The position numbers and the translations under genes were made by a program. A stretch of 64,000 bases of DNA from Methylomonas aurea (GTDB lineage Bacteria; Pseudomonadota; Gammaproteobacteria; Methylococcales; Methylomonadaceae): assembly GCF_024505045.1 (NCBI RefSeq), contig NZ_JANIBM010000001.1, positions 186,001 through 250,000 of the forward strand. Direction: 5' to 3'. Position 1 is the stretch's first letter. Every line of letters starts with the position of its first letter. Below the pieces are notes generated by a model. It searched no databases, was not told where the DNA came from, and was given only the letters and a program-made list of their open reading frames with translations. Positions 1-64,000 of this stretch are shown here, one piece after another.

Positions 1-20
1 ATCAGTGGTTTAGACATGGT

Positions 21-494
21 TCAGCTCCACAGCGAATTGTGAAATACCATCAGTGTGGTGATGCCGATCATGCCGAAAAACGCCGGCACCCCCAGCCATA
101 ACCAGATTTTGCCGTAATAGTGGTAAATCGACGGCAACGGTCGGCCTTGGGCCAGCGAATCGGCGGCGATATCGCGCATCCGGATTTGCAACACCACGAC
201 CGGCAGCCAGCACAAGCCGGTGAGCAAATACAGCAACACTGTCCACCACAACCAGCCGTCGCCGAACGAGGCCGATAACTGCTCGGCCAGCAACACGCCG
301 GTCAGCGGCTGAATGATTACAGTCGGGGTGGTAAACCACCAATCGGCCAGCACCACGTGCTTGCTGGTAGCGGCAATCGCCGCATGATCTCCGGTTTTGT
401 CGGCCATTACTTTGTAGAACACCGTGCCGGAACCCAGACCGAACAACACGATTGCGCTCAAGATATGAATCAATTTCAAGGTCAAATAAGTCAT
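21..494 (-). CDS. DUF2269-family integral membrane protein
   Basis: 157 aa with four hydrophobic segments (about residues 3-28, 40-66, 82-106 and 128-152), so an inner-membrane protein. The pattern (LKLIHILSAIVLFG at the start, GVPAFFGMIGITTL near the end) is that of DUF2269 proteins, whose function is unknown. The start at 494 is chosen because a strong GGAAGGAG site precedes it and because it overlaps the stop of the upstream SDR-DoxX gene by four bases (ATGA), indicating translational coupling. A longer reading from 533 would add 13 non-hydrophobic residues without benefit. Confidence 0.85.
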   Translation of the reverse strand: MTYLTLKLIHILSAIVLFGLGSGTVFYKVMADKTGDHAAIAATSKHVVLADWWFTTPTVIIQPLTGVLLAEQLSASFGDGWLWWTVLLYLLTGLCWLPVVVLQIRMRDIAADSLAQGRPLPSIYHYYGKIWLWLGVPAFFGMIGITTLMVFHNSLWS

Positions 495-1777
495 GGCCGC
501 TCTCCTTCCACTATCCGGTAAACCAGCAAACACAACAAAAAAGGCAGATTTTTCAATAACGGCCCGAACGGGTGAAACACGAACTCCGGTAGCCGGCAGG
601 CCACCACCAGGCTATATCCCAGCACGATATAAAACTGGCACAGCAGCAGTGCGGGTAAGCGTATCCGCGCCAGGGTCGCCAGACCCATTGCGATGTCCAG
701 CGCCGCCAACCCGTAAAGCGTCAGCGGCGCGGCGATGCCGTTGATGCCGGTCGCCGCCAGCAAGGCGTAGCTGGCCTGGTGCGGATAGAAAAACAGCGAG
801 GTGATGCCGCTCCACAGCCAGACCAAGGCGATGCTCCAGCCCAGCAATGGCCGCAGGAAATACAGATGGGCGTGCCAGCGCTCCGCCTGAGACGCATCGT
901 CGGCGAACATCCGCTTTGCACTCCGCGGCGGCCGGCCCAATAGCTCGATCAGCGGCGCCGGATCGGCAGCGCTACCGCGTCGCAACATCGCCAGATTGTC
1001 CCGGCTCAGTATCGGTTCGGCCAATGCGCGGCCACAGCCGGCGACAATCGCCGCGTAGCGTTGTGGCAGGCGCCATGCGCTGGCTCGGGATTTCCCCAGA
1101 CGCAGTCTGAGGCCTTGCAGCCAATCGGCATAACTGATGGGCTCCGGGCCGACCAACGCGATCGTTCGCCGCCCGGCGCAGCCCGGTTGCAGGCAGCGGC
1201 ATACCGCGGCGGCGACATCGTCGACGTGTATCGGTTGCAACATCTGCTTACCGCCTTCCGGTAATAGATGCACCGGTAGGGCCGCCAAGGCCTGGAATAA
1301 GGCATGGCTGCGGCCGCCAGGTCCGTAAACCAGCGACGGTTGCAACACGAACCAATCCAAGGACAGTTCGCGCAATGCATCGTCAGCGGCTTTCTTGCTC
1401 ACGTGGTACGCCGAGGCGGCCTGATCGTCGGCACCTAACGCCGAGAGTTGCACGATCTTGCGAACGCCGGCCATGGCGCCGGCCCGAAACAGTGCAATGG
1501 GACTTTGGCTATGCAATTGCTGAAAACTTTGCCGCGGACCGGGGGCGATGATGCCGACACAATTGACGATCGCATCGATACCTTGCAAATGCGGTAACCA
1601 GTTTTCGATTTGGTCAGCCTCGGCAAAATCCAGCGCCAGCGGCGTCAGCAGCGGACTTTCAAGCCGCAAACACTGCGGCCGCCGGCTGCACGCCGTGACG
1701 CGGTGCCCCTGCTCCAATAACGCCAGCGCAATCGCACGGCCGATAAAGCCGGTCGCGCCGGTTAACAGGATGTTCAT
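491..1777 (-). CDS. SDR-type NAD(P)-binding oxidoreductase fused to a DoxX-like membrane domain
   Basis: 428 aa. The N-terminal half is an extended/atypical short-chain dehydrogenase: Rossmann glycine motif TGATGFIG at residues 5-12, a YHVSKKAAD segment holding the Tyr-x-x-x-Lys pair, and a VYGPGG loop. From about residue 300 it becomes a four-helix DoxX-like membrane domain, so the nucleotide-binding part is tethered to the inner membrane. The start at 1777 has a GGGAGG ribosome site and places the Rossmann strand at the N terminus; the reading frame extends upstream to 1876 but that extension has no such site. Coupled to the downstream DUF2269 gene. Substrate unknown; a quinone- or lipid-related redox role is only a guess. 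Confidence 0.85.
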   Translation of the reverse strand: MNILLTGATGFIGRAIALALLEQGHRVTACSRRPQCLRLESPLLTPLALDFAEADQIENWLPHLQGIDAIVNCVGIIAPGPRQSFQQLHSQSPIALFRAGAMAGVRKIVQLSALGADDQAASAYHVSKKAADDALRELSLDWFVLQPSLVYGPGGRSHALFQALAALPVHLLPEGGKQMLQPIHVDDVAAAVCRCLQPGCAGRRTIALVGPEPISYADWLQGLRLRLGKSRASAWRLPQRYAAIVAGCGRALAEPILSRDNLAMLRRGSAADPAPLIELLGRPPRSAKRMFADDASQAERWHAHLYFLRPLLGWSIALVWLWSGITSLFFYPHQASYALLAATGINGIAAPLTLYGLAALDIAMGLATLARIRLPALLLCQFYIVLGYSLVVACRLPEFVFHPFGPLLKNLPFLLCLLVYRIVEGERP

Positions 1778-2027
1778 AACCGCCTCCCGCGCATCGGTTC
1801 CGAAATTGGCGGACAGGTCCGCCGCACGCGAGGTAAACACAAATTCGTCAGTGGAAAATTCATGGCTTTGCTCCAAAAGTTAAAGGCGGGCTCAGCTTAA
1901 GCCGAGCCAAAGGCCGTAACTTCCGGAGTGATAGGACTGGAATAAAAAATTCCGCGTTAAAATTAAACCTATCAATTACAACAGGTTATCATTTTACAAA
2001 ATGATAAAAACGGAGTTCTTGCTGGAT

Positions 2028-3041
2028 TCAGGAAGGCGGTGGCGAGTGGATTTTCCGGTACTGCCCCGGCGCCATGCCGACAATTTCCCGAAATGCGGCA
2101 TAAAAATTGGACTGGGAGCTAAACCCCACCGTCAGCCCTATCGACAATACCGACGCCTCCGGTTCGGTGACGAGCAGCTGTTTGGCGTCTTCGATGCGTT
2201 GTTCGCGGATATAGCGGGAAAAGCCCTGGCGAAATTCGGTATTGATCAGTTCCGACAATTGGTGCTGGCTCAACGTCAATTGCTCGGCCAGCAAGGCCAG
2301 ATTCAAGGTATCCAGCCGGTAAAGTTTGTCCTGCCGCATCAAGCGCTCCAGCTCGGCGAGCTTCTTCGGTTTATCCACGTTTTTCAAGGTCGATTCGGCG
2401 TACGCGGCCTGCACGGCCTCCGCCACGTCGGCGGTAATCGCCGGGAAACGCAACAAGGTCAGCGTCACGGCAAAAAACGCCAGGCCGACCAATATGCTGT
2501 AGGCCTGGATGAAATCGGCCGTCGCTAACAGCGGCCAGATGAATCCCAACACCAATACGGCAAGCGCGATCGCGAACAAGGTTGCGAGCGCGACCAGTTC
2601 CAGCCGGAACCGCCGGCGTTCCGCACGCAAGCGGTACACGGCATGTGCCAGCCAGATCAAATACGCGCTGCCGAGCAAAAATGCGCCGGGCACTGCGAGC
2701 GGTTGCGGCAATAAGGGGCAGAGCGGCAACGGCGAGGCGTGCAACAGGTCTCGCCAACGGTATTGCACGTCGGCCTGCAGCAGATGCCGGCTGAAGAAAT
2801 AAAAACTGGGAGCGACCAGATAAAGCGCCACCCAATAAGCTGCCGCATGCAGAACATCGAAAGCCTGAGTCAGCCAGGCCAGGTGCGCAGTTTGGATCGT
2901 GACCAAACCGGCAATCAACACGAATCCGGCACATCGCGCAGGCCAAAATAGAGACTCACGGCTTTGCAACAAATTGCCGGCAACCAGCAACAGGGCTGCG
3001 CCGAACGAGAATCCGATACTTAACAGGGCTGCAATCTGCAT
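2028..3041 (-). CDS. AraC-family regulator with N-terminal membrane domain
   Basis: 337 aa. The first ~200 residues form about six or seven hydrophobic helices; the last ~100 form an AraC-type double helix-turn-helix, ending with the conserved segment around SIGLTVGFSSQSNFYAAFREIVGMAPGQYRK. This is the architecture of membrane-anchored AraC regulators that sense a signal in the membrane or periplasm. The start is set at the ATG at 3041; the codon just before it is TTG. The gene is monocistronic, 250 bp from the SDR gene downstream, and its target is not evident. Divergent from the Uma2-like gene. Confidence 0.85.
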   Translation of the reverse strand: MQIAALLSIGFSFGAALLLVAGNLLQSRESLFWPARCAGFVLIAGLVTIQTAHLAWLTQAFDVLHAAAYWVALYLVAPSFYFFSRHLLQADVQYRWRDLLHASPLPLCPLLPQPLAVPGAFLLGSAYLIWLAHAVYRLRAERRRFRLELVALATLFAIALAVLVLGFIWPLLATADFIQAYSILVGLAFFAVTLTLLRFPAITADVAEAVQAAYAESTLKNVDKPKKLAELERLMRQDKLYRLDTLNLALLAEQLTLSQHQLSELINTEFRQGFSRYIREQRIEDAKQLLVTEPEASVLSIGLTVGFSSQSNFYAAFREIVGMAPGQYRKIHSPPPS

Positions 3042-3173
3042 CAAAACCGCCGAAATCGCAAAATCCAGAGTTTAGCGGCTATCGGCCGATCCGCCATTTT
3101 GCAGATCGGTCCGGACTACCGCCGGCCGGTGTTAGCCGCTACAATCGCTCGATCCAATCCAGCGGAAACGGCT

Positions 3174-3761
3174 ATGGCTTTAGCGGAAAAATTACACCTG
3201 AGCGTTGCGGACTACCTGCAAGGCGAGTTGTTGAGCGACATCAAGCACGAATATATCAACGGCGAAGTTTATGCGATGTCAGGCGCCAAACGAGCGCACA
3301 ACCTGATCAGCATGAATTTGGCCGGTGCGCTGTTTGCCCATTTGCGCGGTTCGCCATGCCGGGTTTTCAATTCCGACATGAAAGTCCGGGTCCAAACCGC
3401 CAGCGACGACTGTTTCTTCTACCCGGACCTGCACGTGACCTGTGCGGCGGCAGATACGGCCGAACATTACAACAGCCGGCCGAAACTGATCGTCGAAGTC
3501 TTGTCCGACGCGACCGAACGCTACGACCGCGCCGAAAAATTCCACCATTACCGCAAGCTGGAAAGCTTGGAAGAATACGCCTTGGTCGCCCAAGATACGC
3601 AACGCGTCGAATGTTACCGCCGTAGCGAACAATGGGATTTGCAGCTTTATCAGGCTGGCGAGCAGGCCCGATTCGAATCGGTCGAGTTCGAATTGCCGGT
3701 TGCCGAGATTTACGAGGGCGTCGAATTTAGCGAACCGGTGCCGTCGGCCGCCTCGATTTAA
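3174..3761 (+). CDS. Uma2-family (DUF820) PD-(D/E)XK nuclease-like protein
   Basis: 195 aa. Shows the Uma2/DUF820 pattern: an N-terminal SVADYLQGELLSDIKHEYINGEVYAM segment, then FNSDMKVR, FYPDLHVTC (acidic residue of the nuclease core) and PKLIVEVLSD (the E-x-V/K part of the core). These proteins are restriction-endonuclease-like folds, common in cyanobacteria and methanotrophs and often in many copies; the biological role is unclear. The start at 3174 is preferred over 3099, whose extra 25 residues do not resemble the family. Ribosome site is weak (GGAAA). Confidence 0.85.
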   Translation: MALAEKLHLSVADYLQGELLSDIKHEYINGEVYAMSGAKRAHNLISMNLAGALFAHLRGSPCRVFNSDMKVRVQTASDDCFFYPDLHVTCAAADTAEHYNSRPKLIVEVLSDATERYDRAEKFHHYRKLESLEEYALVAQDTQRVECYRRSEQWDLQLYQAGEQARFESVEFELPVAEIYEGVEFSEPVPSAASI

Positions 3762-3783
3762 ACCTGGACCGATCCTAGAGGCG

Positions 3784-4614
3784 CTAAGCGACGCTCTCGA
3801 ACCGGTGGGCAATCCCCTGCATCACCAGAATCAACACCACACCGGCCAGGATAAAACCGATCTGCTGCAGCGAGGTTTTGATGTCGGTCTTTTGATGTAA
3901 AGACGGAATCAGATCGGCCACGGCGATATAGATAAAGCTCGACGCGGCCAGCGTCAGAAAATAAGGCAGGACGTCGTGCAAATCGCCGAGGCTGAAATAG
4001 GCCAGCACGCCGCCGATGACCGTGGTCAGACTGGCCAGGATGTTATAAAACAATGCCTCGCCACGGCGGTAGCCGCTGTGCAGCAGAATGGCGAAATCGC
4101 CGACTTCCTGCGGAATTTCGTGGGCGGCCACGGCCAAGCTGGTGACGATGCCGAGCTGAACGTCGGTCAGAAACGCTGCGCCGATCAACACGCCGTCGAC
4201 GAAATTATGAATGCCGTCGCCGAGGATGATGAACATACCGGCCGGCCGGTGGCCGGCTTGAGCGCCGTGGCTGTGGCCATGGTGGTGGTCGTGTGAATCT
4301 TCGCCGTGCGCCTCGCAGGCGTTGGAATGGCAGTGGCGCCAGACCAGTAGTTTTTCCAAGACGAAGAAACCGAGAATGCCGGCCAGGATGGTCGCCGACA
4401 GCGTCGATAGTTGTTGCGGCTGTACTTCCTCGAAAGCATGCGGGATCAAGCCGCAAAATGCCCCGGTCAACAACGCGCCGATGGCGAAGCTGATGCCGTG
4501 CGGCAACACGTTTTTTTGCTGAGCTTCCGGCAACAGCAAAAACACGGCTGCCGCCAGTACGCTCAAAACCCCGCCCAATGCGGTGAACAAAACGATAAAC
4601 AGCAATACGCTCAA
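3784..4614 (-). CDS. ZIP-family divalent metal transporter
   Basis: 276 aa from a TTG start. About eight membrane segments, a histidine-rich cytoplasmic loop (HGEDSHDHHHGHSHG, about residues 111-125) and the ZIP helix motifs HNFVDGVLIG and HEIPQEVGDF, whose His/Asp/Glu side chains line the zinc path. Likely imports zinc or another divalent metal. TTG at 4614 is the best start: it overlaps the pgeF stop as TTGA, has a GGAG site six bases upstream, and puts the first helix at the N terminus. Further upstream the frame runs as junk inside pgeF. Last gene of rluD-pgeF-ZIP. Confidence 0.88.
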   Translation of the reverse strand: MSVLLFIVLFTALGGVLSVLAAAVFLLLPEAQQKNVLPHGISFAIGALLTGAFCGLIPHAFEEVQPQQLSTLSATILAGILGFFVLEKLLVWRHCHSNACEAHGEDSHDHHHGHSHGAQAGHRPAGMFIILGDGIHNFVDGVLIGAAFLTDVQLGIVTSLAVAAHEIPQEVGDFAILLHSGYRRGEALFYNILASLTTVIGGVLAYFSLGDLHDVLPYFLTLAASSFIYIAVADLIPSLHQKTDIKTSLQQIGFILAGVVLILVMQGIAHRFESVA

Positions 4615-5339
4615 GAAACTCTCCAGATCAAACTGGCCATGCGGCCGGTGGCGGCACCGTCGCGGCGGTAGGAGTAAAATCGGGCCGGATCGGCCACGGT
4701 GCAATAATCGCCGCCGAACACCCGCTCCACGCCCAGCCCGGCCAGTTGCCGGCGCGCCAGTTGATAAATATCGGCCAGCCATTTGCCGGGGCCATGGGCG
4801 GTGAACGCTGACGCGTGGCAGGCATCATCGGCCAAAAAGGCATCGCGCACGTCGGCGCCGACTTCGAAATGCTGCGGGCCGATCGCCGGACCCAGCCAGA
4901 CCGAGACCTCGCGGCAAGCCATGCCGTGCAGGGTCCGGCCGATCACGCCGGCCTGCAAGCCGCGCCAACCGGCATGCGCCGCGGCGATTTTCTCGCCGCC
5001 GTCGCCGCAAAACAGTACCGGCAGGCAATCGGCGGTCAACACCGCGCAGACCACTCCGCTTCGGTCGGTATAGCTGGCGTCGGCGGTCGCTAGGCCCTGC
5101 ACTTGGTCGGCCTTGACCGCATCGATGCCGTGCACCTGTTGCAACCAGACCGGTTCGGCCGGCAAATTCAGCAACTCGCGGATGATCTGCCGGTTACGCT
5201 GCACGTGCTGCGGATCGTCGTTGACGTGGCCGGCCGGATTCAGGCTGGCGTAGCTGCCAACGCTGACGCCGCCGCTACGCAAAGTGACTGCCGCCCGCAC
5301 ATTGGCCGGCAGCGGCCAATCAGGCTTGATCCAGTTCAT
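4611..5339 (-). CDS. pgeF: peptidoglycan editing factor PgeF (YfiH, laccase-domain)
   Basis: 242 aa, usual length. Contains the signature LTADCLPVLF with its metal/catalytic Cys and HAGWRGL with the conserved His. The family (cytosolic, formerly called multicopper polyphenol oxidoreductase) removes wrongly incorporated L-serine-containing UDP-MurNAc peptides and thereby keeps peptidoglycan composition correct. Starts inside the 3' end of rluD (20-base overlap) and overlaps the ZIP gene by four bases, so all three are probably one transcript. rluD-pgeF adjacency divergent from bamD is conserved in gammaproteobacteria. Confidence 0.93.
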   Translation of the reverse strand: MNWIKPDWPLPANVRAAVTLRSGGVSVGSYASLNPAGHVNDDPQHVQRNRQIIRELLNLPAEPVWLQQVHGIDAVKADQVQGLATADASYTDRSGVVCAVLTADCLPVLFCGDGGEKIAAAHAGWRGLQAGVIGRTLHGMACREVSVWLGPAIGPQHFEVGADVRDAFLADDACHASAFTAHGPGKWLADIYQLARRQLAGLGVERVFGGDYCTVADPARFYSYRRDGAATGRMASLIWRVS

Positions 5340-6270
5340 TTTCGCCCAGTAACTTGATCAGATTGGCCATGTCCTCCGGCAGCTCTTGCTCCCATTCGCA
5401 ATAGTCGCCGGTTTCCGGGTGCTCCAGCCCCAGCTTAGCGGCATGCAGGGCCTGGCGCTTGAAATTGCGCAAGGCCTCGGCCAGGGCCGGGCCACAATCG
5501 GCCGGCATTTGAAAGCGGCCGCCATAGACCGGATCGCCAACCAACGGATAATTGATATGCGCCATATGCACCCGGATTTGGTGGGTACGGCCGGTTTCCA
5601 GTTTGCAGCGGATCAAGGTGTGGCGTTTGAAGCGCTGCTCCAGCCGATAATGGGTGATCGCTTCCTTACCGTCGCGCCGCACCGCATTGCGTTTGCGGTC
5701 CACCGGATGGCGGCCGATCGGTGCATTGACCGTGCCGCCGGCGGTCATCCAGCCTTTGACCAAGGCCAGGTATTCGCGATGAATGGTGCGCTCCTGCAGC
5801 TGTTCGACCAGGCTGTTGTGCGCTTGCAAGGTCTTGGCCACCATCAGCAGGCCGCTGGTGTCCTTGTCGATCCGATGCACGATGCCGGCGCGGGGCAGGG
5901 TTTCCAGTTGCGGCGCATGGTTCAGCAAGGCGTTGACCAGCGTGCCGTCCCAATTGCCGACCGCCGGATGCACCACCAGGCCGGCCGGCTTGTTGACGAT
6001 CAGCAGCGAGGCGTCTTCGTATTTGATGTCTAACGGAATTTCCTGGGCGGCATATTCGATGACCCGCTCGGCTTCCGCGTCGAGTTCGATCTCTTCGCCG
6101 CCGTCCAGTTTCTCGCGGCCCTTCATGACCTCGCCGTCCACCAGCACCCGGCCGGCCCTGATCCAGGTCTGCAATTTACTGCGCGAATAATCGGGGAACA
6201 CCTCGGCCAAACACTGGTCCAGCCGCATACCCGCCAGTTCCTCGGGAACCCTTGCCGTCAATATCGTCAT
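5320..6270 (-). CDS. rluD: 23S rRNA pseudouridine(1911/1915/1917) synthase RluD
   Basis: 316 aa. N-terminal S4 RNA-binding domain (GMRLDQCLAEVFPDYSRSKLQ onward, residues ~14-75) followed by the RluA-type catalytic domain with RIDKDTSGLL, containing the catalytic Asp, and GRTHQIRVHM near the C terminus. Converts three uridines in helix 69 of 23S rRNA to pseudouridine. The start at 6270 gives the normal N terminus; the frame continues open to 6432 through the intergenic region into bamD. Divergent from bamD with about 80 bp between. Confidence 0.95.
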   Translation of the reverse strand: MTILTARVPEELAGMRLDQCLAEVFPDYSRSKLQTWIRAGRVLVDGEVMKGREKLDGGEEIELDAEAERVIEYAAQEIPLDIKYEDASLLIVNKPAGLVVHPAVGNWDGTLVNALLNHAPQLETLPRAGIVHRIDKDTSGLLMVAKTLQAHNSLVEQLQERTIHREYLALVKGWMTAGGTVNAPIGRHPVDRKRNAVRRDGKEAITHYRLEQRFKRHTLIRCKLETGRTHQIRVHMAHINYPLVGDPVYGGRFQMPADCGPALAEALRNFKRQALHAAKLGLEHPETGDYCEWEQELPEDMANLIKLLGENELDQA

Positions 6271-6353
6271 AGTCGTTTTTAAGTTATACTCGCGGCCCAA
6301 ATGCTGCCAAATGCCGCAAAAAACCAGCAATATTACAACGTGTTGATAAACGT

Positions 6354-7199
6354 ATGCGATTAGTTTTAGTAAAAACCGTTTTCGCCGCCAGCCTGATCGT
6401 GCTGCTGCCGGCGTGCGAAACCTTGGAAGCATTTTCCGGCAAGGGTTCGTCCAGCGAGAAGGAAGAGGAATACGCCGGCTGGGACGATAAAATGTTCCAT
6501 GAAAAAGCCAAGGAAGCGCTGGACAACAAAAACTACTCGAAGGCGGTGACGCTTTACGAAGCGCTGGAATCGCGCTACCCGTTCGGCGACTACGCCGCCC
6601 AAGCCCAACTCAACGTCGCTTACGCTTACTACAAGAACGACGATCCGGAAGCCGCGATTGCCGCCGCCGACCGCTTCATCAAGATTCATCCGCGCAATCC
6701 GAAAGTCGATTACGCCTATTATTTGAAAGGCTTGATCAACTATAACCGCGGCATCGGCTTTATCGACCGCTTTTTGCCGACCGACTCCTCGCAACGCGAT
6801 CCCGGCCCGGCCAAAGACGCTTACGACAACTTCCAGGAACTGATCCGCCGCTATCCGAATAGCGAATACGCCGCCGACGCCAAGCTGCGCATGGTCGCGT
6901 TACGCAACAACATGGCGATGTACGAAGTCCACGTCGCCGATTACTACATGCGGCGCAAAGCCTACATCGCCGCCGTCAACCGCGCCAATTACATCGTCAA
7001 GGAATATCAGCGCACGCCGGCAGTACCGTTCGCGCTGCAAATCATGCAGGACGGCTATCGCCAATTGGGCATGGAGGAACTGGCCGCCGACGCCGAACGC
7101 GTGTTTAAACTGAACTACCCGAACGGTGCGCCGCAAGGCAACTACAAGGACGAAGGCGCAATTCAAAAACTTTGGGATGCGATGGGTCTGGACAAATAA
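6354..7199 (+). CDS. bamD: outer membrane assembly lipoprotein BamD
   Basis: 281 aa. Lipoprotein signal peptide with lipobox LLPAC (Cys at residue 21), then tetratricopeptide-like repeats (ALDNKNYSKAVTLYEALESRYP, AQAQLNVAYAYYKNDDPEAAIAAADRFI and similar). BamD is the essential lipoprotein of the BAM complex that recruits BamA and recognises outer-membrane protein substrates on the periplasmic face of the outer membrane. Divergent from rluD as in other gammaproteobacteria. Confidence 0.96.
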   Translation: MRLVLVKTVFAASLIVLLPACETLEAFSGKGSSSEKEEEYAGWDDKMFHEKAKEALDNKNYSKAVTLYEALESRYPFGDYAAQAQLNVAYAYYKNDDPEAAIAAADRFIKIHPRNPKVDYAYYLKGLINYNRGIGFIDRFLPTDSSQRDPGPAKDAYDNFQELIRRYPNSEYAADAKLRMVALRNNMAMYEVHVADYYMRRKAYIAAVNRANYIVKEYQRTPAVPFALQIMQDGYRQLGMEELAADAERVFKLNYPNGAPQGNYKDEGAIQKLWDAMGLDK

Positions 7200-7203
7200 G
7201 CGG

Positions 7204-8424
7204 TTGAGCGTTTTATCCGTTTTAATCCGATGCGGCGGGCTGGGCTTGGTTCTCGGTTACGCTGCCAGCGCCGGCGCAGCGCCGGCGCCGTTGTTTCAAA
7301 ACCGCTTCTTCACGCTGTCGCAAACCAACGAACTGTTGTGCACGACCAGCCAACAGCAATACACCCCGACCGCGGCGCTGGCCGACATCATCCGTTTCTA
7401 CGAAGCCGAACATCCCGGGCTGCGCAGCCAGGCCGTCGCAGTATTGACCGACCATAAAAACCAGGACCACCTGGACGACCTGGCCGATTACCGCGAAGAC
7501 TGCGCCGGTAATGCCGCCGGCGAGCTGTGCGTGCTGGAAAAATACTGGGGCGACCGCGAAGCCGCCTGGCGGGCGCTGGCCTTGTTTTACGATACCAAAA
7601 CCGTGGTCAAGCACAGCGACGACTATCGCTACCAAGTGAAACGCTTTTCCGTCGATCATTTACGGATCTTCGAGAAAGCGATCCGCAAGATTCCGGCCTT
7701 TCTCAGGCAAAGCATCAGCAAAGCCAAACCGGTGGACAAACTGGAGCAGGAGATCGCCGACAAGCCCACGGCGATGCAGCAACTGATCCGCGACGCGTTC
7801 CAGGAAGATTACAAAAACAGCATCTGGCAGGACCACACCCATCCGTTGACCTTGGTGCCGGGCATCGGCTTTCGCTCGCAGACCGTGGCCCAGGTGTTCA
7901 GTGGCCAGAATCTGATCGTGTTTACCGTCAAGGCCTTCGACAAGGGCAAGGAAGGCGGCACTTACCGCGATATCGGCGTGGAGTACCTGGTCGATTTCCG
8001 GCTGCCGATCGTGGTCCACGAGATCGCCCATACCATCGACAATTTCCATTTCTGGAACGGCGAGGACGATCTCTACTTCTTTTACAAGTACCACAAGATT
8101 TCCAACGACGCCGAGATCATGAAAATCATCGCCGAGGCCCAGTTGGCGCTGTGGCCTTCGAAATGGTTCGAAGCGTTCGAATATCTGGGCGAAGTCAACC
8201 AGGGCCGCTACGACGGCACCACCCAGGAAAAACTGGCGGAACTGGTCGCGCAATACGTGTTGATTCCGGAACGCCTGCAGCAAAGCGCGCCGGCCGCTTA
8301 CCGCTGGCTGCGCGACGATATTTTCCGCGGCATCGAATACCAGGGCTACGACCGCTGCGAGCGGCCGCTGACCAAGCCGCTGAATTGGTGGCAATACGCC
8401 ACCGGCAAGATGCTGGGCCAATAA
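7204..8424 (+). CDS. exported HExxH protein, putative zinc metallopeptidase of unknown family
   Basis: 406 aa from a TTG start four bases after the bamD stop; this start leaves a clean signal peptide (hydrophobic core about residues 7-20, cleavage near AGAA). A longer ATG start at 7177 inside bamD is possible. The body has no family I recognise, but carries HEIAH at residues 272-276 and, about 70 residues later, a glutamate in KLAELVAQY (Glu346), the spacing and shape expected of a gluzincin zinc site. Several cysteines (for example in LLCTTS, DCAGNAAGELCV, YDRCERP) suit a periplasmic, disulfide-bonded protein. Function not known; proteolytic activity is inferred only from the motif. Confidence 0.75.
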   Translation: MSVLSVLIRCGGLGLVLGYAASAGAAPAPLFQNRFFTLSQTNELLCTTSQQQYTPTAALADIIRFYEAEHPGLRSQAVAVLTDHKNQDHLDDLADYREDCAGNAAGELCVLEKYWGDREAAWRALALFYDTKTVVKHSDDYRYQVKRFSVDHLRIFEKAIRKIPAFLRQSISKAKPVDKLEQEIADKPTAMQQLIRDAFQEDYKNSIWQDHTHPLTLVPGIGFRSQTVAQVFSGQNLIVFTVKAFDKGKEGGTYRDIGVEYLVDFRLPIVVHEIAHTIDNFHFWNGEDDLYFFYKYHKISNDAEIMKIIAEAQLALWPSKWFEAFEYLGEVNQGRYDGTTQEKLAELVAQYVLIPERLQQSAPAAYRWLRDDIFRGIEYQGYDRCERPLTKPLNWWQYATGKMLGQ

Positions 8425-8477
8425 GCGCTTTGTGCTATGCTGCCGGCGTTTTTCCCGTCCATTTCCGCCCGTTAGCC

Positions 8478-9032
8478 ATGAAGAAACCGCAAACCTTGTC
8501 GCTGCAAGAACAACTGTTGAAATCCGGCCTGTCCAACGACGCCAAGCTGAAGCAGGTCAAAGCCGAAAAGCGCAAGCAAAGCAAACTGGAGCGCAATAAC
8601 GGCGTCGAGATTGTCGACGAAGTGAAACTGAGCGCGGAACAATTGCGCCAGCAACAGGCCGAACGCGACCGGGAATTGAACAGGCAACGCAAGCTGGCCG
8701 AAGAACAGAGAGCGTTGGCGGCGCAGATCAAACAAATCGTCGATTTGAACCGCATTGCCCAGGATGCCAACGGTGTGGCCTATAACTTTACCGACGCCAA
8801 CAAAGTCAAAACCCTGTATGTTTCCGAAAAAGTCCGCGACGCCTTGAGCAGCGGCCGCGCCGGCATCGCCAAAACGGAAAACCGCTACGAAATCGTCCCG
8901 GCCGAAGTGGCGCGAAAAATCCAGCAACGCGATGCGGCCAGCGTGGTGGTGTTGAACGACGCCAACCACGACATTGCCGCCGAAGACGACCCTTACGCGG
9001 CGTATCAAATTCCGGACGACTTGATGTGGTAG
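8478..9032 (+). CDS. DUF2058 (YaiL-type) nucleic-acid-associated protein
   Basis: 184 aa. Begins with the typical LSLQEQLLKSGLSNDAKLKQ segment, followed by a strongly charged coiled coil (residues ~22-90, K/E/R/Q-rich) and a small C-terminal domain (IAYNFTD-like, VNGVAYNFTDANKVKTLYVSE). This is the DUF2058/YaiL family, annotated as nucleoprotein or polynucleotide enzyme with nuclease domain, with little functional proof. The ATG at 8478 follows the family start; the same frame is open far upstream, antisense-free but overlapping the HExxH gene in another frame, and that part is not coding. Confidence 0.88.
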   Translation: MKKPQTLSLQEQLLKSGLSNDAKLKQVKAEKRKQSKLERNNGVEIVDEVKLSAEQLRQQQAERDRELNRQRKLAEEQRALAAQIKQIVDLNRIAQDANGVAYNFTDANKVKTLYVSEKVRDALSSGRAGIAKTENRYEIVPAEVARKIQQRDAASVVVLNDANHDIAAEDDPYAAYQIPDDLMW

Positions 9033-9075
9033 CCTGCCGGCCGAGAATAAACTTTATAAAAACAGGAGTCACGCC

Positions 9076-9381
9076 ATGCACAAAGCCTTTGCCTTGAGTT
9101 TGATGCTGCTAGCCGCAGCGCCGCTGGCTGCCGAGGAGCGGGCGCCGACCGGCACATTTCTGGTCGATGTGGTCATCGCCCGCCCGGGCGGGTTGATCGC
9201 CACGCTGGTCGGTTCCGCTTTATTTGCCGCGTTGTCGCCGCTGACCGCTTTTGCTGCAATCGCGCCGCCGCACAATGCTTTTGCGATCGGCGCCGAAGCC
9301 TTGGTGCTGACCCCGGCCCGTTTTACCTTCGCCCGCCCGGTCGGGGTATTCACGCCGGACCCCAGCGGCCGCTATAACTGA
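9076..9381 (+). CDS. small exported protein with glycine-rich hydrophobic segment
   Basis: 101 aa. Clear signal peptide (KAFALSLMLLAAAPLAA, cleavage near residue 19), a conserved-looking TFLVDVVIARPGGLIATLVGSALFAALSPL segment with small-residue spacing that could insert in a membrane, and a C-terminal EALVLTPARFTFARPVG. Similar short proteins are common beside housekeeping genes in gammaproteobacteria and are sometimes misnamed multidrug transporters. A good AGGAG site lies upstream of the ATG. Function unknown. Confidence 0.75.
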   Translation: MHKAFALSLMLLAAAPLAAEERAPTGTFLVDVVIARPGGLIATLVGSALFAALSPLTAFAAIAPPHNAFAIGAEALVLTPARFTFARPVGVFTPDPSGRYN

Positions 9382-9389
9382 GCCGACTA

Positions 9390-10241
9390 TCAGTCGCCGC
9401 TTTCGCCCTGCATCGCCAATGCCGCCTGATATAGCGGCTTCTTGCGCTGGCCGGTGATCTCCACTGCCAGCGCCACAGCGGTTTTGATGGAACATTCCTG
9501 CAGCAACAAAGCCAATATTCGGCGTTCTTCGTCGCTGATCAAATCGGATTTTTCCGCCGGCGGGCTGCCGGCAACCACGACGACGAATTCGCCTTTGCGC
9601 ATGTTTTCGTCGGCTTGCACTCGCGCCAACACTTCGGCCAGACTGCCGTCGGCAATGGTTTCGTGCAGTTTGGTAATTTCGCGCGCCACGACAATGCGGT
9701 GGTCTGCCGGAAACACTGCCAGCATGTCCTCCAGCGCTGCCTGAATCCGGTGGCTGGACTCGTAAAAGGCCCAGGTCGATTCGTCGGAAAGTTTGTCTCG
9801 AAAAAATTCGCGCCGAGCCGAGCCGGTGCGCGGCAGAAAACCCTCGAAACTGAAGCGGCTGGTCGGCAGCCCGGCCACCGACAATGCGGCAATCAATGCG
9901 CAGGCGCCCGGTATCGGAGTCACTTCGATGCCATGCTGGCGGGCCAGTTTGACCAGCGGCAGGCCCGGATCGCTGATGATAGGCGTGCCGGCGTCCGAGA
10001 CCAACGCGATCGATTGGCCCTGCTGCATCCGCTCCACCAGCCCTTGCGAGGCTTTGTCCTCGTTGTGTTGGTGCAAAGAAACCAGCGGTCTGTTGACGCC
10101 GTAATGCGCCAGCAACATCTTGACGTGCCGGGTGTCCTCGGCGGCGATCAGATCCACTTGTTTCAGTACTTCCAAAGCCCGGAAGCTGAAATCGGCCAGA
10201 TTACCTATCGGCGTGGCAACCACGTATAATTTTCCGTACAT
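9390..10241 (-). CDS. rsmI: 16S rRNA (cytidine(1402)-2'-O)-methyltransferase RsmI
   Basis: 283 aa. Tetrapyrrole-methylase fold with N-terminal LYVVATPIGNLADFSFRAL, AAEDTRHVKMLL, SDAGTPIISDPGLPLV (SAM loop) and the family-specific C-terminal domain. It 2'-O-methylates C1402 in the 16S rRNA decoding centre. Divergent from lpoA with about 20 bp between the starts, the arrangement found around yraL-lpoA-yraN-diaA in enterobacteria. Confidence 0.95.
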   Translation of the reverse strand: MYGKLYVVATPIGNLADFSFRALEVLKQVDLIAAEDTRHVKMLLAHYGVNRPLVSLHQHNEDKASQGLVERMQQGQSIALVSDAGTPIISDPGLPLVKLARQHGIEVTPIPGACALIAALSVAGLPTSRFSFEGFLPRTGSARREFFRDKLSDESTWAFYESSHRIQAALEDMLAVFPADHRIVVAREITKLHETIADGSLAEVLARVQADENMRKGEFVVVVAGSPPAEKSDLISDEERRILALLLQECSIKTAVALAVEITGQRKKPLYQAALAMQGESGD

Positions 10242-10261
10242 CTGTTTTTCCAGGCCCTCTC

Positions 10262-12106
10262 ATGTCCGCATCTAAACTGGCCGCCATTATGCCGCGTCGT
10301 TTGTCGAGCTGCTGTTTTTTCGGCCTACTGCTGCTCAGCGCTTGTGCCGGCGAACCGCCGGCCCGCAAACCGCAATTCGAAGTCAAGCCGCCGGCCAGCG
10401 CCAAACGGCCCAAACCGCCAGAGGCCTCGGCGGCTGCGCGTAGCTACCGCTTGCAAGACAGCCGCAGCGGAGTGCGATTGCTGGACGCCGATACCCGCCT
10501 GCAAGCCGGCGACAGCGCCGGCGCCCGCCAGGCGCTGGATGCGGTGAATCCGGCCGAATTGAACCCGGAACAAACCAGCAAATACAAACTCATCGACGGC
10601 CAGATTGCGCTGAGCATGGGCGATGCCGAAAGCGCAGTGCGCAAATTGGAAGGCGTAAGGCCGGCGGTGCTGGCGGAAGCGGACCAGATCGCCTACTACC
10701 AATCGATGGCTTTTGCCCAGTCCTTGCTCGGCGATGTGCTGGCCGGCGTGCGGATGCGGTTGAAGCTGGGCCGACTGTTGACCGACCGCGACCGGCAAAA
10801 GCAAAACATCATCGCCATTCTCGACGCCCTCAGCGTATTGCCGAACGAAACCCTGACTAGCACCGCATCGGTCGCCGACGAATTGAGCGGCTGGATGGCG
10901 TTGGCCAAAATATTGAAACAGCGCAACATGCCGGGCTTCGATAGCGCCGGCCAAATCCAGCAATGGAAGCAAACCTTTCCCGGCCATCCGGCCAATGCCG
11001 ACTATTTGCAAGCTTACTTGAGCGGTGCGCCTGCCGTCGCCGCAGAAGCGGCGCCCGAGCCGGACCAGCAAACGCCGCAACCGGCTGCGACTGCGGCCAG
11101 CGGCCCGCTAATCGCGGTGCTGCTGCCCAATTCCGGCCAGTATGCGGCTGCCGGCAAGGCGATCAGAAACGGCCTGGCCACCGCCTACCGCCTGGCGGCC
11201 AGTGCCGCGCCGCAACCAGCCTTGAAATATTACGACAGCGACAGCGGCGACATCGTCGCGCTCTACAAACAAGCCGTCGCCGACGGCGCCAAACAGGTAA
11301 TCGGTCCGTTAGTGAAAGAGCAGATTCAGACCCTGGCCGACAGCGGCGAGTTAAGCGTGCCGGTGCTGGCGTTGAACCATGTCGAGAACCTGAGCAAAGC
11401 CAACCTCTACCAATTCGGCCTGAGCCCGATCGACGACGCCGAACAGTTGGTATTGAAAGCTCGCCGCGACGGTTTGCAGAACGCCGTGCTGTTGACGCCG
11501 GAAACGCCGCAAGGCCAACGCATCCGCCACTATCTGATGTCGGCCTGGCAAGCGGCCGGCGGCTCCGTGCTCGGATTACAGAGTTACGATCCGAAATCGC
11601 GCGACTTCAGTGCCGTGGTCAAAGCCCTGCTGGCGCCAAGCGTAAATGCCGCCGGCGAAAAACAGGCCCTGGCCGTGTTCATCAGCGCCGGGCCGGAGCA
11701 GGCCCGGGAAATTGCACCGCAATTGCGCTACAGCCAGAGCAGCGAGCTTGCCGTCTACGCGATGCCGAACATTTATAGCGGCCGCCCCAATCCGGCCAAA
11801 GACACCGATCTGGGTAAAATCACGTTTTGCGATGTACCTTGGCTGTTCGGCGAGGTTTATAGCGGACCGCTCAGCCAACAAGCGTTGCAAAGCGCCTGGC
11901 AAGGCCTGAGCGACAGCCAGATCAAATTGGTGGCGTTGGGGGTCGATGCCTTCAATGTATTGGGTCAATTAGGCCAGCTGGGCACCGCATCTTATGCCGG
12001 CGCCACCGGCCGTTTAGCGTTGAACGGCGAAAACCGCATCACCCGCAAATTGGCCTGCGCCGAATTCAAGGCCGGAGTACCCGCTGCGGCCGCTTACCTC
12101 GAATGA
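10262..12106 (+). CDS. lpoA: penicillin-binding protein activator LpoA
   Basis: 614 aa. Lipoprotein signal peptide with lipobox LLSAC (Cys about residue 28), then an N-terminal helical TPR-like region, a proline/alanine linker near residues 255-280, and a C-terminal periplasmic-binding-protein-like domain that opens with GPLIAVLLPNSGQYAAAGKAIRNG. LpoA is the outer-membrane lipoprotein that activates PBP1A for peptidoglycan synthesis. An internal ATG at 10289 is an alternative start that keeps the signal peptide. Its stop overlaps the yraN start. Confidence 0.93.
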   Translation: MSASKLAAIMPRRLSSCCFFGLLLLSACAGEPPARKPQFEVKPPASAKRPKPPEASAAARSYRLQDSRSGVRLLDADTRLQAGDSAGARQALDAVNPAELNPEQTSKYKLIDGQIALSMGDAESAVRKLEGVRPAVLAEADQIAYYQSMAFAQSLLGDVLAGVRMRLKLGRLLTDRDRQKQNIIAILDALSVLPNETLTSTASVADELSGWMALAKILKQRNMPGFDSAGQIQQWKQTFPGHPANADYLQAYLSGAPAVAAEAAPEPDQQTPQPAATAASGPLIAVLLPNSGQYAAAGKAIRNGLATAYRLAASAAPQPALKYYDSDSGDIVALYKQAVADGAKQVIGPLVKEQIQTLADSGELSVPVLALNHVENLSKANLYQFGLSPIDDAEQLVLKARRDGLQNAVLLTPETPQGQRIRHYLMSAWQAAGGSVLGLQSYDPKSRDFSAVVKALLAPSVNAAGEKQALAVFISAGPEQAREIAPQLRYSQSSELAVYAMPNIYSGRPNPAKDTDLGKITFCDVPWLFGEVYSGPLSQQALQSAWQGLSDSQIKLVALGVDAFNVLGQLGQLGTASYAGATGRLALNGENRITRKLACAEFKAGVPAAAAYLE

Positions 12107-12474
12107 TGCTATTCGGCAAGCCCAAACCGGCCCATCTGCAAAAAGGCGCCGGCGCCGAACAAAGGGCGGCCGTCTATCTGCAACAGCAAGGCCTGCAACT
12201 GATCTGCAGCAATTTCCGCTGCAAGCAGGGCGAGCTGGATCTGGTGATGCGCGACGGTGCGGTGCTGGTCATCGTCGAAGTCCGCTACCGCAAATCGGAG
12301 CAATTCGGCGGCGCGTTGGCCAGTATTACCGCGCAAAAGCAGGCGCGCATCGTCGCGGCCACGCAACACTATGTCATAATCAACAACCTGAGCCATTGCG
12401 CGATCCGTTTCGATGTAGTGGCAATCTCCGGCGATAACCGCCTCAATTGGATCAAAAACGCGTTTCAAACCTGA
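12103..12474 (+). CDS. yraN: YraN/UPF0102 endonuclease-fold protein
   Basis: 123 aa. Contains the UPF0102 core: GAGAEQRAAVYLQQQGLQLICSN, then GELDLVMRDG and LVIVEVRYR, which together form the E-x-D-...-E-V-K-like residues of a Holliday-junction-resolvase fold (here Arg replaces the usual Lys). Predicted cytoplasmic nuclease-like protein, function unsettled. Starts at ATGATG overlapping the lpoA stop and lies three bases before diaA. Confidence 0.9.
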   Translation: MMLFGKPKPAHLQKGAGAEQRAAVYLQQQGLQLICSNFRCKQGELDLVMRDGAVLVIVEVRYRKSEQFGGALASITAQKQARIVAATQHYVIINNLSHCAIRFDVVAISGDNRLNWIKNAFQT

Positions 12475-13065
<591 letters not shown>

Positions 13066-13092
13066 GCCGCCGCACCCGACTCGCGAGCGACT

Positions 13093-13275
13093 ATGGAATC
13101 AACTTGGGAAAATCTGCTGCTGGGCCTGTTGGCCCTGCTGATCCTGTTCTGGATGCGCCCCGGCGTCAAGGCCGCGATAGAGCGCAGCAAAAATAGCCCA
13201 TCCGATTGGCCGGGCGTGATCGTGCCGCTGCTTGCGGTGGCGATGTTCGTATTGTTTTTAATATCGATGGTTTGA
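13093..13275 (+). CDS. small two-helix membrane protein
   Basis: 60 aa. Two predicted transmembrane helices (about residues 8-21 and 42-58) separated by a basic, Ser/Pro-containing loop. It sits between diaA and darP, one base before the darP start, so it is probably co-transcribed. I do not recognise the family. The tight spacing supports it being a real gene despite its size. Confidence 0.65.
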   Translation: MESTWENLLLGLLALLILFWMRPGVKAAIERSKNSPSDWPGVIVPLLAVAMFVLFLISMV

Positions 13276-13276
13276 C

Positions 13277-13939
13277 ATGAAACACGAAGATTACGACGAC
13301 GCAGAATTCGAAGACGACGACGATTTCGAGGACGACGGCTACGACGACCGCACCCATTACGCGTACGACGACGAAGAGGAAGAGGAGGACGAAGTCGAAT
13401 ATTACGCGGTCCGCCCCAACAAGACCCGGATCAAAAAAGAGATTGCGGCGATTTTCGCAATGGCGGAAGAAATCAGTGCGTTGGCACCGGCCCACATCGC
13501 CGAGTTCGAATTGCCGGAAAACGTCGAGAAAGCGCTATGCGACGCCGGCAAAATGGGCCGCAATGCGGCGAAAAAGCGCCTGTTGAAGTACATCACCGGC
13601 CAGATGCGCGAGCTGGATGTCGACGCGATCCGGGAAAAGCTGGCGCGCTTGAAGAACCGCAGCGCCCACGGCGTACGCGAACACCACCAGGCCGAGCGCT
13701 GGCGCGACCAACTGTTGAGCGAAGCCGGCAATGCCGCGCTGACGCAACTGGTGTCGGAATTTCCGGAGGCCGATACCCAGCATCTGCGCCAACTGCAACG
13801 CAACGCGCTGAAAGAAGCCAAGGAAGCCAAACCGCCGAAGTCGGCGCGTCTGCTTTACAAATACCTGAAACAATTGATCAGCGACACCGGCCATTCGACC
13901 GCAGCCGACGCGGCAGAGCCGGAAGAGGATCTGGACTGA
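13277..13939 (+). CDS. darP: ribosome biogenesis factor DarP (YjgA, DUF615) with acidic N-terminal extension
   Basis: 220 aa. Residues ~46-205 match the YjgA/DarP pattern (RPNKTRIKKEIAAIFAMAEEI, ELPENVEKALCDAGKM, LKYITGQMRELDVDAIREKL, HHQAERWRDQLL). DarP associates with late 50S ribosomal particles. The first ~42 residues are almost entirely Asp/Glu with Tyr, longer and more acidic than in E. coli YjgA. The ATG follows the small membrane gene by one base. Convergent with mtgA. Confidence 0.88.
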   Translation: MKHEDYDDAEFEDDDDFEDDGYDDRTHYAYDDEEEEEDEVEYYAVRPNKTRIKKEIAAIFAMAEEISALAPAHIAEFELPENVEKALCDAGKMGRNAAKKRLLKYITGQMRELDVDAIREKLARLKNRSAHGVREHHQAERWRDQLLSEAGNAALTQLVSEFPEADTQHLRQLQRNALKEAKEAKPPKSARLLYKYLKQLISDTGHSTAADAAEPEEDLD

Positions 13940-13955
13940 TCCGCCGCCGGCTTAC

Positions 13956-14753
13956 TCAATCGGGCAAGGCCCGCATCTGGCCGAGAATCCAGCTCTGCCG
14001 TTTCAGCACATAAGCACTGGGTTGGTCGGCCTTGAGCAAGATCGGATTCGGCAGCGTGGCGGCCAGCAATGCCGCTTGCGCCGCCGACAACTGCCGGGCC
14101 GGAATACCGAAGTAATGCCGGCTGGCGGCCTCGATACCGAACAGGTGATCGCCGAATTCGGCGATGTTCAGATACACCTCCAAAATCCGCTGCTTGTCCC
14201 ACAGCGCCTCTATCAGTACGGTAAACCAGATCTCCAAGCCCTTGCGCACGAAATGTTTCGCCGGGCTCAGAAACAGGTTTTTCGCTACTTGCTGGCTAAT
14301 CGTACTGGCGCCGCGCAACTTGCCGCCGCGCAAATACTGGTTAAAGGCTTTGCCGATCGCATCGACGTCGAAGCCGTTGTGCTGGAAAAACAATTGATCC
14401 TCCGAGGCAACCACGGCGTGAAAGGCATGCGCCGAAATCCGCTCGCGACCGACCCAATGCTGATTGATCGGCCGGTAAGCTCTGCCCGCGGCCAGATCGT
14501 CGATATGCTGGTGCAGCATGAAGGCCGAAGTCGGCGCCGGCAAAACTCGCAGCGCCGCCACCAGCAATAAGGAACTGACCAGAAAAAAAACCGCTGCGTA
14601 AGCAGCCAAGCGTTTAACCCGCCCGGACCAATGGGGAGCCGACTTGCTGCGGCGGGTAGGCGGCAAGCGGTAACGTGCCGGGTGGCGAAAATGCTTCACA
14701 AGCGATGCCAACGTGATAAACAAGCCCGGTATTATCCACGATTCGGCGGCCAT
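13956..14753 (-). CDS. mtgA: monofunctional peptidoglycan transglycosylase MtgA
   Basis: 265 aa from 14753. One N-terminal membrane anchor (residues ~46-66, LAAYAAVFFLVSSLLLVAALRV) and a GT51 glycosyltransferase domain with HAVVASEDQLFFQHNGFD (catalytic Glu), GGKLRGASTISQQVAKNLFLSP and KQRILEVYLNIAEFG. Polymerises lipid II without transpeptidase activity, at the outer face of the inner membrane. The start is uncertain: the ATG at 14753 lacks a clear ribosome site, and a GTG at 14699 would give a protein nearer the usual ~235-245 aa. The frame stays open to 15038 but that part looks non-coding. Confidence 0.9.
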   Translation of the reverse strand: MAAESWIIPGLFITLASLVKHFRHPARYRLPPTRRSKSAPHWSGRVKRLAAYAAVFFLVSSLLLVAALRVLPAPTSAFMLHQHIDDLAAGRAYRPINQHWVGRERISAHAFHAVVASEDQLFFQHNGFDVDAIGKAFNQYLRGGKLRGASTISQQVAKNLFLSPAKHFVRKGLEIWFTVLIEALWDKQRILEVYLNIAEFGDHLFGIEAASRHYFGIPARQLSAAQAALLAATLPNPILLKADQPSAYVLKRQSWILGQMRALPD

Positions 14754-15104
14754 GGCGACGTGTCGACAATGGCAAACGCAGCGCTTGCAAGCGCGTGGTG
14801 TGCAGCCATTCGGCGCGTCGGCACCAAACCGGTGCAATATTGGTCTGCGCCCCGATCCATGCCGATACCAGCAAATCTGAGCTGACAGCGGTCGGAAACG
14901 AATATTTACGGCATATCGCCTAAAAATTGGCCTCAAATGCGGCAAATAACACAGTATTGATCCGTCCAGTCGCCTCCAAGCAGTCGCAATCCCCGGCAAC
15001 GCGCAACAAGCAGAGTTGGCACGAATAATGTTTAACAAATGGCGGCATCAAGGAAGTTAAGTTCTCTCCCCCGTGAACATGGAAAACAACGACGCCAGGG
15101 AATA

Positions 15105-15141
15105 CCTGGATAGAAGCGTGGACGAAACACTTCTATCCAGG
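15105..15141. repeat. perfect 12-bp inverted repeat with 13-nt loop
   Basis: Arms CCTGGATAGAAG at 15105-15116 and CTTCTATCCAGG at 15130-15141 are exact reverse complements. No T-run follows on either strand, so it does not look like an ordinary intrinsic terminator. It may be a protein-binding palindrome or the trace of a small mobile element. Confidence 0.7.
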
Positions 15142-15302
15142 CAAGGATGGCCTCCGCGCCGCAAATTCGCAGCCGGGCATGGAGTGCAATCGGCATTCAA
15201 TCTGGTGCGATCCGCACCAAAATCCAGCAAATCCGCAATCGCAACCCATCGTTACGCTGTGTCCGGGTAGAACCAGGTCGGCAGCAGCGTCTGCCTGTGC
15301 GT

Positions 15303-15355
15303 AAACAAAAAACTGAAAAGCGGCAGGGCCGCTCCCGTCTGACCGGGAACCGCCC
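15303..15355 (-). terminator. probable intrinsic terminator after the TonB receptor gene
   Basis: On the minus strand a stem of 12 bp with one mismatch and one G-U pair (15344-15355 against 15326-15337, 6-nt loop) lies about 20 bp after the receptor stop; T-rich sequence (cttttcagttttttg) follows about 8 bp beyond the stem, later than usual for a classic terminator. Confidence 0.6.
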
Positions 15356-15376
15356 CTTCGCAAGGTCGCTAGGATT

Positions 15377-17812
15377 TTAGTATTCCAGTTTCAACGAACC
15401 CATCGCCGAAATCGGCGCACCGACGTTGGCAGTCGGTATCCATGAGGTCGATCCGGTGAAATATTCCTTGTCCAGCAAGTTATAGACATTGACTTGCGCG
15501 GTCAGGCGGGTTTTGCCGATCGGCTGCACATAAGCCGCCATCGCATCCAGCCGGGTGTAACCGGGCAACTGAAAGCTATTGGCGGTGTCGCCCTCGCGTT
15601 TGCCGACCACTACGCCGCCTAAACCGGCCTTGAAATGCTCGGTAAATTGGTAGCTTCCCCACAGGCTGGCTTGATGCTCGGGCACGTTCAGCAGGCGTTT
15701 GCCTTCCGTGCCGTTGTTATCTTTGCTAACCCGGCCGTCAGTATAGGCATAGGTCGTAACCAGGCTGAAGTTATCGCTGAGCTGGCCCTTGATATCGACC
15801 TCAATGCCCTGGCTGCGCGCTTCGCCGATCGCTACCTGGTCCAAAGGGTCGGGCGTGCTGAGGTCGGCCGTCAGCATATTGGTTTTTTTCAAGTGGTAGT
15901 AGGCCACGGTGGACGACAAGCGCTTCTCGAACAATTCGGTCTTGAAGCCGATTTCGTACTGTTCGGCCGATTGCGGCTGAAAGGTACCGCCGGTCAAGCC
16001 ATTGCGACCGTTGTTGCTGCCGAAGGATTCGACGTAATTGCCGTAAACCGACAACCAATCCCAAGGCTGGTACAGAATGCCGACCCGCGGCGTAAATTTG
16101 TCCTCGTGGCGCATGCTGAAGCCATCCTTGGTGGCTTCCCAGGAAGTACCGCCGAAGCCGCCGTAGCCGGCCATGTCGTAGCGGCCGCCGCCCATGATGT
16201 GCAATTTATCCCAGATCGTGATCTGGTCCTGAAAATAGACGCCGTACCAATCGTCGCGCTCGCGCCAGAACCAGTTGGGCCGGATTGCGTTGACCGCCGC
16301 GACATCGATCGTATCGTAGCGCGGATTGTCGATATCGAAGGTCGAATTGATCGGATCGCCCCAATCGCTGGAAGCAAACATATTATCCGGCGCATCCTGG
16401 TTGAAGAAAAACCAGTCGCCGCCGACCAACACATTGTGTTTCAGGCCGTAGGTCTCGAATTTGCCGGTCAAATCCAGACTGGTCGAATACGAGCGCCGCT
16501 CTGAGGTCCCGGTAATGACCCAGCGGCCCAAAGTACGGCCGTCCGCATTCAGCTTGCCGTTGGGCCCCGGCCCGCCGAAGACGATGTCGGTTTCGTCCCA
16601 CTGGAATTTATGCTTGATCGCCCAATCGTCGTTAAATTTGAAGCTCCAGTCGGCGTAAACCAGCGTATTGTCCTGGCGCGGCCGAAACGCCGGATCGCCG
16701 GTGAACAAATTGCGCCGACCGACCACCGGTCTGTTGTCCAGCACCGGCACGCCGTAATCGTCCATATAATTGTCGTGACGCTTTTCGATATCCAGATTGG
16801 CCTCGAAACGGTCGTTCGGCCGCCAGGTCAGCGACGGTGCGATGAATATGCGTTCGTGGTCGACGATGTCGCGAAACGACTCGCCGCTGTCGTAGGCGCC
16901 GTTAAAGCGGTAGAGCAGGGTTTTTGCACTATCCAGCGGCCCGGTGGCATCGACGGTGGTGCGGTACTCGCTGAACGAGCCGAATTGCTGCTGCAGCGGG
17001 TAATACGGCGTGGCTAACGGCTTTTTGGTCACGTAATTAACCATGCCGCCGGGCTGCAAGCGGCCGTACAGCACCGCCGCCGGACCTTTCAGCACTTCGA
17101 TTTGCTCCATGTTCGATACGTCGAATTTACCCATCGAGCGCCGAAAGCCGTTCCGGTAGTTTTGTTCGCCCGAGTCGAAACCGCGGACGATAAAGCTTTC
17201 GTACATATCGGCGGTGCCGTAGGCGCGCTGCACGCCGCTGACGTTATTGATCACGGCATCCTCGAAGCGGACCGCCTGCTGGTCGTTCAATATGGAACGA
17301 GGCACGACTTGGACCGAGACCGGCGTGTCCATGATTGCAATATTGGTCTTGGTTGCGGTGGACGCGTTCGGCACCGCATACAGCTGGTTGAACGGATTGT
17401 TCGGATCGTAGGCCTTGTTACCGATCACGTTGACTGCCGGCAATGCGGCCGGGTCCTGCCGGTAATTCAAAGTCTGTTTTTCGATCACCACGTTGCCGTT
17501 CTCGGCAATGCGGTAACTCAAACCGCTATCGCGCAGCAATAGTTGCAGCGCCGCTTCCGGCGTGTAACTGCCGCGCAACGGTCGGCTGCTGAGCCCTTCC
17601 GCGATCGATGCGTCATACACCAATTGCAGGCCGGCGTTCTCGGCCAGCCGGTTCAAGGCCGTGGCCAGCGTACCGGCCGGAATGTCGAACGGCCGCACGG
17701 CGTCGTCGGCATGGGCTGCCGTAACCGCGATCCCCGCGCCCAGGGCCAAAGCCGCAACCCGTCTTCTCAAGCCGCGGCGGCAGGGGCCAATGTTGGTATA
17801 TTTTGGTGTCAT
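15377..17812 (-). CDS. TonB-dependent siderophore receptor with N-terminal STN signalling domain
   Basis: 811 aa. Signal peptide (to about residue 36, AHA), then an STN domain (residues ~40-105: FDIPAGTLATALNRLAENAGLQLVYD), a TonB plug (~135-270, with VLKGPAAVLYGRLQPGGMVNYVTKKP) and a 22-strand barrel ending in an aromatic residue (LKLEY). This is the FecA/FpvA/FhuE plan: the receptor imports a ferric siderophore with TonB energy and its STN domain signals to FecR. The fecR and fecI genes lie directly upstream on the same strand. A GAGGGA site precedes the ATG. The ligand cannot be deduced. Confidence 0.95.
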   Translation of the reverse strand: MTPKYTNIGPCRRGLRRRVAALALGAGIAVTAAHADDAVRPFDIPAGTLATALNRLAENAGLQLVYDASIAEGLSSRPLRGSYTPEAALQLLLRDSGLSYRIAENGNVVIEKQTLNYRQDPAALPAVNVIGNKAYDPNNPFNQLYAVPNASTATKTNIAIMDTPVSVQVVPRSILNDQQAVRFEDAVINNVSGVQRAYGTADMYESFIVRGFDSGEQNYRNGFRRSMGKFDVSNMEQIEVLKGPAAVLYGRLQPGGMVNYVTKKPLATPYYPLQQQFGSFSEYRTTVDATGPLDSAKTLLYRFNGAYDSGESFRDIVDHERIFIAPSLTWRPNDRFEANLDIEKRHDNYMDDYGVPVLDNRPVVGRRNLFTGDPAFRPRQDNTLVYADWSFKFNDDWAIKHKFQWDETDIVFGGPGPNGKLNADGRTLGRWVITGTSERRSYSTSLDLTGKFETYGLKHNVLVGGDWFFFNQDAPDNMFASSDWGDPINSTFDIDNPRYDTIDVAAVNAIRPNWFWRERDDWYGVYFQDQITIWDKLHIMGGGRYDMAGYGGFGGTSWEATKDGFSMRHEDKFTPRVGILYQPWDWLSVYGNYVESFGSNNGRNGLTGGTFQPQSAEQYEIGFKTELFEKRLSSTVAYYHLKKTNMLTADLSTPDPLDQVAIGEARSQGIEVDIKGQLSDNFSLVTTYAYTDGRVSKDNNGTEGKRLLNVPEHQASLWGSYQFTEHFKAGLGGVVVGKREGDTANSFQLPGYTRLDAMAAYVQPIGKTRLTAQVNVYNLLDKEYFTGSTSWIPTANVGAPISAMGSLKLEY

Positions 17813-17892
17813 GCATATCCCTCTACGTTGTTATCTGATGGCTAACACTACTTTTGACGCAGCAGCGGCCGAAAACAGGAGGTGAGGGCATG

Positions 17893-17925
17893 AAAAAACC
17901 GGAAAGCCCGGCGAGAGCGGCGGGC
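17893..17925 (-). terminator. intrinsic terminator between fecR and the TonB receptor gene
   Basis: Minus-strand stem GCCCGCCG/CGCCGGGC (17906-17925, one mismatch, 4-nt loop) followed by TTTCCGG and six Ts. It starts right after the fecR stop, so the receptor probably has its own promoter in the ~80 bp left, as expected for an ECF-sigma-controlled receptor. Confidence 0.7.
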
Positions 17926-17926
17926 G

Positions 17927-18886
17927 TCAGCGGTGCAGCAGAATCAGATAATCGCCAAGGCGGGTGGAATGGATGTTTAGAGAAGACTCGATCGCGGCCA
18001 GCACCGCCAGCGGTTGGCCGGTGCCGAACACGCCGCTGACTCGGCGCTCGGCAAGGGCCGGGTCTTCGATCAGCAAAAGGCCGCGATGGTAGCGGTTCAA
18101 TTCGGCGACCACTTCGCCGAGCGGCCGGTTTTCGAATACCAGTTTGCCGCGCCGCCAAGCCGCGGCGGCCTGTTTGTCGACATCCTGGATCGGGCCGATG
18201 CCTTGCTCTCGGCTAAAGGCCGCCTGTTGGCCCTCCGCCAGCATGCCGCGTTGCGGGTGGCCGCCGCGCACCAGCTCCAGCGCCACCCGGTGCTCGGTGA
18301 CGCCGACCACCACCCGGCCGCCGTCCAAGCGGACGTTGAATGCAGTACCGAGAGCGGTGATCACACCGTCGCCGGCCTGTACTTGAAAGGGCCTTGCCGG
18401 GTCGGGACTGACTTCGAACAGCGCTTCGCCGCGCAACAACGTCAAACGGCGCTGGCCGGCGCCGAATTGAACCAGCAGCGCGCTGTTGCCGTTCAAATGC
18501 ACCGCAGAACCGTCGCTGAGAGCAATATCGCGTACTTCGCCGAAACCGGTATGAAAGTCGGCGCGCAAACCCAACGATAATGGGCTCAGCCACCACAGCG
18601 CCAAACTCGCCGCCAATGCCAGCGGTAACCGGACTCGCCGCCAGATTTTCGCCGAAACCGGTTTTCGCGGCTCGGACCGCAAATCGGCCGACACCGAAGC
18701 CAAGCGATGTTTCACTTCGGCCAGATCGCTCCACAACTGCTCTACCTGCCGATAGGCTTGCGGATGCGCCGGATCTGCCGCCAGCCAGCGCTCGAACTCG
18801 ACCAACACCTCGGGAGCGTTGCTTCCGCCGTCCATTCTGACCCACCAGGCGCGGGCCTCGGCCTTGACCGATTCCGGGATTTTCAT
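17927..18886 (-). CDS. fecR: FecR-family anti-sigma/sigma-regulator membrane protein
   Basis: 319 aa. N-terminal cytoplasmic DUF4880 domain (EARAWWVRMDGGSNAPEVLVEFERWLAADPAHPQAY), one transmembrane helix (about residues 91-106, PLALAASLALWWLSPL), then the periplasmic FecR domain (GEVRDIALSDGSAVHLNGNSAL) and a C-terminal STN-contacting region. It transmits the ligand-bound state of the TonB receptor to the ECF sigma factor. The start at 18886 is preceded by GAGG and begins with the family's usual N terminus; the open frame upstream overlaps fecI. Confidence 0.93.
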   Translation of the reverse strand: MKIPESVKAEARAWWVRMDGGSNAPEVLVEFERWLAADPAHPQAYRQVEQLWSDLAEVKHRLASVSADLRSEPRKPVSAKIWRRVRLPLALAASLALWWLSPLSLGLRADFHTGFGEVRDIALSDGSAVHLNGNSALLVQFGAGQRRLTLLRGEALFEVSPDPARPFQVQAGDGVITALGTAFNVRLDGGRVVVGVTEHRVALELVRGGHPQRGMLAEGQQAAFSREQGIGPIQDVDKQAAAAWRRGKLVFENRPLGEVVAELNRYHRGLLLIEDPALAERRVSGVFGTGQPLAVLAAIESSLNIHSTRLGDYLILLHR

Positions 18887-19020
18887 CGCGCAGCCTCGCC
18901 GCAGAGGTGCAGGAGGCTGCAGCGCGGCAGCGTTGGGGAAAAGGAAGCAGTCATCGGCAGCGTAATATGAGGAAGCGTTGCCATTATAGGACGCGCGCTG
19001 GCGCAAAAACAGGAACGGCG

Positions 19021-19524
19021 TCAGTCGTCGCAGTCCTGCAATGCCGCCAGTGCGTTGCGCAGATGCTTTTCGACCATATTGCGCGAGATCCCCAAACGCT
19101 CGGCGATCTCGGCATGGCTCAGGCCCTCGTATTTGCGCATGACGAACACGGTACGGCACTTTAGCGGTAGCTGCTCCACCGCGGAAACCAGCCGGTTCAG
19201 GCGCTCGCGGGCGGCGTTGATCTGTTCCGGATCGGCCGCGCTGTCGGCACCGGCTTCTTCAGCCGCGGCGTCCTCGTAATGCGCATACTGCTCGCGCACC
19301 TGGCGGCGGCGTTCGTAATCGGTCGCCAGATTAGCGGCGATACGGTGCAGCAAAGCGCGCGGATTTTCCGCCTGGCGCCACAGGTCGCCGGCCAGCATGC
19401 GCTGGTAGGTTTCCTGAACGATGTCGCCCGCCGTGTCTGTGCAGCCGCAACGTCTGAACATGACGCGGCGCAATTCGTCGTCGTAGGTTTTTATCAGATC
19501 GGAAATATCAAGAATAGTGCTCAT
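19021..19524 (-). CDS. fecI: FecI-type ECF sigma factor
   Basis: 167 aa. Sigma-70 region 2 (LIKTYDDELRRVMFRRCGCTDTAGDIVQETYQRML) and region 4 (LNRLVSAVEQLPLKCRTVFVMRKYEGLSHAEIAERLGISRNMVEKHLRNALAAL, helix-turn-helix). Iron-starvation sigma factor partner of the FecR downstream (134 bp away) and the TonB receptor. The upstream 19650-19720 is AT-rich and could carry a Fur-controlled promoter, but I see no exact Fur box. The longer frame to 19677 has no support. Confidence 0.93.
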   Translation of the reverse strand: MSTILDISDLIKTYDDELRRVMFRRCGCTDTAGDIVQETYQRMLAGDLWRQAENPRALLHRIAANLATDYERRRQVREQYAHYEDAAAEEAGADSAADPEQINAARERLNRLVSAVEQLPLKCRTVFVMRKYEGLSHAEIAERLGISRNMVEKHLRNALAALQDCDD

Positions 19525-19784
19525 GGTCCCGGCCAGGCGAAGCGATGGCCGGAGGCAACCAAAACCCGTGCCAGAACGCTGCCAGCGCCTGTTCCAACAA
19601 GGTCTTAGCGATAGTGGCAAACAAATACTGCCGATTCCGCTCGAGAAATTTGCGCGATATGCCGCAGCAGCATGCAATATTTAACATAGTTTAATAAAGT
19701 TGCGCGCCGGCGCCTGCGGCCGGACCTGATCACCGTCGCACCAGCCATGGCCAAGTTTGGCGAAACCCGGTGTGTGCCGCGAAC

Positions 19785-20291
19785 TCAGGGCTCCGCCGGT
19801 GCCGGCGGAGCGGGATCAACCGCAGTCGCCTTGGCGCTGAGCACATTACGGTCCATATCCAACGTGACGGTGTTATTCTGGTGCGGGACCAACGGCGCCA
19901 GCGCTCGCCATTGCGCGTCGTCCAGTTTGCGGAAGGCCGCGAAAAACCCGATCTTGCGCGTGTCCGCTGCCGGGTCTATCGGCAGCGTTTTCTGTTCGCC
20001 GGGCTTGATCAGCAATTCCTGCTTGCGCAACAAATCGCCGCCTAGAGCAACCTGCTCCTTGTCGAACAACATAAAGAAATCCGCCGCGGCGAAGCCGCTC
20101 TGTTCGCGCAATTCGTAAATCCGCAGCAATACCGGCGAGGCTTTGCCGGCCGCATCGGGATTCAACTGCTTGCCGGCATTGATTTGCAAGGTCAACTGCG
20201 TCGGCGGAATCGGCGCCGGTGCCTCCGGCGTCTCGGCGCAGGAGGCCAGCATTACGCTGCACAAAATCGGAAGGACTCTGGATAAGGACAT
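19785..20291 (-). CDS. TssJ-like type VI secretion lipoprotein, isolated
   Basis: 168 aa. Lipoprotein signal with lipobox LASC (Cys about residue 18), a short Pro-rich spacer, then the TssJ/VasD beta-sandwich pattern: LTLQINAGKQLNPDAAGKASPVLLRIYELR, FFMLFDKEQVALGGDLL, KPGEQKTLPI, and IGFFAAFRKLDDAQWRA. TssJ is the outer-membrane lipoprotein of the T6SS membrane complex, binding TssM. No other T6SS gene is in the window; neighbours are fecI and an acylase. The start at 20291 has a GGAG site and leaves the signal at the N terminus. Confidence 0.85.
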   Translation of the reverse strand: MSLSRVLPILCSVMLASCAETPEAPAPIPPTQLTLQINAGKQLNPDAAGKASPVLLRIYELREQSGFAAADFFMLFDKEQVALGGDLLRKQELLIKPGEQKTLPIDPAADTRKIGFFAAFRKLDDAQWRALAPLVPHQNNTVTLDMDRNVLSAKATAVDPAPPAPAEP

Positions 20292-20450
20292 GGCAATAAA
20301 TCTCCATTGAAAATCGCAATACAGGCATTCTGCCATAGAGCGGACGCCGTGCGTGCGCCAGACCGGAAAAGTCCGGCAAACGCTCAACCCATTACCAGGC
20401 GTTCCCCGCCGCCCGCCGCAAGCGCGGATAGGCAACTTATCCGCAACAGA

Positions 20451-22835
20451 CTAGGGCGTCAGCGTCCACTGGTGTTCGGCACGGCCGGCCTGTAAGGCCA
20501 GCGGCAGGCCCTGTAGCCAGTAGGGCTGTTGATCCATATAGAACTCGGACAACGGATGGCCGGACTGGCCGCCGGGCATATGCAAAATGCCGTCCTGCCA
20601 ATGTCCCGGCGAAACCACCAGGCGCTCGCTGGCGGCGAAATTAGCGCCGGCCACCCGCACGCAATATCCGGTGCAACCGGCTAGGGTCTGCTCCGGCATG
20701 TTCAGAAAGGCCGCCAAAAACGGCATGGCCTTGGTGAACGGATGGGAGTAAGCGGCCTTGTTCTGCGAGCCCCAAGTCAAATCGGCCAAGCGTTTACCGG
20801 GATTGCGCTCCAGCAAGTTCGCGGCGGCCTTTGCCAATTGCGCGGCGACGAAGCCGTCCCAGTTCCGGTAACGGCCGGCATCCGGCAACAGCGCCGGATC
20901 GGCGGCATTCAATAAGGCTTGCAGCGGCGTATCGGCATAATTCCAGGCGTAGCTGAAATCGGGATCGGCCTGTTTGCAAGCCGCCAGGAACGGCGCAAAT
21001 ACCGCTTCGATCAATTGTTTACGAAATTCGACCAACAGCGGCAGGCCCAAGCTGTCGCTGTCGGCCCGGCCGTTCCAGGCCAGCAGGTAAGCGCGCAGCG
21101 CCGCCGCATCCGGTTGCGCGGCCGGATCGATAGCGCCGAGCGCGCGCAAGGCCAGTTGCCGGTAGTAGCCGAAAAACTCCGATTCGGTATCCAATTGCAG
21201 ATTGAACAGCGACCATTCGTCGTGGCGGGGGATTTGCCGCAATTGCTGCGAAATCCGGAACGCCCGATAACCGTTGGCGAACTGGTGGCCGATCACGACC
21301 GGATAATCGGCACCGAACCGGCGTTCGTTGGCCGAGGCCAGAAAGCCCTGCTCGGGGTCGACGCTGCGCGGCATCCGTTCCGCCGGCAAATAGCCGCTCC
21401 AGCCGGTTTTACCGTCGGCCCAGGATTTGCTGACCGCACCGTCGCCGCCGAAACGCAACGGAATTTTGCCGGTCAGGGTCCAGGCGATATGGCCGCCGCT
21501 ATCGGCGAACAGAATGTTCAACTGCGGCCCGCCGGCACGGTTGGCGATCGCCAGCGCTTGCTCCAGGTTTTGGCTTTGCTCCAGTTCCAGCAATTCGGTA
21601 TTGACCGCGGCCGTATCCAGCGCCGCCCAGCGGATCGCCACCGGCCGGCCCAGCAAAGGCTTGTCGGCGACCGGGCCCCAGCGGGTTTCCCGGACTAAGA
21701 CCTCGCGTTCGCCGCCGCCCTTGATCCGAATCGTCTCCCTCCGCAATTCGAAGTCCTGCCAGTCGGCGCCGACCCGGTATTGCCCGGCATGGTCGGCATC
21801 GGTTTCGAGTTGGACCAGATCCAGAAAATCGCCGCCGACATTGGTCATGCCCCAGGCCAGATGCCGGTTGCTGCCGGCGATCAGAAACGGCGTACCCGGC
21901 AAATTGACGCCGACAGCCTCGACCCCCGGATAGGCCAGTTCGATTCGGTACCAGATGTTCGGTACATTGATGCTCAGATGCATGTCGTTGGCCAGTATCG
22001 CCCGGCCGTCGGCCGTTTTGCGGCCGGCGACCGCCCAGGCATTGGAACCGGCCATAGATTCGCCGGCGCCGGCATCGGCCAGCGGCGGCACAGCGCCTCC
22101 GTTGGTTGCCAATAGCGTTTGCAAGGCCGCGGCCGGCAGCGGTAGCGGCGGCCGTAAGGATGCCGATGCCGGCAATAATTGGTCGGTATAGCGATCGCTA
22201 TCCGGCGTGAAAAACGCGGCGACATCGGCCGGCAAGGTTTGCTGCATCACGCTGAGCATCCGCTCGCTTTGCTCGGCACGGGCGGTCAGAGTTTCGAACA
22301 TGCCGAACACCACCAATAAACTATCCTCGGCCTGCCAGGGTTCCGGACGGTAACCGAGGGCGCCGAACTCGAACGGCAACGCCCTGGCTTGCAGCAAATA
22401 GCTGTTGACGCCGTCGGCGTAGGCTTGCAGATACTGGCGGTGCGCGGCCGGCAAAGAGGCCAGCACCCTGCCGGCACGGACGTTAAAACCGTAAATCCGC
22501 GCCTGCTTGTCGCTGGCGAAAGCCTTGTCGCCGAAGATTTCGGCCAGACGGCCGGCGTTCTTGCGCCGCATCAAATCCATTTGAAACATCCGGTCGCGGG
22601 CCGTGACGTAACCCAACACCCTTGCCGCGTCGGTCCGATTGTTCGCGCGGATCGACGGAATGCCGTGGCTGTCCGTGGCGACCGTTGCCGGCGCCGACAA
22701 CTGCGGCAAGTTACGCTCGCCGTCCAGAGCCGGCAACGAACTGCGCAGCCAAGCGTAGCCGAGGCCGGCCGCACCCAAAAGCGACGCCGTCCCGGCCAGC
22801 GCCAGATAACGGCTGAATCTTCGAGCTTTAGCCAT
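20451..22835 (-). CDS. penicillin acylase-family Ntn hydrolase (possible acyl-homoserine-lactone acylase)
   Basis: 794 aa. N-terminal membrane/signal segment (residues ~10-30), alpha-chain with GIPSIRANNRTDAARVLGYVTARDRMFQMDLMRR, then the autoprocessing site GSNAWAVAG in which Ser264 becomes the catalytic N-terminal nucleophile of the beta-chain. ANDMHL and the NLPGTPFLIAGSNRHLAWGMTN segments are typical of the family. Members cleave amide bonds of penicillins, cephalosporins or acyl-homoserine lactones; which one applies here is not evident. Start at 22835 chosen for the signal sequence; the frame is open to 23189 inside the next gene. Confidence 0.92.
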   Translation of the reverse strand: MAKARRFSRYLALAGTASLLGAAGLGYAWLRSSLPALDGERNLPQLSAPATVATDSHGIPSIRANNRTDAARVLGYVTARDRMFQMDLMRRKNAGRLAEIFGDKAFASDKQARIYGFNVRAGRVLASLPAAHRQYLQAYADGVNSYLLQARALPFEFGALGYRPEPWQAEDSLLVVFGMFETLTARAEQSERMLSVMQQTLPADVAAFFTPDSDRYTDQLLPASASLRPPLPLPAAALQTLLATNGGAVPPLADAGAGESMAGSNAWAVAGRKTADGRAILANDMHLSINVPNIWYRIELAYPGVEAVGVNLPGTPFLIAGSNRHLAWGMTNVGGDFLDLVQLETDADHAGQYRVGADWQDFELRRETIRIKGGGEREVLVRETRWGPVADKPLLGRPVAIRWAALDTAAVNTELLELEQSQNLEQALAIANRAGGPQLNILFADSGGHIAWTLTGKIPLRFGGDGAVSKSWADGKTGWSGYLPAERMPRSVDPEQGFLASANERRFGADYPVVIGHQFANGYRAFRISQQLRQIPRHDEWSLFNLQLDTESEFFGYYRQLALRALGAIDPAAQPDAAALRAYLLAWNGRADSDSLGLPLLVEFRKQLIEAVFAPFLAACKQADPDFSYAWNYADTPLQALLNAADPALLPDAGRYRNWDGFVAAQLAKAAANLLERNPGKRLADLTWGSQNKAAYSHPFTKAMPFLAAFLNMPEQTLAGCTGYCVRVAGANFAASERLVVSPGHWQDGILHMPGGQSGHPLSEFYMDQQPYWLQGLPLALQAGRAEHQWTLTP

Positions 22836-22954
22836 GCTTACCCACCCTGTTCGAAAATTGCGACGGGTTTTACCCGAGTTTCTGTTAAACGGCAACGGCC
22901 GCTGCAGCGGCGACCGATGCCGCCCCGAAATGCCTAATCCCGATTCCGGCCTGG

Positions 22955-23929
22955 TTATAGCGCATCGAGATGCTGGCTGACGAATGCCGACAGGCAGGCA
23001 TAGTCGGCGCTTGGCTGCGGATCGCCGAGCAGCCATTCCAGAAAATAACGGTAATCGGCGCCGGTACGGCGATCCGCCCGTTTTATCCAATGAGCGATGC
23101 CGGCGGCGAACTCCAGATTTTTCAAGATGTCCTCCCAGCGGTCGGAACCGTTGAACAGGCGCAGTTCGACCGTCGCCGCCGGATTGCAATTCAACACCCG
23201 GTAGCGGTCGTACTCCCCGCTCAACGCCTGTTTGATGCCGACCGCTTCGCTACGCGCCCAATGGCCGAGCGGACGCTGGGCGATGGTGGCCAAAAACCGG
23301 CGATTGGTCGGCTGGCTGCAGAAGTAAACCAGGCTGGCCAGTTCGGCGGCGCTAAAAAACGCCTTCGATAGATGTACGTGCATACCGGTCTGGCCGGCAC
23401 AGCAAAAGCGGTGGGTTTGCCTGATCCGGTTCCAGGCCGGCAGCGCCTGCACCCACGCCGCCCGGTGGTAGTTTAGCGTCGCCGGGTGGCTGACCAATTC
23501 GAATCCGTAGCGGATGCTGCGGTCTTTCTTGGCGTAGCAATAAGGCAGTATCTGCAAACAAGCGCCAGCCAGGGCCGGCAGATCGCAACTGCGGTCCTCG
23601 AGGTTCAGTTCCAGTTCCAATCCCAAGAACAGCTTGGAGCCGGTGCCGAAAAATACCGGCTCCGGCTTGTAGCCGTAGGCGTGTATCGGCAAGGCCGCGC
23701 GCCGGCATGGCGTGCAACTGTTTTCGTCCAGCTCCGATAACAGGGTCCAGGCATTGCAATCGACGCACAACCCAAAAGAGTCCGAGCATGCGTCGCAAAC
23801 GGCCAAATCCGCCAACATCAGCCGGTCTTCCCAGGCAAAAAATTGGCCGCAACGGCCGCATGCGAATGTGGCTGGTTCGCAGCCGCGGTTGACGTTACCG
23901 CGGCCGGGTTCTGTATCGGCAGACTTCAT
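22955..23929 (-). CDS. zinc-ribbon plus amidoligase-like protein
   Basis: 324 aa. The N terminus has four CxxC pairs (Cys24/27, 45/48, 55/58, 72/75), indicating one or two zinc ribbons. The rest matches the amidoligase pattern of the COOH-NH2 ligase (glutamine-synthetase-like) fold: GLELELN at 103-109, KKDRSIRYGFELVSHP at 134-149, GMHVHLS at 182-188 and RYRVLN...TVELRLF at 242-259. Such enzymes are known mainly from phages and predicted peptide-modification loci. No obvious substrate gene adjoins. No strong ribosome site. Probably soluble (no signal). Substrate unknown. Confidence 0.75.
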   Translation of the reverse strand: MKSADTEPGRGNVNRGCEPATFACGRCGQFFAWEDRLMLADLAVCDACSDSFGLCVDCNAWTLLSELDENSCTPCRRAALPIHAYGYKPEPVFFGTGSKLFLGLELELNLEDRSCDLPALAGACLQILPYCYAKKDRSIRYGFELVSHPATLNYHRAAWVQALPAWNRIRQTHRFCCAGQTGMHVHLSKAFFSAAELASLVYFCSQPTNRRFLATIAQRPLGHWARSEAVGIKQALSGEYDRYRVLNCNPAATVELRLFNGSDRWEDILKNLEFAAGIAHWIKRADRRTGADYRYFLEWLLGDPQPSADYACLSAFVSQHLDAL

Positions 23930-24174
23930 AATTCGGCGATCCGACAGTTAACGCGGCTTTTCCGGCTATGGTTGACAGGATTGTAACTATTCAGCATCCG
24001 CCAAAACACAGGTGGTTTACGCGCTCTCCAGCGGGAGACGAGCTGTAGTGCTGCGCGCTGAGTAATTACACTAGCTTTTACTATTTCTCAAAATCTATAA
24101 GATAGTTTCAAAACTCCGGCAGTCCAACAACCTCCCGGCCGCCTTCCCCTAACCCGCTCAAACCAGGAACAGCC

Positions 24175-25575
24175 ATGATCAGCAAGACGTTGCGACGAGC
24201 CATCCTAGAATTTTGCAACCGTTATAGCACACCCATTTTATTTGCCCGCCTCGAGGCAACGGCCGCCGGCTCGCGCCTGGCGTTCGGCGTTGCCGGCGCC
24301 GATGCGGCGGCACGGCTGCGGGCGGTGGCCGAGTTGGCGTTCGCAGACGCATTTGCCGGGCTGGACGTCGTCGATGTGTCCTCCGCCGAGCGCGGGCAGA
24401 GCCTGGAGCACTTGCTCGGCCAGGGCGGCGAATGGATTTTCGATCCGACCCTGGCTCTGCGCCGGGCCGAAGCGGCGGTGGCGGCCGCGAATATGTTGCG
24501 GCTGGAAGGGTGGGCAGGCCGGATCAGTTTCCAGCCCAAGCAGCGCACTTTCTACCTGACCGATACGGAAGGCGCAGATTGGTGCAACCGGTTCCAGGCG
24601 CTGCTGGCTGCAGAAGCCGGCCGCCTTGAAGTGGAGTTCGTCCAGCTGCCGCAGGTTCGGCCGGCCGCCCCTGGTGTCGGTGCGCTGGCCGTGGACCGCA
24701 TATCCTGCCGGCAAGCGCTATCTACGCCTAGCGGTCGCTATGCCGGATTCCGCTACCGCCTGAAACCGCTGATAGCCGCGATTTTGGGCTTGGGTTTTCT
24801 GAATATGGCCCATCCGGCCGCGGCCGAACCGGCGGTTTCCGAATTGAACGGCAAATTGGGCGCCAACGGCAGCAGTTTCGACGGCAAAGGCAGCGGTATC
24901 GGTTTCGGTAGCGTTACCGCGCCGCTAGGCCACTCCTTTGGCCTGCAACTCGACGCCGGTGCCGGCTCTATCGACAGCAACGCCTATTGGGGCACCGGCG
25001 CCCATTTGTTCTGGCGCGACCCCAGCGTGGGCTTGCTGGGCTTGACCTACGGCTACCAACGCTGGAACGATTTCGATTTCGGCTTTTTACACAATAACAA
25101 TACCGCGGTCGTGGCGGATGCGTTCATGCATCGGGCCGGATTGGAAGGCGAGTGGTATTTGTCTCGCTTCACCTTGAGCGGGCGCGGCGGCTATCAGGAC
25201 GGCACGGTTCACAGCGACGGCTACGGCCAACTCAAATTGAAGTATTACGCCACCGACGATTTGGCCGTGCACGCCACGGCCGACCATTTCGGCGGGCAGA
25301 ATCTGATCCGCGGCGGCGTGGAATATCGGCCGAACCTGGAAGTGCTGTCCGGCCTGTCGCTATTTGCCGAAGGCGGTTATGGCAGCCAAGACTACGGCAT
25401 GGGCCAGGCCGGCATCCGCCTCTATTTCGGCAAGCCGACCACATTGATCGGCCGCGATCGCCGGTCCGACCCGGATTCGCTGATTCCCGACGATGCCAAT
25501 GCCTTGGTGCAGCAAATCAAAAACATGCGCCGCGGCCAGCCTTATGTGGTATCGACCGCCACAATCGTTAAATAA
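24175..25575 (+). CDS. unrecognised two-part protein: soluble N-terminal domain plus putative outer-membrane barrel
   Basis: 466 aa. Residues 1-190 look cytoplasmic (mixed Ala/Leu/Glu helices, no signal peptide). Residues ~195-218 form a signal-peptide-like stretch (basic, then LIAAILGLGFLNMAHPAAA). The remainder (220-440) has alternating, Gly/Tyr/Phe-rich segments typical of a small beta-barrel (GFGSVTAPLGHSFGLQLDAGAG, GLTYGYQRWNDFDFG, FAEGGYGSQDYGMGQAGIRLYFG). Either an unusual fusion, or two proteins with a second start at a GTG/TTG near residue 175. I do not recognise either half. It may be co-transcribed with the glycosyltransferase-like gene 25 bp downstream. Confidence 0.7.
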   Translation: MISKTLRRAILEFCNRYSTPILFARLEATAAGSRLAFGVAGADAAARLRAVAELAFADAFAGLDVVDVSSAERGQSLEHLLGQGGEWIFDPTLALRRAEAAVAAANMLRLEGWAGRISFQPKQRTFYLTDTEGADWCNRFQALLAAEAGRLEVEFVQLPQVRPAAPGVGALAVDRISCRQALSTPSGRYAGFRYRLKPLIAAILGLGFLNMAHPAAAEPAVSELNGKLGANGSSFDGKGSGIGFGSVTAPLGHSFGLQLDAGAGSIDSNAYWGTGAHLFWRDPSVGLLGLTYGYQRWNDFDFGFLHNNNTAVVADAFMHRAGLEGEWYLSRFTLSGRGGYQDGTVHSDGYGQLKLKYYATDDLAVHATADHFGGQNLIRGGVEYRPNLEVLSGLSLFAEGGYGSQDYGMGQAGIRLYFGKPTTLIGRDRRSDPDSLIPDDANALVQQIKNMRRGQPYVVSTATIVK

Positions 25576-25600
25576 TAGTTAAACCGGTTGCGGCGCCGAC

Positions 25601-26776
25601 GTGACTCGCCCGCGCGCGCTGTTGGTCAACGAAATGGGCGGCGGCGTTGAGTACGCCGAACGCCTCTGTCTGATCGCGCGCCATTTGGCCGATGCCGGAT
25701 TCCATTGCCGGTTGGCACTGCCGCAACCGTTGGCGGCCCATTACCGGCGGTTCTTCCCGACCATAGCCTGGCCGCGGCTCAACAGCGTCGCCCCGTTCAG
25801 TGCCGAACGGGCTGCATGCTATATCGATTTGCTGGCCAGCGTCGGATTCGCGTCGCCGCTCAATTTAACCCGAATGCTGAACGCGGCGGACCGGCGTTTG
25901 GCCGCCTGCGCTCCGGACTTGGTCGTCGCCGATTTCGCCCCGCTGGCGCAATTGGCGGCGCGCGGGCGTTTACCGGTCGTATGCCTGGGTAGCGGCTATA
26001 CGCTGCCGCCGCTCGATTGCGCCGACTTGCCGCCGTTTCGAGACGATTTGGAACCGATGGTCGACCCCGCCGAATTATTGGCCGCGCTAGCCGAAGCGCT
26101 CGATTCGCGCAGCGGCGGCCGGCCGGCTTCGATCGCCGCGGCGTTTGCGGTCCGGGCCGATATCGTCTGTTGCCATCGAGAACTGGATATCTATTCCCGC
26201 TACCGGCGAAATGCCGTGGCCGGACCGTTGCCAGGCGGCCGGCCGGCGGCGCTGCCCGCACAGGCGGCGATCTTTGCCCGGCTGGCGCCGGACCATCCCG
26301 ATTTGGAGCGTATCCTGCAATGTTTGGCGGCGGCGGGGGTGCCGTGCCGGATTCACGTTCCCAATGCGGCACCGATCCTGGCGGCAGCGGCAGCGGGGAC
26401 GGCGGTTACGGTTAGCGGCGGCCCCTGCGATTTGGTCGACGAGCTAAACCGCTGCAGCCTGGTGCTGCATGGCGGTGACATCGACGTAGCCGATGCGGCG
26501 CTAGCGGCGGGACGGCCGCAGCTATTGCTGCCGCTCTATGTCGAACAAGCCCTGGTCACCGACCAACTCGCGGAATTGGGCATTGCGGTTCGGATCGATA
26601 TGCAAGCGAGCGCTGCCGATATCGTACAAACCCTACGCCGCTCCGTCGCCAATGCCAGCTTGGCCGCCGTGGCCCAATCCTTGGCCTTGCGCCTGGCGCA
26701 ACGCAACCTCAAACCGGCGTTGGACTTGATCGTCGAACAGGCCGTCGGTGCAATCAATCCCGCCCTGGAACCTTGA
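25601..26776 (+). CDS. glycosyltransferase-like protein (GT1/GT28-type fold)
   Basis: 391 aa from GTG. N-terminal NEMGGGVEYAERLCLIARHLADAGFHCRLAL resembles the Gly-rich start of MurG/UGT-type enzymes; a C-terminal LVLHGGDIDVADAALAAGRPQLLLPLYVEQALVTDQLAELGIAVRI matches the nucleotide-sugar acceptor loop where bound UDP-sugar is held. Donor and acceptor unknown. It follows the barrel-containing protein with a 25-bp gap, suggesting they act together, perhaps at the cell envelope. Confidence 0.72.
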   Translation: MTRPRALLVNEMGGGVEYAERLCLIARHLADAGFHCRLALPQPLAAHYRRFFPTIAWPRLNSVAPFSAERAACYIDLLASVGFASPLNLTRMLNAADRRLAACAPDLVVADFAPLAQLAARGRLPVVCLGSGYTLPPLDCADLPPFRDDLEPMVDPAELLAALAEALDSRSGGRPASIAAAFAVRADIVCCHRELDIYSRYRRNAVAGPLPGGRPAALPAQAAIFARLAPDHPDLERILQCLAAAGVPCRIHVPNAAPILAAAAAGTAVTVSGGPCDLVDELNRCSLVLHGGDIDVADAALAAGRPQLLLPLYVEQALVTDQLAELGIAVRIDMQASAADIVQTLRRSVANASLAAVAQSLALRLAQRNLKPALDLIVEQAVGAINPALEP

Positions 26777-27077
26777 GCCGCCGGATCCAGCGAGAGCTTA
26801 ACTGGAGCCCTGTTTACCGAATTTGGCCCCGGCGACGCTGCATCGGCCGGAATCGGGGCTTTGCGCGGCCGGTAATGCGGTTTTGACTGAAGCAAACCGG
26901 ACTGTCCCGCGTTCCGCCGCCAGAACACCGTCGCCCCTCGGACAACGACGCGTCGAATCAATAGGTACTTATGGGTCGGGATGGCCGAATACTGCCTTGC
27001 GGCAGATAGAATTTAGAATTAAAGCGGTTGGCGATGTATCATGCCAACCCTTAGTCGTTTTCGTCCGTTGCCAAGCT
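26777..27077. other. intergenic region, nothing recognised
   Basis: About 300 bp before the ModE-like gene. Frames through it (open from 26823) lack ribosome sites and recognisable protein features. It probably contains the promoter of the downstream gene; no clear operator seen. Confidence 0.5.
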
Positions 27078-27509
27078 ATGAATCCTACCAAGACCGACGC
27101 CGATAGCCTACTGCCGCAGTTAAAGATCACGCTGCGCCTGTTGCACAACCAGGAAATCGCGATGGGGCCGGGCAAGGCGGAATTGCTGGCGGCCATTCAA
27201 AAAACCGGTTCGATCATGGCGGCCGGCAAGACCATGAATATGAGCTACCGCCGGGCCTGGCTGTTGGTGGACGTGATGAACCGCAGTTTTGCCGAACCGT
27301 TGGTGCATGCCGCCAAAGGCGGCCGCCACGGCGGCGGCACGGTATTGACGCCGATGGGTGAACGGGTTCTGGAGCAGTATTTGAAGATGGTCGATGCGGT
27401 TAACCATTCCGCGAACGCCTATCTGCCGCTGTTCTCGGGCCTGATGGCCGCAAAACAGGACGCCGTTTCGCACCAGACGGAAATCTCGGAACAGCGAAGC
27501 GCCGGTTGA
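27078..27509 (+). CDS. ModE N-terminal-domain (LysR-type winged helix) regulator
   Basis: 143 aa. Winged helix of ModE type: MGPGKAELLAAIQKTGSIMAAGKTMNMSYRRAWLLVDVMN (helix-turn-helix about residues 31-65) and a wing GGRHGGGTVLTPMGERVLEQY. The C-terminal molybdate-binding TOBE domains of full ModE are absent, so it should not sense molybdate in the usual way. Start at 27078 gives the family length; longer frame upstream unsupported. 37 bp before the MetF-like gene, same strand. Confidence 0.85.
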   Translation: MNPTKTDADSLLPQLKITLRLLHNQEIAMGPGKAELLAAIQKTGSIMAAGKTMNMSYRRAWLLVDVMNRSFAEPLVHAAKGGRHGGGTVLTPMGERVLEQYLKMVDAVNHSANAYLPLFSGLMAAKQDAVSHQTEISEQRSAG

Positions 27510-27546
27510 GCTTCGGATAAACAGACCAATCATTCCTACGAGTTGC

Positions 27547-28296
27547 ATGAACATTTCTTTCGAAATCGTCCCCCGAAGCCTGGAAGCTTTTGACGAACAA
27601 TACGCCTTTGTGCAAACCCTGAATAGCGGCATCAACATCATCAACGTGCCGGACATCCAGCGCTTCGATACCCGCAGTTGGCAATTGGCAAGCCGGGTCG
27701 ATCGCAGCCGTTTCCGCTTCATCCCGCATTTTCGGGCCATTGACTTCAAAATCGACGGCGGCGAATTGTTCCGCATCATCGAAGACTACGGCCTGGACAG
27801 CGTGTTGCTGGTAACCGGCGATCCGCCGGAGGGCTTGAAACGGGCTTTCTACAATACCGACGTGGTCGATTTGATCCGGGCCGTGCGCCGCCGCTTTCCA
27901 GAGCTAAATATTTACGCCGGTTTCGATCCGCATCGCCAGGGTTTGCAGGACGAGTGCGACTATATCTGGCGCAAGGCCGATGCCGGCGCCACCGGTTTTT
28001 TCTCGCAACCGTTTTACGATCCGCGCATGGTCGAGATTTATGCCGAGCATATGCATGGGCTGGAAACCTATATCGGCATCAGTCCGATCACGACTCAGGC
28101 CTCGCAGAATTATTGGGAAGTGAAAAATCGGGTCAAATTTCCGAAAAATTTCCGTCCGGATTACGACTGGAACGTCGAGTTCGCCAACAATCTGATCGCG
28201 ACGGCCGCCGAGACCGGTTTGCACGTCTATTTCATGCCGATCCGGATCGATTTGGGTAAATATTTCCAAAGAATCAATATCGGCACGACTAAGTGA
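27547..28296 (+). CDS. short MetF-like methylenetetrahydrofolate reductase family protein
   Basis: 249 aa, against ~290-300 for typical MetF. Starts with ISFEIVPRS (Glu6 at the position of the catalytic Glu of MetF), then NVPDIQRFDTRSWQLASRV, LLVTGDPPEG and GFDPHRQG, GATGFFSQPFYD, which follow the flavin/folate TIM barrel. Likely acts on a folate or pterin one-carbon carrier. Being shorter and divergent, it may be a paralogue with a C1-specific role rather than the methionine-pathway enzyme. Probably transcribed with the ModE-like gene. Confidence 0.8.
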   Translation: MNISFEIVPRSLEAFDEQYAFVQTLNSGINIINVPDIQRFDTRSWQLASRVDRSRFRFIPHFRAIDFKIDGGELFRIIEDYGLDSVLLVTGDPPEGLKRAFYNTDVVDLIRAVRRRFPELNIYAGFDPHRQGLQDECDYIWRKADAGATGFFSQPFYDPRMVEIYAEHMHGLETYIGISPITTQASQNYWEVKNRVKFPKNFRPDYDWNVEFANNLIATAAETGLHVYFMPIRIDLGKYFQRINIGTTK

Positions 28297-28382
28297 CGCC
28301 AACCTCCGGCCGGCCGCACTATGCCGTTGCGACCGGCAACGCTTAGAATAGCCCGGTCTTCAACCGCATCCCGACTACCGCA

Positions 28383-29150
28383 ATGAAAATCGTCTCCTGG
28401 AACGTCAACGGCATCCGCGCCGTACAAGGCAAAGGTTTTGCCGAAACCCTGGCTCGAATCGACGCCGACTGCGTATTGTTGCAAGAAACCAAGGCTCAGG
28501 AAGACCAGGTGGCGCAGGCGCTGAACGGCATCGACGGTTACCATGTCCACGCCAACTCGGCCGAGCGCAAGGGTTATTCCGGCGTCGCGCTGCTGTGCCG
28601 GCAGGAGCCGTTGCAAATTCTGCGCGACATCGGCCAAACCGACCACGATCTGGAAGGCCGGGTGATCGCCGCCGAATACGAAGGGTTTTACTTGGTGAAC
28701 GTGTATGTGCCGAATTCCGGCGACGGCCTGTCCCGGCTGGATTACCGGCAGACCTGGGACCAGGCCTTCGGCGATTATCTGGCCGATCTGCAAAGCCGCA
28801 AACCGGTGATCGTCGGCGGCGATTTCAACGTCGCCCATCAAGCCATCGACATCGCCCGGCCCAAGGCCAATTACAATAAATCGGCCGGCTACACTCAGGT
28901 GGAGATCGACGGCTTTAGCGGCATCTTGGCGCGCGGTTTGGTTGATAGCTTCCGCCATTTCCACCCTGACCAAGTGGCTTACAGTTGGTGGAGTTTCCGC
29001 GCCAACGCCCGCGAGAAAAACATCGGCTGGCGGATCGATTATCTGCTGGCCAGCGAAAGTTTGGTCCCCAGCATCCAAAGCGCCTTCATCCTGCCGGAGA
29101 TTACCGGCTCGGACCACTGTCCGGTCGGCATCGACATTCAAATCGCTTGA
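28383..29150 (+). CDS. xthA: exodeoxyribonuclease III (AP endonuclease)
   Basis: 255 aa. All motifs of the EEP superfamily Xth class: WNVNGIRA, LLQETKAQ (metal-binding Glu), NVYVPNSGDG, GGDFNVAH, YTQVEIDGF, WRIDYLLAS and GSDHCPVGIDI (catalytic Asp-His). Repairs abasic sites and trims 3' ends. The TGA stop overlaps the TTG start of a uracil-DNA glycosylase-like gene, joining two base-excision-repair steps in one transcript. Confidence 0.95.
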   Translation: MKIVSWNVNGIRAVQGKGFAETLARIDADCVLLQETKAQEDQVAQALNGIDGYHVHANSAERKGYSGVALLCRQEPLQILRDIGQTDHDLEGRVIAAEYEGFYLVNVYVPNSGDGLSRLDYRQTWDQAFGDYLADLQSRKPVIVGGDFNVAHQAIDIARPKANYNKSAGYTQVEIDGFSGILARGLVDSFRHFHPDQVAYSWWSFRANAREKNIGWRIDYLLASESLVPSIQSAFILPEITGSDHCPVGIDIQIA

Positions 29151-29752
29151 GCACGCTGCACCAGCATCGGGCCGCCTTGCTGGCCTGCCGGCGTTGTCCG
29201 GACATGGTCGGTCCGGTGGTGTGCGGCCAGCCGGTCAGGTCGCAGGTGCTGCTAATCGGCCAGGCGCCGGGCGGCAAGGAAGGCCAATTCGGCAAGCCGT
29301 TCGCCTGGACGGCCGGCAAGACACTGTTCGGCTGGTTCGCCCGATTGGGTCTAAACGAAGAACCATTTCGGCAACGGGTGTACATGGCGGCGGTGTGCCG
29401 CTGTTTCCCCGGCAAGCAGGCCGGCGGCGGCGACCGGGTGCCGAACCCTGCCGAAATCGAAAACTGCTCGGCGTGGCTGCGCGCCGAAATCGAGATATTG
29501 CAACCGCAACTGATCATCCCGGTCGGCAAGCTGGCGATCCAGCAATGGCTGAAGGCCGACAAACTCAGCGAGGTGATCGGCAAGCAATTTCGGATCGATG
29601 TCTACGGCCACGCTGCCGACCTGATCCCGCTGCCGCACCCGTCCGGCGCCTCGACTTGGCACCGCACCGAGCCGGGCATTAGCCTACTGGCCGAGGCCCT
29701 GGCCGCAATCGAACGCCATCCGGCCTGGCAAACTATTCGGCCGAGCGATTGA
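29147..29752 (+). CDS. uracil-DNA glycosylase-superfamily protein
   Basis: 201 aa from a TTG overlapping the xthA stop (TTGA). Has the family-4/5-like motifs GQAPGGKEGQFGKPFAWTAGK (motif 1) and PLPHPSGAS (motif 3), plus an N-terminal ACRRCP CxxC and further cysteines (CRCF, NCSAW) that could bind an iron-sulfur cluster. Probably removes uracil from DNA, leaving the abasic site that XthA cleaves. The 3' end overlaps leuA convergently by 20 bp. Confidence 0.85.
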   Translation: MSTLHQHRAALLACRRCPDMVGPVVCGQPVRSQVLLIGQAPGGKEGQFGKPFAWTAGKTLFGWFARLGLNEEPFRQRVYMAAVCRCFPGKQAGGGDRVPNPAEIENCSAWLRAEIEILQPQLIIPVGKLAIQQWLKADKLSEVIGKQFRIDVYGHAADLIPLPHPSGASTWHRTEPGISLLAEALAAIERHPAWQTIRPSD

Positions 29753-31397
29753 CGCCGCTGATCAGCGCCTTGATCGACGCCGTCAGCAAATTATCGTCGA
29801 TGCCGACGCCGTAACGCGGCGGCTGGCCATCCGGCCCGGCCAATTCGACGAAGGCGCAGGCGCGGGCATCGCCGCCGTGGCGGCTGGGACCGAGCGAGCG
29901 TTCTTCGTAATTGCGGATGGTCACAGCATAATCCAGCACCGCCAACGCGGCGACCGCCGCATCCAGCGGACCATTGCCGTCGCCGGCCACACAGCGCGTT
30001 GCGCCGTGCCATTGCAGTTCCAATTCGATCCGTTGGTTACCATCGATTTCGGCTAAACGGTGGCCAAGGTAACGGAGCGGCCCAGCATCCGTCAAATAAG
30101 TCGCGTTGAACAAGCGCCAGATTTGCGCATGGCCGATCTCGCCGCCGCCGGCGTCGGCCTGTTGCTGCACCACTTGAGCGAATTCGACCTGCAAGCGGCG
30201 CGGCAGGACGATGCCGTAATGGCTTTCCAACAAATGGGCGATGCCGCCCTTGCCGGATTGACTGTTGACCCGGATCACCGCATCGTAACCGCGGCCGACA
30301 TCGGCCGGATCGAACGGCAGATAAGGCACGTTCCACAAGCCGCCCGCAGTTTGCGCGGCAAAGCCTTTCTTGATCGCATCCTGGTGCGAGCCGGAGAATG
30401 CGGTGAACACCAAATCGCCGGCATAAGGCTGGCGCGGCGGTACGCTCAAGCCGGTGCAGGCTTCGAAACTGCGCGCGACCGCGTCGATGTCGGAAAAATC
30501 CAGACCCGGCGCGATGCCCTGGGTGTACAAATTCAAGGCCAACGTGACCAGATCGACGTTGCCGGTGCGTTCGCCGTTGCCGAACAAACAGCCTTCGACC
30601 CGCTCGGCGCCGGCCATCAACGCCAGTTCGGCGGCAGCCACCGCAGTGCCGCGGTCGTTGTGCGGATGCACGCTCAACACCACGCTGTCGCGGCGGGCGA
30701 TGCGGCGATGCATCCATTCGATCTGGTCGGCGTAGACGTTCGGCGTCGCGTGTTCCACCGACGACGGCAGGTTCAAAATGAGCTTGTTTTCCGGCGTCGC
30801 GCCCCAGGCTTCGACAACGGCGTCGGCCACTTCCAGCGCGTAATCCAGTTCGGTGGCGGTGAAGGTTTCCAGGCTGTATTGCAACTGCCAGTCGGTAGCG
30901 GGTTGCACGGCGGTCAATTCCTTGACCAAGCGCACCGCGTCGACCGCCATCGCCAGCACTTGGGCCTTGCTCATGCCCAGCACCAGCTCGCGGAACGGTT
31001 GCGAGGTGGCGTTGACGATATGCACGATCGCGCTGCGGGCGCCGCGCAAGCTTTCTACAGTGCGGCGTAACAACGGGGCGCGGGCATGGCTCAGCACTTC
31101 TATCGTCACGTCGTCGGGAACCCGCTGTTCGCTGATCAATTGGCGGACGAAGTCGAAATCGGTTTGCGAGGCGGACGGAAACGCCACTTCGATTTGCTTG
31201 AAGCCGATGCCGCACAAGGTTTCGAACAAGCTGAGTTTACGTGCCGCGTTCATCGGCTCGAACAAGGCCTGGTTGCCGTCGCGCAAATCGGTGCTCATCC
31301 AGATCGGGGCGTGAGCTATGGCCCGGTTCGGCCACTGCCGATCCGGCAACGCCAGCGGCGGAAACGGCCGGTATTTCACGGAAGGGTTGGCTAGCAT
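29733..31397 (-). CDS. leuA: 2-isopropylmalate synthase LeuA
   Basis: 554 aa, length of the LeuA type-2 subfamily. Catalytic TIM barrel with STDLRDGNQALFEPMNAARKL, IEVAFPSASQTDFDFVRQL, SVHPHNDRGTAVAAAELALMAG and GCLFGNGERTGNVDLVTLA, followed by the regulatory domain. Condenses acetyl-CoA with 2-oxoisovalerate, first step of leucine synthesis. AGGAG site before the ATG. Divergently transcribed from an Lrp-type regulator gene, which may control it. Confidence 0.95.
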   Translation of the reverse strand: MLANPSVKYRPFPPLALPDRQWPNRAIAHAPIWMSTDLRDGNQALFEPMNAARKLSLFETLCGIGFKQIEVAFPSASQTDFDFVRQLISEQRVPDDVTIEVLSHARAPLLRRTVESLRGARSAIVHIVNATSQPFRELVLGMSKAQVLAMAVDAVRLVKELTAVQPATDWQLQYSLETFTATELDYALEVADAVVEAWGATPENKLILNLPSSVEHATPNVYADQIEWMHRRIARRDSVVLSVHPHNDRGTAVAAAELALMAGAERVEGCLFGNGERTGNVDLVTLALNLYTQGIAPGLDFSDIDAVARSFEACTGLSVPPRQPYAGDLVFTAFSGSHQDAIKKGFAAQTAGGLWNVPYLPFDPADVGRGYDAVIRVNSQSGKGGIAHLLESHYGIVLPRRLQVEFAQVVQQQADAGGGEIGHAQIWRLFNATYLTDAGPLRYLGHRLAEIDGNQRIELELQWHGATRCVAGDGNGPLDAAVAALAVLDYAVTIRNYEERSLGPSRHGGDARACAFVELAGPDGQPPRYGVGIDDNLLTASIKALISGVNRSAE

Positions 31398-31556
31398 GGT
31401 CGGTCTCCTGTATTCGAGTTGGCGATACGATACGCCGAACCGGCAGACAGGCGATTGCGTTTATAGCGAAGATTGGCGGTAGAATTAAATTAATATTGCC
31501 AAAAAATGTCTTTTTAATTAAATTTATTGCCTTGATCAATGCGATATAGGCAATTT

Positions 31557-32030
31557 ATGGAACTTGACCGCTACGATCGGCAAATTTTGACCGTGCTGCA
31601 AGCCGACGGCCGGATCAGCAATCAGGAACTGGCCGACCGCATCGGCCTGTCGCCGTCGCCTTGTCTGCGCCGGGTACGGGTGCTGGAGGAAGCCGGCCTG
31701 ATCGTCGGCTACCGGGCGCTATTGGATGCCAAGGCTTTGGGTTTGAGTCTGACCGCGTTGGTGCAGATTTCGATGGATCGGCACACGCCGGAGCGCTTTG
31801 CCGCTTTCGAGGCAGCCGTCGCCGAGATCCCGGAGGTGATGGAGTGTCTGTTGATTACCGGCCAGGCCGCCGATTACCAGCTCAAGGTCGCGGTCAAGGA
31901 TCTGGACGCTTACCAGGAGTTGCTGCTAAAACGCATCACCGGCATTCCCGGCGTCAGCGGCGTGCATTCCAGCTTTGTACTGAGAAGAGTCGTCGATAAG
32001 ACTGCGTTTGCGGTGGCCGCGGCCGGATAA
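31557..32030 (+). CDS. Lrp/AsnC-family transcriptional regulator
   Basis: 157 aa. N-terminal helix-turn-helix (LDRYDRQILTVLQADGRISNQELADRIGLSPSPCLRRVRVLEEAGLI) and C-terminal RAM/AsnC ligand-binding domain. Upstream is a ~160-bp AT-rich region shared with divergent leuA, so leuA is a likely target. The ATG at 31557 fits the family start better than one at 31539. Confidence 0.92.
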   Translation: MELDRYDRQILTVLQADGRISNQELADRIGLSPSPCLRRVRVLEEAGLIVGYRALLDAKALGLSLTALVQISMDRHTPERFAAFEAAVAEIPEVMECLLITGQAADYQLKVAVKDLDAYQELLLKRITGIPGVSGVHSSFVLRRVVDKTAFAVAAAG

Positions 32031-32050
32031 AACGGCCGCGGCGAGGTTCT

Positions 32051-32637
<587 letters not shown>

Positions 32638-32641
<4 letters not shown>

Positions 32642-34122
32642 GCTTTGCCTCCGAGGCCGGCTTCGGCCATGCTGACGGCACGGAATACCGCGCGTCCCTT
32701 GTTCATTGTTTCATCCCATTCGTTGCGCGGGATCGAATCGTAGACGATGCCGGCGCCGGCTTGAATGTGTAAAGTTTGGTCCTTGATCACGGCGGTACGG
32801 ATCGCGATCGCGGTATCGAGATTGCCGGACCAGGAAATGTAACCGACCGCGCCGGAATAGATGCCGCGCTTGACCGGCTCCAGTTCGTCGATGATTTCCA
32901 TCGCCCTGATTTTCGGCGCGCCGCTGACGGTGCCGGCCGGAAAGGTCGCCGCCAACACGTCGAACGCGTTCTTGCCGTCCTGCAATTCGCCGGTGACGTT
33001 GGAAACGATGTGCATCACGTGCGAGTAGCGCTCGACGATCATCTTGTCGGTGAGTTTGACGCTGCCGATTTTGGCGACGCGGCCGGTATCGTTGCGGCCC
33101 AGGTCGATCAGCATCAAGTGTTCGGCAATTTCTTTCGGATCGGCCAGCAGTTCTTTTTCCAGCTCCAGATCCTGCTCGTGGGTTTCGCCGCGGCGGCGGG
33201 TGCCAGCGATCGGCCTGACCGTGACTTCGTTGTCTTCCAGCCGTACCAGAATCTCCGGCGACGAGCCGACCACGTGCAAATCGCCCAGGTTCATGAAAAA
33301 CATGTACGGCGACGGGTTCAGGCAACGCAGTGCCCGATACAAATCCAGCGGCGCGGCATTAAACGGAATCGACATGCGCTGCGACAACACCACCTGCATG
33401 CAGTCGCCGTCGGTGATGTATTGTTTGACTTTCAGTACCGCGTCTTCGAAGCCCTGCTGGGTAAAACCGGACACGAAATCGGCTTCCTGTACCTGTTTAC
33501 CGGCGCCATGCGGTTGCGGGTGGGCGTGCGGCTTGCGCAATTTTTCCACCAGCCGATCCAACCGGGCCTTGGCGTTGTGATGGGCATTGTCCTGGGCCGG
33601 ATCGGCATGGGTCAGCAGCAGCATCTTGCCGGACAGGTTGTCGAACACCAGCAAATCCTGCGACACCATCAACAGGATATCCGGCGCGCCAATCGGATCG
33701 GGTTTGCCGCTGGGTTGCAGGCGCGGCTCGATGTAACCGATGGTTTCGTAGCCGAAATAACCGACCAGGCCGCCGTTGAAGCGCGGCAAGCCGGGCACAT
33801 CCGGCACCTTGTATTGCTGGCGGAATTCTTCTATCCACTGCAACGGTTGCTGGTGCTGGAACACCTGGGTCTCGGCACCGTCGTTTTCGACGGTTATGTT
33901 ATGACCGCTGATTTTGATCCGGGTATGACAGGGCAGACCGATGATCGAATAGCGCCCCCATTGTTCGCCGCCGTGTACCGATTCGAACAGATAAGAATAC
34001 GCGCCGTCGGCCAGCTTGAGATAAGCGCTGAGCGGCGTGTCCAGGTCGGCTAAAACTTCGCGCCAGACCGGGATGCGGTTATAGCCTTGTTGGGCGTAGT
34101 CGGCAAATTGGGCGGGTGTCAT
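32638..34122 (-). CDS. trpE: anthranilate synthase component I TrpE
   Basis: 494 aa. Chorismate-binding domain with [71 protein letters not shown], and [17 protein letters not shown] at the C terminus; the N-terminal half carries the tryptophan feedback site region. Makes anthranilate from chorismate with TrpG. No leader peptide or attenuator with tandem Trp codons was seen in the short upstream space. Confidence 0.95.
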
Positions 34123-34273
34123 CGGTGGAACTCAAAATGGGGCGGCCGGGCCGCGAACAATCAAGCGGCGATTGTACCCCACAACGCGCCGAGCGGCGAA
34201 CGCCAACGCCCGCTTGCCGCCAATTTGCGGCCGATCGGCTAGAATGCCCGCTTTTTGGAACTGAGCGGACTAT

Positions 34274-35149
34274 ATGAAATTGGCGACTTTTCTGGACAAC
34301 GGCGTGCGCAAAATCGGCGCGGTGGTGGGCGATGCGGTGGTGGCCGCCGGCGCGGAGGCGCCGAACGACATGCCGGCGTTTTTGGCGGCGGGCGACTCGG
34401 CACGGCAGGCGTTGCAAGCCTTGATCGATGCCGATGCGCCGCGCATCGCGCTGACGGATGTGACGCTGTTGGCGCCGATCCCGCGCCCGGGCAAATTGCT
34501 GGGCGTAGGTTTGAATTATGCTGACCACATCGGCGAAACCGGCTTGGAAAAACCGGAATACCCGACGTTTTTCACCAAACAAAGCACCTGCGTCATCGGG
34601 CCCGGCGCGGCGATCCATATCCCGCCAATCTCGGATAAAGTCGATTACGAAGGCGAGTTGGCCATCGTCATCGGCCAGCGTTGTAAAAACGTCAGCGTCG
34701 AGAATGCCCGCTCCGTGATTGCCGGATATACGATCTGCAACGATGTGACGGCGCGCGACTGGCAGGCGCGGACGCCGACCTGGACCCTGGGTAAATCCTT
34801 CGACACCCACGGCCCGCTGGGTCCCTGGCTGATTACCGCCGACGAAATCGCCGACCCGCATAATCTGACACTGAAAACCTGGGTGGATGGCGAATTGCGC
34901 CAAAACGCCAATACCGGCGAGATGATTTTCAATTGTTACGAATTGATCGCCTATCTAAGCCAGGTCATGACCTTGGAGCCGGGCGATGTGATCAGCACCG
35001 GCACCCCGGCCGGCGTCGGCGTGAAGATGAAACCGCGCGGTTATTTGCAGCCGGGTCAAACCGTGCGCATCGAAATCGAGGGGATTGGCACGCTGAGCAA
35101 TCCGGTGATTGCCGAACCGGCCGATTTTTTGGTGCAGCCCGGAGTTTAA
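34274..35149 (+). CDS. fumarylacetoacetate hydrolase-family protein
   Basis: 291 aa. FAH fold: IPRPGKLLGVGLNYADHIGETG, DYEGELAIVIG (metal-binding Glu), GYTICNDVTARDWQ, GKSFDTHGPLGPWL and GDVISTGTPAGVG. Family members cleave C-C bonds of acylpyruvates or act as oxaloacetate tautomerase/decarboxylase; substrate here unknown. Divergent from trpE, separate transcription unit. Confidence 0.9.
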   Translation: MKLATFLDNGVRKIGAVVGDAVVAAGAEAPNDMPAFLAAGDSARQALQALIDADAPRIALTDVTLLAPIPRPGKLLGVGLNYADHIGETGLEKPEYPTFFTKQSTCVIGPGAAIHIPPISDKVDYEGELAIVIGQRCKNVSVENARSVIAGYTICNDVTARDWQARTPTWTLGKSFDTHGPLGPWLITADEIADPHNLTLKTWVDGELRQNANTGEMIFNCYELIAYLSQVMTLEPGDVISTGTPAGVGVKMKPRGYLQPGQTVRIEIEGIGTLSNPVIAEPADFLVQPGV

Positions 35150-35221
35150 GCGCCGATTAAGTCTGCCTCGATATGCTGTAGCCAACTTAATCCAAGAGGG
35201 CCACAAAGCCAAGAGGCAGCC

Positions 35222-35683
35222 ATGAAAACCTTGAAAGTCGCCGTTTTTTCGACCGTCGCCATCATCCTGTCGGGTTGTGCGACGGGCTACTACCAACGTG
35301 GCTATTCGGGTTACGGCAACGGCTATTATTCGTCGCCGGCCTATTCGCGCAGTTACGGCAGCAGTAGCTATTACAGCCCCGGCACCAGCATCACTTACGG
35401 CCGCTACTACTTGCCGCAAGGCCGGATTCACGATCACCATGACCACCACGACTGGCGTAGGCCGAACTTCGACCGCCACGACGACCGTCGCGGCGATTGG
35501 CGTGGCCGCGCACCGGATCATGATCGGGACGATCACCAGTCAGATCGGTCTGCGTGGCGAGGATATTCTTTGATGGCGCGGCCGGAACCGGCCGAAGCCG
35601 GCGGCCGCAGGGATTGGCGCGAGCGCGGCGGTGATGGCGACGGTCGTCGGTCGGGCGGATGGCGCGGACGTCGCGATCAATAA
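35222..35683 (+). CDS. His/Asp/Arg-rich putative lipoprotein
   Basis: 153 aa. Lipoprotein signal with lipobox LSGC (Cys19), then a Tyr/Gly/Ser-rich stretch (residues ~23-64) and a low-complexity His/Asp/Arg tail (HDHHDHHDWRR, DRHDDRRGDWRG). No known domain. The tail could bind metal ions or polyanions; this is speculation from composition. A RBS-like AAGAGG lies before the ATG. Convergent with kup at 13 bp. Confidence 0.65.
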   Translation: MKTLKVAVFSTVAIILSGCATGYYQRGYSGYGNGYYSSPAYSRSYGSSSYYSPGTSITYGRYYLPQGRIHDHHDHHDWRRPNFDRHDDRRGDWRGRAPDHDRDDHQSDRSAWRGYSLMARPEPAEAGGRRDWRERGGDGDGRRSGGWRGRRDQ

Positions 35684-35696
35684 TCCGCAGCTAAGG

Positions 35697-37580
35697 CTAC
35701 AACTCGATCCGAATACCCAGTTCGATGACCCGGTCGACCGGGATTTTGAAGTATTCGATCGCGCTGCTGGAATTGTGAGTCAGGAAACTGAACAGCGAGC
35801 GTCGCCATTTCGGCATCGGACTTTTGCGCCGGAATGACAGCCGCTCGCTACCGATAAAAAACGATACGGTTTTCTGGTTGATATCCAGGCCTTCATGGCA
35901 ACAAAGCTGCAGCGCACGGCGGACGTCCTGTTCCTCCTGAAAGCCGAAATACAATTTGACCCGGTAAAAGTTGCCGCTGTCGCCAAACGAACGGATTTTG
36001 ACCCGTTGCGCTTCCTCCACGTAGGGCTCCTCGCGGGTGACAATGGTCAATACAATCACCTTCTCGTGAATCACGTGGTTATGTTCCAGATTGTGCAGCA
36101 AAACCTGCGGCACACCATGAACGCTACGCGCCATATAAATCGCGGTACCGGGCACGGTAGCCAGCGGTTTGTCGCGCAAGCGTTCCTCCAAGTCTTCGAA
36201 CAGCACCCGGCGTTCGTCCAAGTAGCGAGCCAACAGTTGTTTACCTTTGATCCAGGTGGTCATCACCAAAAACAATACGGTGCCCACCACTAGCGGCAAC
36301 CAGCCGCCGTGCGGAATTTTCAGGCTGTTGGATGAGAGGAACAGCAAGTCGATGATCAGGAACGTCGATAGAAACAGAATGCTGGTGGGCTTGTTCCATT
36401 GCCACAAGCCCTGGATTACGATGAACGCCAATATCGTGTCGACGATCATGGTGCCGGTTACGGCGATGCCGTAAGCGGAAGCGAGTGCGGACGAGGATTT
36501 AAAGCTCAGTACCAAAATGAACACCGACACCATCAACAGCCAGTTGATGGTCGGCACGAACACCTGGCCCATTTCGTCGCCGGAAGTATGGCGGATGTTC
36601 ATGCGTGGGCAATAGCCCAGCAGGATGGCTTGGCGGGTCACAGAAAAAGCCCCGGAAATCACGGCTTGCGAAGCGATTACGGTCGACAGGGTGGCCAAAA
36701 CCAGCAGCGGGTAAGATGCCCACTGCGGCGCCATCAGGAAGAACGGATTTTCCACCGCTTTCGGATTGCCGATCAACAAGGCGCCCTGGCCCAGATAGTT
36801 CAACAACAGCGCCGGGAATACGAAGCCGAACCAGGCGTAGCGGATCGGTTTCAAACCGAAATGGCCCATGTCGGCATACAGCGCCTCGGCTCCGGTAATC
36901 GCCAACACCACCGCGCCCATGATCACGAAGCCCTTCCAGCCGATTTCGAGCAGCAGATTCACGGCGTAATAAGGGTTGATCGCCATCAGCACATCCGGAT
37001 GCTGGAAGATGTTGAAGACTCCGAGCAGAGCCAAGACGGTAAACCAAACGCACATCACCGGCGCAAACATGCGTCCGACCCGACCCGTGCCTTTGGCCTG
37101 GATGATGAATAACACTGCCAGCACCAGGATCGTTATCGGCGTAACGAAATGCTCCAGCCTGGGCGCGACGATCTGCAAACCCTCGACGGCACTCAGCACC
37201 GAAATGGCCGGCGTTATCATGCTGTCGCCGTAAAACAATGCCGCTCCGAGCAAACCGATCGTGATGATGAACAGTTTCCGCTCCGCGTTGTCTTTTGCGC
37301 CGTGCAAGGCCAGCGCCATCAGCGCCATAATCCCGCCCTCGCCCTTGTTGTCGGCGCGCATGATGAAGATGGCGTATTTGGTCGTCACGACCAGCGTGAT
37401 GGCCCAGAAAATCAGCGACAACACGCCCAGTACGTGAACCGTATCGGTCGGTAACCCGCCGTGAAAAACCTCTTTTACGGCATACAACGGGCTGGTGCCG
37501 ATGTCGCCGAACACGACGCCGATAGCGCTAAACGCCAACGCAGCGATTTGCTCCTTGGTCTGGGATTGTTTTGCGGACAT
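35697..37580 (-). CDS. kup: KUP-family low-affinity potassium transporter Kup
   Basis: 627 aa, typical length. About twelve membrane helices over the first ~440 residues with GVVFGDIGTSPLYAVKEVF, GALFYGDSMITPAISVLSAVEGL and ADMGHFGLKPIRYAWFG, then a cytoplasmic C-terminal domain. Potassium-proton symporter of the inner membrane. Divergent from tonB-exbB-exbD. Confidence 0.95.
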   Translation of the reverse strand: MSAKQSQTKEQIAALAFSAIGVVFGDIGTSPLYAVKEVFHGGLPTDTVHVLGVLSLIFWAITLVVTTKYAIFIMRADNKGEGGIMALMALALHGAKDNAERKLFIITIGLLGAALFYGDSMITPAISVLSAVEGLQIVAPRLEHFVTPITILVLAVLFIIQAKGTGRVGRMFAPVMCVWFTVLALLGVFNIFQHPDVLMAINPYYAVNLLLEIGWKGFVIMGAVVLAITGAEALYADMGHFGLKPIRYAWFGFVFPALLLNYLGQGALLIGNPKAVENPFFLMAPQWASYPLLVLATLSTVIASQAVISGAFSVTRQAILLGYCPRMNIRHTSGDEMGQVFVPTINWLLMVSVFILVLSFKSSSALASAYGIAVTGTMIVDTILAFIVIQGLWQWNKPTSILFLSTFLIIDLLFLSSNSLKIPHGGWLPLVVGTVLFLVMTTWIKGKQLLARYLDERRVLFEDLEERLRDKPLATVPGTAIYMARSVHGVPQVLLHNLEHNHVIHEKVIVLTIVTREEPYVEEAQRVKIRSFGDSGNFYRVKLYFGFQEEQDVRRALQLCCHEGLDINQKTVSFFIGSERLSFRRKSPMPKWRRSLFSFLTHNSSSAIEYFKIPVDRVIELGIRIEL

Positions 37581-37803
37581 AGAAAAAATCGGAAAGATAG
37601 GGGACGGGCGCGAAAATTATGCCACAGATCGCGATTTTGCCGCCAACGGCAAAGGATGGAAGTGGGGATTTAACGCGCTAAAACGTCTTAATCTATATTC
37701 GGCCTCGTCTGCCGCCCGAGTTGCGGCTGACGGGAGGGGAAGTAATAACATACAATGTATGATTAAAAACCAATCGCGCATATTTTTGTATTGAACAGCT
37801 TAT

Positions 37804-38595
37804 ATGTTTTTATTTAAAAACCACGAAGATGCTTTGCCGGAAAATCACTTGGTAACCTTCGGCGGTGCGGGGCAAACAAGGGAGCGCGGTCAACATTGGT
37901 TTTGGCGGAGCCTGTTCGGCGAAGAACGGCCTGCCAGCATGCTACGGCTGCTAGCGGTTTTGGTTGGGTTGTTGCATATCTGGGGCTTGCAGCAACTGTT
38001 GCAACCCGAAGAAAAACTAACCGAAGCCCAACCGCTGGTCATGGAAGTGTCGATGATAGCGATGTCGGCCCCGAAACCCAGTGTCGCGCCGCCGCCGCCC
38101 GCCCCACCACCGCCAGAGAAGAAGCCACCGCCGAAAAAACCGCAACCGAAACCGGTTCCGAAAAAAGCTCCGCCACCGATTGTGCAAAAGGCGCCGGAAT
38201 TTGCGCCGGTGGAAGCTCCGGCCGAACCACAGCCGGCTCCGGTTACTGCGCCGAGCGCGCCCAGTGCCCCGGCCACGAGCGCAAGCAGCGTGCCGACTCA
38301 CGCCGAACAGTTTACCGAAGCCAACTTCCGCGCCAACTATGCGCACAATCCGAAACCGGAGTATCCGATGATCGCGAAGAGCCGCGGCTGGCAGGGTAAG
38401 GTGCTGCTAAAGGTCCAAGTTTCCGCGGAGGGCCTGAGCGATGCGGTCGCGGTGGATCAGAGTAGCGGCCATGAAATACTGGACGAATCGGCGGTGGAGG
38501 CCGTCAAAAAATGGAAATTTATTCCGGCCAAGCGCGGTGAAACGCCGGTGGCCAGTTCGGTGATCGTGCCAATCATTTTTACACTACGTGAATAA
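37804..38595 (+). CDS. tonB: TonB energy-transducing protein
   Basis: 263 aa. One transmembrane helix (about residues 45-62, LRLLAVLVGLLHIWGLQQLL), a long Pro/Lys/Ala-rich periplasmic spacer (residues ~93-165) and a C-terminal TonB domain (YPMIAKSRGWQGKVLLKVQVSAEGL, DESAVEAVKKWKFIPAKRGETP). Delivers proton-motive energy to TonB receptors such as the one at 15.4-17.8 kb. First gene of tonB-exbB-exbD; the N-terminal cytoplasmic tail of ~44 residues is longer than in E. coli TonB. Confidence 0.93.
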   Translation: MFLFKNHEDALPENHLVTFGGAGQTRERGQHWFWRSLFGEERPASMLRLLAVLVGLLHIWGLQQLLQPEEKLTEAQPLVMEVSMIAMSAPKPSVAPPPPAPPPPEKKPPPKKPQPKPVPKKAPPPIVQKAPEFAPVEAPAEPQPAPVTAPSAPSAPATSASSVPTHAEQFTEANFRANYAHNPKPEYPMIAKSRGWQGKVLLKVQVSAEGLSDAVAVDQSSGHEILDESAVEAVKKWKFIPAKRGETPVASSVIVPIIFTLRE

Positions 38596-38613
38596 TAAAA
38601 CTCGGAGAGAGTA

Positions 38614-39282
38614 ATGCCTTACCATATAGCCCCAGAAGCTGTTATCGACGCCACCCTTTATACGCTGGTGTTGTTTTCGCTGATAACCTGGACTCTGATT
38701 CTGTTTAAAATTTGGCAATTCGCCAAAAATAACTACTACAACAAAAAGTACAACGCCGCTTTTTGGGACTCGGTCGATTTGAAAGCCGCAGAGCAACTGC
38801 CCGCCGAGACCGCGCGCGGCCCGAAAGCTCGCATCGCCCAATGCGGTTTCGCCTGGTTGGCGGAAATGAGCCACCCGGAAACCTGCGCCAGCCTGAAGTT
38901 TCGCGGTTCGCCGCAGGATTTGCTGGAGCAGACCCTGCGCAAACAAACCCAGGACGAGCAGCGCCGGATGGAAAGCGGCCTGACCATGCTCGCCAGCATC
39001 GGCAGTACGGCGCCGTTCGTCGGCTTATTCGGTACGGTATTGGGCATCATGCACGCGATGCACGACATCAGCGCCAGCGGTTCCGCCAGTCTGGACGTCG
39101 TGGCCGGCCCGATCGGCGACGCCTTGATCGCTACCGCCATCGGTATCGCGGTAGCGGTTCCGGCGGTCTTGGCCTACAATTTTTTCCTGAGGCGCGCCAA
39201 GCACCATCGGGCGTCGCTGGAAAATTTCGTGGACGGCTTTCTGCATATCGCCTTTGGCGACAACGGTAAAAACAAGGAGTAG
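38614..39282 (+). CDS. exbB: ExbB/TolQ-family proton-channel protein
   Basis: 222 aa. Three membrane segments (about residues 10-32, 125-150 and 170-195) with GLTMLASIGSTAPFVGLFGTVLGIMHAM and GDALIATAIGIAVAVPAVLAYNFF, the conserved ExbB core. Forms the proton channel with ExbD to power TonB. Good GGAGAGAG ribosome site; four bases before exbD. Confidence 0.95.
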   Translation: MPYHIAPEAVIDATLYTLVLFSLITWTLILFKIWQFAKNNYYNKKYNAAFWDSVDLKAAEQLPAETARGPKARIAQCGFAWLAEMSHPETCASLKFRGSPQDLLEQTLRKQTQDEQRRMESGLTMLASIGSTAPFVGLFGTVLGIMHAMHDISASGSASLDVVAGPIGDALIATAIGIAVAVPAVLAYNFFLRRAKHHRASLENFVDGFLHIAFGDNGKNKE

Positions 39283-39286
39283 ATAA

Positions 39287-39697
39287 ATGGGATTTAAAAC
39301 GAATTCGGACGACGACGAGGCGGTCAGCGAAATAAACGTTACGCCGTTAGTCGATGTGATGTTGGTGCTGGTCATCATCCTGTTGGTAACCGCGCCTCTG
39401 CTAACCCAGTCCGTGAATGTGGCGCTGCCGAAAACGGCCTCCACCACGCCGGACACCGAAAAACAGCCGATGCAATTGGGTATCGATGCCCAAGGCGCGG
39501 TGACGCTGAACAAGAATCCGGTGGCCGATCTGGCGGCGCTGGACACCACGCTGAAAAGCGAACTGGCCGCCAACCCCGAACTGATCATCCATATCTACGC
39601 CGACCAGGGCGTCAACTACGGCAAAGTGGCGGAAGTGATGGCCACCGTGCAACACGCCGGCATCTCGAAGCTGGCTTTCGTCACGCTGGAACAATAG
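39287..39697 (+). CDS. exbD: ExbD/TolR-family protein
   Basis: 136 aa. Cytoplasmic start, single helix with the conserved INVTPLVDVMLVLVIILLVTAPLL (Asp21 region is the proton-carrying residue) and a periplasmic domain. Completes the TonB-ExbB-ExbD complex. AAGGAG before the ATG; a strong terminator follows. Confidence 0.95.
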   Translation: MGFKTNSDDDEAVSEINVTPLVDVMLVLVIILLVTAPLLTQSVNVALPKTASTTPDTEKQPMQLGIDAQGAVTLNKNPVADLAALDTTLKSELAANPELIIHIYADQGVNYGKVAEVMATVQHAGISKLAFVTLEQ

Positions 39698-39709
39698 CAG
39701 GCTGATTCC

Positions 39710-39736
39710 GAGCCCGGCAAAACCGGGCTCTTTTTT
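39710..39736 (+). terminator. intrinsic terminator of tonB-exbB-exbD
   Basis: Stem GAGCCCGG / CCGGGCTC (39710-39717 and 39723-39730, perfect, 5-nt loop) followed directly by six Ts, 12 bp after the exbD stop. Confidence 0.93.
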
Positions 39737-39760
39737 GCAAGGTCCAATTAATCGGTGGTT

Positions 39761-40651
39761 TCAGGCCGACTTGGCCTTTCCGGCGTTTTTCTCGATGTAT
39801 TCGATCATCAAGCCGGCAATATCCTTGCCACTGGTCTTTTCGATACCTTCCAGCCCCGGCGACGAATTGACTTCCATCACCAGAGGGCCGCGTTTGGAGC
39901 GCAGTAAATCGACACCGCACACGTCCAAGCCCATGATTTTCGCCGCTTGAACCGCTGCGGCGCGTTCTGCCGGCGCCAGCCTGATCAGTGTTGCGGTGCC
40001 GCCGCGATGCAAATTCGAGCGGAATTCGCCTTCGCGGCCTTGGCGTTTCATGGCCGCGACCACTTTGTCGCCGATCACGAAACAGCGAATGTCGCTGCCG
40101 GCCGCCTCCTGAACGAACTCCTGCACCATGATGTTGGCGTTCAAGCCCATGAAAGCCTGAATCACGCTATGTGCCGCGTTGTGAGTTTCCGCGAGTACCA
40201 CACCTATGCCTTGCGAGCCCTCCACCAGTTTGATCACCAACGGCGCGCCGCCGACTTCGGCGATGAGATCTTCGATGTTGTCGGGATTATGCGCAAACGC
40301 AGTGATCGGCAAATCGATGCCTTTGCGAGCCAGCAATTGGCTGGAGGCCATTTTGTCGCGGGAGCGGCTGATCGCCGCCGACTTGTTCAAGGTATAGACG
40401 CCCATTACCTCGAACTGCCTTAACACCGCCGTGCCGTAAAAGGTAATCGACGCGCCGATACGCGGGATCACCGCGTCATAACCCAGCAAATCCTCGCCCA
40501 TGTAATGAATCGACGGCTTCATCGACGTGATGTTCATGTAGCAATGGGTCGGATCGAATATGCGCGCGTCATGGCCGCGCGCTTTGGCGGCCTCCATCAG
40601 CCGCACGCTGGAATACAGCGCCGGGTCGCGCGACAGGATGGCGATTTTCAT
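39761..40651 (-). CDS. rimK: RimK-family ATP-grasp alpha-L-glutamate ligase
   Basis: 296 aa, usual RimK length. ATP-grasp domain with [58 protein letters not shown] and [18 protein letters not shown]. coli RimK adds glutamates to the C terminus of ribosomal protein S6. No zinc-protease or S6-like gene adjoins. Eighteen bases after mtnC on the same strand, so probably in the same transcript. Confidence 0.9.
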
Positions 40652-40669
40652 AGGCCGTGCGGAGCCGGA

Positions 40670-41344
40670 TCAGAACCGTATCGCATCGAAATCGGCCACT
40701 TGCGGATGGTCGGCGGCGGCATCCGCCGCTTGTTCGCGTACCAGCCAGCGGGTAGCAAAGCCGGCGGCCCGCGCTGCATCCAGCTCTTCTTTGATATCGG
40801 ACAGAAATAGAATCCGCGCAGCGGGCAATGCGAGTTCGTCGGCTATTTTCCGATAAGACTCGGCTTCGCGTTTGCCGCCGATGCGGGTGTCGAAATAGCC
40901 GGAGAATAACGGCGTCAAATCGCCGAAATCGCTGTAACCGAACAACAATTTCTGCGCCTGCACCGAGCCGGACGAATAAACGTACAGTTTCAAGCCGCGC
41001 TCCTGCCAAGCCCGCAAATTGCGCACCGCATCCGGGTAAACGTGGCCGGTAAAGTCGCCGTTTTGATAACCGTCCAACCAGATCAAGCCTTGCAGGGATT
41101 TAAGCGGCGTGATTTTCTGGTCGGCATCGATCCAAGCAATAAATTGTTCGATCAATGCCGCTTGTTCGAGTTGGCCTCCCGCGAGCCGATTGGCATCGTC
41201 CAGTAAGGCTTTTACCTCGGGATCGGCACAGTGCTCGGCGACGAAAGCGGGCAGGTGTTGGCGGGCGTAAGGGAACAGTACGTCCTTGACGAACGACAGC
41301 GACGACGTGGTGCCTTCGATGTCGGTAACGATGGCTTCGATCAT
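40670..41344 (-). CDS. mtnC: enolase-phosphatase E1 MtnC
   Basis: 224 aa. HAD-superfamily with [28 protein letters not shown] (motif I, nucleophile Asp), [21 protein letters not shown] (motif II) and [19 protein letters not shown] (motif IV). Converts 2,3-diketo-5-methylthiopentyl-1-phosphate to the acireductone in methionine salvage. ATGA overlap with mtnD. Confidence 0.94.
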
Positions 41345-41898
41345 AATGCAGCGAGGTATTGGTCCAGCGTCGGGAAGCTATCTGCGATTTTATCGCCGGT
41401 AAAATCCGCTACCCAGCCGTCTTCGGTCGTGAACAGGCGGATGCATTTGAAAGCCGGATTTTCCCCCATATCGAACCAATGCTTGGTGTCGGCGGGTACG
41501 CTGATCAAATCGCCCTGCTCGCACAGCACGGCGTGGACTTGGTCGCCAACGTGCAGGTAAAACAAGCCTTTGCCTTCGACAAAGAAGCGCACTTCGAAGT
41601 CGCTGTGGGTATGCTCGGCCAGAAATTTTTGCCGTAACGCATCTTTGTTCGGATGCTCGGCGTTCAGGCTGATCACATCGACCGATTGAAAACCGTATTG
41701 CTGCTTCAATTTGTCGATCGAACTCCGGTAAGCCGCCAGCACCGCGTCGACATCCGCATCGGCGACAAAGGTTTGCTCGGCCTGCCAGCGCTCGAATTGC
41801 ACGCCCAGTCCGCTCAGTTGGCCGGCAATCGCGTCAAAATCGCGCCAGGTTTGGCCTTGGCCGGGTTGGTTGGCGGGATAAGTAGTCAATGCGCTCAT
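41341..41898 (-). CDS. mtnD: acireductone dioxygenase MtnD
   Basis: 185 aa. Cupin with the metal-ligand motif [21 protein letters not shown] (His-x-His...Glu) and [10 protein letters not shown] (second His). Oxidises the acireductone to the keto-acid precursor of methionine plus formate (iron form) or to a CO-releasing off-pathway product (nickel form); which metal is used is not visible. Four-base overlaps with mtnB and mtnC. Confidence 0.94.
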
Positions 41899-42518
41899 AA
41901 GCGTTTTACTCCATGCAGACGAATTTCAATATCGAACAAAAACTCCAGGGCTTCCAGATGCCGCAACGCGTCGTCAACCGAAGCGCCCCAAGTGTAAAAA
42001 CCGTGGCCGGCGATGATGTAACCGTGAATGTCGCCGTGTGCGTCCAAGTATTGCTCAACCTTGGCCGCCAGACGAGGAATATCCTGATCGTTGGCGAAAA
42101 TCGGCACAACGATGCGGCTTTCGTGGGTATCGATGCCGGGCAAAGCCTTCAATAGTTCGTAATCTTCCAGGACGATTTCGTCTTGAAACAGCCGGGCGGT
42201 CAACGTGGCGTTGACCGAATGCGGATGCAACACGGCTTGCACATCAGGGTAACGCTGATAAATCGAGGTGTGCAGCAAGGTCTCGGCCGACGGCTTCTTG
42301 CCGTCCAGCGAGCGGCCACAGTTATCGATCAGCATGATGTCGTCGGCTTGCAAGCGGCCTTTGTGCCGACCGGAAACCGTAATCGCAATATTGCCGTCCG
42401 CCAATCGCGCCGAAAAATTACCGCTGGTGGCCGGCACCCAGCCCTTGCTGTCGATGAAGCGGCCGGCGGCGATCAGTTGCTCGGCCTTCAGAAAAAATTC
42501 GTCGGATTTTAAGGTCAT
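41895..42518 (-). CDS. mtnB: methylthioribulose-1-phosphate dehydratase MtnB
   Basis: 207 aa. Class-II aldolase fold: GWVPATSGNFSARLADGNIAIT, SAETLLHTSIYQRYPDVQAVLHPHSVNATL (zinc His-x-His) and IAGHGFYTWGASVDDALRHLEALEFL. First of mtnB-mtnD-mtnC, lower part of methionine salvage; mtnA and mtnP are not in the window. Start at 42518 gives MTLKSDEFF; the longer frame runs into rnpB. Confidence 0.94.
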   Translation of the reverse strand: MTLKSDEFFLKAEQLIAAGRFIDSKGWVPATSGNFSARLADGNIAITVSGRHKGRLQADDIMLIDNCGRSLDGKKPSAETLLHTSIYQRYPDVQAVLHPHSVNATLTARLFQDEIVLEDYELLKALPGIDTHESRIVVPIFANDQDIPRLAAKVEQYLDAHGDIHGYIIAGHGFYTWGASVDDALRHLEALEFLFDIEIRLHGVKRL

Positions 42519-42552
42519 GGAGTCTTTGCGGAAGGCAAAAGAATAGGGGAAT

Positions 42553-42903
42553 GGAAGAGTTGGCCTGTAAGCCGGGTTCTGTCGTGAACAGCCATTCATC
42601 TAGGCGCTTGGTCACCCAAGCGCTCAAGCAATCTACCCAGGAGCAGCGCGGGCCACGCCAATGCTCCTCTATTTGATCTTGCTCCGGGTGGGGTTTACCC
42701 TGCCACACCTGTTACCAGTTGCGCGGTGCGCTCTTACCGCACCATTTCACCCTTACCGGGTCCGATACGAACCAGGCGGTATATTTTCTGCGGCACTTTC
42801 CGTAGGCTCGCGCCTCCCAGGCATTACCTGGCACCCTGCCCTATGGAGCCCGGACTTTCCTCCCTCCCGCTTGCGCGGAACGGCGACTGTTCGGCCAACT
42901 CTG
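42553..42903 (-). ncRNA. rnpB: RNase P RNA, bacterial class A
   Basis: About 351 nt on the minus strand. The 5' part has GGAGGAAAGTCCGGGCTCC (around 42845-42865), followed by the conserved CAGGGTGCCAGGTAA-like segment; the 3' end carries the ACAGAACCCGGCTTACAGGCC terminal pairing (around 42558-42580). These conserved core elements identify the catalytic RNA of ribonuclease P that matures tRNA 5' ends. Ends are set by eye and may be off by several bases. Confidence 0.95.
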
Positions 42904-42909
42904 GCGGGG

Positions 42910-42915
42910 ATTATA
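42910..42915 (-). promoter_or_regulatory. -10 box of the rnpB promoter
   Basis: Perfect TATAAT on the minus strand, seven bases before the inferred rnpB 5' end. No good TTGACA-like -35 box is seen at 16-18 bp spacing. Confidence 0.65.
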
Positions 42916-43058
42916 CAGGCAACGCCGCGAAAAAGTTCGATGTCTAGTCAAAGCCATAGCCATTGGGATAAAAAACGACTAGCTGTTGACGCCTATTGAA
43001 ATTGTCCGCTTACCTCCGGATTTCAATTGGCAGTAATGGAAGCTCATCGAGCCACCCC

Positions 43059-43109
43059 GGTTTTCTCGCAGGCTCCAACCTTTGATAGATAGCAATGAAC
43101 GAGAAAACC
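43059..43109. repeat. 10-bp inverted repeat upstream of the DUF2721 gene
   Basis: GGTTTTCTCG at 43059-43068 and CGAGAAAACC at 43100-43109 are exact complements with a 31-nt spacer. Located 28 bp before the DUF2721 start, it could be an mRNA leader hairpin or operator. No T-run follows. Confidence 0.5.
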
Positions 43110-43137
43110 ACGAAGCACTATTCATCGGCAATTCGAG

Positions 43138-43569
43138 ATGGACGCTTTAACCAACATCCCCACCGTGGCCCACGTGATTCAACAGGCGGTCGCACCGGTA
43201 TTTCTGCTGACCGGGGTCGCCGGCATTCTCGGCGTGTTGACCAGCCGCCTGGGACGGGCGGTGGATCGGTTTAGAACCTTGAATATGCTGTTCGAAAACG
43301 GTGCCGACGAACACTATCCGGAAATGCGGATTTTGGCCCGGCGCGCCCACTGGATTCATTGGGCGATTAGTCTGTGTACGGTATGCGCTTTGTTGATCTG
43401 CCTGTCCATCGTCGCCCTGTTCGTCGGTACCGAAATCGCCGTCGATCCGTCTCCGGTGGTTTCGTTTCTATTCGTGGCTGCCATGCTGGCCTTGATCGGC
43501 GGCTTGCTGTGCTTTTTACGGGAGATCGCGCTGGCGACCGGAATGATTTCGGTGCCGGGGTCGAAATAA
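43138..43569 (+). CDS. DUF2721-family membrane protein
   Basis: 143 aa with three membrane segments (about residues 19-38, 76-97 and 108-128). AVAPVFLLTGVAGILGVLTSRLGRAVDRFR at the start is the DUF2721 signature. Function unknown. Ribosome site poor (TTCGAG just before ATG). Monocistronic between rnpB and a convergent hydrolase gene. Confidence 0.85.
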   Translation: MDALTNIPTVAHVIQQAVAPVFLLTGVAGILGVLTSRLGRAVDRFRTLNMLFENGADEHYPEMRILARRAHWIHWAISLCTVCALLICLSIVALFVGTEIAVDPSPVVSFLFVAAMLALIGGLLCFLREIALATGMISVPGSK

Positions 43570-43646
43570 TGGCTTAGGAAACGGTGCGCAACATTGCCCA
43601 CCGTTCGCTTCGCCTAGCCGCAAACAAGCAGCCCCAAGCTTACCGA

Positions 43647-44597
43647 CTAAAGCTTGCGTTTAAAAAAACGAACCGTTTTTTCGCGCGCGTCATAGGCCTT
43701 CTCCACATTCGGAATCATATTGACCGTACCGCCCCGGCCCAAATGCGAAAAATTGTCGGTGATCGCAATCGGCACCATTAATCGATCCCAAGCATGCGTG
43801 GCATCTGGGTAACTAACCACATCCACCAGCGCTTGTTCGTCGGCCGCAAGACCTGCTTTCAACGCCAGACAAGGCGCGGTGCTTTCGTCGTACTCGTCCA
43901 ACTCGCCGATCTGGATCAGCACCGGCGCGCCGGTTAACGGATTCCCGTTCGGGCTACCGAAACTGAAATAAGGCAGTCGCGGATTGTTGTAGCCGTAACA
44001 TAACGGATAGTTGGCGACGTGGGCTTTGAAATGCCGACCGCCACCATATTGTTGAGTAACCTGTTCGGTCGCGCTGGCCAGGGTCATGATGCCGCCCCAG
44101 GAAAAGCCCAAGACGCCGATCCTTTCCGGGTCGATCTCGGCTTGGTTGCTTAAAAACTCCAGCGCGGCAAAGGCATCGGGATAGGTCAGAATCGGTAAGG
44201 CCGGACGATTGGCGGCCGAGGCAACGCCGCGGGCTTCCCACATGTCGAGTTCCAGCGTGGCAATACCGGCCTGCTGCAGTTCGCTGGCATAGAAGTCGCC
44301 GCGCGCATCCACACCGGCGGAGCCATGTAAAATCACCACGGCCGGCAAACCGGCGTGCTTACCGCGGCAGTGTCTCTTTCCCGGCAACGACAACTTGGCT
44401 TTGACGGTTAACGCGCCTTGACTGACCACCCCACCCGGAACGCCCGGATTGAAAGCCAACTTTTCCGATTGAATCTCGACAAACTCGATTTTGGGCCGGC
44501 CTTGCGCGGCGCAATAGGCGCCGTCGTGAGCCTGAACGCCGGAAAATGCGCTCGATTGTAATATGCCTGCGAATAAGGCACCGCGGAATTTGCTCAT
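43647..44597 (-). CDS. exported dienelactone-hydrolase-like alpha/beta hydrolase
   Basis: 316 aa. Signal peptide (residues 1-23, ending VQA), then an alpha/beta hydrolase: VVILHGSAGVD (oxyanion strand), GVLGFSWGGIMTLA (nucleophile elbow G-x-S-x-G with Ser in FSWG), a GELDEYDES acidic segment and ATHAWDR (catalytic His). Similar to exported dienelactone hydrolase-family proteins. Substrate unknown. Transcribed alone, convergent with the DUF2721 gene. Confidence 0.85.
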   Translation of the reverse strand: MSKFRGALFAGILQSSAFSGVQAHDGAYCAAQGRPKIEFVEIQSEKLAFNPGVPGGVVSQGALTVKAKLSLPGKRHCRGKHAGLPAVVILHGSAGVDARGDFYASELQQAGIATLELDMWEARGVASAANRPALPILTYPDAFAALEFLSNQAEIDPERIGVLGFSWGGIMTLASATEQVTQQYGGGRHFKAHVANYPLCYGYNNPRLPYFSFGSPNGNPLTGAPVLIQIGELDEYDESTAPCLALKAGLAADEQALVDVVSYPDATHAWDRLMVPIAITDNFSHLGRGGTVNMIPNVEKAYDAREKTVRFFKRKL

Positions 44598-44834
44598 AGT
44601 CGTTTCCTGTTCGGATGGAAGAATTAAACCCGGAATCGGCTTAACCGAATTCTAGGCACTGATCTAATGCGCTAGGAAGTATAGTCGCCGCGGAACATGC
44701 GAGTGGACTCGCCGAAATTCAATCGATATAAGGAATCGGACAATCTGTAGGCCGGAACAAGCCGAACGGTGTTTCCGGAAATTTAATGCCGGTCATGAAC
44801 AGAATACAGTGCGAGAAATGCTACTACTACTAAG
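44598..44834. other. intergenic region before the repeat-bounded segment
   Basis: About 240 bp with no supported gene; presumably holds the promoter of the hydrolase gene (minus strand). Base composition drops to the right, where the solo repeat end begins at 44835. Confidence 0.4.
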
Positions 44835-44847
44835 CTAGACCTGACCC
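44835..44847. repeat. solo end of the CTAGACCTGACCC repeat
   Basis: Thirteen bases identical to the right end of the two 70-bp repeat copies at 45634 and 46843; the rest of the element is missing. Inverted relative to the left end at 45635, so the two 13-mers bracket an ~0.8-kb AT-rich segment. Confidence 0.8.
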
Positions 44848-44848
44848 T

Positions 44849-44965
44849 GTCTTCTGTTGGTTATTGCGCCTTACGGCCTTGTCCGCCAATGTTAAAAAAC
44901 TGATGGCTGACAATCCAGATGCCGACGATGTAGGAAATGATATGGTGTTGAGAATGGCTTCATGA
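44849..44965 (+). pseudogene. 3' remnant of an unknown gene
   Basis: An open frame without a start, directly after the solo repeat end, encodes a C terminus (SANVKKLMADNPDADDVGNDM then VLRMAS stop). Its stop overlaps the next gene's ATG as ATGA, the sign of an operon. The 5' part was evidently lost at the repeat. Family not recognised. Confidence 0.5.
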
Positions 44966-45492
44966 GTAGGATAATGAAAACGGTAAAGAATGTTTTTATA
45001 TTGATAGTATGGCTTTTATTGGGTTTTAAATTATTCATCCCAGCCCAACCTTTTTTATGTAAGGTTTATAGTCATTTTGTAAATTTTCCTACGCTTAAGG
45101 ATGCTACCGTCTACGAAGGCACTGTATCTGTAGAGGGCGAAGAGAAATGCAGAAGAAGCTCATGCTCACCGCCTACTTATTATGTAATCGATTCTTCTGG
45201 TAAACATGAAATTTATTGGGGTTTACCAGGCGACAGATATACACGTTTCCCAAAGAATGCGATACAAGGCGCGACAGGTAAATTTTGGTTTCATCCAATA
45301 TTTGGTACGCTCCAAGAACAATTCATAACTCATAAAAACGAATTTAACAATCCAGATACTTGGGAGGGACAAAGCTTTTTTCATGGCATTGAGGAAAGCA
45401 AAAGCTTATTTGAAGAGCATTTTAAGTATAGAGAACACATTCTAATAGCAACTCCTTTTTTCATATTCCTCATTTTTTTTATAGAGCCATGA
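44962..45492 (+). CDS. AT-rich hypothetical membrane-associated protein
   Basis: 176 aa. Hydrophobic helix near the N terminus (residues ~9-26), a Cys-containing loop (EEKCRRSSCSPP) in a domain reading YYVIDSSGKHEIYWGLPGDRY, and a second hydrophobic helix at the extreme C terminus. Base composition is much lower in GC than the rest of the window, suggesting horizontal acquisition. Coupled to a truncated upstream gene. An alternative start at 44974 has a better AGGATA site. Function unknown. Confidence 0.65.
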   Translation: MSRIMKTVKNVFILIVWLLLGFKLFIPAQPFLCKVYSHFVNFPTLKDATVYEGTVSVEGEEKCRRSSCSPPTYYVIDSSGKHEIYWGLPGDRYTRFPKNAIQGATGKFWFHPIFGTLQEQFITHKNEFNNPDTWEGQSFFHGIEESKSLFEEHFKYREHILIATPFFIFLIFFIEP

Positions 45493-45537
45493 AAAAACTT
45501 TTTTTAACCTCTAAATCCACTTTGGAAGGATAAGTAA

Positions 45538-45678
45538 ATGAGCATAGCTACAACAGATGACTATATAAAAGCAGCCGAAATTCTATTTAAAACATTTAGC
45601 ACCCCTGGGGATGTTTTTGGCGGTGGCAGAAAGGGGGTCAGGTCTAGAAATATAGCTAAACCTTTCAAGGACGCTTAA
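45538..45678 (+). pseudogene. 5' fragment of a gene truncated by the repeat
   Basis: A good GGAAGGA site and ATG begin a protein (SIATTDDYIKAAEILFKTFS...) that after about 31 codons runs into the 70-bp repeat and stops there (ending RSRNIAKPFKDA). The third gene of the AT-rich group, cut by the element. Original product unknown. Confidence 0.55.
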
Positions 45679-45703
45679 TTGCTAGACCTGACCCTGTTTT
45701 GCT
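45634..45703. repeat. 70-bp inverted-repeat element, copy 1
   Basis: Terminal 13-bp inverted repeats GGGTCAGGTCTAG (45635-45647) and CTAGACCTGACCC (45682-45694) enclose 34 bp. Only two substitutions (45654, 45672) separate it from copy 2 at 46843-46912. Looks like a small non-autonomous mobile element or REP-like unit. No transposase is in the window. Confidence 0.85.
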
Positions 45704-45719
45704 TTCTAATCGGCTCTAA

Positions 45720-45848
45720 CAGGTTGGTGAAAAACCATATTCTAGCCACTAATTCAACAGGAAGAGGCCTTTATTTAGTATCAAAGCCAACCTGGCGACA
45801 CTAAATAAAGGCTCGATTAGTTATAAAAAAGAGTTTTTCACCAACCTG
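45720..45848. repeat. nested perfect palindrome, 129 bp
   Basis: Outer arms of 16 bp (45720-45735 and 45833-45848, CAGGTTGGTGAAAAAC and its complement) and inner arms of 13 bp (45767-45779 and 45800-45812, GCCTTTATTTAGT and its complement) are exact. The inner loop repeats CCAACCTG of the outer right arm. Resembles a miniature inverted-repeat element; it can also fold into a long hairpin RNA. Confidence 0.85.
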
Positions 45849-45980
45849 CTAAGGCCCTGGAACCGCAAATAAGCCAGCATTTGTCAATTACGCCATAGAC
45901 CTATTTCACGATCATCGTCCGATGATAACATTAGCAGCCTATTATTTACTCAACTGATACTATTGGCTGTGGAGCCCCTA

Positions 45981-46637
45981 ATGAAAAGACAAATAGCCTG
46001 CCTTGGCACACTAGTACCGGCTCTACTCGCTAGCGATGCAGAAGCTGCCGTCATGGATTTTAATGGCTTGACAATTTACCCTAGCAACGTTTCTGCCACG
46101 GTAAGCGCCCCTTATATCGAAGATGGTTTCAAACTCAGCACCCTGGCCGGCGTATCCTTCAATATGGGCGGAGGCACCATTTATTCGGTACAGCCTGCCC
46201 ACCCTTACTGGACCGGTACGCCCAGCGTCTATTCTGGCGTGATCAGCGGTTACGGCAGCGCGTTTTCCCTGGAAAAACAGGATGGCGGTGTTTTCGATCT
46301 GATCAGCATAGATGCGGCGGCCTTCCAGAACCATCCTAATGCCTTGGCATTCAATGTCTATGGCTATCCGGCGAGCGGCGGCTCTGTGTACCAAAGCTTT
46401 ACACTGGATACGAGTTTTACGACGCTGCAAACCCTGACCTTTAATACCAGCTTCAAAAACCTGAATAAAATCCTGTTCAGCTCGGTTTACGCTCAAGTCG
46501 ACAATATTAACCTCAGCGTACCATCTACAATCGCGCCTACAACGGTGCCCTTGCCGGCCGCGGCGTGGAGCATGTTGCTTGGCTTGGCTGGGCTAGCCTT
46601 TGGATCGACAAGACGTTACAAATCTCAATCATTCTGA
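45981..46637 (+). CDS. exported protein with VPLPA-CTERM sorting signal
   Basis: 218 aa. N-terminal signal peptide (MKRQIACLGTLVPALLASDAEA), a Gly/Ser/Thr/Tyr-rich beta-type body, and a C terminus VPLPAAAWSMLLGLAGLAFGSTRR: the PEP-CTERM-like VPLPA motif, a transmembrane helix and a basic tail. Such proteins are processed by exosortase and exported to the cell surface, often with exopolysaccharide. No exosortase gene here. Start at 45981 has GGAG; 45963 is less likely. Confidence 0.85.
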   Translation: MKRQIACLGTLVPALLASDAEAAVMDFNGLTIYPSNVSATVSAPYIEDGFKLSTLAGVSFNMGGGTIYSVQPAHPYWTGTPSVYSGVISGYGSAFSLEKQDGGVFDLISIDAAAFQNHPNALAFNVYGYPASGGSVYQSFTLDTSFTTLQTLTFNTSFKNLNKILFSSVYAQVDNINLSVPSTIAPTTVPLPAAAWSMLLGLAGLAFGSTRRYKSQSF

Positions 46638-46655
46638 CAAGCCGTAGTCGTTATT

Positions 46656-46680
46656 GGCGGATCGCCCTGTGGCATCCGCC
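46656..46680 (+). terminator. possible weak terminator hairpin after the VPLPA-CTERM gene
   Basis: GGCGGAT / ATCCGCC (46656-46662 and 46674-46680) form a 7-bp stem 19 bp after the stop. No T-run follows, so efficiency is doubtful. Confidence 0.35.
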
Positions 46681-46830
46681 CTACTTAACACTCACCCTCC
46701 CCGCCAAACTATTCCCCTGCACCGCCTCGTTATACATATCAAACCCGTTAGCCGGGGGGATAGACGCACTGCCGGCTCTAGCGACGCGCCAAACTTGATA
46801 CAAGGTCAATTCACCCCCGGCTTGAGCAAG
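46681..46830 (-). pseudogene. diverged duplicate of the alpha-2-macroglobulin 3' end
   Basis: Reading the minus strand gives GGELTLYQVWRVARAGSASI followed by PPANGFDMYNEAVQGNSLAG and a VSVK stop. The intact gene ends GAELKLYQVWKATRPGNASI, PPASGFDMYNEAVRGNGVAG, VSVK. About 48 codons remain; similarity ends where repeat copy 2 starts. A partial copy of the 3' end of the gene at 48067-52962, in the same orientation about 1.4 kb away. Confidence 0.85.
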
Positions 46831-46842
46831 AAAGGAAAGAAA

Positions 46843-46912
46843 GGGGTCAGGTCTAGAAATATGGCTAAACCTTTCAAGGATGCTTAATTGCTAGACCTGA
46901 CCCTGTTTTGCT
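46843..46912. repeat. 70-bp inverted-repeat element, copy 2
   Basis: Same element as copy 1 (two differences in 70 bp), ends at 46844-46856 and 46891-46903. It sits exactly between the alpha-2-macroglobulin fragment and the decayed antitoxin fragment, so it marks a junction. Confidence 0.85.
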
Positions 46913-47056
46913 GCTCGCTTGGCTTTCGATGTATCCAGCGCTGCGGTAATGTCGATATCCTCATCAAATTGCTGTTCAAAATCTTTAGCTTTCAGGTGCG
47001 GGAGCGCCGAACGGAAATTAGTCGTATAGTTTCACTTCGCGGCCGGATCGGGTAAA
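46911..47056 (-). pseudogene. decayed toxin-antitoxin remnants (BrnT-like C terminus and CopG/BrnA-like N terminus)
   Basis: On the minus strand 47018-47056 reads FTRSGREVKLYD stop, like the C terminus of BrnT-type toxins. From 46995 down it reads KAKDFEQQFDEDIDITAALD and TSKAKRAAKQ, like the start of the CopG-type antitoxins that follow such toxins; the expected ATG is CTG here and the frame is cut by repeat copy 2. Assigned from pattern memory only. Confidence 0.5.
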
Positions 47057-47059
47057 CAA

Positions 47060-47296
47060 TCAAAATTCATCACCCGGCATAGGCTCCCGCCTAGGTACTT
47101 TTGCCAAAATTGCCTGAAGAGCCGATGCATCGGCCCGTTCGGCTCTAGCTTGCAGATATTCCTCGGTGGCGATCGCAGAAACCATTTCCGCTACGGCACT
47201 GGCAATGAGTTGATTAATCGATATACCTTCCTTGGTCGCCAGTTCTTTTAGATGACGCTGAATCGAATTGGGCAAAACCAAACTAAATTTTTTCAT
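47060..47296 (-). CDS. ribbon-helix-helix (CopG/HicB-type) small DNA-binding protein
   Basis: 78 aa. MKKFSLVLPNSIQRHLKELATKEGISINQLIASAVAEMVSAI has the beta-strand-helix-helix plan of RHH antitoxins and autoregulators. Its ATG shares an A with the stop of the SIMPL-domain gene (TAATG), so translation is coupled, a partner unusual for an antitoxin. No intact toxin gene is adjacent. The C-terminal tail is charged with Pro. Confidence 0.75.
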   Translation of the reverse strand: MKKFSLVLPNSIQRHLKELATKEGISINQLIASAVAEMVSAIATEEYLQARAERADASALQAILAKVPRREPMPGDEF

Positions 47297-48027
47297 TATC
47301 TATTCGAAAGACGATATATCACGTTGACACTTTTGGATATTTTAATTCTCGAAGGAATATATGTAATCTTAGCTGTATCGCTTTCTTTATGCTGACTTTT
47401 TTTAAACATCGGCGGATTTGGATTAGAAATCCCAAAAAACTCGTTCAAGCTGTGGAAGCCATCTTCCGAAATTGCATATGGATATTCTAATGAAGCATTC
47501 ATACCATTTGCCATATTTTCGGCTTTTCTTTTGGCGTCGGCGCAAGCCTCTTTAATTAATTCAGATTCTACTTGCTTGCGTTCAGCGATATCGAATTTAG
47601 TAGCGATATTGGACAAATTTGAAGTTTTCAAAAGCCAGTCCATAAAGGTAGTGTACTTATCAAGAGCGGGTAATATTATAGTGAATTTTTGGTTTACTTC
47701 GTACCCCAATATCTTAAGTTCTGTGTAATCCTTATCTTCTCGCACAACTGTTTTATCAATATCATAAGCCTCCAAATTATCTTTATCCAAACCTAAGGAA
47801 AAGTAAAAATTAATAATTTCCAAGCTTTGCTTTTTTACAATAGCAAGAGCTTTCTCCGATTTTTCATCAAAAACACTTACGCTAAAGGTTATAGTTGCGA
47901 TGTCTGGAGGAGTTTCTTTTTCTGCAGTACCAGTCGAGAATAAAATCGGAAAATCAGGCCACTGTGTGGCGAATACCGCTGTTGCATTTAAAGTCAACAA
48001 AATGAGCGTCAGTAGCTGCTTTTTCAT
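47296..48027 (-). CDS. exported SIMPL-domain (DUF541) protein
   Basis: 243 aa. Signal peptide (residues 1-21, ending VFA), then FSTGTAEKETPPDIATITFSVSVFDE and a long helical/beta SIMPL region with ACADAKRKAENMANGMNASLEYPYAISEDGF, typical of DUF541. Periplasmic or outer-membrane-associated, function unknown. GC is low relative to the neighbouring alpha-2-macroglobulin gene. Transcribed toward the RHH gene. Confidence 0.82.
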   Translation of the reverse strand: MKKQLLTLILLTLNATAVFATQWPDFPILFSTGTAEKETPPDIATITFSVSVFDEKSEKALAIVKKQSLEIINFYFSLGLDKDNLEAYDIDKTVVREDKDYTELKILGYEVNQKFTIILPALDKYTTFMDWLLKTSNLSNIATKFDIAERKQVESELIKEACADAKRKAENMANGMNASLEYPYAISEDGFHSLNEFFGISNPNPPMFKKSQHKESDTAKITYIPSRIKISKSVNVIYRLSNR

Positions 48028-48066
48028 ATTAGGTTCCCAGAATAAACGGATTGTCCGACAAATATA

Positions 48067-51000
48067 TTATTTGACGCTAACATTGCCAGCCACCCCATTC
48101 CCCCTGACCGCCTCGTTATACATGTCAAACCCGCTGGCCGGCGGGATCGAGGCATTGCCTGGGCGGGTGGCTTTCCAGACTTGGTATAGCTTCAATTCGG
48201 CGCCGGCTTGCAGTTTGGCGACGCGGACGATGCGGTCCGGGTAGCGTTGGGTTTCCTTGATGCCGGCCCAGTAGCTGTCGTCGCCGGCTTGCAATTTGGC
48301 GTCGGCCAGGTAGGTCTGGTCGTTTTCCTGGCCCTCCGCCAGCGACGGGATGCCGTCCTCGATCACGACGAAGTCGCTGCCGGCCGGCAAGCGGTTGGGT
48401 TCGGCGCTGCGTTTGATTTTGACCTCGCTGACCACGACGTCGCCGATGTGCAGCGCCTGACTCAGATCGACCGGTTCGCTGCCGCCGGCGGTAATCCGGC
48501 GGAAATTGCGTTGGATGCTGAGGCCATTGTCGCGGGCGACGACGGCCGGGTACGGCAGTTCGACTTGCAAGGTGGCGGATGCGATATCGGTTTCGCTGAG
48601 ATCGGCGATATGCAGATCGGCCAATTCGCCGACCGCCGGCAATTTGTCGAACCGGCCCAGATAGCCGCCCGGAATGGGTTGCAAGCTGCCCAACGCGGCG
48701 GATGCATTGGCGACTTTCAAGGTCCGGGCTTTTTGGCTTTGCGCGGCGGCGGCTTCCTTGCTCAATAACTCGCGGGTGTTGAAGATGACTTGGGCGGTAT
48801 CGTAAGTCGAAGTCCAGTAGCCGTGTTGCTGGCTCTGCAACAACAGCCGCTTCAGTCTGTTTTCCAATGCCGGCGGCAAGTCGCCCGCGGCCTGCAATGC
48901 GCCTAGCCCGGCGGATATTATGCTGGGCAAGCCGAAGCGGAAGCCGAGCCGGTCGTAGGATGCGCCGGGTTGGCTCTGATAAGCGGCCGGATCGATCGCC
49001 TCCAGCGCCTGCTGCAGGCGTTTGCCCAAGCGCTTGGCCAGATCGGGCTGGCTTTTCATTTGTTGGTTGAAGGCATGCCAGCTTTGGTTTTTGTAGGCCG
49101 CCAAAATGCGCAGCGCCGCAGTCAAGTCTTCGGCACCGGCTTGCGGGTCAGCGCCGACTTTTTCTACGAACTCGGCTTGCCGCTCCCAAGGCGCCTGGTA
49201 GATGTAACCGACCGCCGAATAAGCGGCCAGCGTAAAGCCGTCCAACACTTGCTCGGTATTGGCTTGTTGAGCCAACCACTCCGCGCCTTTGTTGTAGGCC
49301 GAGGTGGTGCCTTCCAGTTTCAGTTCCTCGGCATATTTCAAAGCCTGCATCGCGATCATCGTCACCGGCACGCTGGGGTCCGGATCGTTGGCCCACAACG
49401 CAAAACCGCCGTCGGCTTTCTGATTTTGGATCAATTTACGGATACCCAACGCCGCATTCTGCTTGGCGCGCTGCAAGGGTTTTTCCAGCGGTCCCAGTTG
49501 CTCGGGCTTGAGGCCGGCGCGTTCGATCAAATCCAGCAACACCAGATTCGGCACCGTGCTATGCGCCAGTTGTTCGGTGCAGCCGTAAGGGTATTGCACC
49601 AGCATCGCCGCCGCCTGCAAGGCCGCGCCAAGCAGGCCGGAGTTGACCCGTACCGTCAGTTGCGCGGCTTGGGCCTGCTCCGGAATATCGAAATGCAAAT
49701 GACCGTCGCGGCGTTCGGCGGCATAGACTTGCGCCATCGCCGCCGGCTGAATCGGCAAATCGAATTCCTCGGCACCGCCGACCTTGACCGTGTTCGGCGC
49801 GGTCAACGCCGCTTTTAAGCTGGCATTGCCGGCTTGCGGGCCGGCGGTCAGACGCAGCGGCCATAGTTGCTCGGCTTTGGCGGCCAAGTCGGCGCTCGGC
49901 GTTAGGTTGATATCCTGGCCTTGCAGATTGTCGCTCAAACTCAGATTGCCGGAGACTTTGACCGGATCGGGCCAATGGCTGGTCAATTTGACCGCCAATT
50001 CCACCTCGTCGCCGCTACGTAAAAATTGCGGGCCGACCATATCGACGGCGATGTCGGTTTTGGTGCGGAACTGGCCGGTGGTTTCGCCGAGGCGGCCGTC
50101 CTTATCGCTGGCCACGGCGGTGACCAGCCATTCGGTGACGTTGGCCGGCATATCGACGTCGATCGTCGCTGCGCCGTTGGCGTCGGTGACCACGTGCGGG
50201 AACCAGCCGGCGGTATCGCGCATGGCTTTTTTCGCCAGCTTGCTTTGGCTTTTCAAGGCACTCAGCGCAAAGTTGGGTTTGCGCAGCAAGTCGGCGTAGC
50301 CGTAGCCTTGCAAGTCGTCGGAATAGTAGGTCGACAGATTGCTGCGTTGCAGCGGATAGAAAAAGTCGAAAATGCCGGGGCGGAATTCGGCTTGCACCGC
50401 GTAAACGGCGCGATCGACGATAGCTACCGCCAGCTCGGTATTCGCCGCCGGGCTGCCGTCGGCGCGTTTGACCTGCAATTTGATTTGGGTCGGCTTCAAC
50501 GGTTCGGCTTCGGCTTGAGCCGGCTCGATGGCGATTTGCAGCCGCTTATCCCAGGGCACGATGCGGAAGCCCAGCGTCTGCTCTTTGTACTTGCCGCCGG
50601 CTACCGGCACCGTGACGGTGTGGTAAAAGCCGGTGCCGTATTCGGGTTTGGCAGTCACTTCGAACCAGCGGCTGCGGCCTTGGGCCTGGGCGCTACGGCT
50701 ATCGAACAATTTGGCGCCGGCCACGGTTTCCCAGATCGCCCCGGCTTCATTATTGCCCCAGGCTTTGGGTAGCAAGGCAAATATCTTGGCTTGCTCGCCG
50801 GGACTGAGGATTGTGGTTGGTGTGTACAGCTCCAATTCCGGATTGTCGGCCACCGCCTCGCCGCCGTTACCGGCGACGATCAACGTGGCCGGTTGCGAAG
50901 TAGAACTGTGGCTCATGCTGCGGCCGTCCAGCGTTTCCAAACGCGCCACGGCAGTCAAGCGGCCGAACTCTTTCAACGCCGGTATGTTGAGTTTTTGCTG

Positions 51001-52962
51001 GCCGTTGGCGTCGGTGGCAATATCCAGTTTCACCAAACTGCGCTTGCCGCTGCCGGGTTGCTCCAGCATCACGTCGACCACGCCGCCGGCCTTGGCTGCC
51101 GGTTTGCCGTCGGCGTAACTGGATTGCAGCAAAATCTGCAAATCCTGGTCGCCGACCGCCGCAACGGTTTTGTTAAAACGTAGCGCCGGCTGGGCTTCGG
51201 CCAGCGTGGCGTAAATGCTGTCGGTCAAAATCGCGCTGCCGCCGGCGGCATCCTGCGCCCGGACCATCAGCGTGTAGATCCATTCCTGTTCCGGTTTCGC
51301 CGGCTTGGCGTCGGTTTGGGCTTCGGCGGGCACGGTAAATTCGAAACTGCCGTCGCCGTTGTCGGCCAATTTGGCGGCGGTTTCCCACGGATTGCTGGCT
51401 TCGGCGGCCTGGCGGGCCTCGATCGAACTGAACAGGCGTTGCGGTTGGGTCAACGGTGCGGCGGATTTGACTTGGCCAAAATAATCGTTGCCGGCCGACA
51501 AGCCGGCGCCGGCCTCGTTCACAAATTGCGGCGCCTCGAATTTTTTGCGGTACAAAAATACTTCGAATTTGACGTTCTGCGGGATGCCGCCGCTGTAACG
51601 CTTGGCGCGGAATTTCAGATTGAACGGTTGCCCGGCCTGCACGCTTGGGCTGCGTTCCAGCCATTCCAGGTAAAAGGTCGGTTTGATGTAATCGCGCACC
51701 CGAAATTCGCCGCCGTACGCTTTATGGTCGATCTCGGCCAGCAAGCGGTATAAGCCGGGCGTCTGGCCGGGATCGAGATCGAAGCTGCCGGAAAACGAAG
51801 CGAAATCGGTCAATTGGCTATGGCCTTGCAAGCCGGTGGCGTTGCCGTCGGCGCGGATTAAAGACACGTCGGTTTGCCTGGATTGAAAGGCGGGAATCCG
51901 CAATTGGCCGTCCTGCAAATTGCGGACGATGCCTTTGTAGAAAAAGGTTTCGCCAGGCTTGAAGATCGGCCGGTCGGTCATCACGAATACCGCATCGTCC
52001 TTGGCCTGAGTCGGCAGAAAATCGGTCGCGGTCAACGCAGTGCGCGCTGCTGCGTTAGCGTTGGCGGCCGGCGCGTCGACCCGCACCAGCAGTTTGCCGT
52101 CCAGCACCCCGTCGGGATTGTTGAAGCGCAGTTCGCCGGCGGCATCGGTCGCGCCCGGCAAGTTCTGCCAGCGGCCGCGGCCGTCGCGGACGCTGACTTT
52201 GGCATTGGCTAGCGGTTGCAAATCGCGGTTCATCGCCCGCACCAACAATTGCTCGCTGGATTGCTTGACCTGCACCGCCAGGCTGCTGACTTGAATCAGG
52301 CACTGCGCCTCGGTCTTGCCCTGCACCGCCTGCAACAGATAGAGGCCGTCCGGCAACGGCTCGAGTGCGATCTGCCGAACTTTGTAGCGGTGCTCGCTCC
52401 AGGTGTCCTCGTTAAACCACCAACCCAGATCGTGGGTTTGCTGGCCGTTGCGCAACAGATCCAGATAGGTTTCCTTCACCACTTGAAAGCCCTTGGGCGG
52501 GGCGACCAGGATTTGCTGCGGCACGGCCGCCAACGGCTTGTCGGTCACGGTCAGTACCGAACCGCTGAACGGCGTGTCTTTCAATGACTTGCGAAATTCC
52601 ACATCCAGCATGCCGCGTAGCAATTTCAGCGGCGATTCGGCGTTGTTCAAGCCTTTTGCAAAATAATGGCCGGGATTGAGCTCGCTGACCGGCTGTTCGT
52701 AACTGCGGCTGACGTTGAATTGGCCGTCGAGAAAATTTTCCAGGTTGTCGGCTTTCAATACCCGGATCAACATCGGCTGGTCGGTGACGGTGTAATCCAG
52801 GCGGATGCTGGGCGATTCGCTGTTACTGAAACTGCGTTCGGCGGTCAGGTAGAACGGGCTGCCGGCGACGGCGGCAAACGGTGCGAGCATTAGCGCAAGC
52901 CCAATTGCCACGGCAAAACCCGCTAGCCGGTCGCGCAAAACCGTATTCAGAATTCGGTACAT
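48067..52962 (-). CDS. bacterial alpha-2-macroglobulin family protein with thioester motif
   Basis: 1631 aa. Signal peptide (to ~residue 33, AAVAG), MG-type beta domains, a bait-like region and the thioester site YPYGCTEQL (Cys1128), then a helical thioester-domain toroid with GGFALW and a C-terminal receptor-like domain. Traps proteases covalently in the periplasm, in the manner of E. coli YfhM. No lipobox at the cleavage site, so apparently not a lipoprotein. The usual PbpC partner gene is not adjacent. Start 52962 chosen for the signal peptide. Confidence 0.93.
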   Translation of the reverse strand: MYRILNTVLRDRLAGFAVAIGLALMLAPFAAVAGSPFYLTAERSFSNSESPSIRLDYTVTDQPMLIRVLKADNLENFLDGQFNVSRSYEQPVSELNPGHYFAKGLNNAESPLKLLRGMLDVEFRKSLKDTPFSGSVLTVTDKPLAAVPQQILVAPPKGFQVVKETYLDLLRNGQQTHDLGWWFNEDTWSEHRYKVRQIALEPLPDGLYLLQAVQGKTEAQCLIQVSSLAVQVKQSSEQLLVRAMNRDLQPLANAKVSVRDGRGRWQNLPGATDAAGELRFNNPDGVLDGKLLVRVDAPAANANAAARTALTATDFLPTQAKDDAVFVMTDRPIFKPGETFFYKGIVRNLQDGQLRIPAFQSRQTDVSLIRADGNATGLQGHSQLTDFASFSGSFDLDPGQTPGLYRLLAEIDHKAYGGEFRVRDYIKPTFYLEWLERSPSVQAGQPFNLKFRAKRYSGGIPQNVKFEVFLYRKKFEAPQFVNEAGAGLSAGNDYFGQVKSAAPLTQPQRLFSSIEARQAAEASNPWETAAKLADNGDGSFEFTVPAEAQTDAKPAKPEQEWIYTLMVRAQDAAGGSAILTDSIYATLAEAQPALRFNKTVAAVGDQDLQILLQSSYADGKPAAKAGGVVDVMLEQPGSGKRSLVKLDIATDANGQQKLNIPALKEFGRLTAVARLETLDGRSMSHSSTSQPATLIVAGNGGEAVADNPELELYTPTTILSPGEQAKIFALLPKAWGNNEAGAIWETVAGAKLFDSRSAQAQGRSRWFEVTAKPEYGTGFYHTVTVPVAGGKYKEQTLGFRIVPWDKRLQIAIEPAQAEAEPLKPTQIKLQVKRADGSPAANTELAVAIVDRAVYAVQAEFRPGIFDFFYPLQRSNLSTYYSDDLQGYGYADLLRKPNFALSALKSQSKLAKKAMRDTAGWFPHVVTDANGAATIDVDMPANVTEWLVTAVASDKDGRLGETTGQFRTKTDIAVDMVGPQFLRSGDEVELAVKLTSHWPDPVKVSGNLSLSDNLQGQDINLTPSADLAAKAEQLWPLRLTAGPQAGNASLKAALTAPNTVKVGGAEEFDLPIQPAAMAQVYAAERRDGHLHFDIPEQAQAAQLTVRVNSGLLGAALQAAAMLVQYPYGCTEQLAHSTVPNLVLLDLIERAGLKPEQLGPLEKPLQRAKQNAALGIRKLIQNQKADGGFALWANDPDPSVPVTMIAMQALKYAEELKLEGTTSAYNKGAEWLAQQANTEQVLDGFTLAAYSAVGYIYQAPWERQAEFVEKVGADPQAGAEDLTAALRILAAYKNQSWHAFNQQMKSQPDLAKRLGKRLQQALEAIDPAAYQSQPGASYDRLGFRFGLPSIISAGLGALQAAGDLPPALENRLKRLLLQSQQHGYWTSTYDTAQVIFNTRELLSKEAAAAQSQKARTLKVANASAALGSLQPIPGGYLGRFDKLPAVGELADLHIADLSETDIASATLQVELPYPAVVARDNGLSIQRNFRRITAGGSEPVDLSQALHIGDVVVSEVKIKRSAEPNRLPAGSDFVVIEDGIPSLAEGQENDQTYLADAKLQAGDDSYWAGIKETQRYPDRIVRVAKLQAGAELKLYQVWKATRPGNASIPPASGFDMYNEAVRGNGVAGNVSVK

Positions 52963-53386
52963 ATCAAAGCCCCCCGGCCGACAGTTATCGATGGCCGACC
53001 ATACGAAGCACCGGCTTTTCCGCAGTAGCATAGCCGCTAATCGGAGAAATGAAACGCTTGAGAATCGGCCGTGAGGTTTTGGGCTTGAAGCGCCGCACCG
53101 CTCGCGAGACGCAAAGGTTATTTTTTTCGGCTCCCGCAGGTTGTACGCGCGTTGTTGCGCGGTTCGCGCACCAAAGCCAACTATCGGTCCGGTTTGCCAG
53201 ATGATCCGGGCGCGGGCGATTTAGGAGCCGCACTTTTCCAGTTCGGCGATGGATTTCGGGTTCGAGAGTCGCTGCCCGCGCTATTTCGCCCGAGTAAATT
53301 GAAGTCGACAGGCGAGATTCGGTGCTGACGAAGGCGCGTTCGGCCACTGGTTTTATTGCGGAAATCGCATGTGAGGTAATCCTGAT
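52963..53386. other. intergenic region without a supported gene
   Basis: About 420 bp between the alpha-2-macroglobulin start and rmuC end. Frames on the minus strand (52985-53347, 53181-53390) look Arg/Ser-rich and composition-driven; no ribosome site or family signature. Likely holds the promoter of the alpha-2-macroglobulin gene. Confidence 0.45.
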
Positions 53387-54736
53387 TCATTCGCCGTCAC
53401 CCGCGTCCATTTGCTCGGTCAGGCTCTTGGGCAGTTTCTTTTTGACTTTCACGCCCAGGTCTTCGAGCGCGCCGGCTTGGCGCAACAGATTGCCCTGGCC
53501 GCTGCTGAGTTTGTTGACGATGCTGTCGTAGGTTTTTTGCACGGTGCTGAGTTGGTTGCCGAGTTTTTCGATGTCCTCGACGAAGCCGCGGATTTTGTCG
53601 TACAGCGCGCCGGCCTTGTCGGCGATCAGCCGGGCGTTTTCGTTTTGCTGTTCGTAGCGCCAGATGTTTTGGATCGTGCGCAGGGTTGCCAGCAGCGTGG
53701 TTGGCGTAACGACGACGATTTTGTGTTCGAAGGCGTCGTTGAACAATTTTTCGTCGCCCTGAAACGCGGCCATGAAAGCGGCTTCGATCGGCATGAACAG
53801 CAGCACGAAATCCAGCGAACGCAAGCCCTTCAAGCTGGAATAGTCTTTGCCGCTAAGGCTCTTGATATGAGTGCGCACCGCTTCGACATGTTGTTTCAGG
53901 GCTTCGCTACGTTCGGCGTCGCCTTCGCTGGAGCAGTAGCGCTCGTAGGCGTTCAACGATACTTTGGAATCGATCACCACGTCCTTGTTGTCCGGCAGGC
54001 GGACGATCACGTCAGGTTTGAACAGCCGGTTGTCCTGGTCGCGGAACGCGCTCTGAGTTTCGTATTCGATGCCCTTGCGCAGGCCGGATTGCTCCAGCAC
54101 TTTTTCCAGAATCATCTCGCCCCAATTGCCTTGGGCCTTGTGGTCGCCTTTCAAGGCGCGGGTCAGATTCAACGCTTCCTGGTTCATTTTCTGGGTGTCG
54201 CGGCGCAACGAAACGATTTCCTCGCGCAGGCTGATACGGTCTTTGGTTTCGTTGTCGTAAACGCTTTCCACCCGCTGCTTGAACTCGCCGAGCTGCTGCT
54301 TCAGCGGTGCTACCAGAGTTTCGATGCTGGTCTTGTTATGCTCGACGAACTGCTTGCCGCGTTCCTCGAAGATTCGATGCGCCAGATTTTCGAACTGGGC
54401 TTTCAGTTGATGTTCCGCATCCTGCAGCAAGCGGATTTTCTCTTCGTTGTGTTTGTGTTGTTCCTGCTGGCGGGTATTGAGTTCGGCGTTTTCGGTTTTC
54501 AAAGCCAGCAGTTGTTGCTGCAGCTCTTGCAAATCCGATTCGCGTTGAGCCAACAAGGCCAAGCGTTCCTCGGCCACCGCCAGTTTGACTACCTGTTGCT
54601 GTATCTGCTGTTGCTGCTGCTCGATTTGGCTAAACAAATTCCGCTGCCGTTTGCTTGCTCGCCACGCGCACACCGCGTAACCCGACAACGCCGCCAGCAG
54701 CGACACGGACAACAGCAACCCATTCCCTGTTTCCAT
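53387..54736 (-). CDS. rmuC: DNA recombination protein RmuC
   Basis: 449 aa. N-terminal membrane helix (residues ~7-25), a long Gln/Glu/Leu-rich coiled coil (30-190), then the RmuC nuclease-like domain: NWGEMILEKVLEQSGLRKGIEYE, KPDVIVRLPDNKDVVIDSKVSLNAYERY (Asp-x-Lys core) and VLLFMPIEAAFMAAF. Limits DNA inversions and rearrangements at inverted repeats. ATG at 54736 is preferred over the TTG at 54757. Lies 30 bp after the next gene's end. Confidence 0.93.
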   Translation of the reverse strand: METGNGLLLSVSLLAALSGYAVCAWRASKRQRNLFSQIEQQQQQIQQQVVKLAVAEERLALLAQRESDLQELQQQLLALKTENAELNTRQQEQHKHNEEKIRLLQDAEHQLKAQFENLAHRIFEERGKQFVEHNKTSIETLVAPLKQQLGEFKQRVESVYDNETKDRISLREEIVSLRRDTQKMNQEALNLTRALKGDHKAQGNWGEMILEKVLEQSGLRKGIEYETQSAFRDQDNRLFKPDVIVRLPDNKDVVIDSKVSLNAYERYCSSEGDAERSEALKQHVEAVRTHIKSLSGKDYSSLKGLRSLDFVLLFMPIEAAFMAAFQGDEKLFNDAFEHKIVVVTPTTLLATLRTIQNIWRYEQQNENARLIADKAGALYDKIRGFVEDIEKLGNQLSTVQKTYDSIVNKLSSGQGNLLRQAGALEDLGVKVKKKLPKSLTEQMDAGDGE

Positions 54737-54766
54737 CAACGAGAGTCTCTCAAGCAAATTTGCAAT

Positions 54767-55639
54767 TTATTTCGGTTTGATCGACAAATCGCCAATGGTG
54801 AAACCGATATCGAATCCTTGACCTTTGCCGATCAACACCAACGATATCTCGCCGCGGGTCAACACCTGGCGGTCGATCGAGTCGTTAAGGCCAAAGTGGC
54901 TACCCAACGAAATGTAGTTGCCGTATATTTCGCTGAGGTATTTGACGTCGGTGAAATAGCCTTCGCCTTCGATTTTGGAATAGCCGATGGTAAAACCGAT
55001 GCTTTTCGACGATAGGGAAACCTGTGCCTTTTCGCCGTTGCGGCAGCTTATTTCGCCGCTGCCGTCGTATTGCTTATACGCCAGTGAAAATCCCTCCAGC
55101 TTGTATTTCATGCTGCAAGTACCCAATTTTTTTGTCCTGAACTGCGCCTCCATATCCGCTTGGCTTGGCTGATCTGCCGCCGTCGTATCCGGCGATGGCT
55201 CGGTCGAGGGTTGCGCCGTTTGTGCTGGCGGTGCCTGGTCGAGCGGGTGGGTGATAAATTCGGCGTGGCCGAGTTCCGGAAACGCAACGGCTAGGCAAAC
55301 CAAACCGAGAATTGCAGGCTTAGCGCCCGCTGATAACCCACCACCGACATTAACCCGGCCGCTAAATATCGCCCACCGGCCTGGCGAAGGGGGCATCGTA
55401 TCCGGCTTAGACGGACGCTGTTCGAATGGAATACCTGTAGTAACGAGGGTCGGGTCGATAGTTCCACCGGGGAGGTTCGGCCTGAGTTTGCCCGAGCCCG
55501 GTGCGGCCAGTTCTGGATTTGCAGGGTTTAGGGTCGGATTAACTGTTTGGTAACCGCAGATTGGCGCTAGCCCGGTACGACGCTTGATTTTAAGCGAAGC
55601 GAAAAAGCGGCTTACGCCCTGATTTTGCAGTATGTCCAT
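54767..55639 (-). CDS. conserved hypothetical protein with internal signal-like helix
   Basis: 290 aa from the ATG at 55639. The first ~85 residues are Pro/Asn/Gly-rich and unstructured; a hydrophobic segment AILGLVCLAVAFPELGHA lies near residues ~107-124; then a globular C-terminal domain (LGTCSMKYKLEGFSLAYKQYDGSGEISCRNG, SIGFTIGYSKIEGEGYFTDVKYLSEIYGNYI, FDIGFTIGDLSI) of a kind seen in other gammaproteobacterial hypotheticals. An ATG at 55396 would make the hydrophobic part a normal signal peptide and may be the real start. Function unknown. Confidence 0.6.
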   Translation of the reverse strand: MDILQNQGVSRFFASLKIKRRTGLAPICGYQTVNPTLNPANPELAAPGSGKLRPNLPGGTIDPTLVTTGIPFEQRPSKPDTMPPSPGRWAIFSGRVNVGGGLSAGAKPAILGLVCLAVAFPELGHAEFITHPLDQAPPAQTAQPSTEPSPDTTAADQPSQADMEAQFRTKKLGTCSMKYKLEGFSLAYKQYDGSGEISCRNGEKAQVSLSSKSIGFTIGYSKIEGEGYFTDVKYLSEIYGNYISLGSHFGLNDSIDRQVLTRGEISLVLIGKGQGFDIGFTIGDLSIKPK

Positions 55640-55807
55640 CGTTACGCTCTGATCGGATTGGAAAGATAAATACCGGCAGCTGTCGCTAAACTGCGAACGC
55701 AACTGAAGTCACATGTTCAGTTGGTTCCTAATTTTCCAGATTACTTTACTCGAAAGAACGTAAAAAAGTTACACCGGGCGAGAATCCGCTATGCCTCCAT
55801 GCCCGAG

Positions 55808-55868
55808 ACCCCGCATGCGGTAATCGGGGTATAAGCGGCGATCGACTGCTCGATTGCAGTCGATCGCC
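55808..55868. repeat. two hairpins after the pectinacetylesterase gene, one a perfect 13-bp stem
   Basis: GGCGATCGACTGC at 55837-55849 and its complement at 55856-55868 with a 6-nt loop; beside it ACCCCG/CGGGGT at 55808-55813 and 55825-55830. They lie ~46 bp after the esterase stop and could end its transcript, though no T-run follows. Confidence 0.65.
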
Positions 55869-55914
55869 AATGCAGGTTGAGGCCGAATCGGCTAGAAAAT
55901 TGATCGGGCGGCCA

Positions 55915-57171
55915 TTAAGGGGTGCCGAAGCTTCTGGCCAAACAAGCCAATACACCTGCCTGAGTCAAATTCTGCTCGCCGCAATCCACACCGGGCGTGC
56001 AACTCAGATTTTGCCAATCGGCAGTATCGTTGGTGACTATCGCCTTGGCCCAATCCACGAAGCGAATGCCGTTCAGGGCCGATGTATAAAACTCGTCGAA
56101 CCGGAATATCGTATGGTTGCAACCCGGATCGATGTAAGCCCGGTAGTTTTTCGGCAAGGCAGCTTTTAAACCGCCGGCAATTGTGTTCATTCTAAAACTC
56201 CAGCTCCCGAAACCGGAGACTTGGTCGGCGGGGATGCCGTCGTTTTGCTCCATGATGTTCAAGAACAATTTTTGAACTACATCATAAGCCGTGGTGTATT
56301 GAGCAAATCGTTCCTTGGGATATTGCGCTGCCAGGGTTCTGTAGGCTCTCGGCAGGAAATCGGCGGCCGGAGCGGCCGGCAAGGTTTTGAATATCGGATG
56401 CAGGTTGGTATTGATGTTCCAACCCGAGCCGGGGCCGAATACGCCGAAAGCCAAAAAGCCGTCGGTAATCACTCCCATGCCGCCATCGCTCAGCAACGAA
56501 ACTTTGGCGTCCTTGCCCAACATTTTTTGGACCCAGGGATAGTTCAACGCGGCGCCGTAGGAGCCGGCACTGGAACCGGCGACCAAAATCTTATTGATGT
56601 CTACGCCGCCGGCGTTCAACGGACTGAATTTGTTTTTCCGCTCGCGTTTGAAGTAATCCACCACGTAAAGAAAGTTGTCGAAGCCGCGGTGTTTAATGGC
56701 TACGGTATCGGTCGGATCGGGATTAAACGGATTTTGGTAAACCGTATCCTTGGAACCTAGGAATACGTCGCCGGTGCAATAGGATACGAAAACCATGGTC
56801 CAATTTTTGTACGGATTATCCGGATCTTCGGCGTCCAGCAAACCGGCCATTTGATTCGGATCATTCGCAACATCGGCCGACGGCACATAGCTGGCCTGTT
56901 GGCCCGGCACGATTTTGCATGTCTGATAATTCCAGCAAGCGCCGCCGCCATTTAAGTACAGCAAAACTTTGTCGGCCTTACCCGGCTTTACGTAAAAGGA
57001 ATAGGGCTGGCCGAATGCGCAACTTGGCGCCACCAGTTTCTGCGTATCGCCGACTTTTACCGGATATTGGCCCGGAGTCACCTCGACTTTTTGCCAGACA
57101 TCGGCAGCCTGCGCGCCAGCGGCAAAGCCCAACGCAACGGCAAGTGCCGCATTTAATAGAAATGGCTTCAT
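55915..57171 (-). CDS. exported pectinacetylesterase/Notum-family hydrolase
   Basis: 418 aa. Signal peptide (residues 1-22, AQA), LLYLNGGGACWNYQTC (oxyanion Gly run), LVAGSSAGSYGAALNYPWV (nucleophile Ser in SSAG), an Asp segment near ALPKNYRAYIDPGCNHTIFRFDEF (with the catalytic His). Shares the fold of plant pectin acetylesterases and animal Notum; bacterial members are carboxylesterases of unknown substrate. Several Cys suggest disulfides. Single gene. Confidence 0.85.
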   Translation of the reverse strand: MKPFLLNAALAVALGFAAGAQAADVWQKVEVTPGQYPVKVGDTQKLVAPSCAFGQPYSFYVKPGKADKVLLYLNGGGACWNYQTCKIVPGQQASYVPSADVANDPNQMAGLLDAEDPDNPYKNWTMVFVSYCTGDVFLGSKDTVYQNPFNPDPTDTVAIKHRGFDNFLYVVDYFKRERKNKFSPLNAGGVDINKILVAGSSAGSYGAALNYPWVQKMLGKDAKVSLLSDGGMGVITDGFLAFGVFGPGSGWNINTNLHPIFKTLPAAPAADFLPRAYRTLAAQYPKERFAQYTTAYDVVQKLFLNIMEQNDGIPADQVSGFGSWSFRMNTIAGGLKAALPKNYRAYIDPGCNHTIFRFDEFYTSALNGIRFVDWAKAIVTNDTADWQNLSCTPGVDCGEQNLTQAGVLACLARSFGTP

Positions 57172-57553
57172 GGTTTCTTCCTTTGTCGTTATGGATTTGA
57201 ACGGAAATTCGCCTTTCAGCGGATTTGGCTGCAGGCTAAGTGTAGTTCGCTCTGCCGTAAATTAAGGATTGGGACCGAAACCAAGCGATTTTCGCTGCCG
57301 GCATCGCTCAGGTTTAATCGAAAGGCGCTGTGACTATTTCGCTCAGCCTGCCGCCGCAACGACGCTCGCCAATAAATGTGCAATATTGGTGCAAATCAGC
57401 CGCCGGAATTGGTTCAAGTAAACCTATTCGGCTGCAACAAAACCAGACAGGTCAACTGGAGGCCTTGATTTTTCAAAGCCTTGCCGACGAAATCAATTTT
57501 GGCGCATTTCTGGCTTAGTCGCAGTGGATTTGTCCCGATTACTTGGATGCCCA
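57172..57553. other. intergenic region between divergent genes, nothing recognised
   Basis: About 380 bp, probably holding both promoters. Short frames (for example 57330-57518) show no signature. Confidence 0.4.
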
Positions 57554-58258
57554 ATGGAAATATCGAAACGCCGTCACTGCGAATTAACCGTTCTGGCCGC
57601 ACTTGCCATGACCACGACTTTGCTATTTTGGCTTACCAATCTGGACCGTTGGGCGGCCGGCTTATTTTTCTATCCGGGCAATGCCGGCGGCGTCTGGCCC
57701 AAACAGGACTGGTGGCTGTGGCGAGTGCTTTACGATTACGCGTTTCCATTTACGGTCACGGCCGGCGCGTTTGCCCTGCTGGCTTACCTATTGAGCCATC
57801 TGCACGACGACTTCCGCAGTTTTCGTCGCCAGGCCATGTACATCTTGCTGGTCATCGCGATAGGTCCCGGACTGGTCGTCAATCTGATCGTCAAAGACCA
57901 TTGGGGTCGGCCGCGGCCGATACATACCAAGGAATTCGGCGGAGAGTACGATTACGTGCCGCCGGCAAAATTGGGCCATAGCCCGGATAAGTCGTTCGTG
58001 TGCGGGCATTGCTCGGTCGGATACGCATTTTTTGCCCTGTATTTTTTGGCGCAAAACTACAAAACGCTGTATTTGGTTCTCACGTTGGGCCTGGCGTGGA
58101 CCATGGGTTTTACCCGGATGACCGCCGGAGGCCATTACGCCTCCGACATTCTTTGGTCGGGGTATCTGGTATTTTTGGTGGCTTATGCTTTGTATTACGG
58201 TTGGTATCTGCGCGACGAACCGGTAACGGTACTCGAACAGAACACCGCCACCGGATAA
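57554..58258 (+). CDS. PAP2-family membrane phosphatase
   Basis: 234 aa with about five to six membrane helices. The PAP2 signature is split as KDHWGRPRP (residues ~117-125), CGHCSVGY (Cys replacing the usual Ser in the S-G-H motif) and RMTAGGHYASD. Likely dephosphorylates lipid or undecaprenyl phosphates, or lipid A (LpxE/LpxF-like) in the periplasm. ATG at 57554 is chosen; a GTG at 57524 would add ten residues. Confidence 0.88.
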   Translation: MEISKRRHCELTVLAALAMTTTLLFWLTNLDRWAAGLFFYPGNAGGVWPKQDWWLWRVLYDYAFPFTVTAGAFALLAYLLSHLHDDFRSFRRQAMYILLVIAIGPGLVVNLIVKDHWGRPRPIHTKEFGGEYDYVPPAKLGHSPDKSFVCGHCSVGYAFFALYFLAQNYKTLYLVLTLGLAWTMGFTRMTAGGHYASDILWSGYLVFLVAYALYYGWYLRDEPVTVLEQNTATG

Positions 58259-58307
58259 ACTATCTGGTCAAGCGGACATCGCATCCAGCGGTAATCGCAC
58301 CGCCGGC

Positions 58308-59687
58308 TCAACATTCGATCAGGTTAACCGCCAAACCGCCGCGCGAAGTTTCCTTATATTTGGTTTTCATATCGGCGCCGGTTTCGCGCATGGTCTTGAT
58401 AACCTTGTCCAGCGAAACGAAGTGTTTGCCGTCGCCGCGCAGCGCAATCCGCGCCGCGTTGATGGCTTTGACCGAACCCATCGCGTTGCGCTCGATACAA
58501 GGCACTTGCACCAAACCGCCGACCGGATCGCAAGTCAAACCCAGATTATGTTCCATGCCGATCTCGGCCGCATTTTCGACTTGCTCCGGAGTCCCGCCCA
58601 ATACCTCGGCCAAGGCGCCGGCCGCCATCGAACAGGCCACGCCGATTTCTCCCTGGCATCCCACTTCCGCGCCGGACAGCGAAGCGTTTTCTTTGTATAA
58701 AATCGCGATAGCCGCCGCAGTCAGTAAAAAGCGGATCACGCCGTCTTCGTTGGCACCGTCGCAATATTTCCAGTAGTAATGCAGTACGGCCGGAATAATG
58801 CCGGCCGCACCGTTGGTCGGCGCGGTTACTACGCGGCCGCCGGCGGCGTTTTCTTCGCTGACCGCCAGCGCAAACAAATTCACCCATTCCATCGTGCCGA
58901 CCGGCATGCTCGGAGTTTGCCGCGGAATTTCGCCGGTCAGTTGCCGATAGAGGTTGGCGGCGCGACGCCTGACTTTCATGCCGCCGGGTAGAATACCTTC
59001 TTCACGTAAGCCGCGTTCGACACAAGCTTGCATCACCTGCCAGATCTCCAGCAACCGCTCGCGGATCTGAGATTCGTTGAGCCAGGCTTTCTCGTTGCTC
59101 ATCATCAAATCGCTGATCGACTTGCGGTGAGTCGCGCACAGTTTCAGCAAGCCATCGCCGGTGTTGAACGGATAAGGCAAACAGGTGTCGTCGTTGCTCA
59201 GGCGGTCTATCGCCGCTTCCGGCCCGGTCACGACGAAGCCGCCGCCGACCGAATAATAATCGGCCTGCACCAATTCGGCGCCGGATGCATCGAACACGAT
59301 CAGCCGCATGCCGTTGGAATGGTAGGGCAACACTTTACGTTGAAACAGCAAGTCGGACTTTTCGTTGAACGCCACCGGATAGCAGCCCAGCAGCCGTACC
59401 GAACCGGTTTCTCGAATCTGCGCCAACCGCTGCGGTATCGAATCCGGATCGACCGCGTCCGGCGCTTCGCCTTCCAAACCCAACATCACCGCCTTGTCGG
59501 TACCGTGGCCTTTACCGGTAGCGCCCAGAGATCCGTAAAGTTCGACCTGAATCCGGCGGACTTCGGAGATTAGGCCTTGCTGTTCCAATTTCCGGGCAAA
59601 GGCCATTGCGGCCCGCATCGGCCCTACCGTATGCGAGCTGGAAGGGCCAATACCGATTTTAAATATATCGAAAACGCTAATTGCCAT
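58308..59687 (-). CDS. sdaA: L-serine ammonia-lyase (iron-sulfur, single chain)
   Basis: 459 aa. Beta domain with [25 protein letters not shown] at the start; catalytic alpha domain with [23 protein letters not shown] and [18 protein letters not shown], where the Cys residues bind the [4Fe-4S] cluster. Deaminates serine to pyruvate. Start at 59687 matches the family start. Separate transcription unit, pointing away from the origin. Confidence 0.95.
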
Positions 59688-59848
59688 GGTTAACGCCTGG
59701 GTTGAATAGTGCGGAATTTTGGGAAAACTGCTGCTAAGACAATCCGACAGTAAAAAGCTTCCCCAACCGGCGTAAAACCAAGCAATCATCGTACCGCGCA
59801 AAGCGGACGAGAAATCGTAACGCCAAAGCCGGCAAGGTTTATCCTGGA

Positions 59849-60589
59849 TTAAAGTTTCGACTTGGCAAACAGTGCGGCACCGACGATGCCGGCCTGGTTT
59901 AAAAATGCGGCCGGTTTTACCGGCGTGTTTAACGCGAGTTGGTCCTGGAATTTGTCGAATTTTTTGCTGGCACCGCCGCCGAGGATGATCAAGTCGGGCC
60001 AGAACAATCTTTCCATCGTCGTTAAATAAGTATTGAAGCGCTTACCCCAGGTCTTCCAGCCCAAATCCTCGATCTTGCGCGCCGCATCGGATGCATAACG
60101 TTCGGCTTTGATGCCGTTCTCCAAAAAGATATGGCCCAACTCGGTATTGGGCAATAACTTACCGTCGGTGAACAACGCGGTCCCCAGACCGGTACCCACC
60201 GTAACCAGCAACACCACGCCGGATTGATCCAAGCCGTGGCCGAAACGCATTTCGGCAATGCCGGCTGCATCGGCGTCGTTGACGTTGAAACAGGCACAGG
60301 TTGTCGCTTCCGAAAACAATTTATCGATATCGGTTTGGATAAACGCCTTGGAAATGTTGGAGGCCGTCAAGGCGACGCCGTGTTGCACCGCGGCCGGAAA
60401 CCCGCAGCCTACCGGCCCGTTCCAGTGAAAATGCACCACCAATTGTGCCAACACCGCTGCTACCGCTTCCGGAGTTGCCGGTTGCGGTGTGTCGATGCGA
60501 TGCCGTTCCGACACCAATTCTCCGGATTCGGTATCGACTATCGCACCTTTGATCCCGGATCCGCCAATATCCACGCCAAGTACCAGCAT
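59849..60589 (-). CDS. ppgK: polyphosphate glucokinase-like ROK kinase
   Basis: 246 aa. ROK fold: [16 protein letters not shown] (phosphate-binding loop), [28 protein letters not shown] (catalytic Asp), [12 protein letters not shown], and the PpgK-type segment [27 protein letters not shown] followed by [12 protein letters not shown]. Phosphorylates glucose with polyphosphate or ATP. Immediately left of the oriC-like region, an uncommon neighbour for the origin. Confidence 0.88.
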
Positions 60590-60731
60590 AAGTTCTCCTT
60601 GAAAAAATGAGCCGCTACCATTTTAGGCCAATCGGCCGGCTTACAACGGGTTTATCGGCTCGAGATCCAAATCCGGCTTATCGGACTTACAAACAGTGTT
60701 GATAAGCTTGTCGGCAAAATTCGTTATATCT

Positions 60732-60740
60732 TGTGGATAA
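60732..60740 (-). promoter_or_regulatory. DnaA box 1
   Basis: TGTGGATAA, exact complement of TTATCCACA. Confidence 0.8.
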
Positions 60741-60766
60741 CATCCGGATAAAACCCGCCTGAGGCG

Positions 60767-60775
60767 TTATCCACA
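60767..60775 (+). promoter_or_regulatory. DnaA box 2
   Basis: Perfect TTATCCACA, facing box 1 at 26 bp distance. Confidence 0.8.
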
Positions 60776-60855
60776 ATATTGCAACAGGCATCTATGCGAA
60801 GGATGTACAGAGTTATTGTTAATACATCGCTATGAAAATTATTATAAAAAACGAT

Positions 60856-60864
60856 TTATCCACA
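60856..60864 (+). promoter_or_regulatory. DnaA box 3
   Basis: Perfect TTATCCACA within the AT-rich tract. Confidence 0.8.
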
Positions 60865-61339
60865 AATGTTTGGCGCATAGTAGTAATAACAAAAATAAAA
60901 GATTTAATAAGCTATTTATGATTGGTTGCTAGGATCGGCGGGGCAAGCCGACCTCGAAGCGGCGGAAATTTGCAATCGCGCATCAAAGCCGGCAAGAACG
61001 CGCTACAAATCGAACCAGTCGTGGGCCAATCCAAGCAAACAACAAATTCTCTGGTGAGCCAGGCAATCGGCAAACCACTTTTCCGATGAGAGACCTGCCT
61101 GTTTCCTCCATAATAGGGAGAGAGAACTTGTTGAAAAGAATGTTGGATAATGTCGGCAAAAGATGTGGACAACTTGTAGCCTTGTTTGCCATTGCCGGTT
61201 TTCCACAAATCCTCAACAAGCACGGCGATGGTTAGCGTACAGAATCGATATGCAGAAAAGCTATTGATTTTTAAATGGAAATACTATTTTTCCACAGGTT
61301 TTGCTTCGATAGTAATAACAATAGAGAAAAGATATTGAT

Positions 61340-62443
61340 ATGAAATTTATTATTGGCAGAGATCAAATTCTCGCTCCATTGCAACAAATCGTCAGCGTTA
61401 TCGAGAAACGGCAAACCATGCCCATCCTTTCCAACGTGTTATTGCAAGCCAGCGACGACCAATTGGTAATGACCGGTACCGACACTGAAATCCAGATTGT
61501 CTCGAAGATAAATATCGAATCAATATTAAAGTCGGGGGAGATCACAGTCCCGGCGCGGAAGTTTCTGGATATTTGCCGCTTGCTGCCGCCTGCGGCCGAA
61601 GTCAGTTTCGAGTTGCAGGACGATAAGGTGAAATTGGTATCGGGGCGCAGCCGATTTTCGTTGAGTACCTTGCCGGCCGAACATTACCCGGAATTCAACG
61701 AATCCAACTACGAATACGATTTCGTATTGAATGCCGGCAAATTAAAGAAGGCGCTGGAAAAAACCGTGTTTTGCATGGCCAACCAGGATGTGCGTTACTA
61801 TCTAAACGGCTTGTTGCTGCATGTCAGCAATTCCAGGCTGAAATTGGTAGCTTCCGACGGCCACCGCTTGTCGATTTACGAGGACGATATCGGTCAAGCT
61901 ACCGGCTGCGAATCCCGCATTATTTTGCCGAGAAAAGCGGTTCAGGAATTGAGCCGCCTGTTGGACGACCCGGAAGCCGAGCTGAATATCCAGTTCTCCA
62001 ATAATCACATCAAACTCTATTACAAGGATGTGGTGTTCTCGTCCAAATTGATAGACGCCAAATTTCCGGATTTCAGCAAGGTATTCAACCAGAGTTTCAT
62101 GTCGCCGTTGCTTATACAAAAGCAATTGTTGCGAGAGGCTTTGACCCGGGTGGCGATTTTGTCCAATGAAAAGTACAAAGGCGTTACCTTCGATATCGCC
62201 GGCGACTCGCTGAAGCTGAGTACCCACAATCCGGAGCATGACGAAGCCGAGGAAGAATTGGTTATCGATTACCAGGGAGAGCCGTTGACGATTTCGTTCA
62301 ATTCGCAATACATGCTGGATGCGGTGACCAATCTGGATTCGGAAATGGCAGTCTTGACCATTGCCAGCAATGCCAGTAGTTGTTTTGTTGAAGAGCCCGA
62401 ACAAGCCCTGTTCAAATTCATCGTAATGCCGATGCGGATGTAA
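61340..62443 (+). CDS. dnaN: DNA polymerase III beta sliding clamp DnaN
   Basis: 367 aa, standard length. Three clamp domains, beginning KFIIGRDQILAPLQQIVSVIEKRQTMPILSNVLL and ending with ALFKFIVMPMRM, the clamp C terminus. Ring-shaped processivity factor that holds polymerase III on DNA. Fourteen bases before recF. dnaA, usually before it, is absent; oriC-like DNA is there instead. Confidence 0.97.
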   Translation: MKFIIGRDQILAPLQQIVSVIEKRQTMPILSNVLLQASDDQLVMTGTDTEIQIVSKINIESILKSGEITVPARKFLDICRLLPPAAEVSFELQDDKVKLVSGRSRFSLSTLPAEHYPEFNESNYEYDFVLNAGKLKKALEKTVFCMANQDVRYYLNGLLLHVSNSRLKLVASDGHRLSIYEDDIGQATGCESRIILPRKAVQELSRLLDDPEAELNIQFSNNHIKLYYKDVVFSSKLIDAKFPDFSKVFNQSFMSPLLIQKQLLREALTRVAILSNEKYKGVTFDIAGDSLKLSTHNPEHDEAEEELVIDYQGEPLTISFNSQYMLDAVTNLDSEMAVLTIASNASSCFVEEPEQALFKFIVMPMRM

Positions 62444-62456
62444 ACCGCTTCTCGGG

Positions 62457-63530
62457 ATGACTTTGTTAAAGTTGGATGTTCTGGCGGTGCGGAACATCCA
62501 GTCCGCTAGCATTTCGCCGTCGCCGTCCATCAACTTCATTACCGGGGCCAATGCCAGCGGTAAAAGTTCGTTGTTGGAGGCCATCTTCATCTTGGGTCGA
62601 GCCCGATCGTTTCGGACCACCCATATCAAGCAGGCCATCGCCTTCGATCAATCGCAATTGACCGTCGCGGCGCAAAACCGTCAGCAAAACGGATCGGTCA
62701 GCCAACTCGGTATCCAAATCGATAACAAACAATGCGAGATCCGCATCGACCAGGAAAACCGCCAGAAGGCAGATTTGGCTTACGCACTGCCGGTGCAGTT
62801 GATCCATCCGAAAAGCTACCGTTTACTCGATTCCGGGCCGCAAATCAGAAGAGAATTTCTGGATTGGGGGATTTTCAATCAAAACAAGAATTTTCTGTCT
62901 TGCTGGCGCAATTACAGTAAAGCCTTGCAGCAGCGCAATGCGTTACTGAAGAGTCGGCAAGTTCGGCAAATTTCGGCTTGGGATCGGGAACTGGCGGAAT
63001 ACGGCCAGATGATCAAGGATTTCCGCCTGACCTATTTGAATGCTTTGCAGCCAGTGTTTCTGGAAATGGCCGGGTATTTTTTAGGCAGCGACGACGTGGC
63101 ATTACGCGTCCTGTCCGGCTGGGACGACAAACTGAATTTGGAGCAGGCGTTAAAAGTCGATTTGGACAAGGACGTGCGCTATGGCTTTACCCATAGCGGT
63201 CCGCATCGAGCCGATTTCCAAACCTACTTGAACAAACGGTTAGCCAAGGACTACTTATCCCGCGGCCAGCAAAAGCTGTTGGTATTAGCTTTGCTGTTAG
63301 CGCAAGTCACGTTGTTGAATCAGGATAGCCCCAATACCTGCTGTATCCTGATCGACGACCTCACGGCGGAATTGGATGCAGATAACAGGGCAAAATTGCT
63401 AAAATACTTGGTCGGACTTGAATGCCAAATATTTATCAGTAGCACTGGAATAGCCGACTTCGGCGATTTGAGTAACATCGATAACTACAAATGGTTTCAC
63501 GTGGAACGCGGCAACATTACCGAGCATTGA
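62457..63530 (+). CDS. recF: DNA replication/repair ATPase RecF
   Basis: 357 aa. Walker A GANASGKSS at residues ~31-39, SRGQQKLLVLALLLAQ signature and ILIDDLTAELDADNRAKL (Walker B/D-loop) plus the N-terminal RNIQSASISPSPSINFITG. Loads RecA at single-strand gaps. The last codons (KWFHVERGN) overlap a parS-like site. Co-transcribed with dnaN; gyrB follows after 114 bp. Confidence 0.95.
   Translation: MTLLKLDVLAVRNIQSASISPSPSINFITGANASGKSSLLEAIFILGRARSFRTTHIKQAIAFDQSQLTVAAQNRQQNGSVSQLGIQIDNKQCEIRIDQENRQKADLAYALPVQLIHPKSYRLLDSGPQIRREFLDWGIFNQNKNFLSCWRNYSKALQQRNALLKSRQVRQISAWDRELAEYGQMIKDFRLTYLNALQPVFLEMAGYFLGSDDVALRVLSGWDDKLNLEQALKVDLDKDVRYGFTHSGPHRADFQTYLNKRLAKDYLSRGQQKLLVLALLLAQVTLLNQDSPNTCCILIDDLTAELDADNRAKLLKYLVGLECQIFISSTGIADFGDLSNIDNYKWFHVERGNITEH
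63493..63508. promoter_or_regulatory. parS-like site 1, inside the recF 3' end
   Basis: GGTTTCACGTGGAACG, matching the ParB site consensus TGTTNCACGTGNAACA at its core, with differences at the first and last bases. Lies within the recF codons for WFHVER. Confidence 0.7.
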
Positions 63531-63546
63531 TGTTTCACGTGGAACG
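63531..63546. promoter_or_regulatory. parS-like site 2, recF-gyrB intergenic
   Basis: TGTTTCACGTGGAACG starts right after the recF stop. One base (last) differs from the TGTTYCACGTGRAACA pattern; the core is a palindrome. Two such sites 38 bp apart beside oriC are very suggestive of the ParB loading zone. Confidence 0.8.
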
Positions 63547-63644
63547 AACAATAAAAACTATAATCCTCCATCACCAACGCATGATCTGTTGAATGCACTA
63601 GCAAACGACAAACCACCTTGCGGTACAACACACTGGATACCCTC

Positions 63645-64000
63645 ATGAGTGAACAATACGACAGTTCGAATATCACAGTACTGAAAGGTCTGGACGCGGT
63701 CAGAAAACGTCCGGGCATGTATATCGGTGATACCGATGACGGTTCGGGTTTACATCACATGGTATTCGAGGTCGTCGATAACTCGATAGACGAGGCATTG
63801 GCCGGATATTGTAAAGGGGTCGATGTCGTGATCCACGAAAACGGTTCGGTATCGGTGTCCGACGACGGCCGCGGTATCCCGGTCGACATACACAAGGAAG
63901 AGGGCCGCTCCGCTGCTGAAGTGATCATGACCGTACTACATGCCGGCGGAAAATTCGACGACAACGCCTACAAAGTCTCCGGCGGTTTGCACGGCGTCGG
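63645..64000 (+). CDS. gyrB: DNA gyrase subunit B GyrB, partial (5' end only)
   Basis: About 118 codons before the window ends. GHKL ATPase start: [35 protein letters not shown] (magnesium-binding Asn) and DDGRGIPVD, then the SGGLHGVG ATP lid. Introduces negative supercoils with GyrA. The rest lies past position 64000. Confidence 0.96.

Follow-up and report, generated by a model that had tools for sequence, protein, structure and literature searches.

A truncated alpha-2-macroglobulin tail of foreign affinity beside a palindromic repeat in Methylomonas aurea

The intact alpha-2-macroglobulin (A2M) gene of Methylomonas aurea is followed, on the same strand, by a short second copy of its last codons, and the question raised by this locus is whether that copy was made from its neighbour or came from another genome. 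The window analysed is a stretch of 64,000 nucleotides, and its relevant features are listed in Table 1. G000 is the genome studied, other G numbers denote other genomes, and A2M stands throughout for the bacterial alpha-2-macroglobulin.

Table 1. Features around the A2M remnant, in the order in which they stand behind the intact gene (positions are those of the window)
Feature	Position	Strand	Remarks
Intact bacterial A2M gene	48067..53031	-	1654 aa; Pfam domains over cut-offs
SIMPL (DUF541) gene	47296..48027	-	directly behind A2M; E 2.9e-25
RHH/HicB-like small protein	47060..47296	-	HicB E 2.7e-4, just above cut-off
BrnA-like antitoxin piece	46912..46995	-	28 codons open; runs up to the repeat from the side away from the remnant
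Palindromic repeat, copy 1	46840..46912		73 nt; separated by 15 bases from the remnant's cut end
A2M 3' remnant	46681..46824	-	last 47 codons and stop; 5' end truncated
Hairpin directly after the remnant's stop codon	46656..46680	-	-18.1 kcal/mol, z -3.8
224-aa protein gene	45963..46637	+	faces the remnant inside the repeat-bounded segment
~145-bp element	45712..45856		33-nt terminal inverted repeats (79% complementary)
Palindromic repeat, copy 2	45631..45703		96% identity to copy 1; closes the remnant-bearing segment at its far end
Half copy of the palindromic repeat	44834..44853		near 44858, where similarity to G020 resumes

The remnant reads QAGGELTLYQVWRVARAGSASIPPANGFDMYNEAVQGNSLAGRVSVK-stop in a single frame, and its alignment with the 3' end of the intact gene is ungapped, with 71.5% identity in DNA (144 nt) and 74% identity in protein (47 residues). 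The local alignment between the two copies scores 126, compared to 38 for the best of 2000 codon shuffles, and the A2M homology of the remnant is clear at the DNA level. The first-pass annotation had described nearly the same C-terminal ~45 residues on the minus strand, cut off by a repeat copy, and both observations hold: homology stops at the upstream limit of the remnant and the palindromic repeat begins after 15 further bases. The codon-by-codon alignment that it had proposed gives 18 synonymous and 12 replacement codon differences between copies whose starts are 1386 nt apart. At E <= 0.001 the remnant is the sole second A2M match in the whole genome, besides the one full gene. Against the Pfam bMG10 model it covers positions 100-129 of 131 with 15.4 bits, under the cut-off of 26.2. 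Deprived of the remainder of its gene, it is most likely without function. Since it lies inside a contig of 415,780 bases (the draft genome comprises 93 contigs) and over one quarter of its positions are mismatched to the intact gene, an assembly duplication of the intact gene, raised initially as a possible refutation, is excluded.

The intact gene displays MG2 (48.8 bits), bait-region (30.7), A2M (45.7), thioester TED (28.7) and bMG10 (30.9) domains, all above cut-off, together with a bMG3 match under its cut-off. To place it among its relatives, we used gyrB as a reference. In the gyrB tree, G000 groups with G020 and G116, then with G002, then with G005 and G174, and G006, G152, G024, G011, G023 and G012 form a separate clade (G016, whose sole gyrB-family match was under the cut-off, and G227, G229, G230, G231 and G232 have no row in this tree). 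We also built separate trees for the 5' and 3' parts of the intact A2M genes, omitting G010, in which A2M is split over two contigs. Both place G000 with G020, G116 and G002 (support 100), so that intact A2M and gyrB agree on the nearest relatives of G000. In these trees G229 and G230 stand alongside G006, G152, G024, G011 and others. Consistently, the intact G000 gene is 95-96% identical in DNA to those of G020 and G116 and 87-88% identical to that of G002. The intact gene has thus descended with its clade.

The remnant shows another affinity. Its DNA is 93.1% identical to the A2M tail of G229, 92.4% to that of G230, 91.0% to that of G024 and 90.3% to those of G152 and G006, followed by G011 (87.5%), G017 and G012 (both 86.1%). 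Identity to the tails of its own clade is far lower, with 71.5% for G000 and 70.1% for G020, G116 and G002. The comparison with the G229 tail reveals 8 synonymous and only 2 replacement codon differences. In free trees of the tail, the remnant falls with G229, G230, G024, G152 and G006, with a UFBoot value of 96 in a first tree omitting G004 and G010, and of 97 in a second one omitting G010. The affinity of these 144 bases to a foreign A2M type, that of other genomes, is well supported; the exact donor is not, with tree supports of 23-48 near the remnant. A seeming local duplicate can therefore be told apart as a foreign scrap by comparison with relatives. We also considered whether the remnant had converted the intact tail; this was rejected, as the intact tail clusters with its own clade.

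Topology tests were performed with all 3' columns, G010 being again omitted; the remnant fills 144 of these columns and the signal for its placement is confined to them. Placing the remnant with G000 was rejected in two runs (AU 1.3e-35 and 2.9e-63), as was placing it inside the G000, G020, G116 and G002 group (AU 7.5e-5 and 1.5e-6). Positions just outside the ten nearest genomes (AU 0.22 and 0.24) or just outside nine of those ten (AU 0.20 and 0.21) were not rejected. A position outside these ten genomes plus G232, G009 and G016, that is outside all 13 genomes with the foreign type, which corresponds to an ancient vertical paralogue, was rejected by the AU test (0.002) but passed the more cautious SH test on all columns (p-SH 0.10). 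When the 144 columns were used alone, the candidate trees likewise ranked against the resident clade (AU < 0.001). These last tests are weak and carry little weight, since each of the seven candidate trees, the best 3'-part tree included, is itself rejected against the free tail tree, so that none of the trees compared fits well. Of the initial proposal of a duplication or a lost second A2M gene, one half survives: the remnant is a relic of a second A2M, and the AU tests reject a duplicate of the neighbour.

More generally, the genus harbors two well-separated versions of the A2M 3' part. The genes of G000 and G006 are 84% identical in the 5' part and 68% in the 3' part, and those of G006 and G009 84% and 78%, respectively, sections of the 3' half falling in identity between this second pair also. 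The greater divergence of the 3' part between G000 and G006 may result from an old exchange or from faster evolution. In addition, the tree of the last 144 A2M columns conflicts with that of the whole 3' part. This may reflect exchange at the end of the gene, or simply too few sites.

We looked for second A2M copies in relatives by protein and by DNA. The A2M protein search covered 25 genomes of the genus including G000, among which 14 carry a gene of the G000 type, 4 gave distant matches only and 7 none; in five further genomes of the genus, three have one gene of this type. Two full A2M genes of the G000 type were seen in none of these 25 and 5 genomes, and the second full gene that the first-pass annotation had suggested looking for in relatives was therefore not encountered in this search. 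G016 possesses an extra, distant A2M-like frame (25% identity). A search of 37 genomes of the genus with the remnant DNA revealed a second A2M tail in G000 only and in none of the 36 others, among the matches listed, with up to 13 candidates scored per genome. As a separate observation, G152 carries a 283-nt fragment from the interior of A2M, with 90% identity to the gene of the same genome (L199, G152:C73:52151-52432), ~5.5 kb upstream of the G152 A2M gene, which itself shows one in-frame TAG.

The slot behind A2M was then compared. SIMPL stands directly behind A2M in G002, where its reading frame is split, and in G023, and RHH is found in this slot in G020, G116 and G009; no second A2M tail was detected in any of these five genomes, among the matches listed. 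Since SIMPL and RHH follow A2M without a listed second tail, the idea that the two genes were inserted between tandem A2M copies is neither needed nor supported. Compared with G020 and G116, G000 loses similarity in the final 19 bases of A2M and regains it inside RHH, and the difference between SIMPL and PIN therefore starts at the very end of A2M. Indeed, the gene preceding RHH in G020 and G116 encodes a PIN domain, whereas in G000 RHH stands behind SIMPL, and for this reason the G000 RHH may be an antitoxin without its toxin.

Downstream gene content varies widely, the first 1 kb behind A2M being common to 14 of 253 genome pairs (23 genomes). A stretch upstream of A2M is shared by 26 of 120 pairs (16 genomes). 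With a matched set of 17 genomes, 13 of 136 pairs share the 1 kb downstream of A2M, versus 12 of 136 for the gyrB control. As the slot behind gyrB is equally variable, a special hot spot behind A2M is not claimed and this candidate was dropped. A recent exchange of cargo was likewise rejected: the gene of 337 or 331 aa found behind A2M in G024 and G116 is just 62% identical in protein.

The palindromic repeat marks the boundary of the remnant. It is predicted to fold at -31 kcal/mol (z -5.1) and is flanked by two truncated genes, with the cut BrnA-like piece on one side and the cut A2M remnant on the other. Alignment of the 28-codon piece to a BrnA-family antitoxin model spans model positions 2-31 of 70 and scores 29.7 bits (E 5.3e-7), short of the 60-bit cut-off; in Pfam the piece has no match. 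The same repeat is also located behind RHH in G020 and G116, and immediately past it the gene content of G000, G020 and G116 differs three ways. Further copies are carried by the G000 contigs C37 and C25. A half motif of the repeat occurs twice just upstream of the Y1 transposase frame in L235, one of five genomic Y1 matches. The repeat is thus a palindromic unit with a motif adjoining a Y1 (RAYT) transposase gene in the same genome, as is characteristic of the REP type. REPs are usually high in copy number; in this respect our repeat is unlike them, with a handful of copies among the matches listed for G000. The likeness to the REP elements and REPINs which PMC3116915 links to Y1 (RAYT) transposases lies in the ~73-85 nt palindrome with strong hairpin potential and in the half motifs just upstream of a Y1 gene.

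On the other side of the remnant, remnant DNA matches extend into the hairpin in G011, G152 and G227. The facing 224-aa protein resembles PEP-CTERM proteins by sub-cut-off matches only. DNA matches to its gene were found in 6 of the 36 other genomes of the genus (G006, G009, G023, G152, G228 and G229), situated megabases from A2M in G009 and G229 and on contigs other than that of A2M in G006, G023 and G152; G228 has a match to this gene but none to the A2M tail. At the protein level, a search gave 8 loci (48-56% identity), whose records bear titles such as Thiobacillus and Rhodoferax. None of the genomes searched combines the 224-aa gene with an adjoining A2M tail, the arrangement expected of a donor. 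Similar copies of the 145-bp element exist elsewhere in the genus and in the Methylomonas plasmid records NZ_CP014361.1 (88%) and NZ_CP023670.1 (70%). Carriage of the locus by a plasmid was rejected as an explanation: this element alone matched, in those 2 records.

Taking the affinity of the tail together with its position, we consider it rather probable that the remnant is a dead xenologous A2M leftover of a DNA exchange, joined at a transposase-type palindromic repeat. Donor DNA from another member of the genus, with an A2M tail akin to those of G229, G230, G024, G152 and G006, would have brought the final 144 bases of its A2M gene, with the hairpin that follows them. This DNA would have arrived in the variable stretch behind the resident A2M, with joining presumably at the palindromic repeat. 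This could have occurred through one homologous and one illegitimate joint, one repeat serving as the homologous anchor and the illegitimate joint lying at the other end, or through the transposase of the repeat. The facing 224-aa gene may have arrived together with the A2M tail. The remnant would then record DNA exchange between species at a repeat flanked by two truncated genes. It is a real but ordinary trace of genome flux.

Other origins have to be weighed against this exchange. That the two tails are close neighbours, on the same strand and in the same reading frame, is what a duplication of the resident gene would produce, or a tandem pair into which SIMPL and RHH were inserted; yet this origin is rejected by the AU tests, and five relatives carry SIMPL or RHH behind A2M with the second tail absent among the matches listed, which leaves it hardly credible. 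If instead the genus had possessed ancient tandem paralogues that were differentially lost, with the remnant as the last piece of a copy lost in this lineage, the two well-separated A2M 3' versions would be expected, and the SH test on all columns does not reject such a tree. The AU test on the same columns does, and none of the genomes searched with the protein shows two full genes of the G000 type, so that we judge ancient paralogy very improbable. An artefact of assembly or contamination at a short repeat could be suspected from the draft state of the genome and from the joint beside a 73-nt repeat with copies elsewhere in the genome. However, the joint is internal to its large contig, contamination is estimated at 0.14%, and in G116, whose genome is a single contig, gene content also changes right after the repeat. 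The assembly is unlikely to be wrongly joined at the repeat, and an artefact as a whole appears highly improbable.

Displacement, as proposed for rhs tips and T6SS effectors, requires closer comparison. Here an older A2M 3' end of foreign type would have been pushed downstream: the recipient would for a time have had a foreign-type 3' end with its own downstream gene, until an incoming clade-type A2M end with SIMPL and RHH recombined within A2M and was joined illegitimately behind. Jackson et al. (2009; PMC2935791) describe displaced rhs C-terminal tips and propose recombination with circular intermediates. In both cases a large intact gene is followed by a truncated 3' end of its kind, with unrelated small genes next to it. 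In contrast to rhs, neither a toxin tip nor an immunity pair is seen at our locus; the tail holds just 47 ordinary residues of a C terminus, and it is this tail that is foreign, the attached A2M following its clade. Kirchberger et al. (2017; PMC5361080) propose that T6SS effector ends, with orphan immunity genes, are displaced by illegitimate joining next to one homologous anchor. One homologous anchor and one illegitimate joint could yield the anatomy of the remnant, and the architecture is like that of displaced effector ends in their model, although an immunity function is not evident here and one-sided recombination in A2M is a proposal only. Displacement also agrees with the steeper drop in identity from the 5' to the 3' part of A2M between G000 and G006 than between G006 and G009, with the end of similarity to G020 and G116 in the last 19 A2M bases, where the downstream genes change too, and with the separate tree of the tail columns. 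On the other hand, the attached A2M clusters with its clade in both halves and its type is common to G002, G020 and G116, because of which displacement needs two exchanges. A displaced tail is moreover expected to be of the former resident type, which the remnant is not. We therefore give displacement a low, though appreciable, probability.

A broader proposal, which we find distinctly doubtful, is that the A2M locus of the genus serves for exchange as rhs does, its 5' part constant and its 3' part variable, the remnant being the orphan tail of a swap. In such a locus, 3' ends and small genes (SIMPL, PIN-RHH and others) would be swapped between species, with the palindromic repeat as downstream anchor of the swaps. 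The separate history of the last 144 A2M columns would fit such swapping. Were this the case, A2M would be another of the large secreted proteins that trade 3' ends and downstream genes between strains. A comparable case is provided by the VARTIG modules of Thermococcales, in which, according to PMC8416519, an archaeal Ig-domain gene has a C terminus made hypervariable by recombination. There too the small genes behind a large gene of secreted type vary, and there are signs that species have exchanged them; unlike in VARTIG, intact A2M within the G000 clade shares the descent of that clade. In a partial survey of the literature on bacterial A2M, horizontal transfer, Methylomonas and A2M pseudogenes, no paper title dealt with this locus.

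Several minor observations concern the surroundings. The interval 53059-53376 of the window is a rearrangement point, the G020 and G116 counterpart of 53376-64000 being located elsewhere and inverted relative to A2M. On G000 contig C37 (L240, 9632-12331), two more copies of the palindromic repeat are placed 2.6 kb apart, together with a 28-base part copy, amid small reading frames. In G020 (L242, contig C11, 3548-5526), part copies of the repeat flank a short RHS-repeat reading frame.
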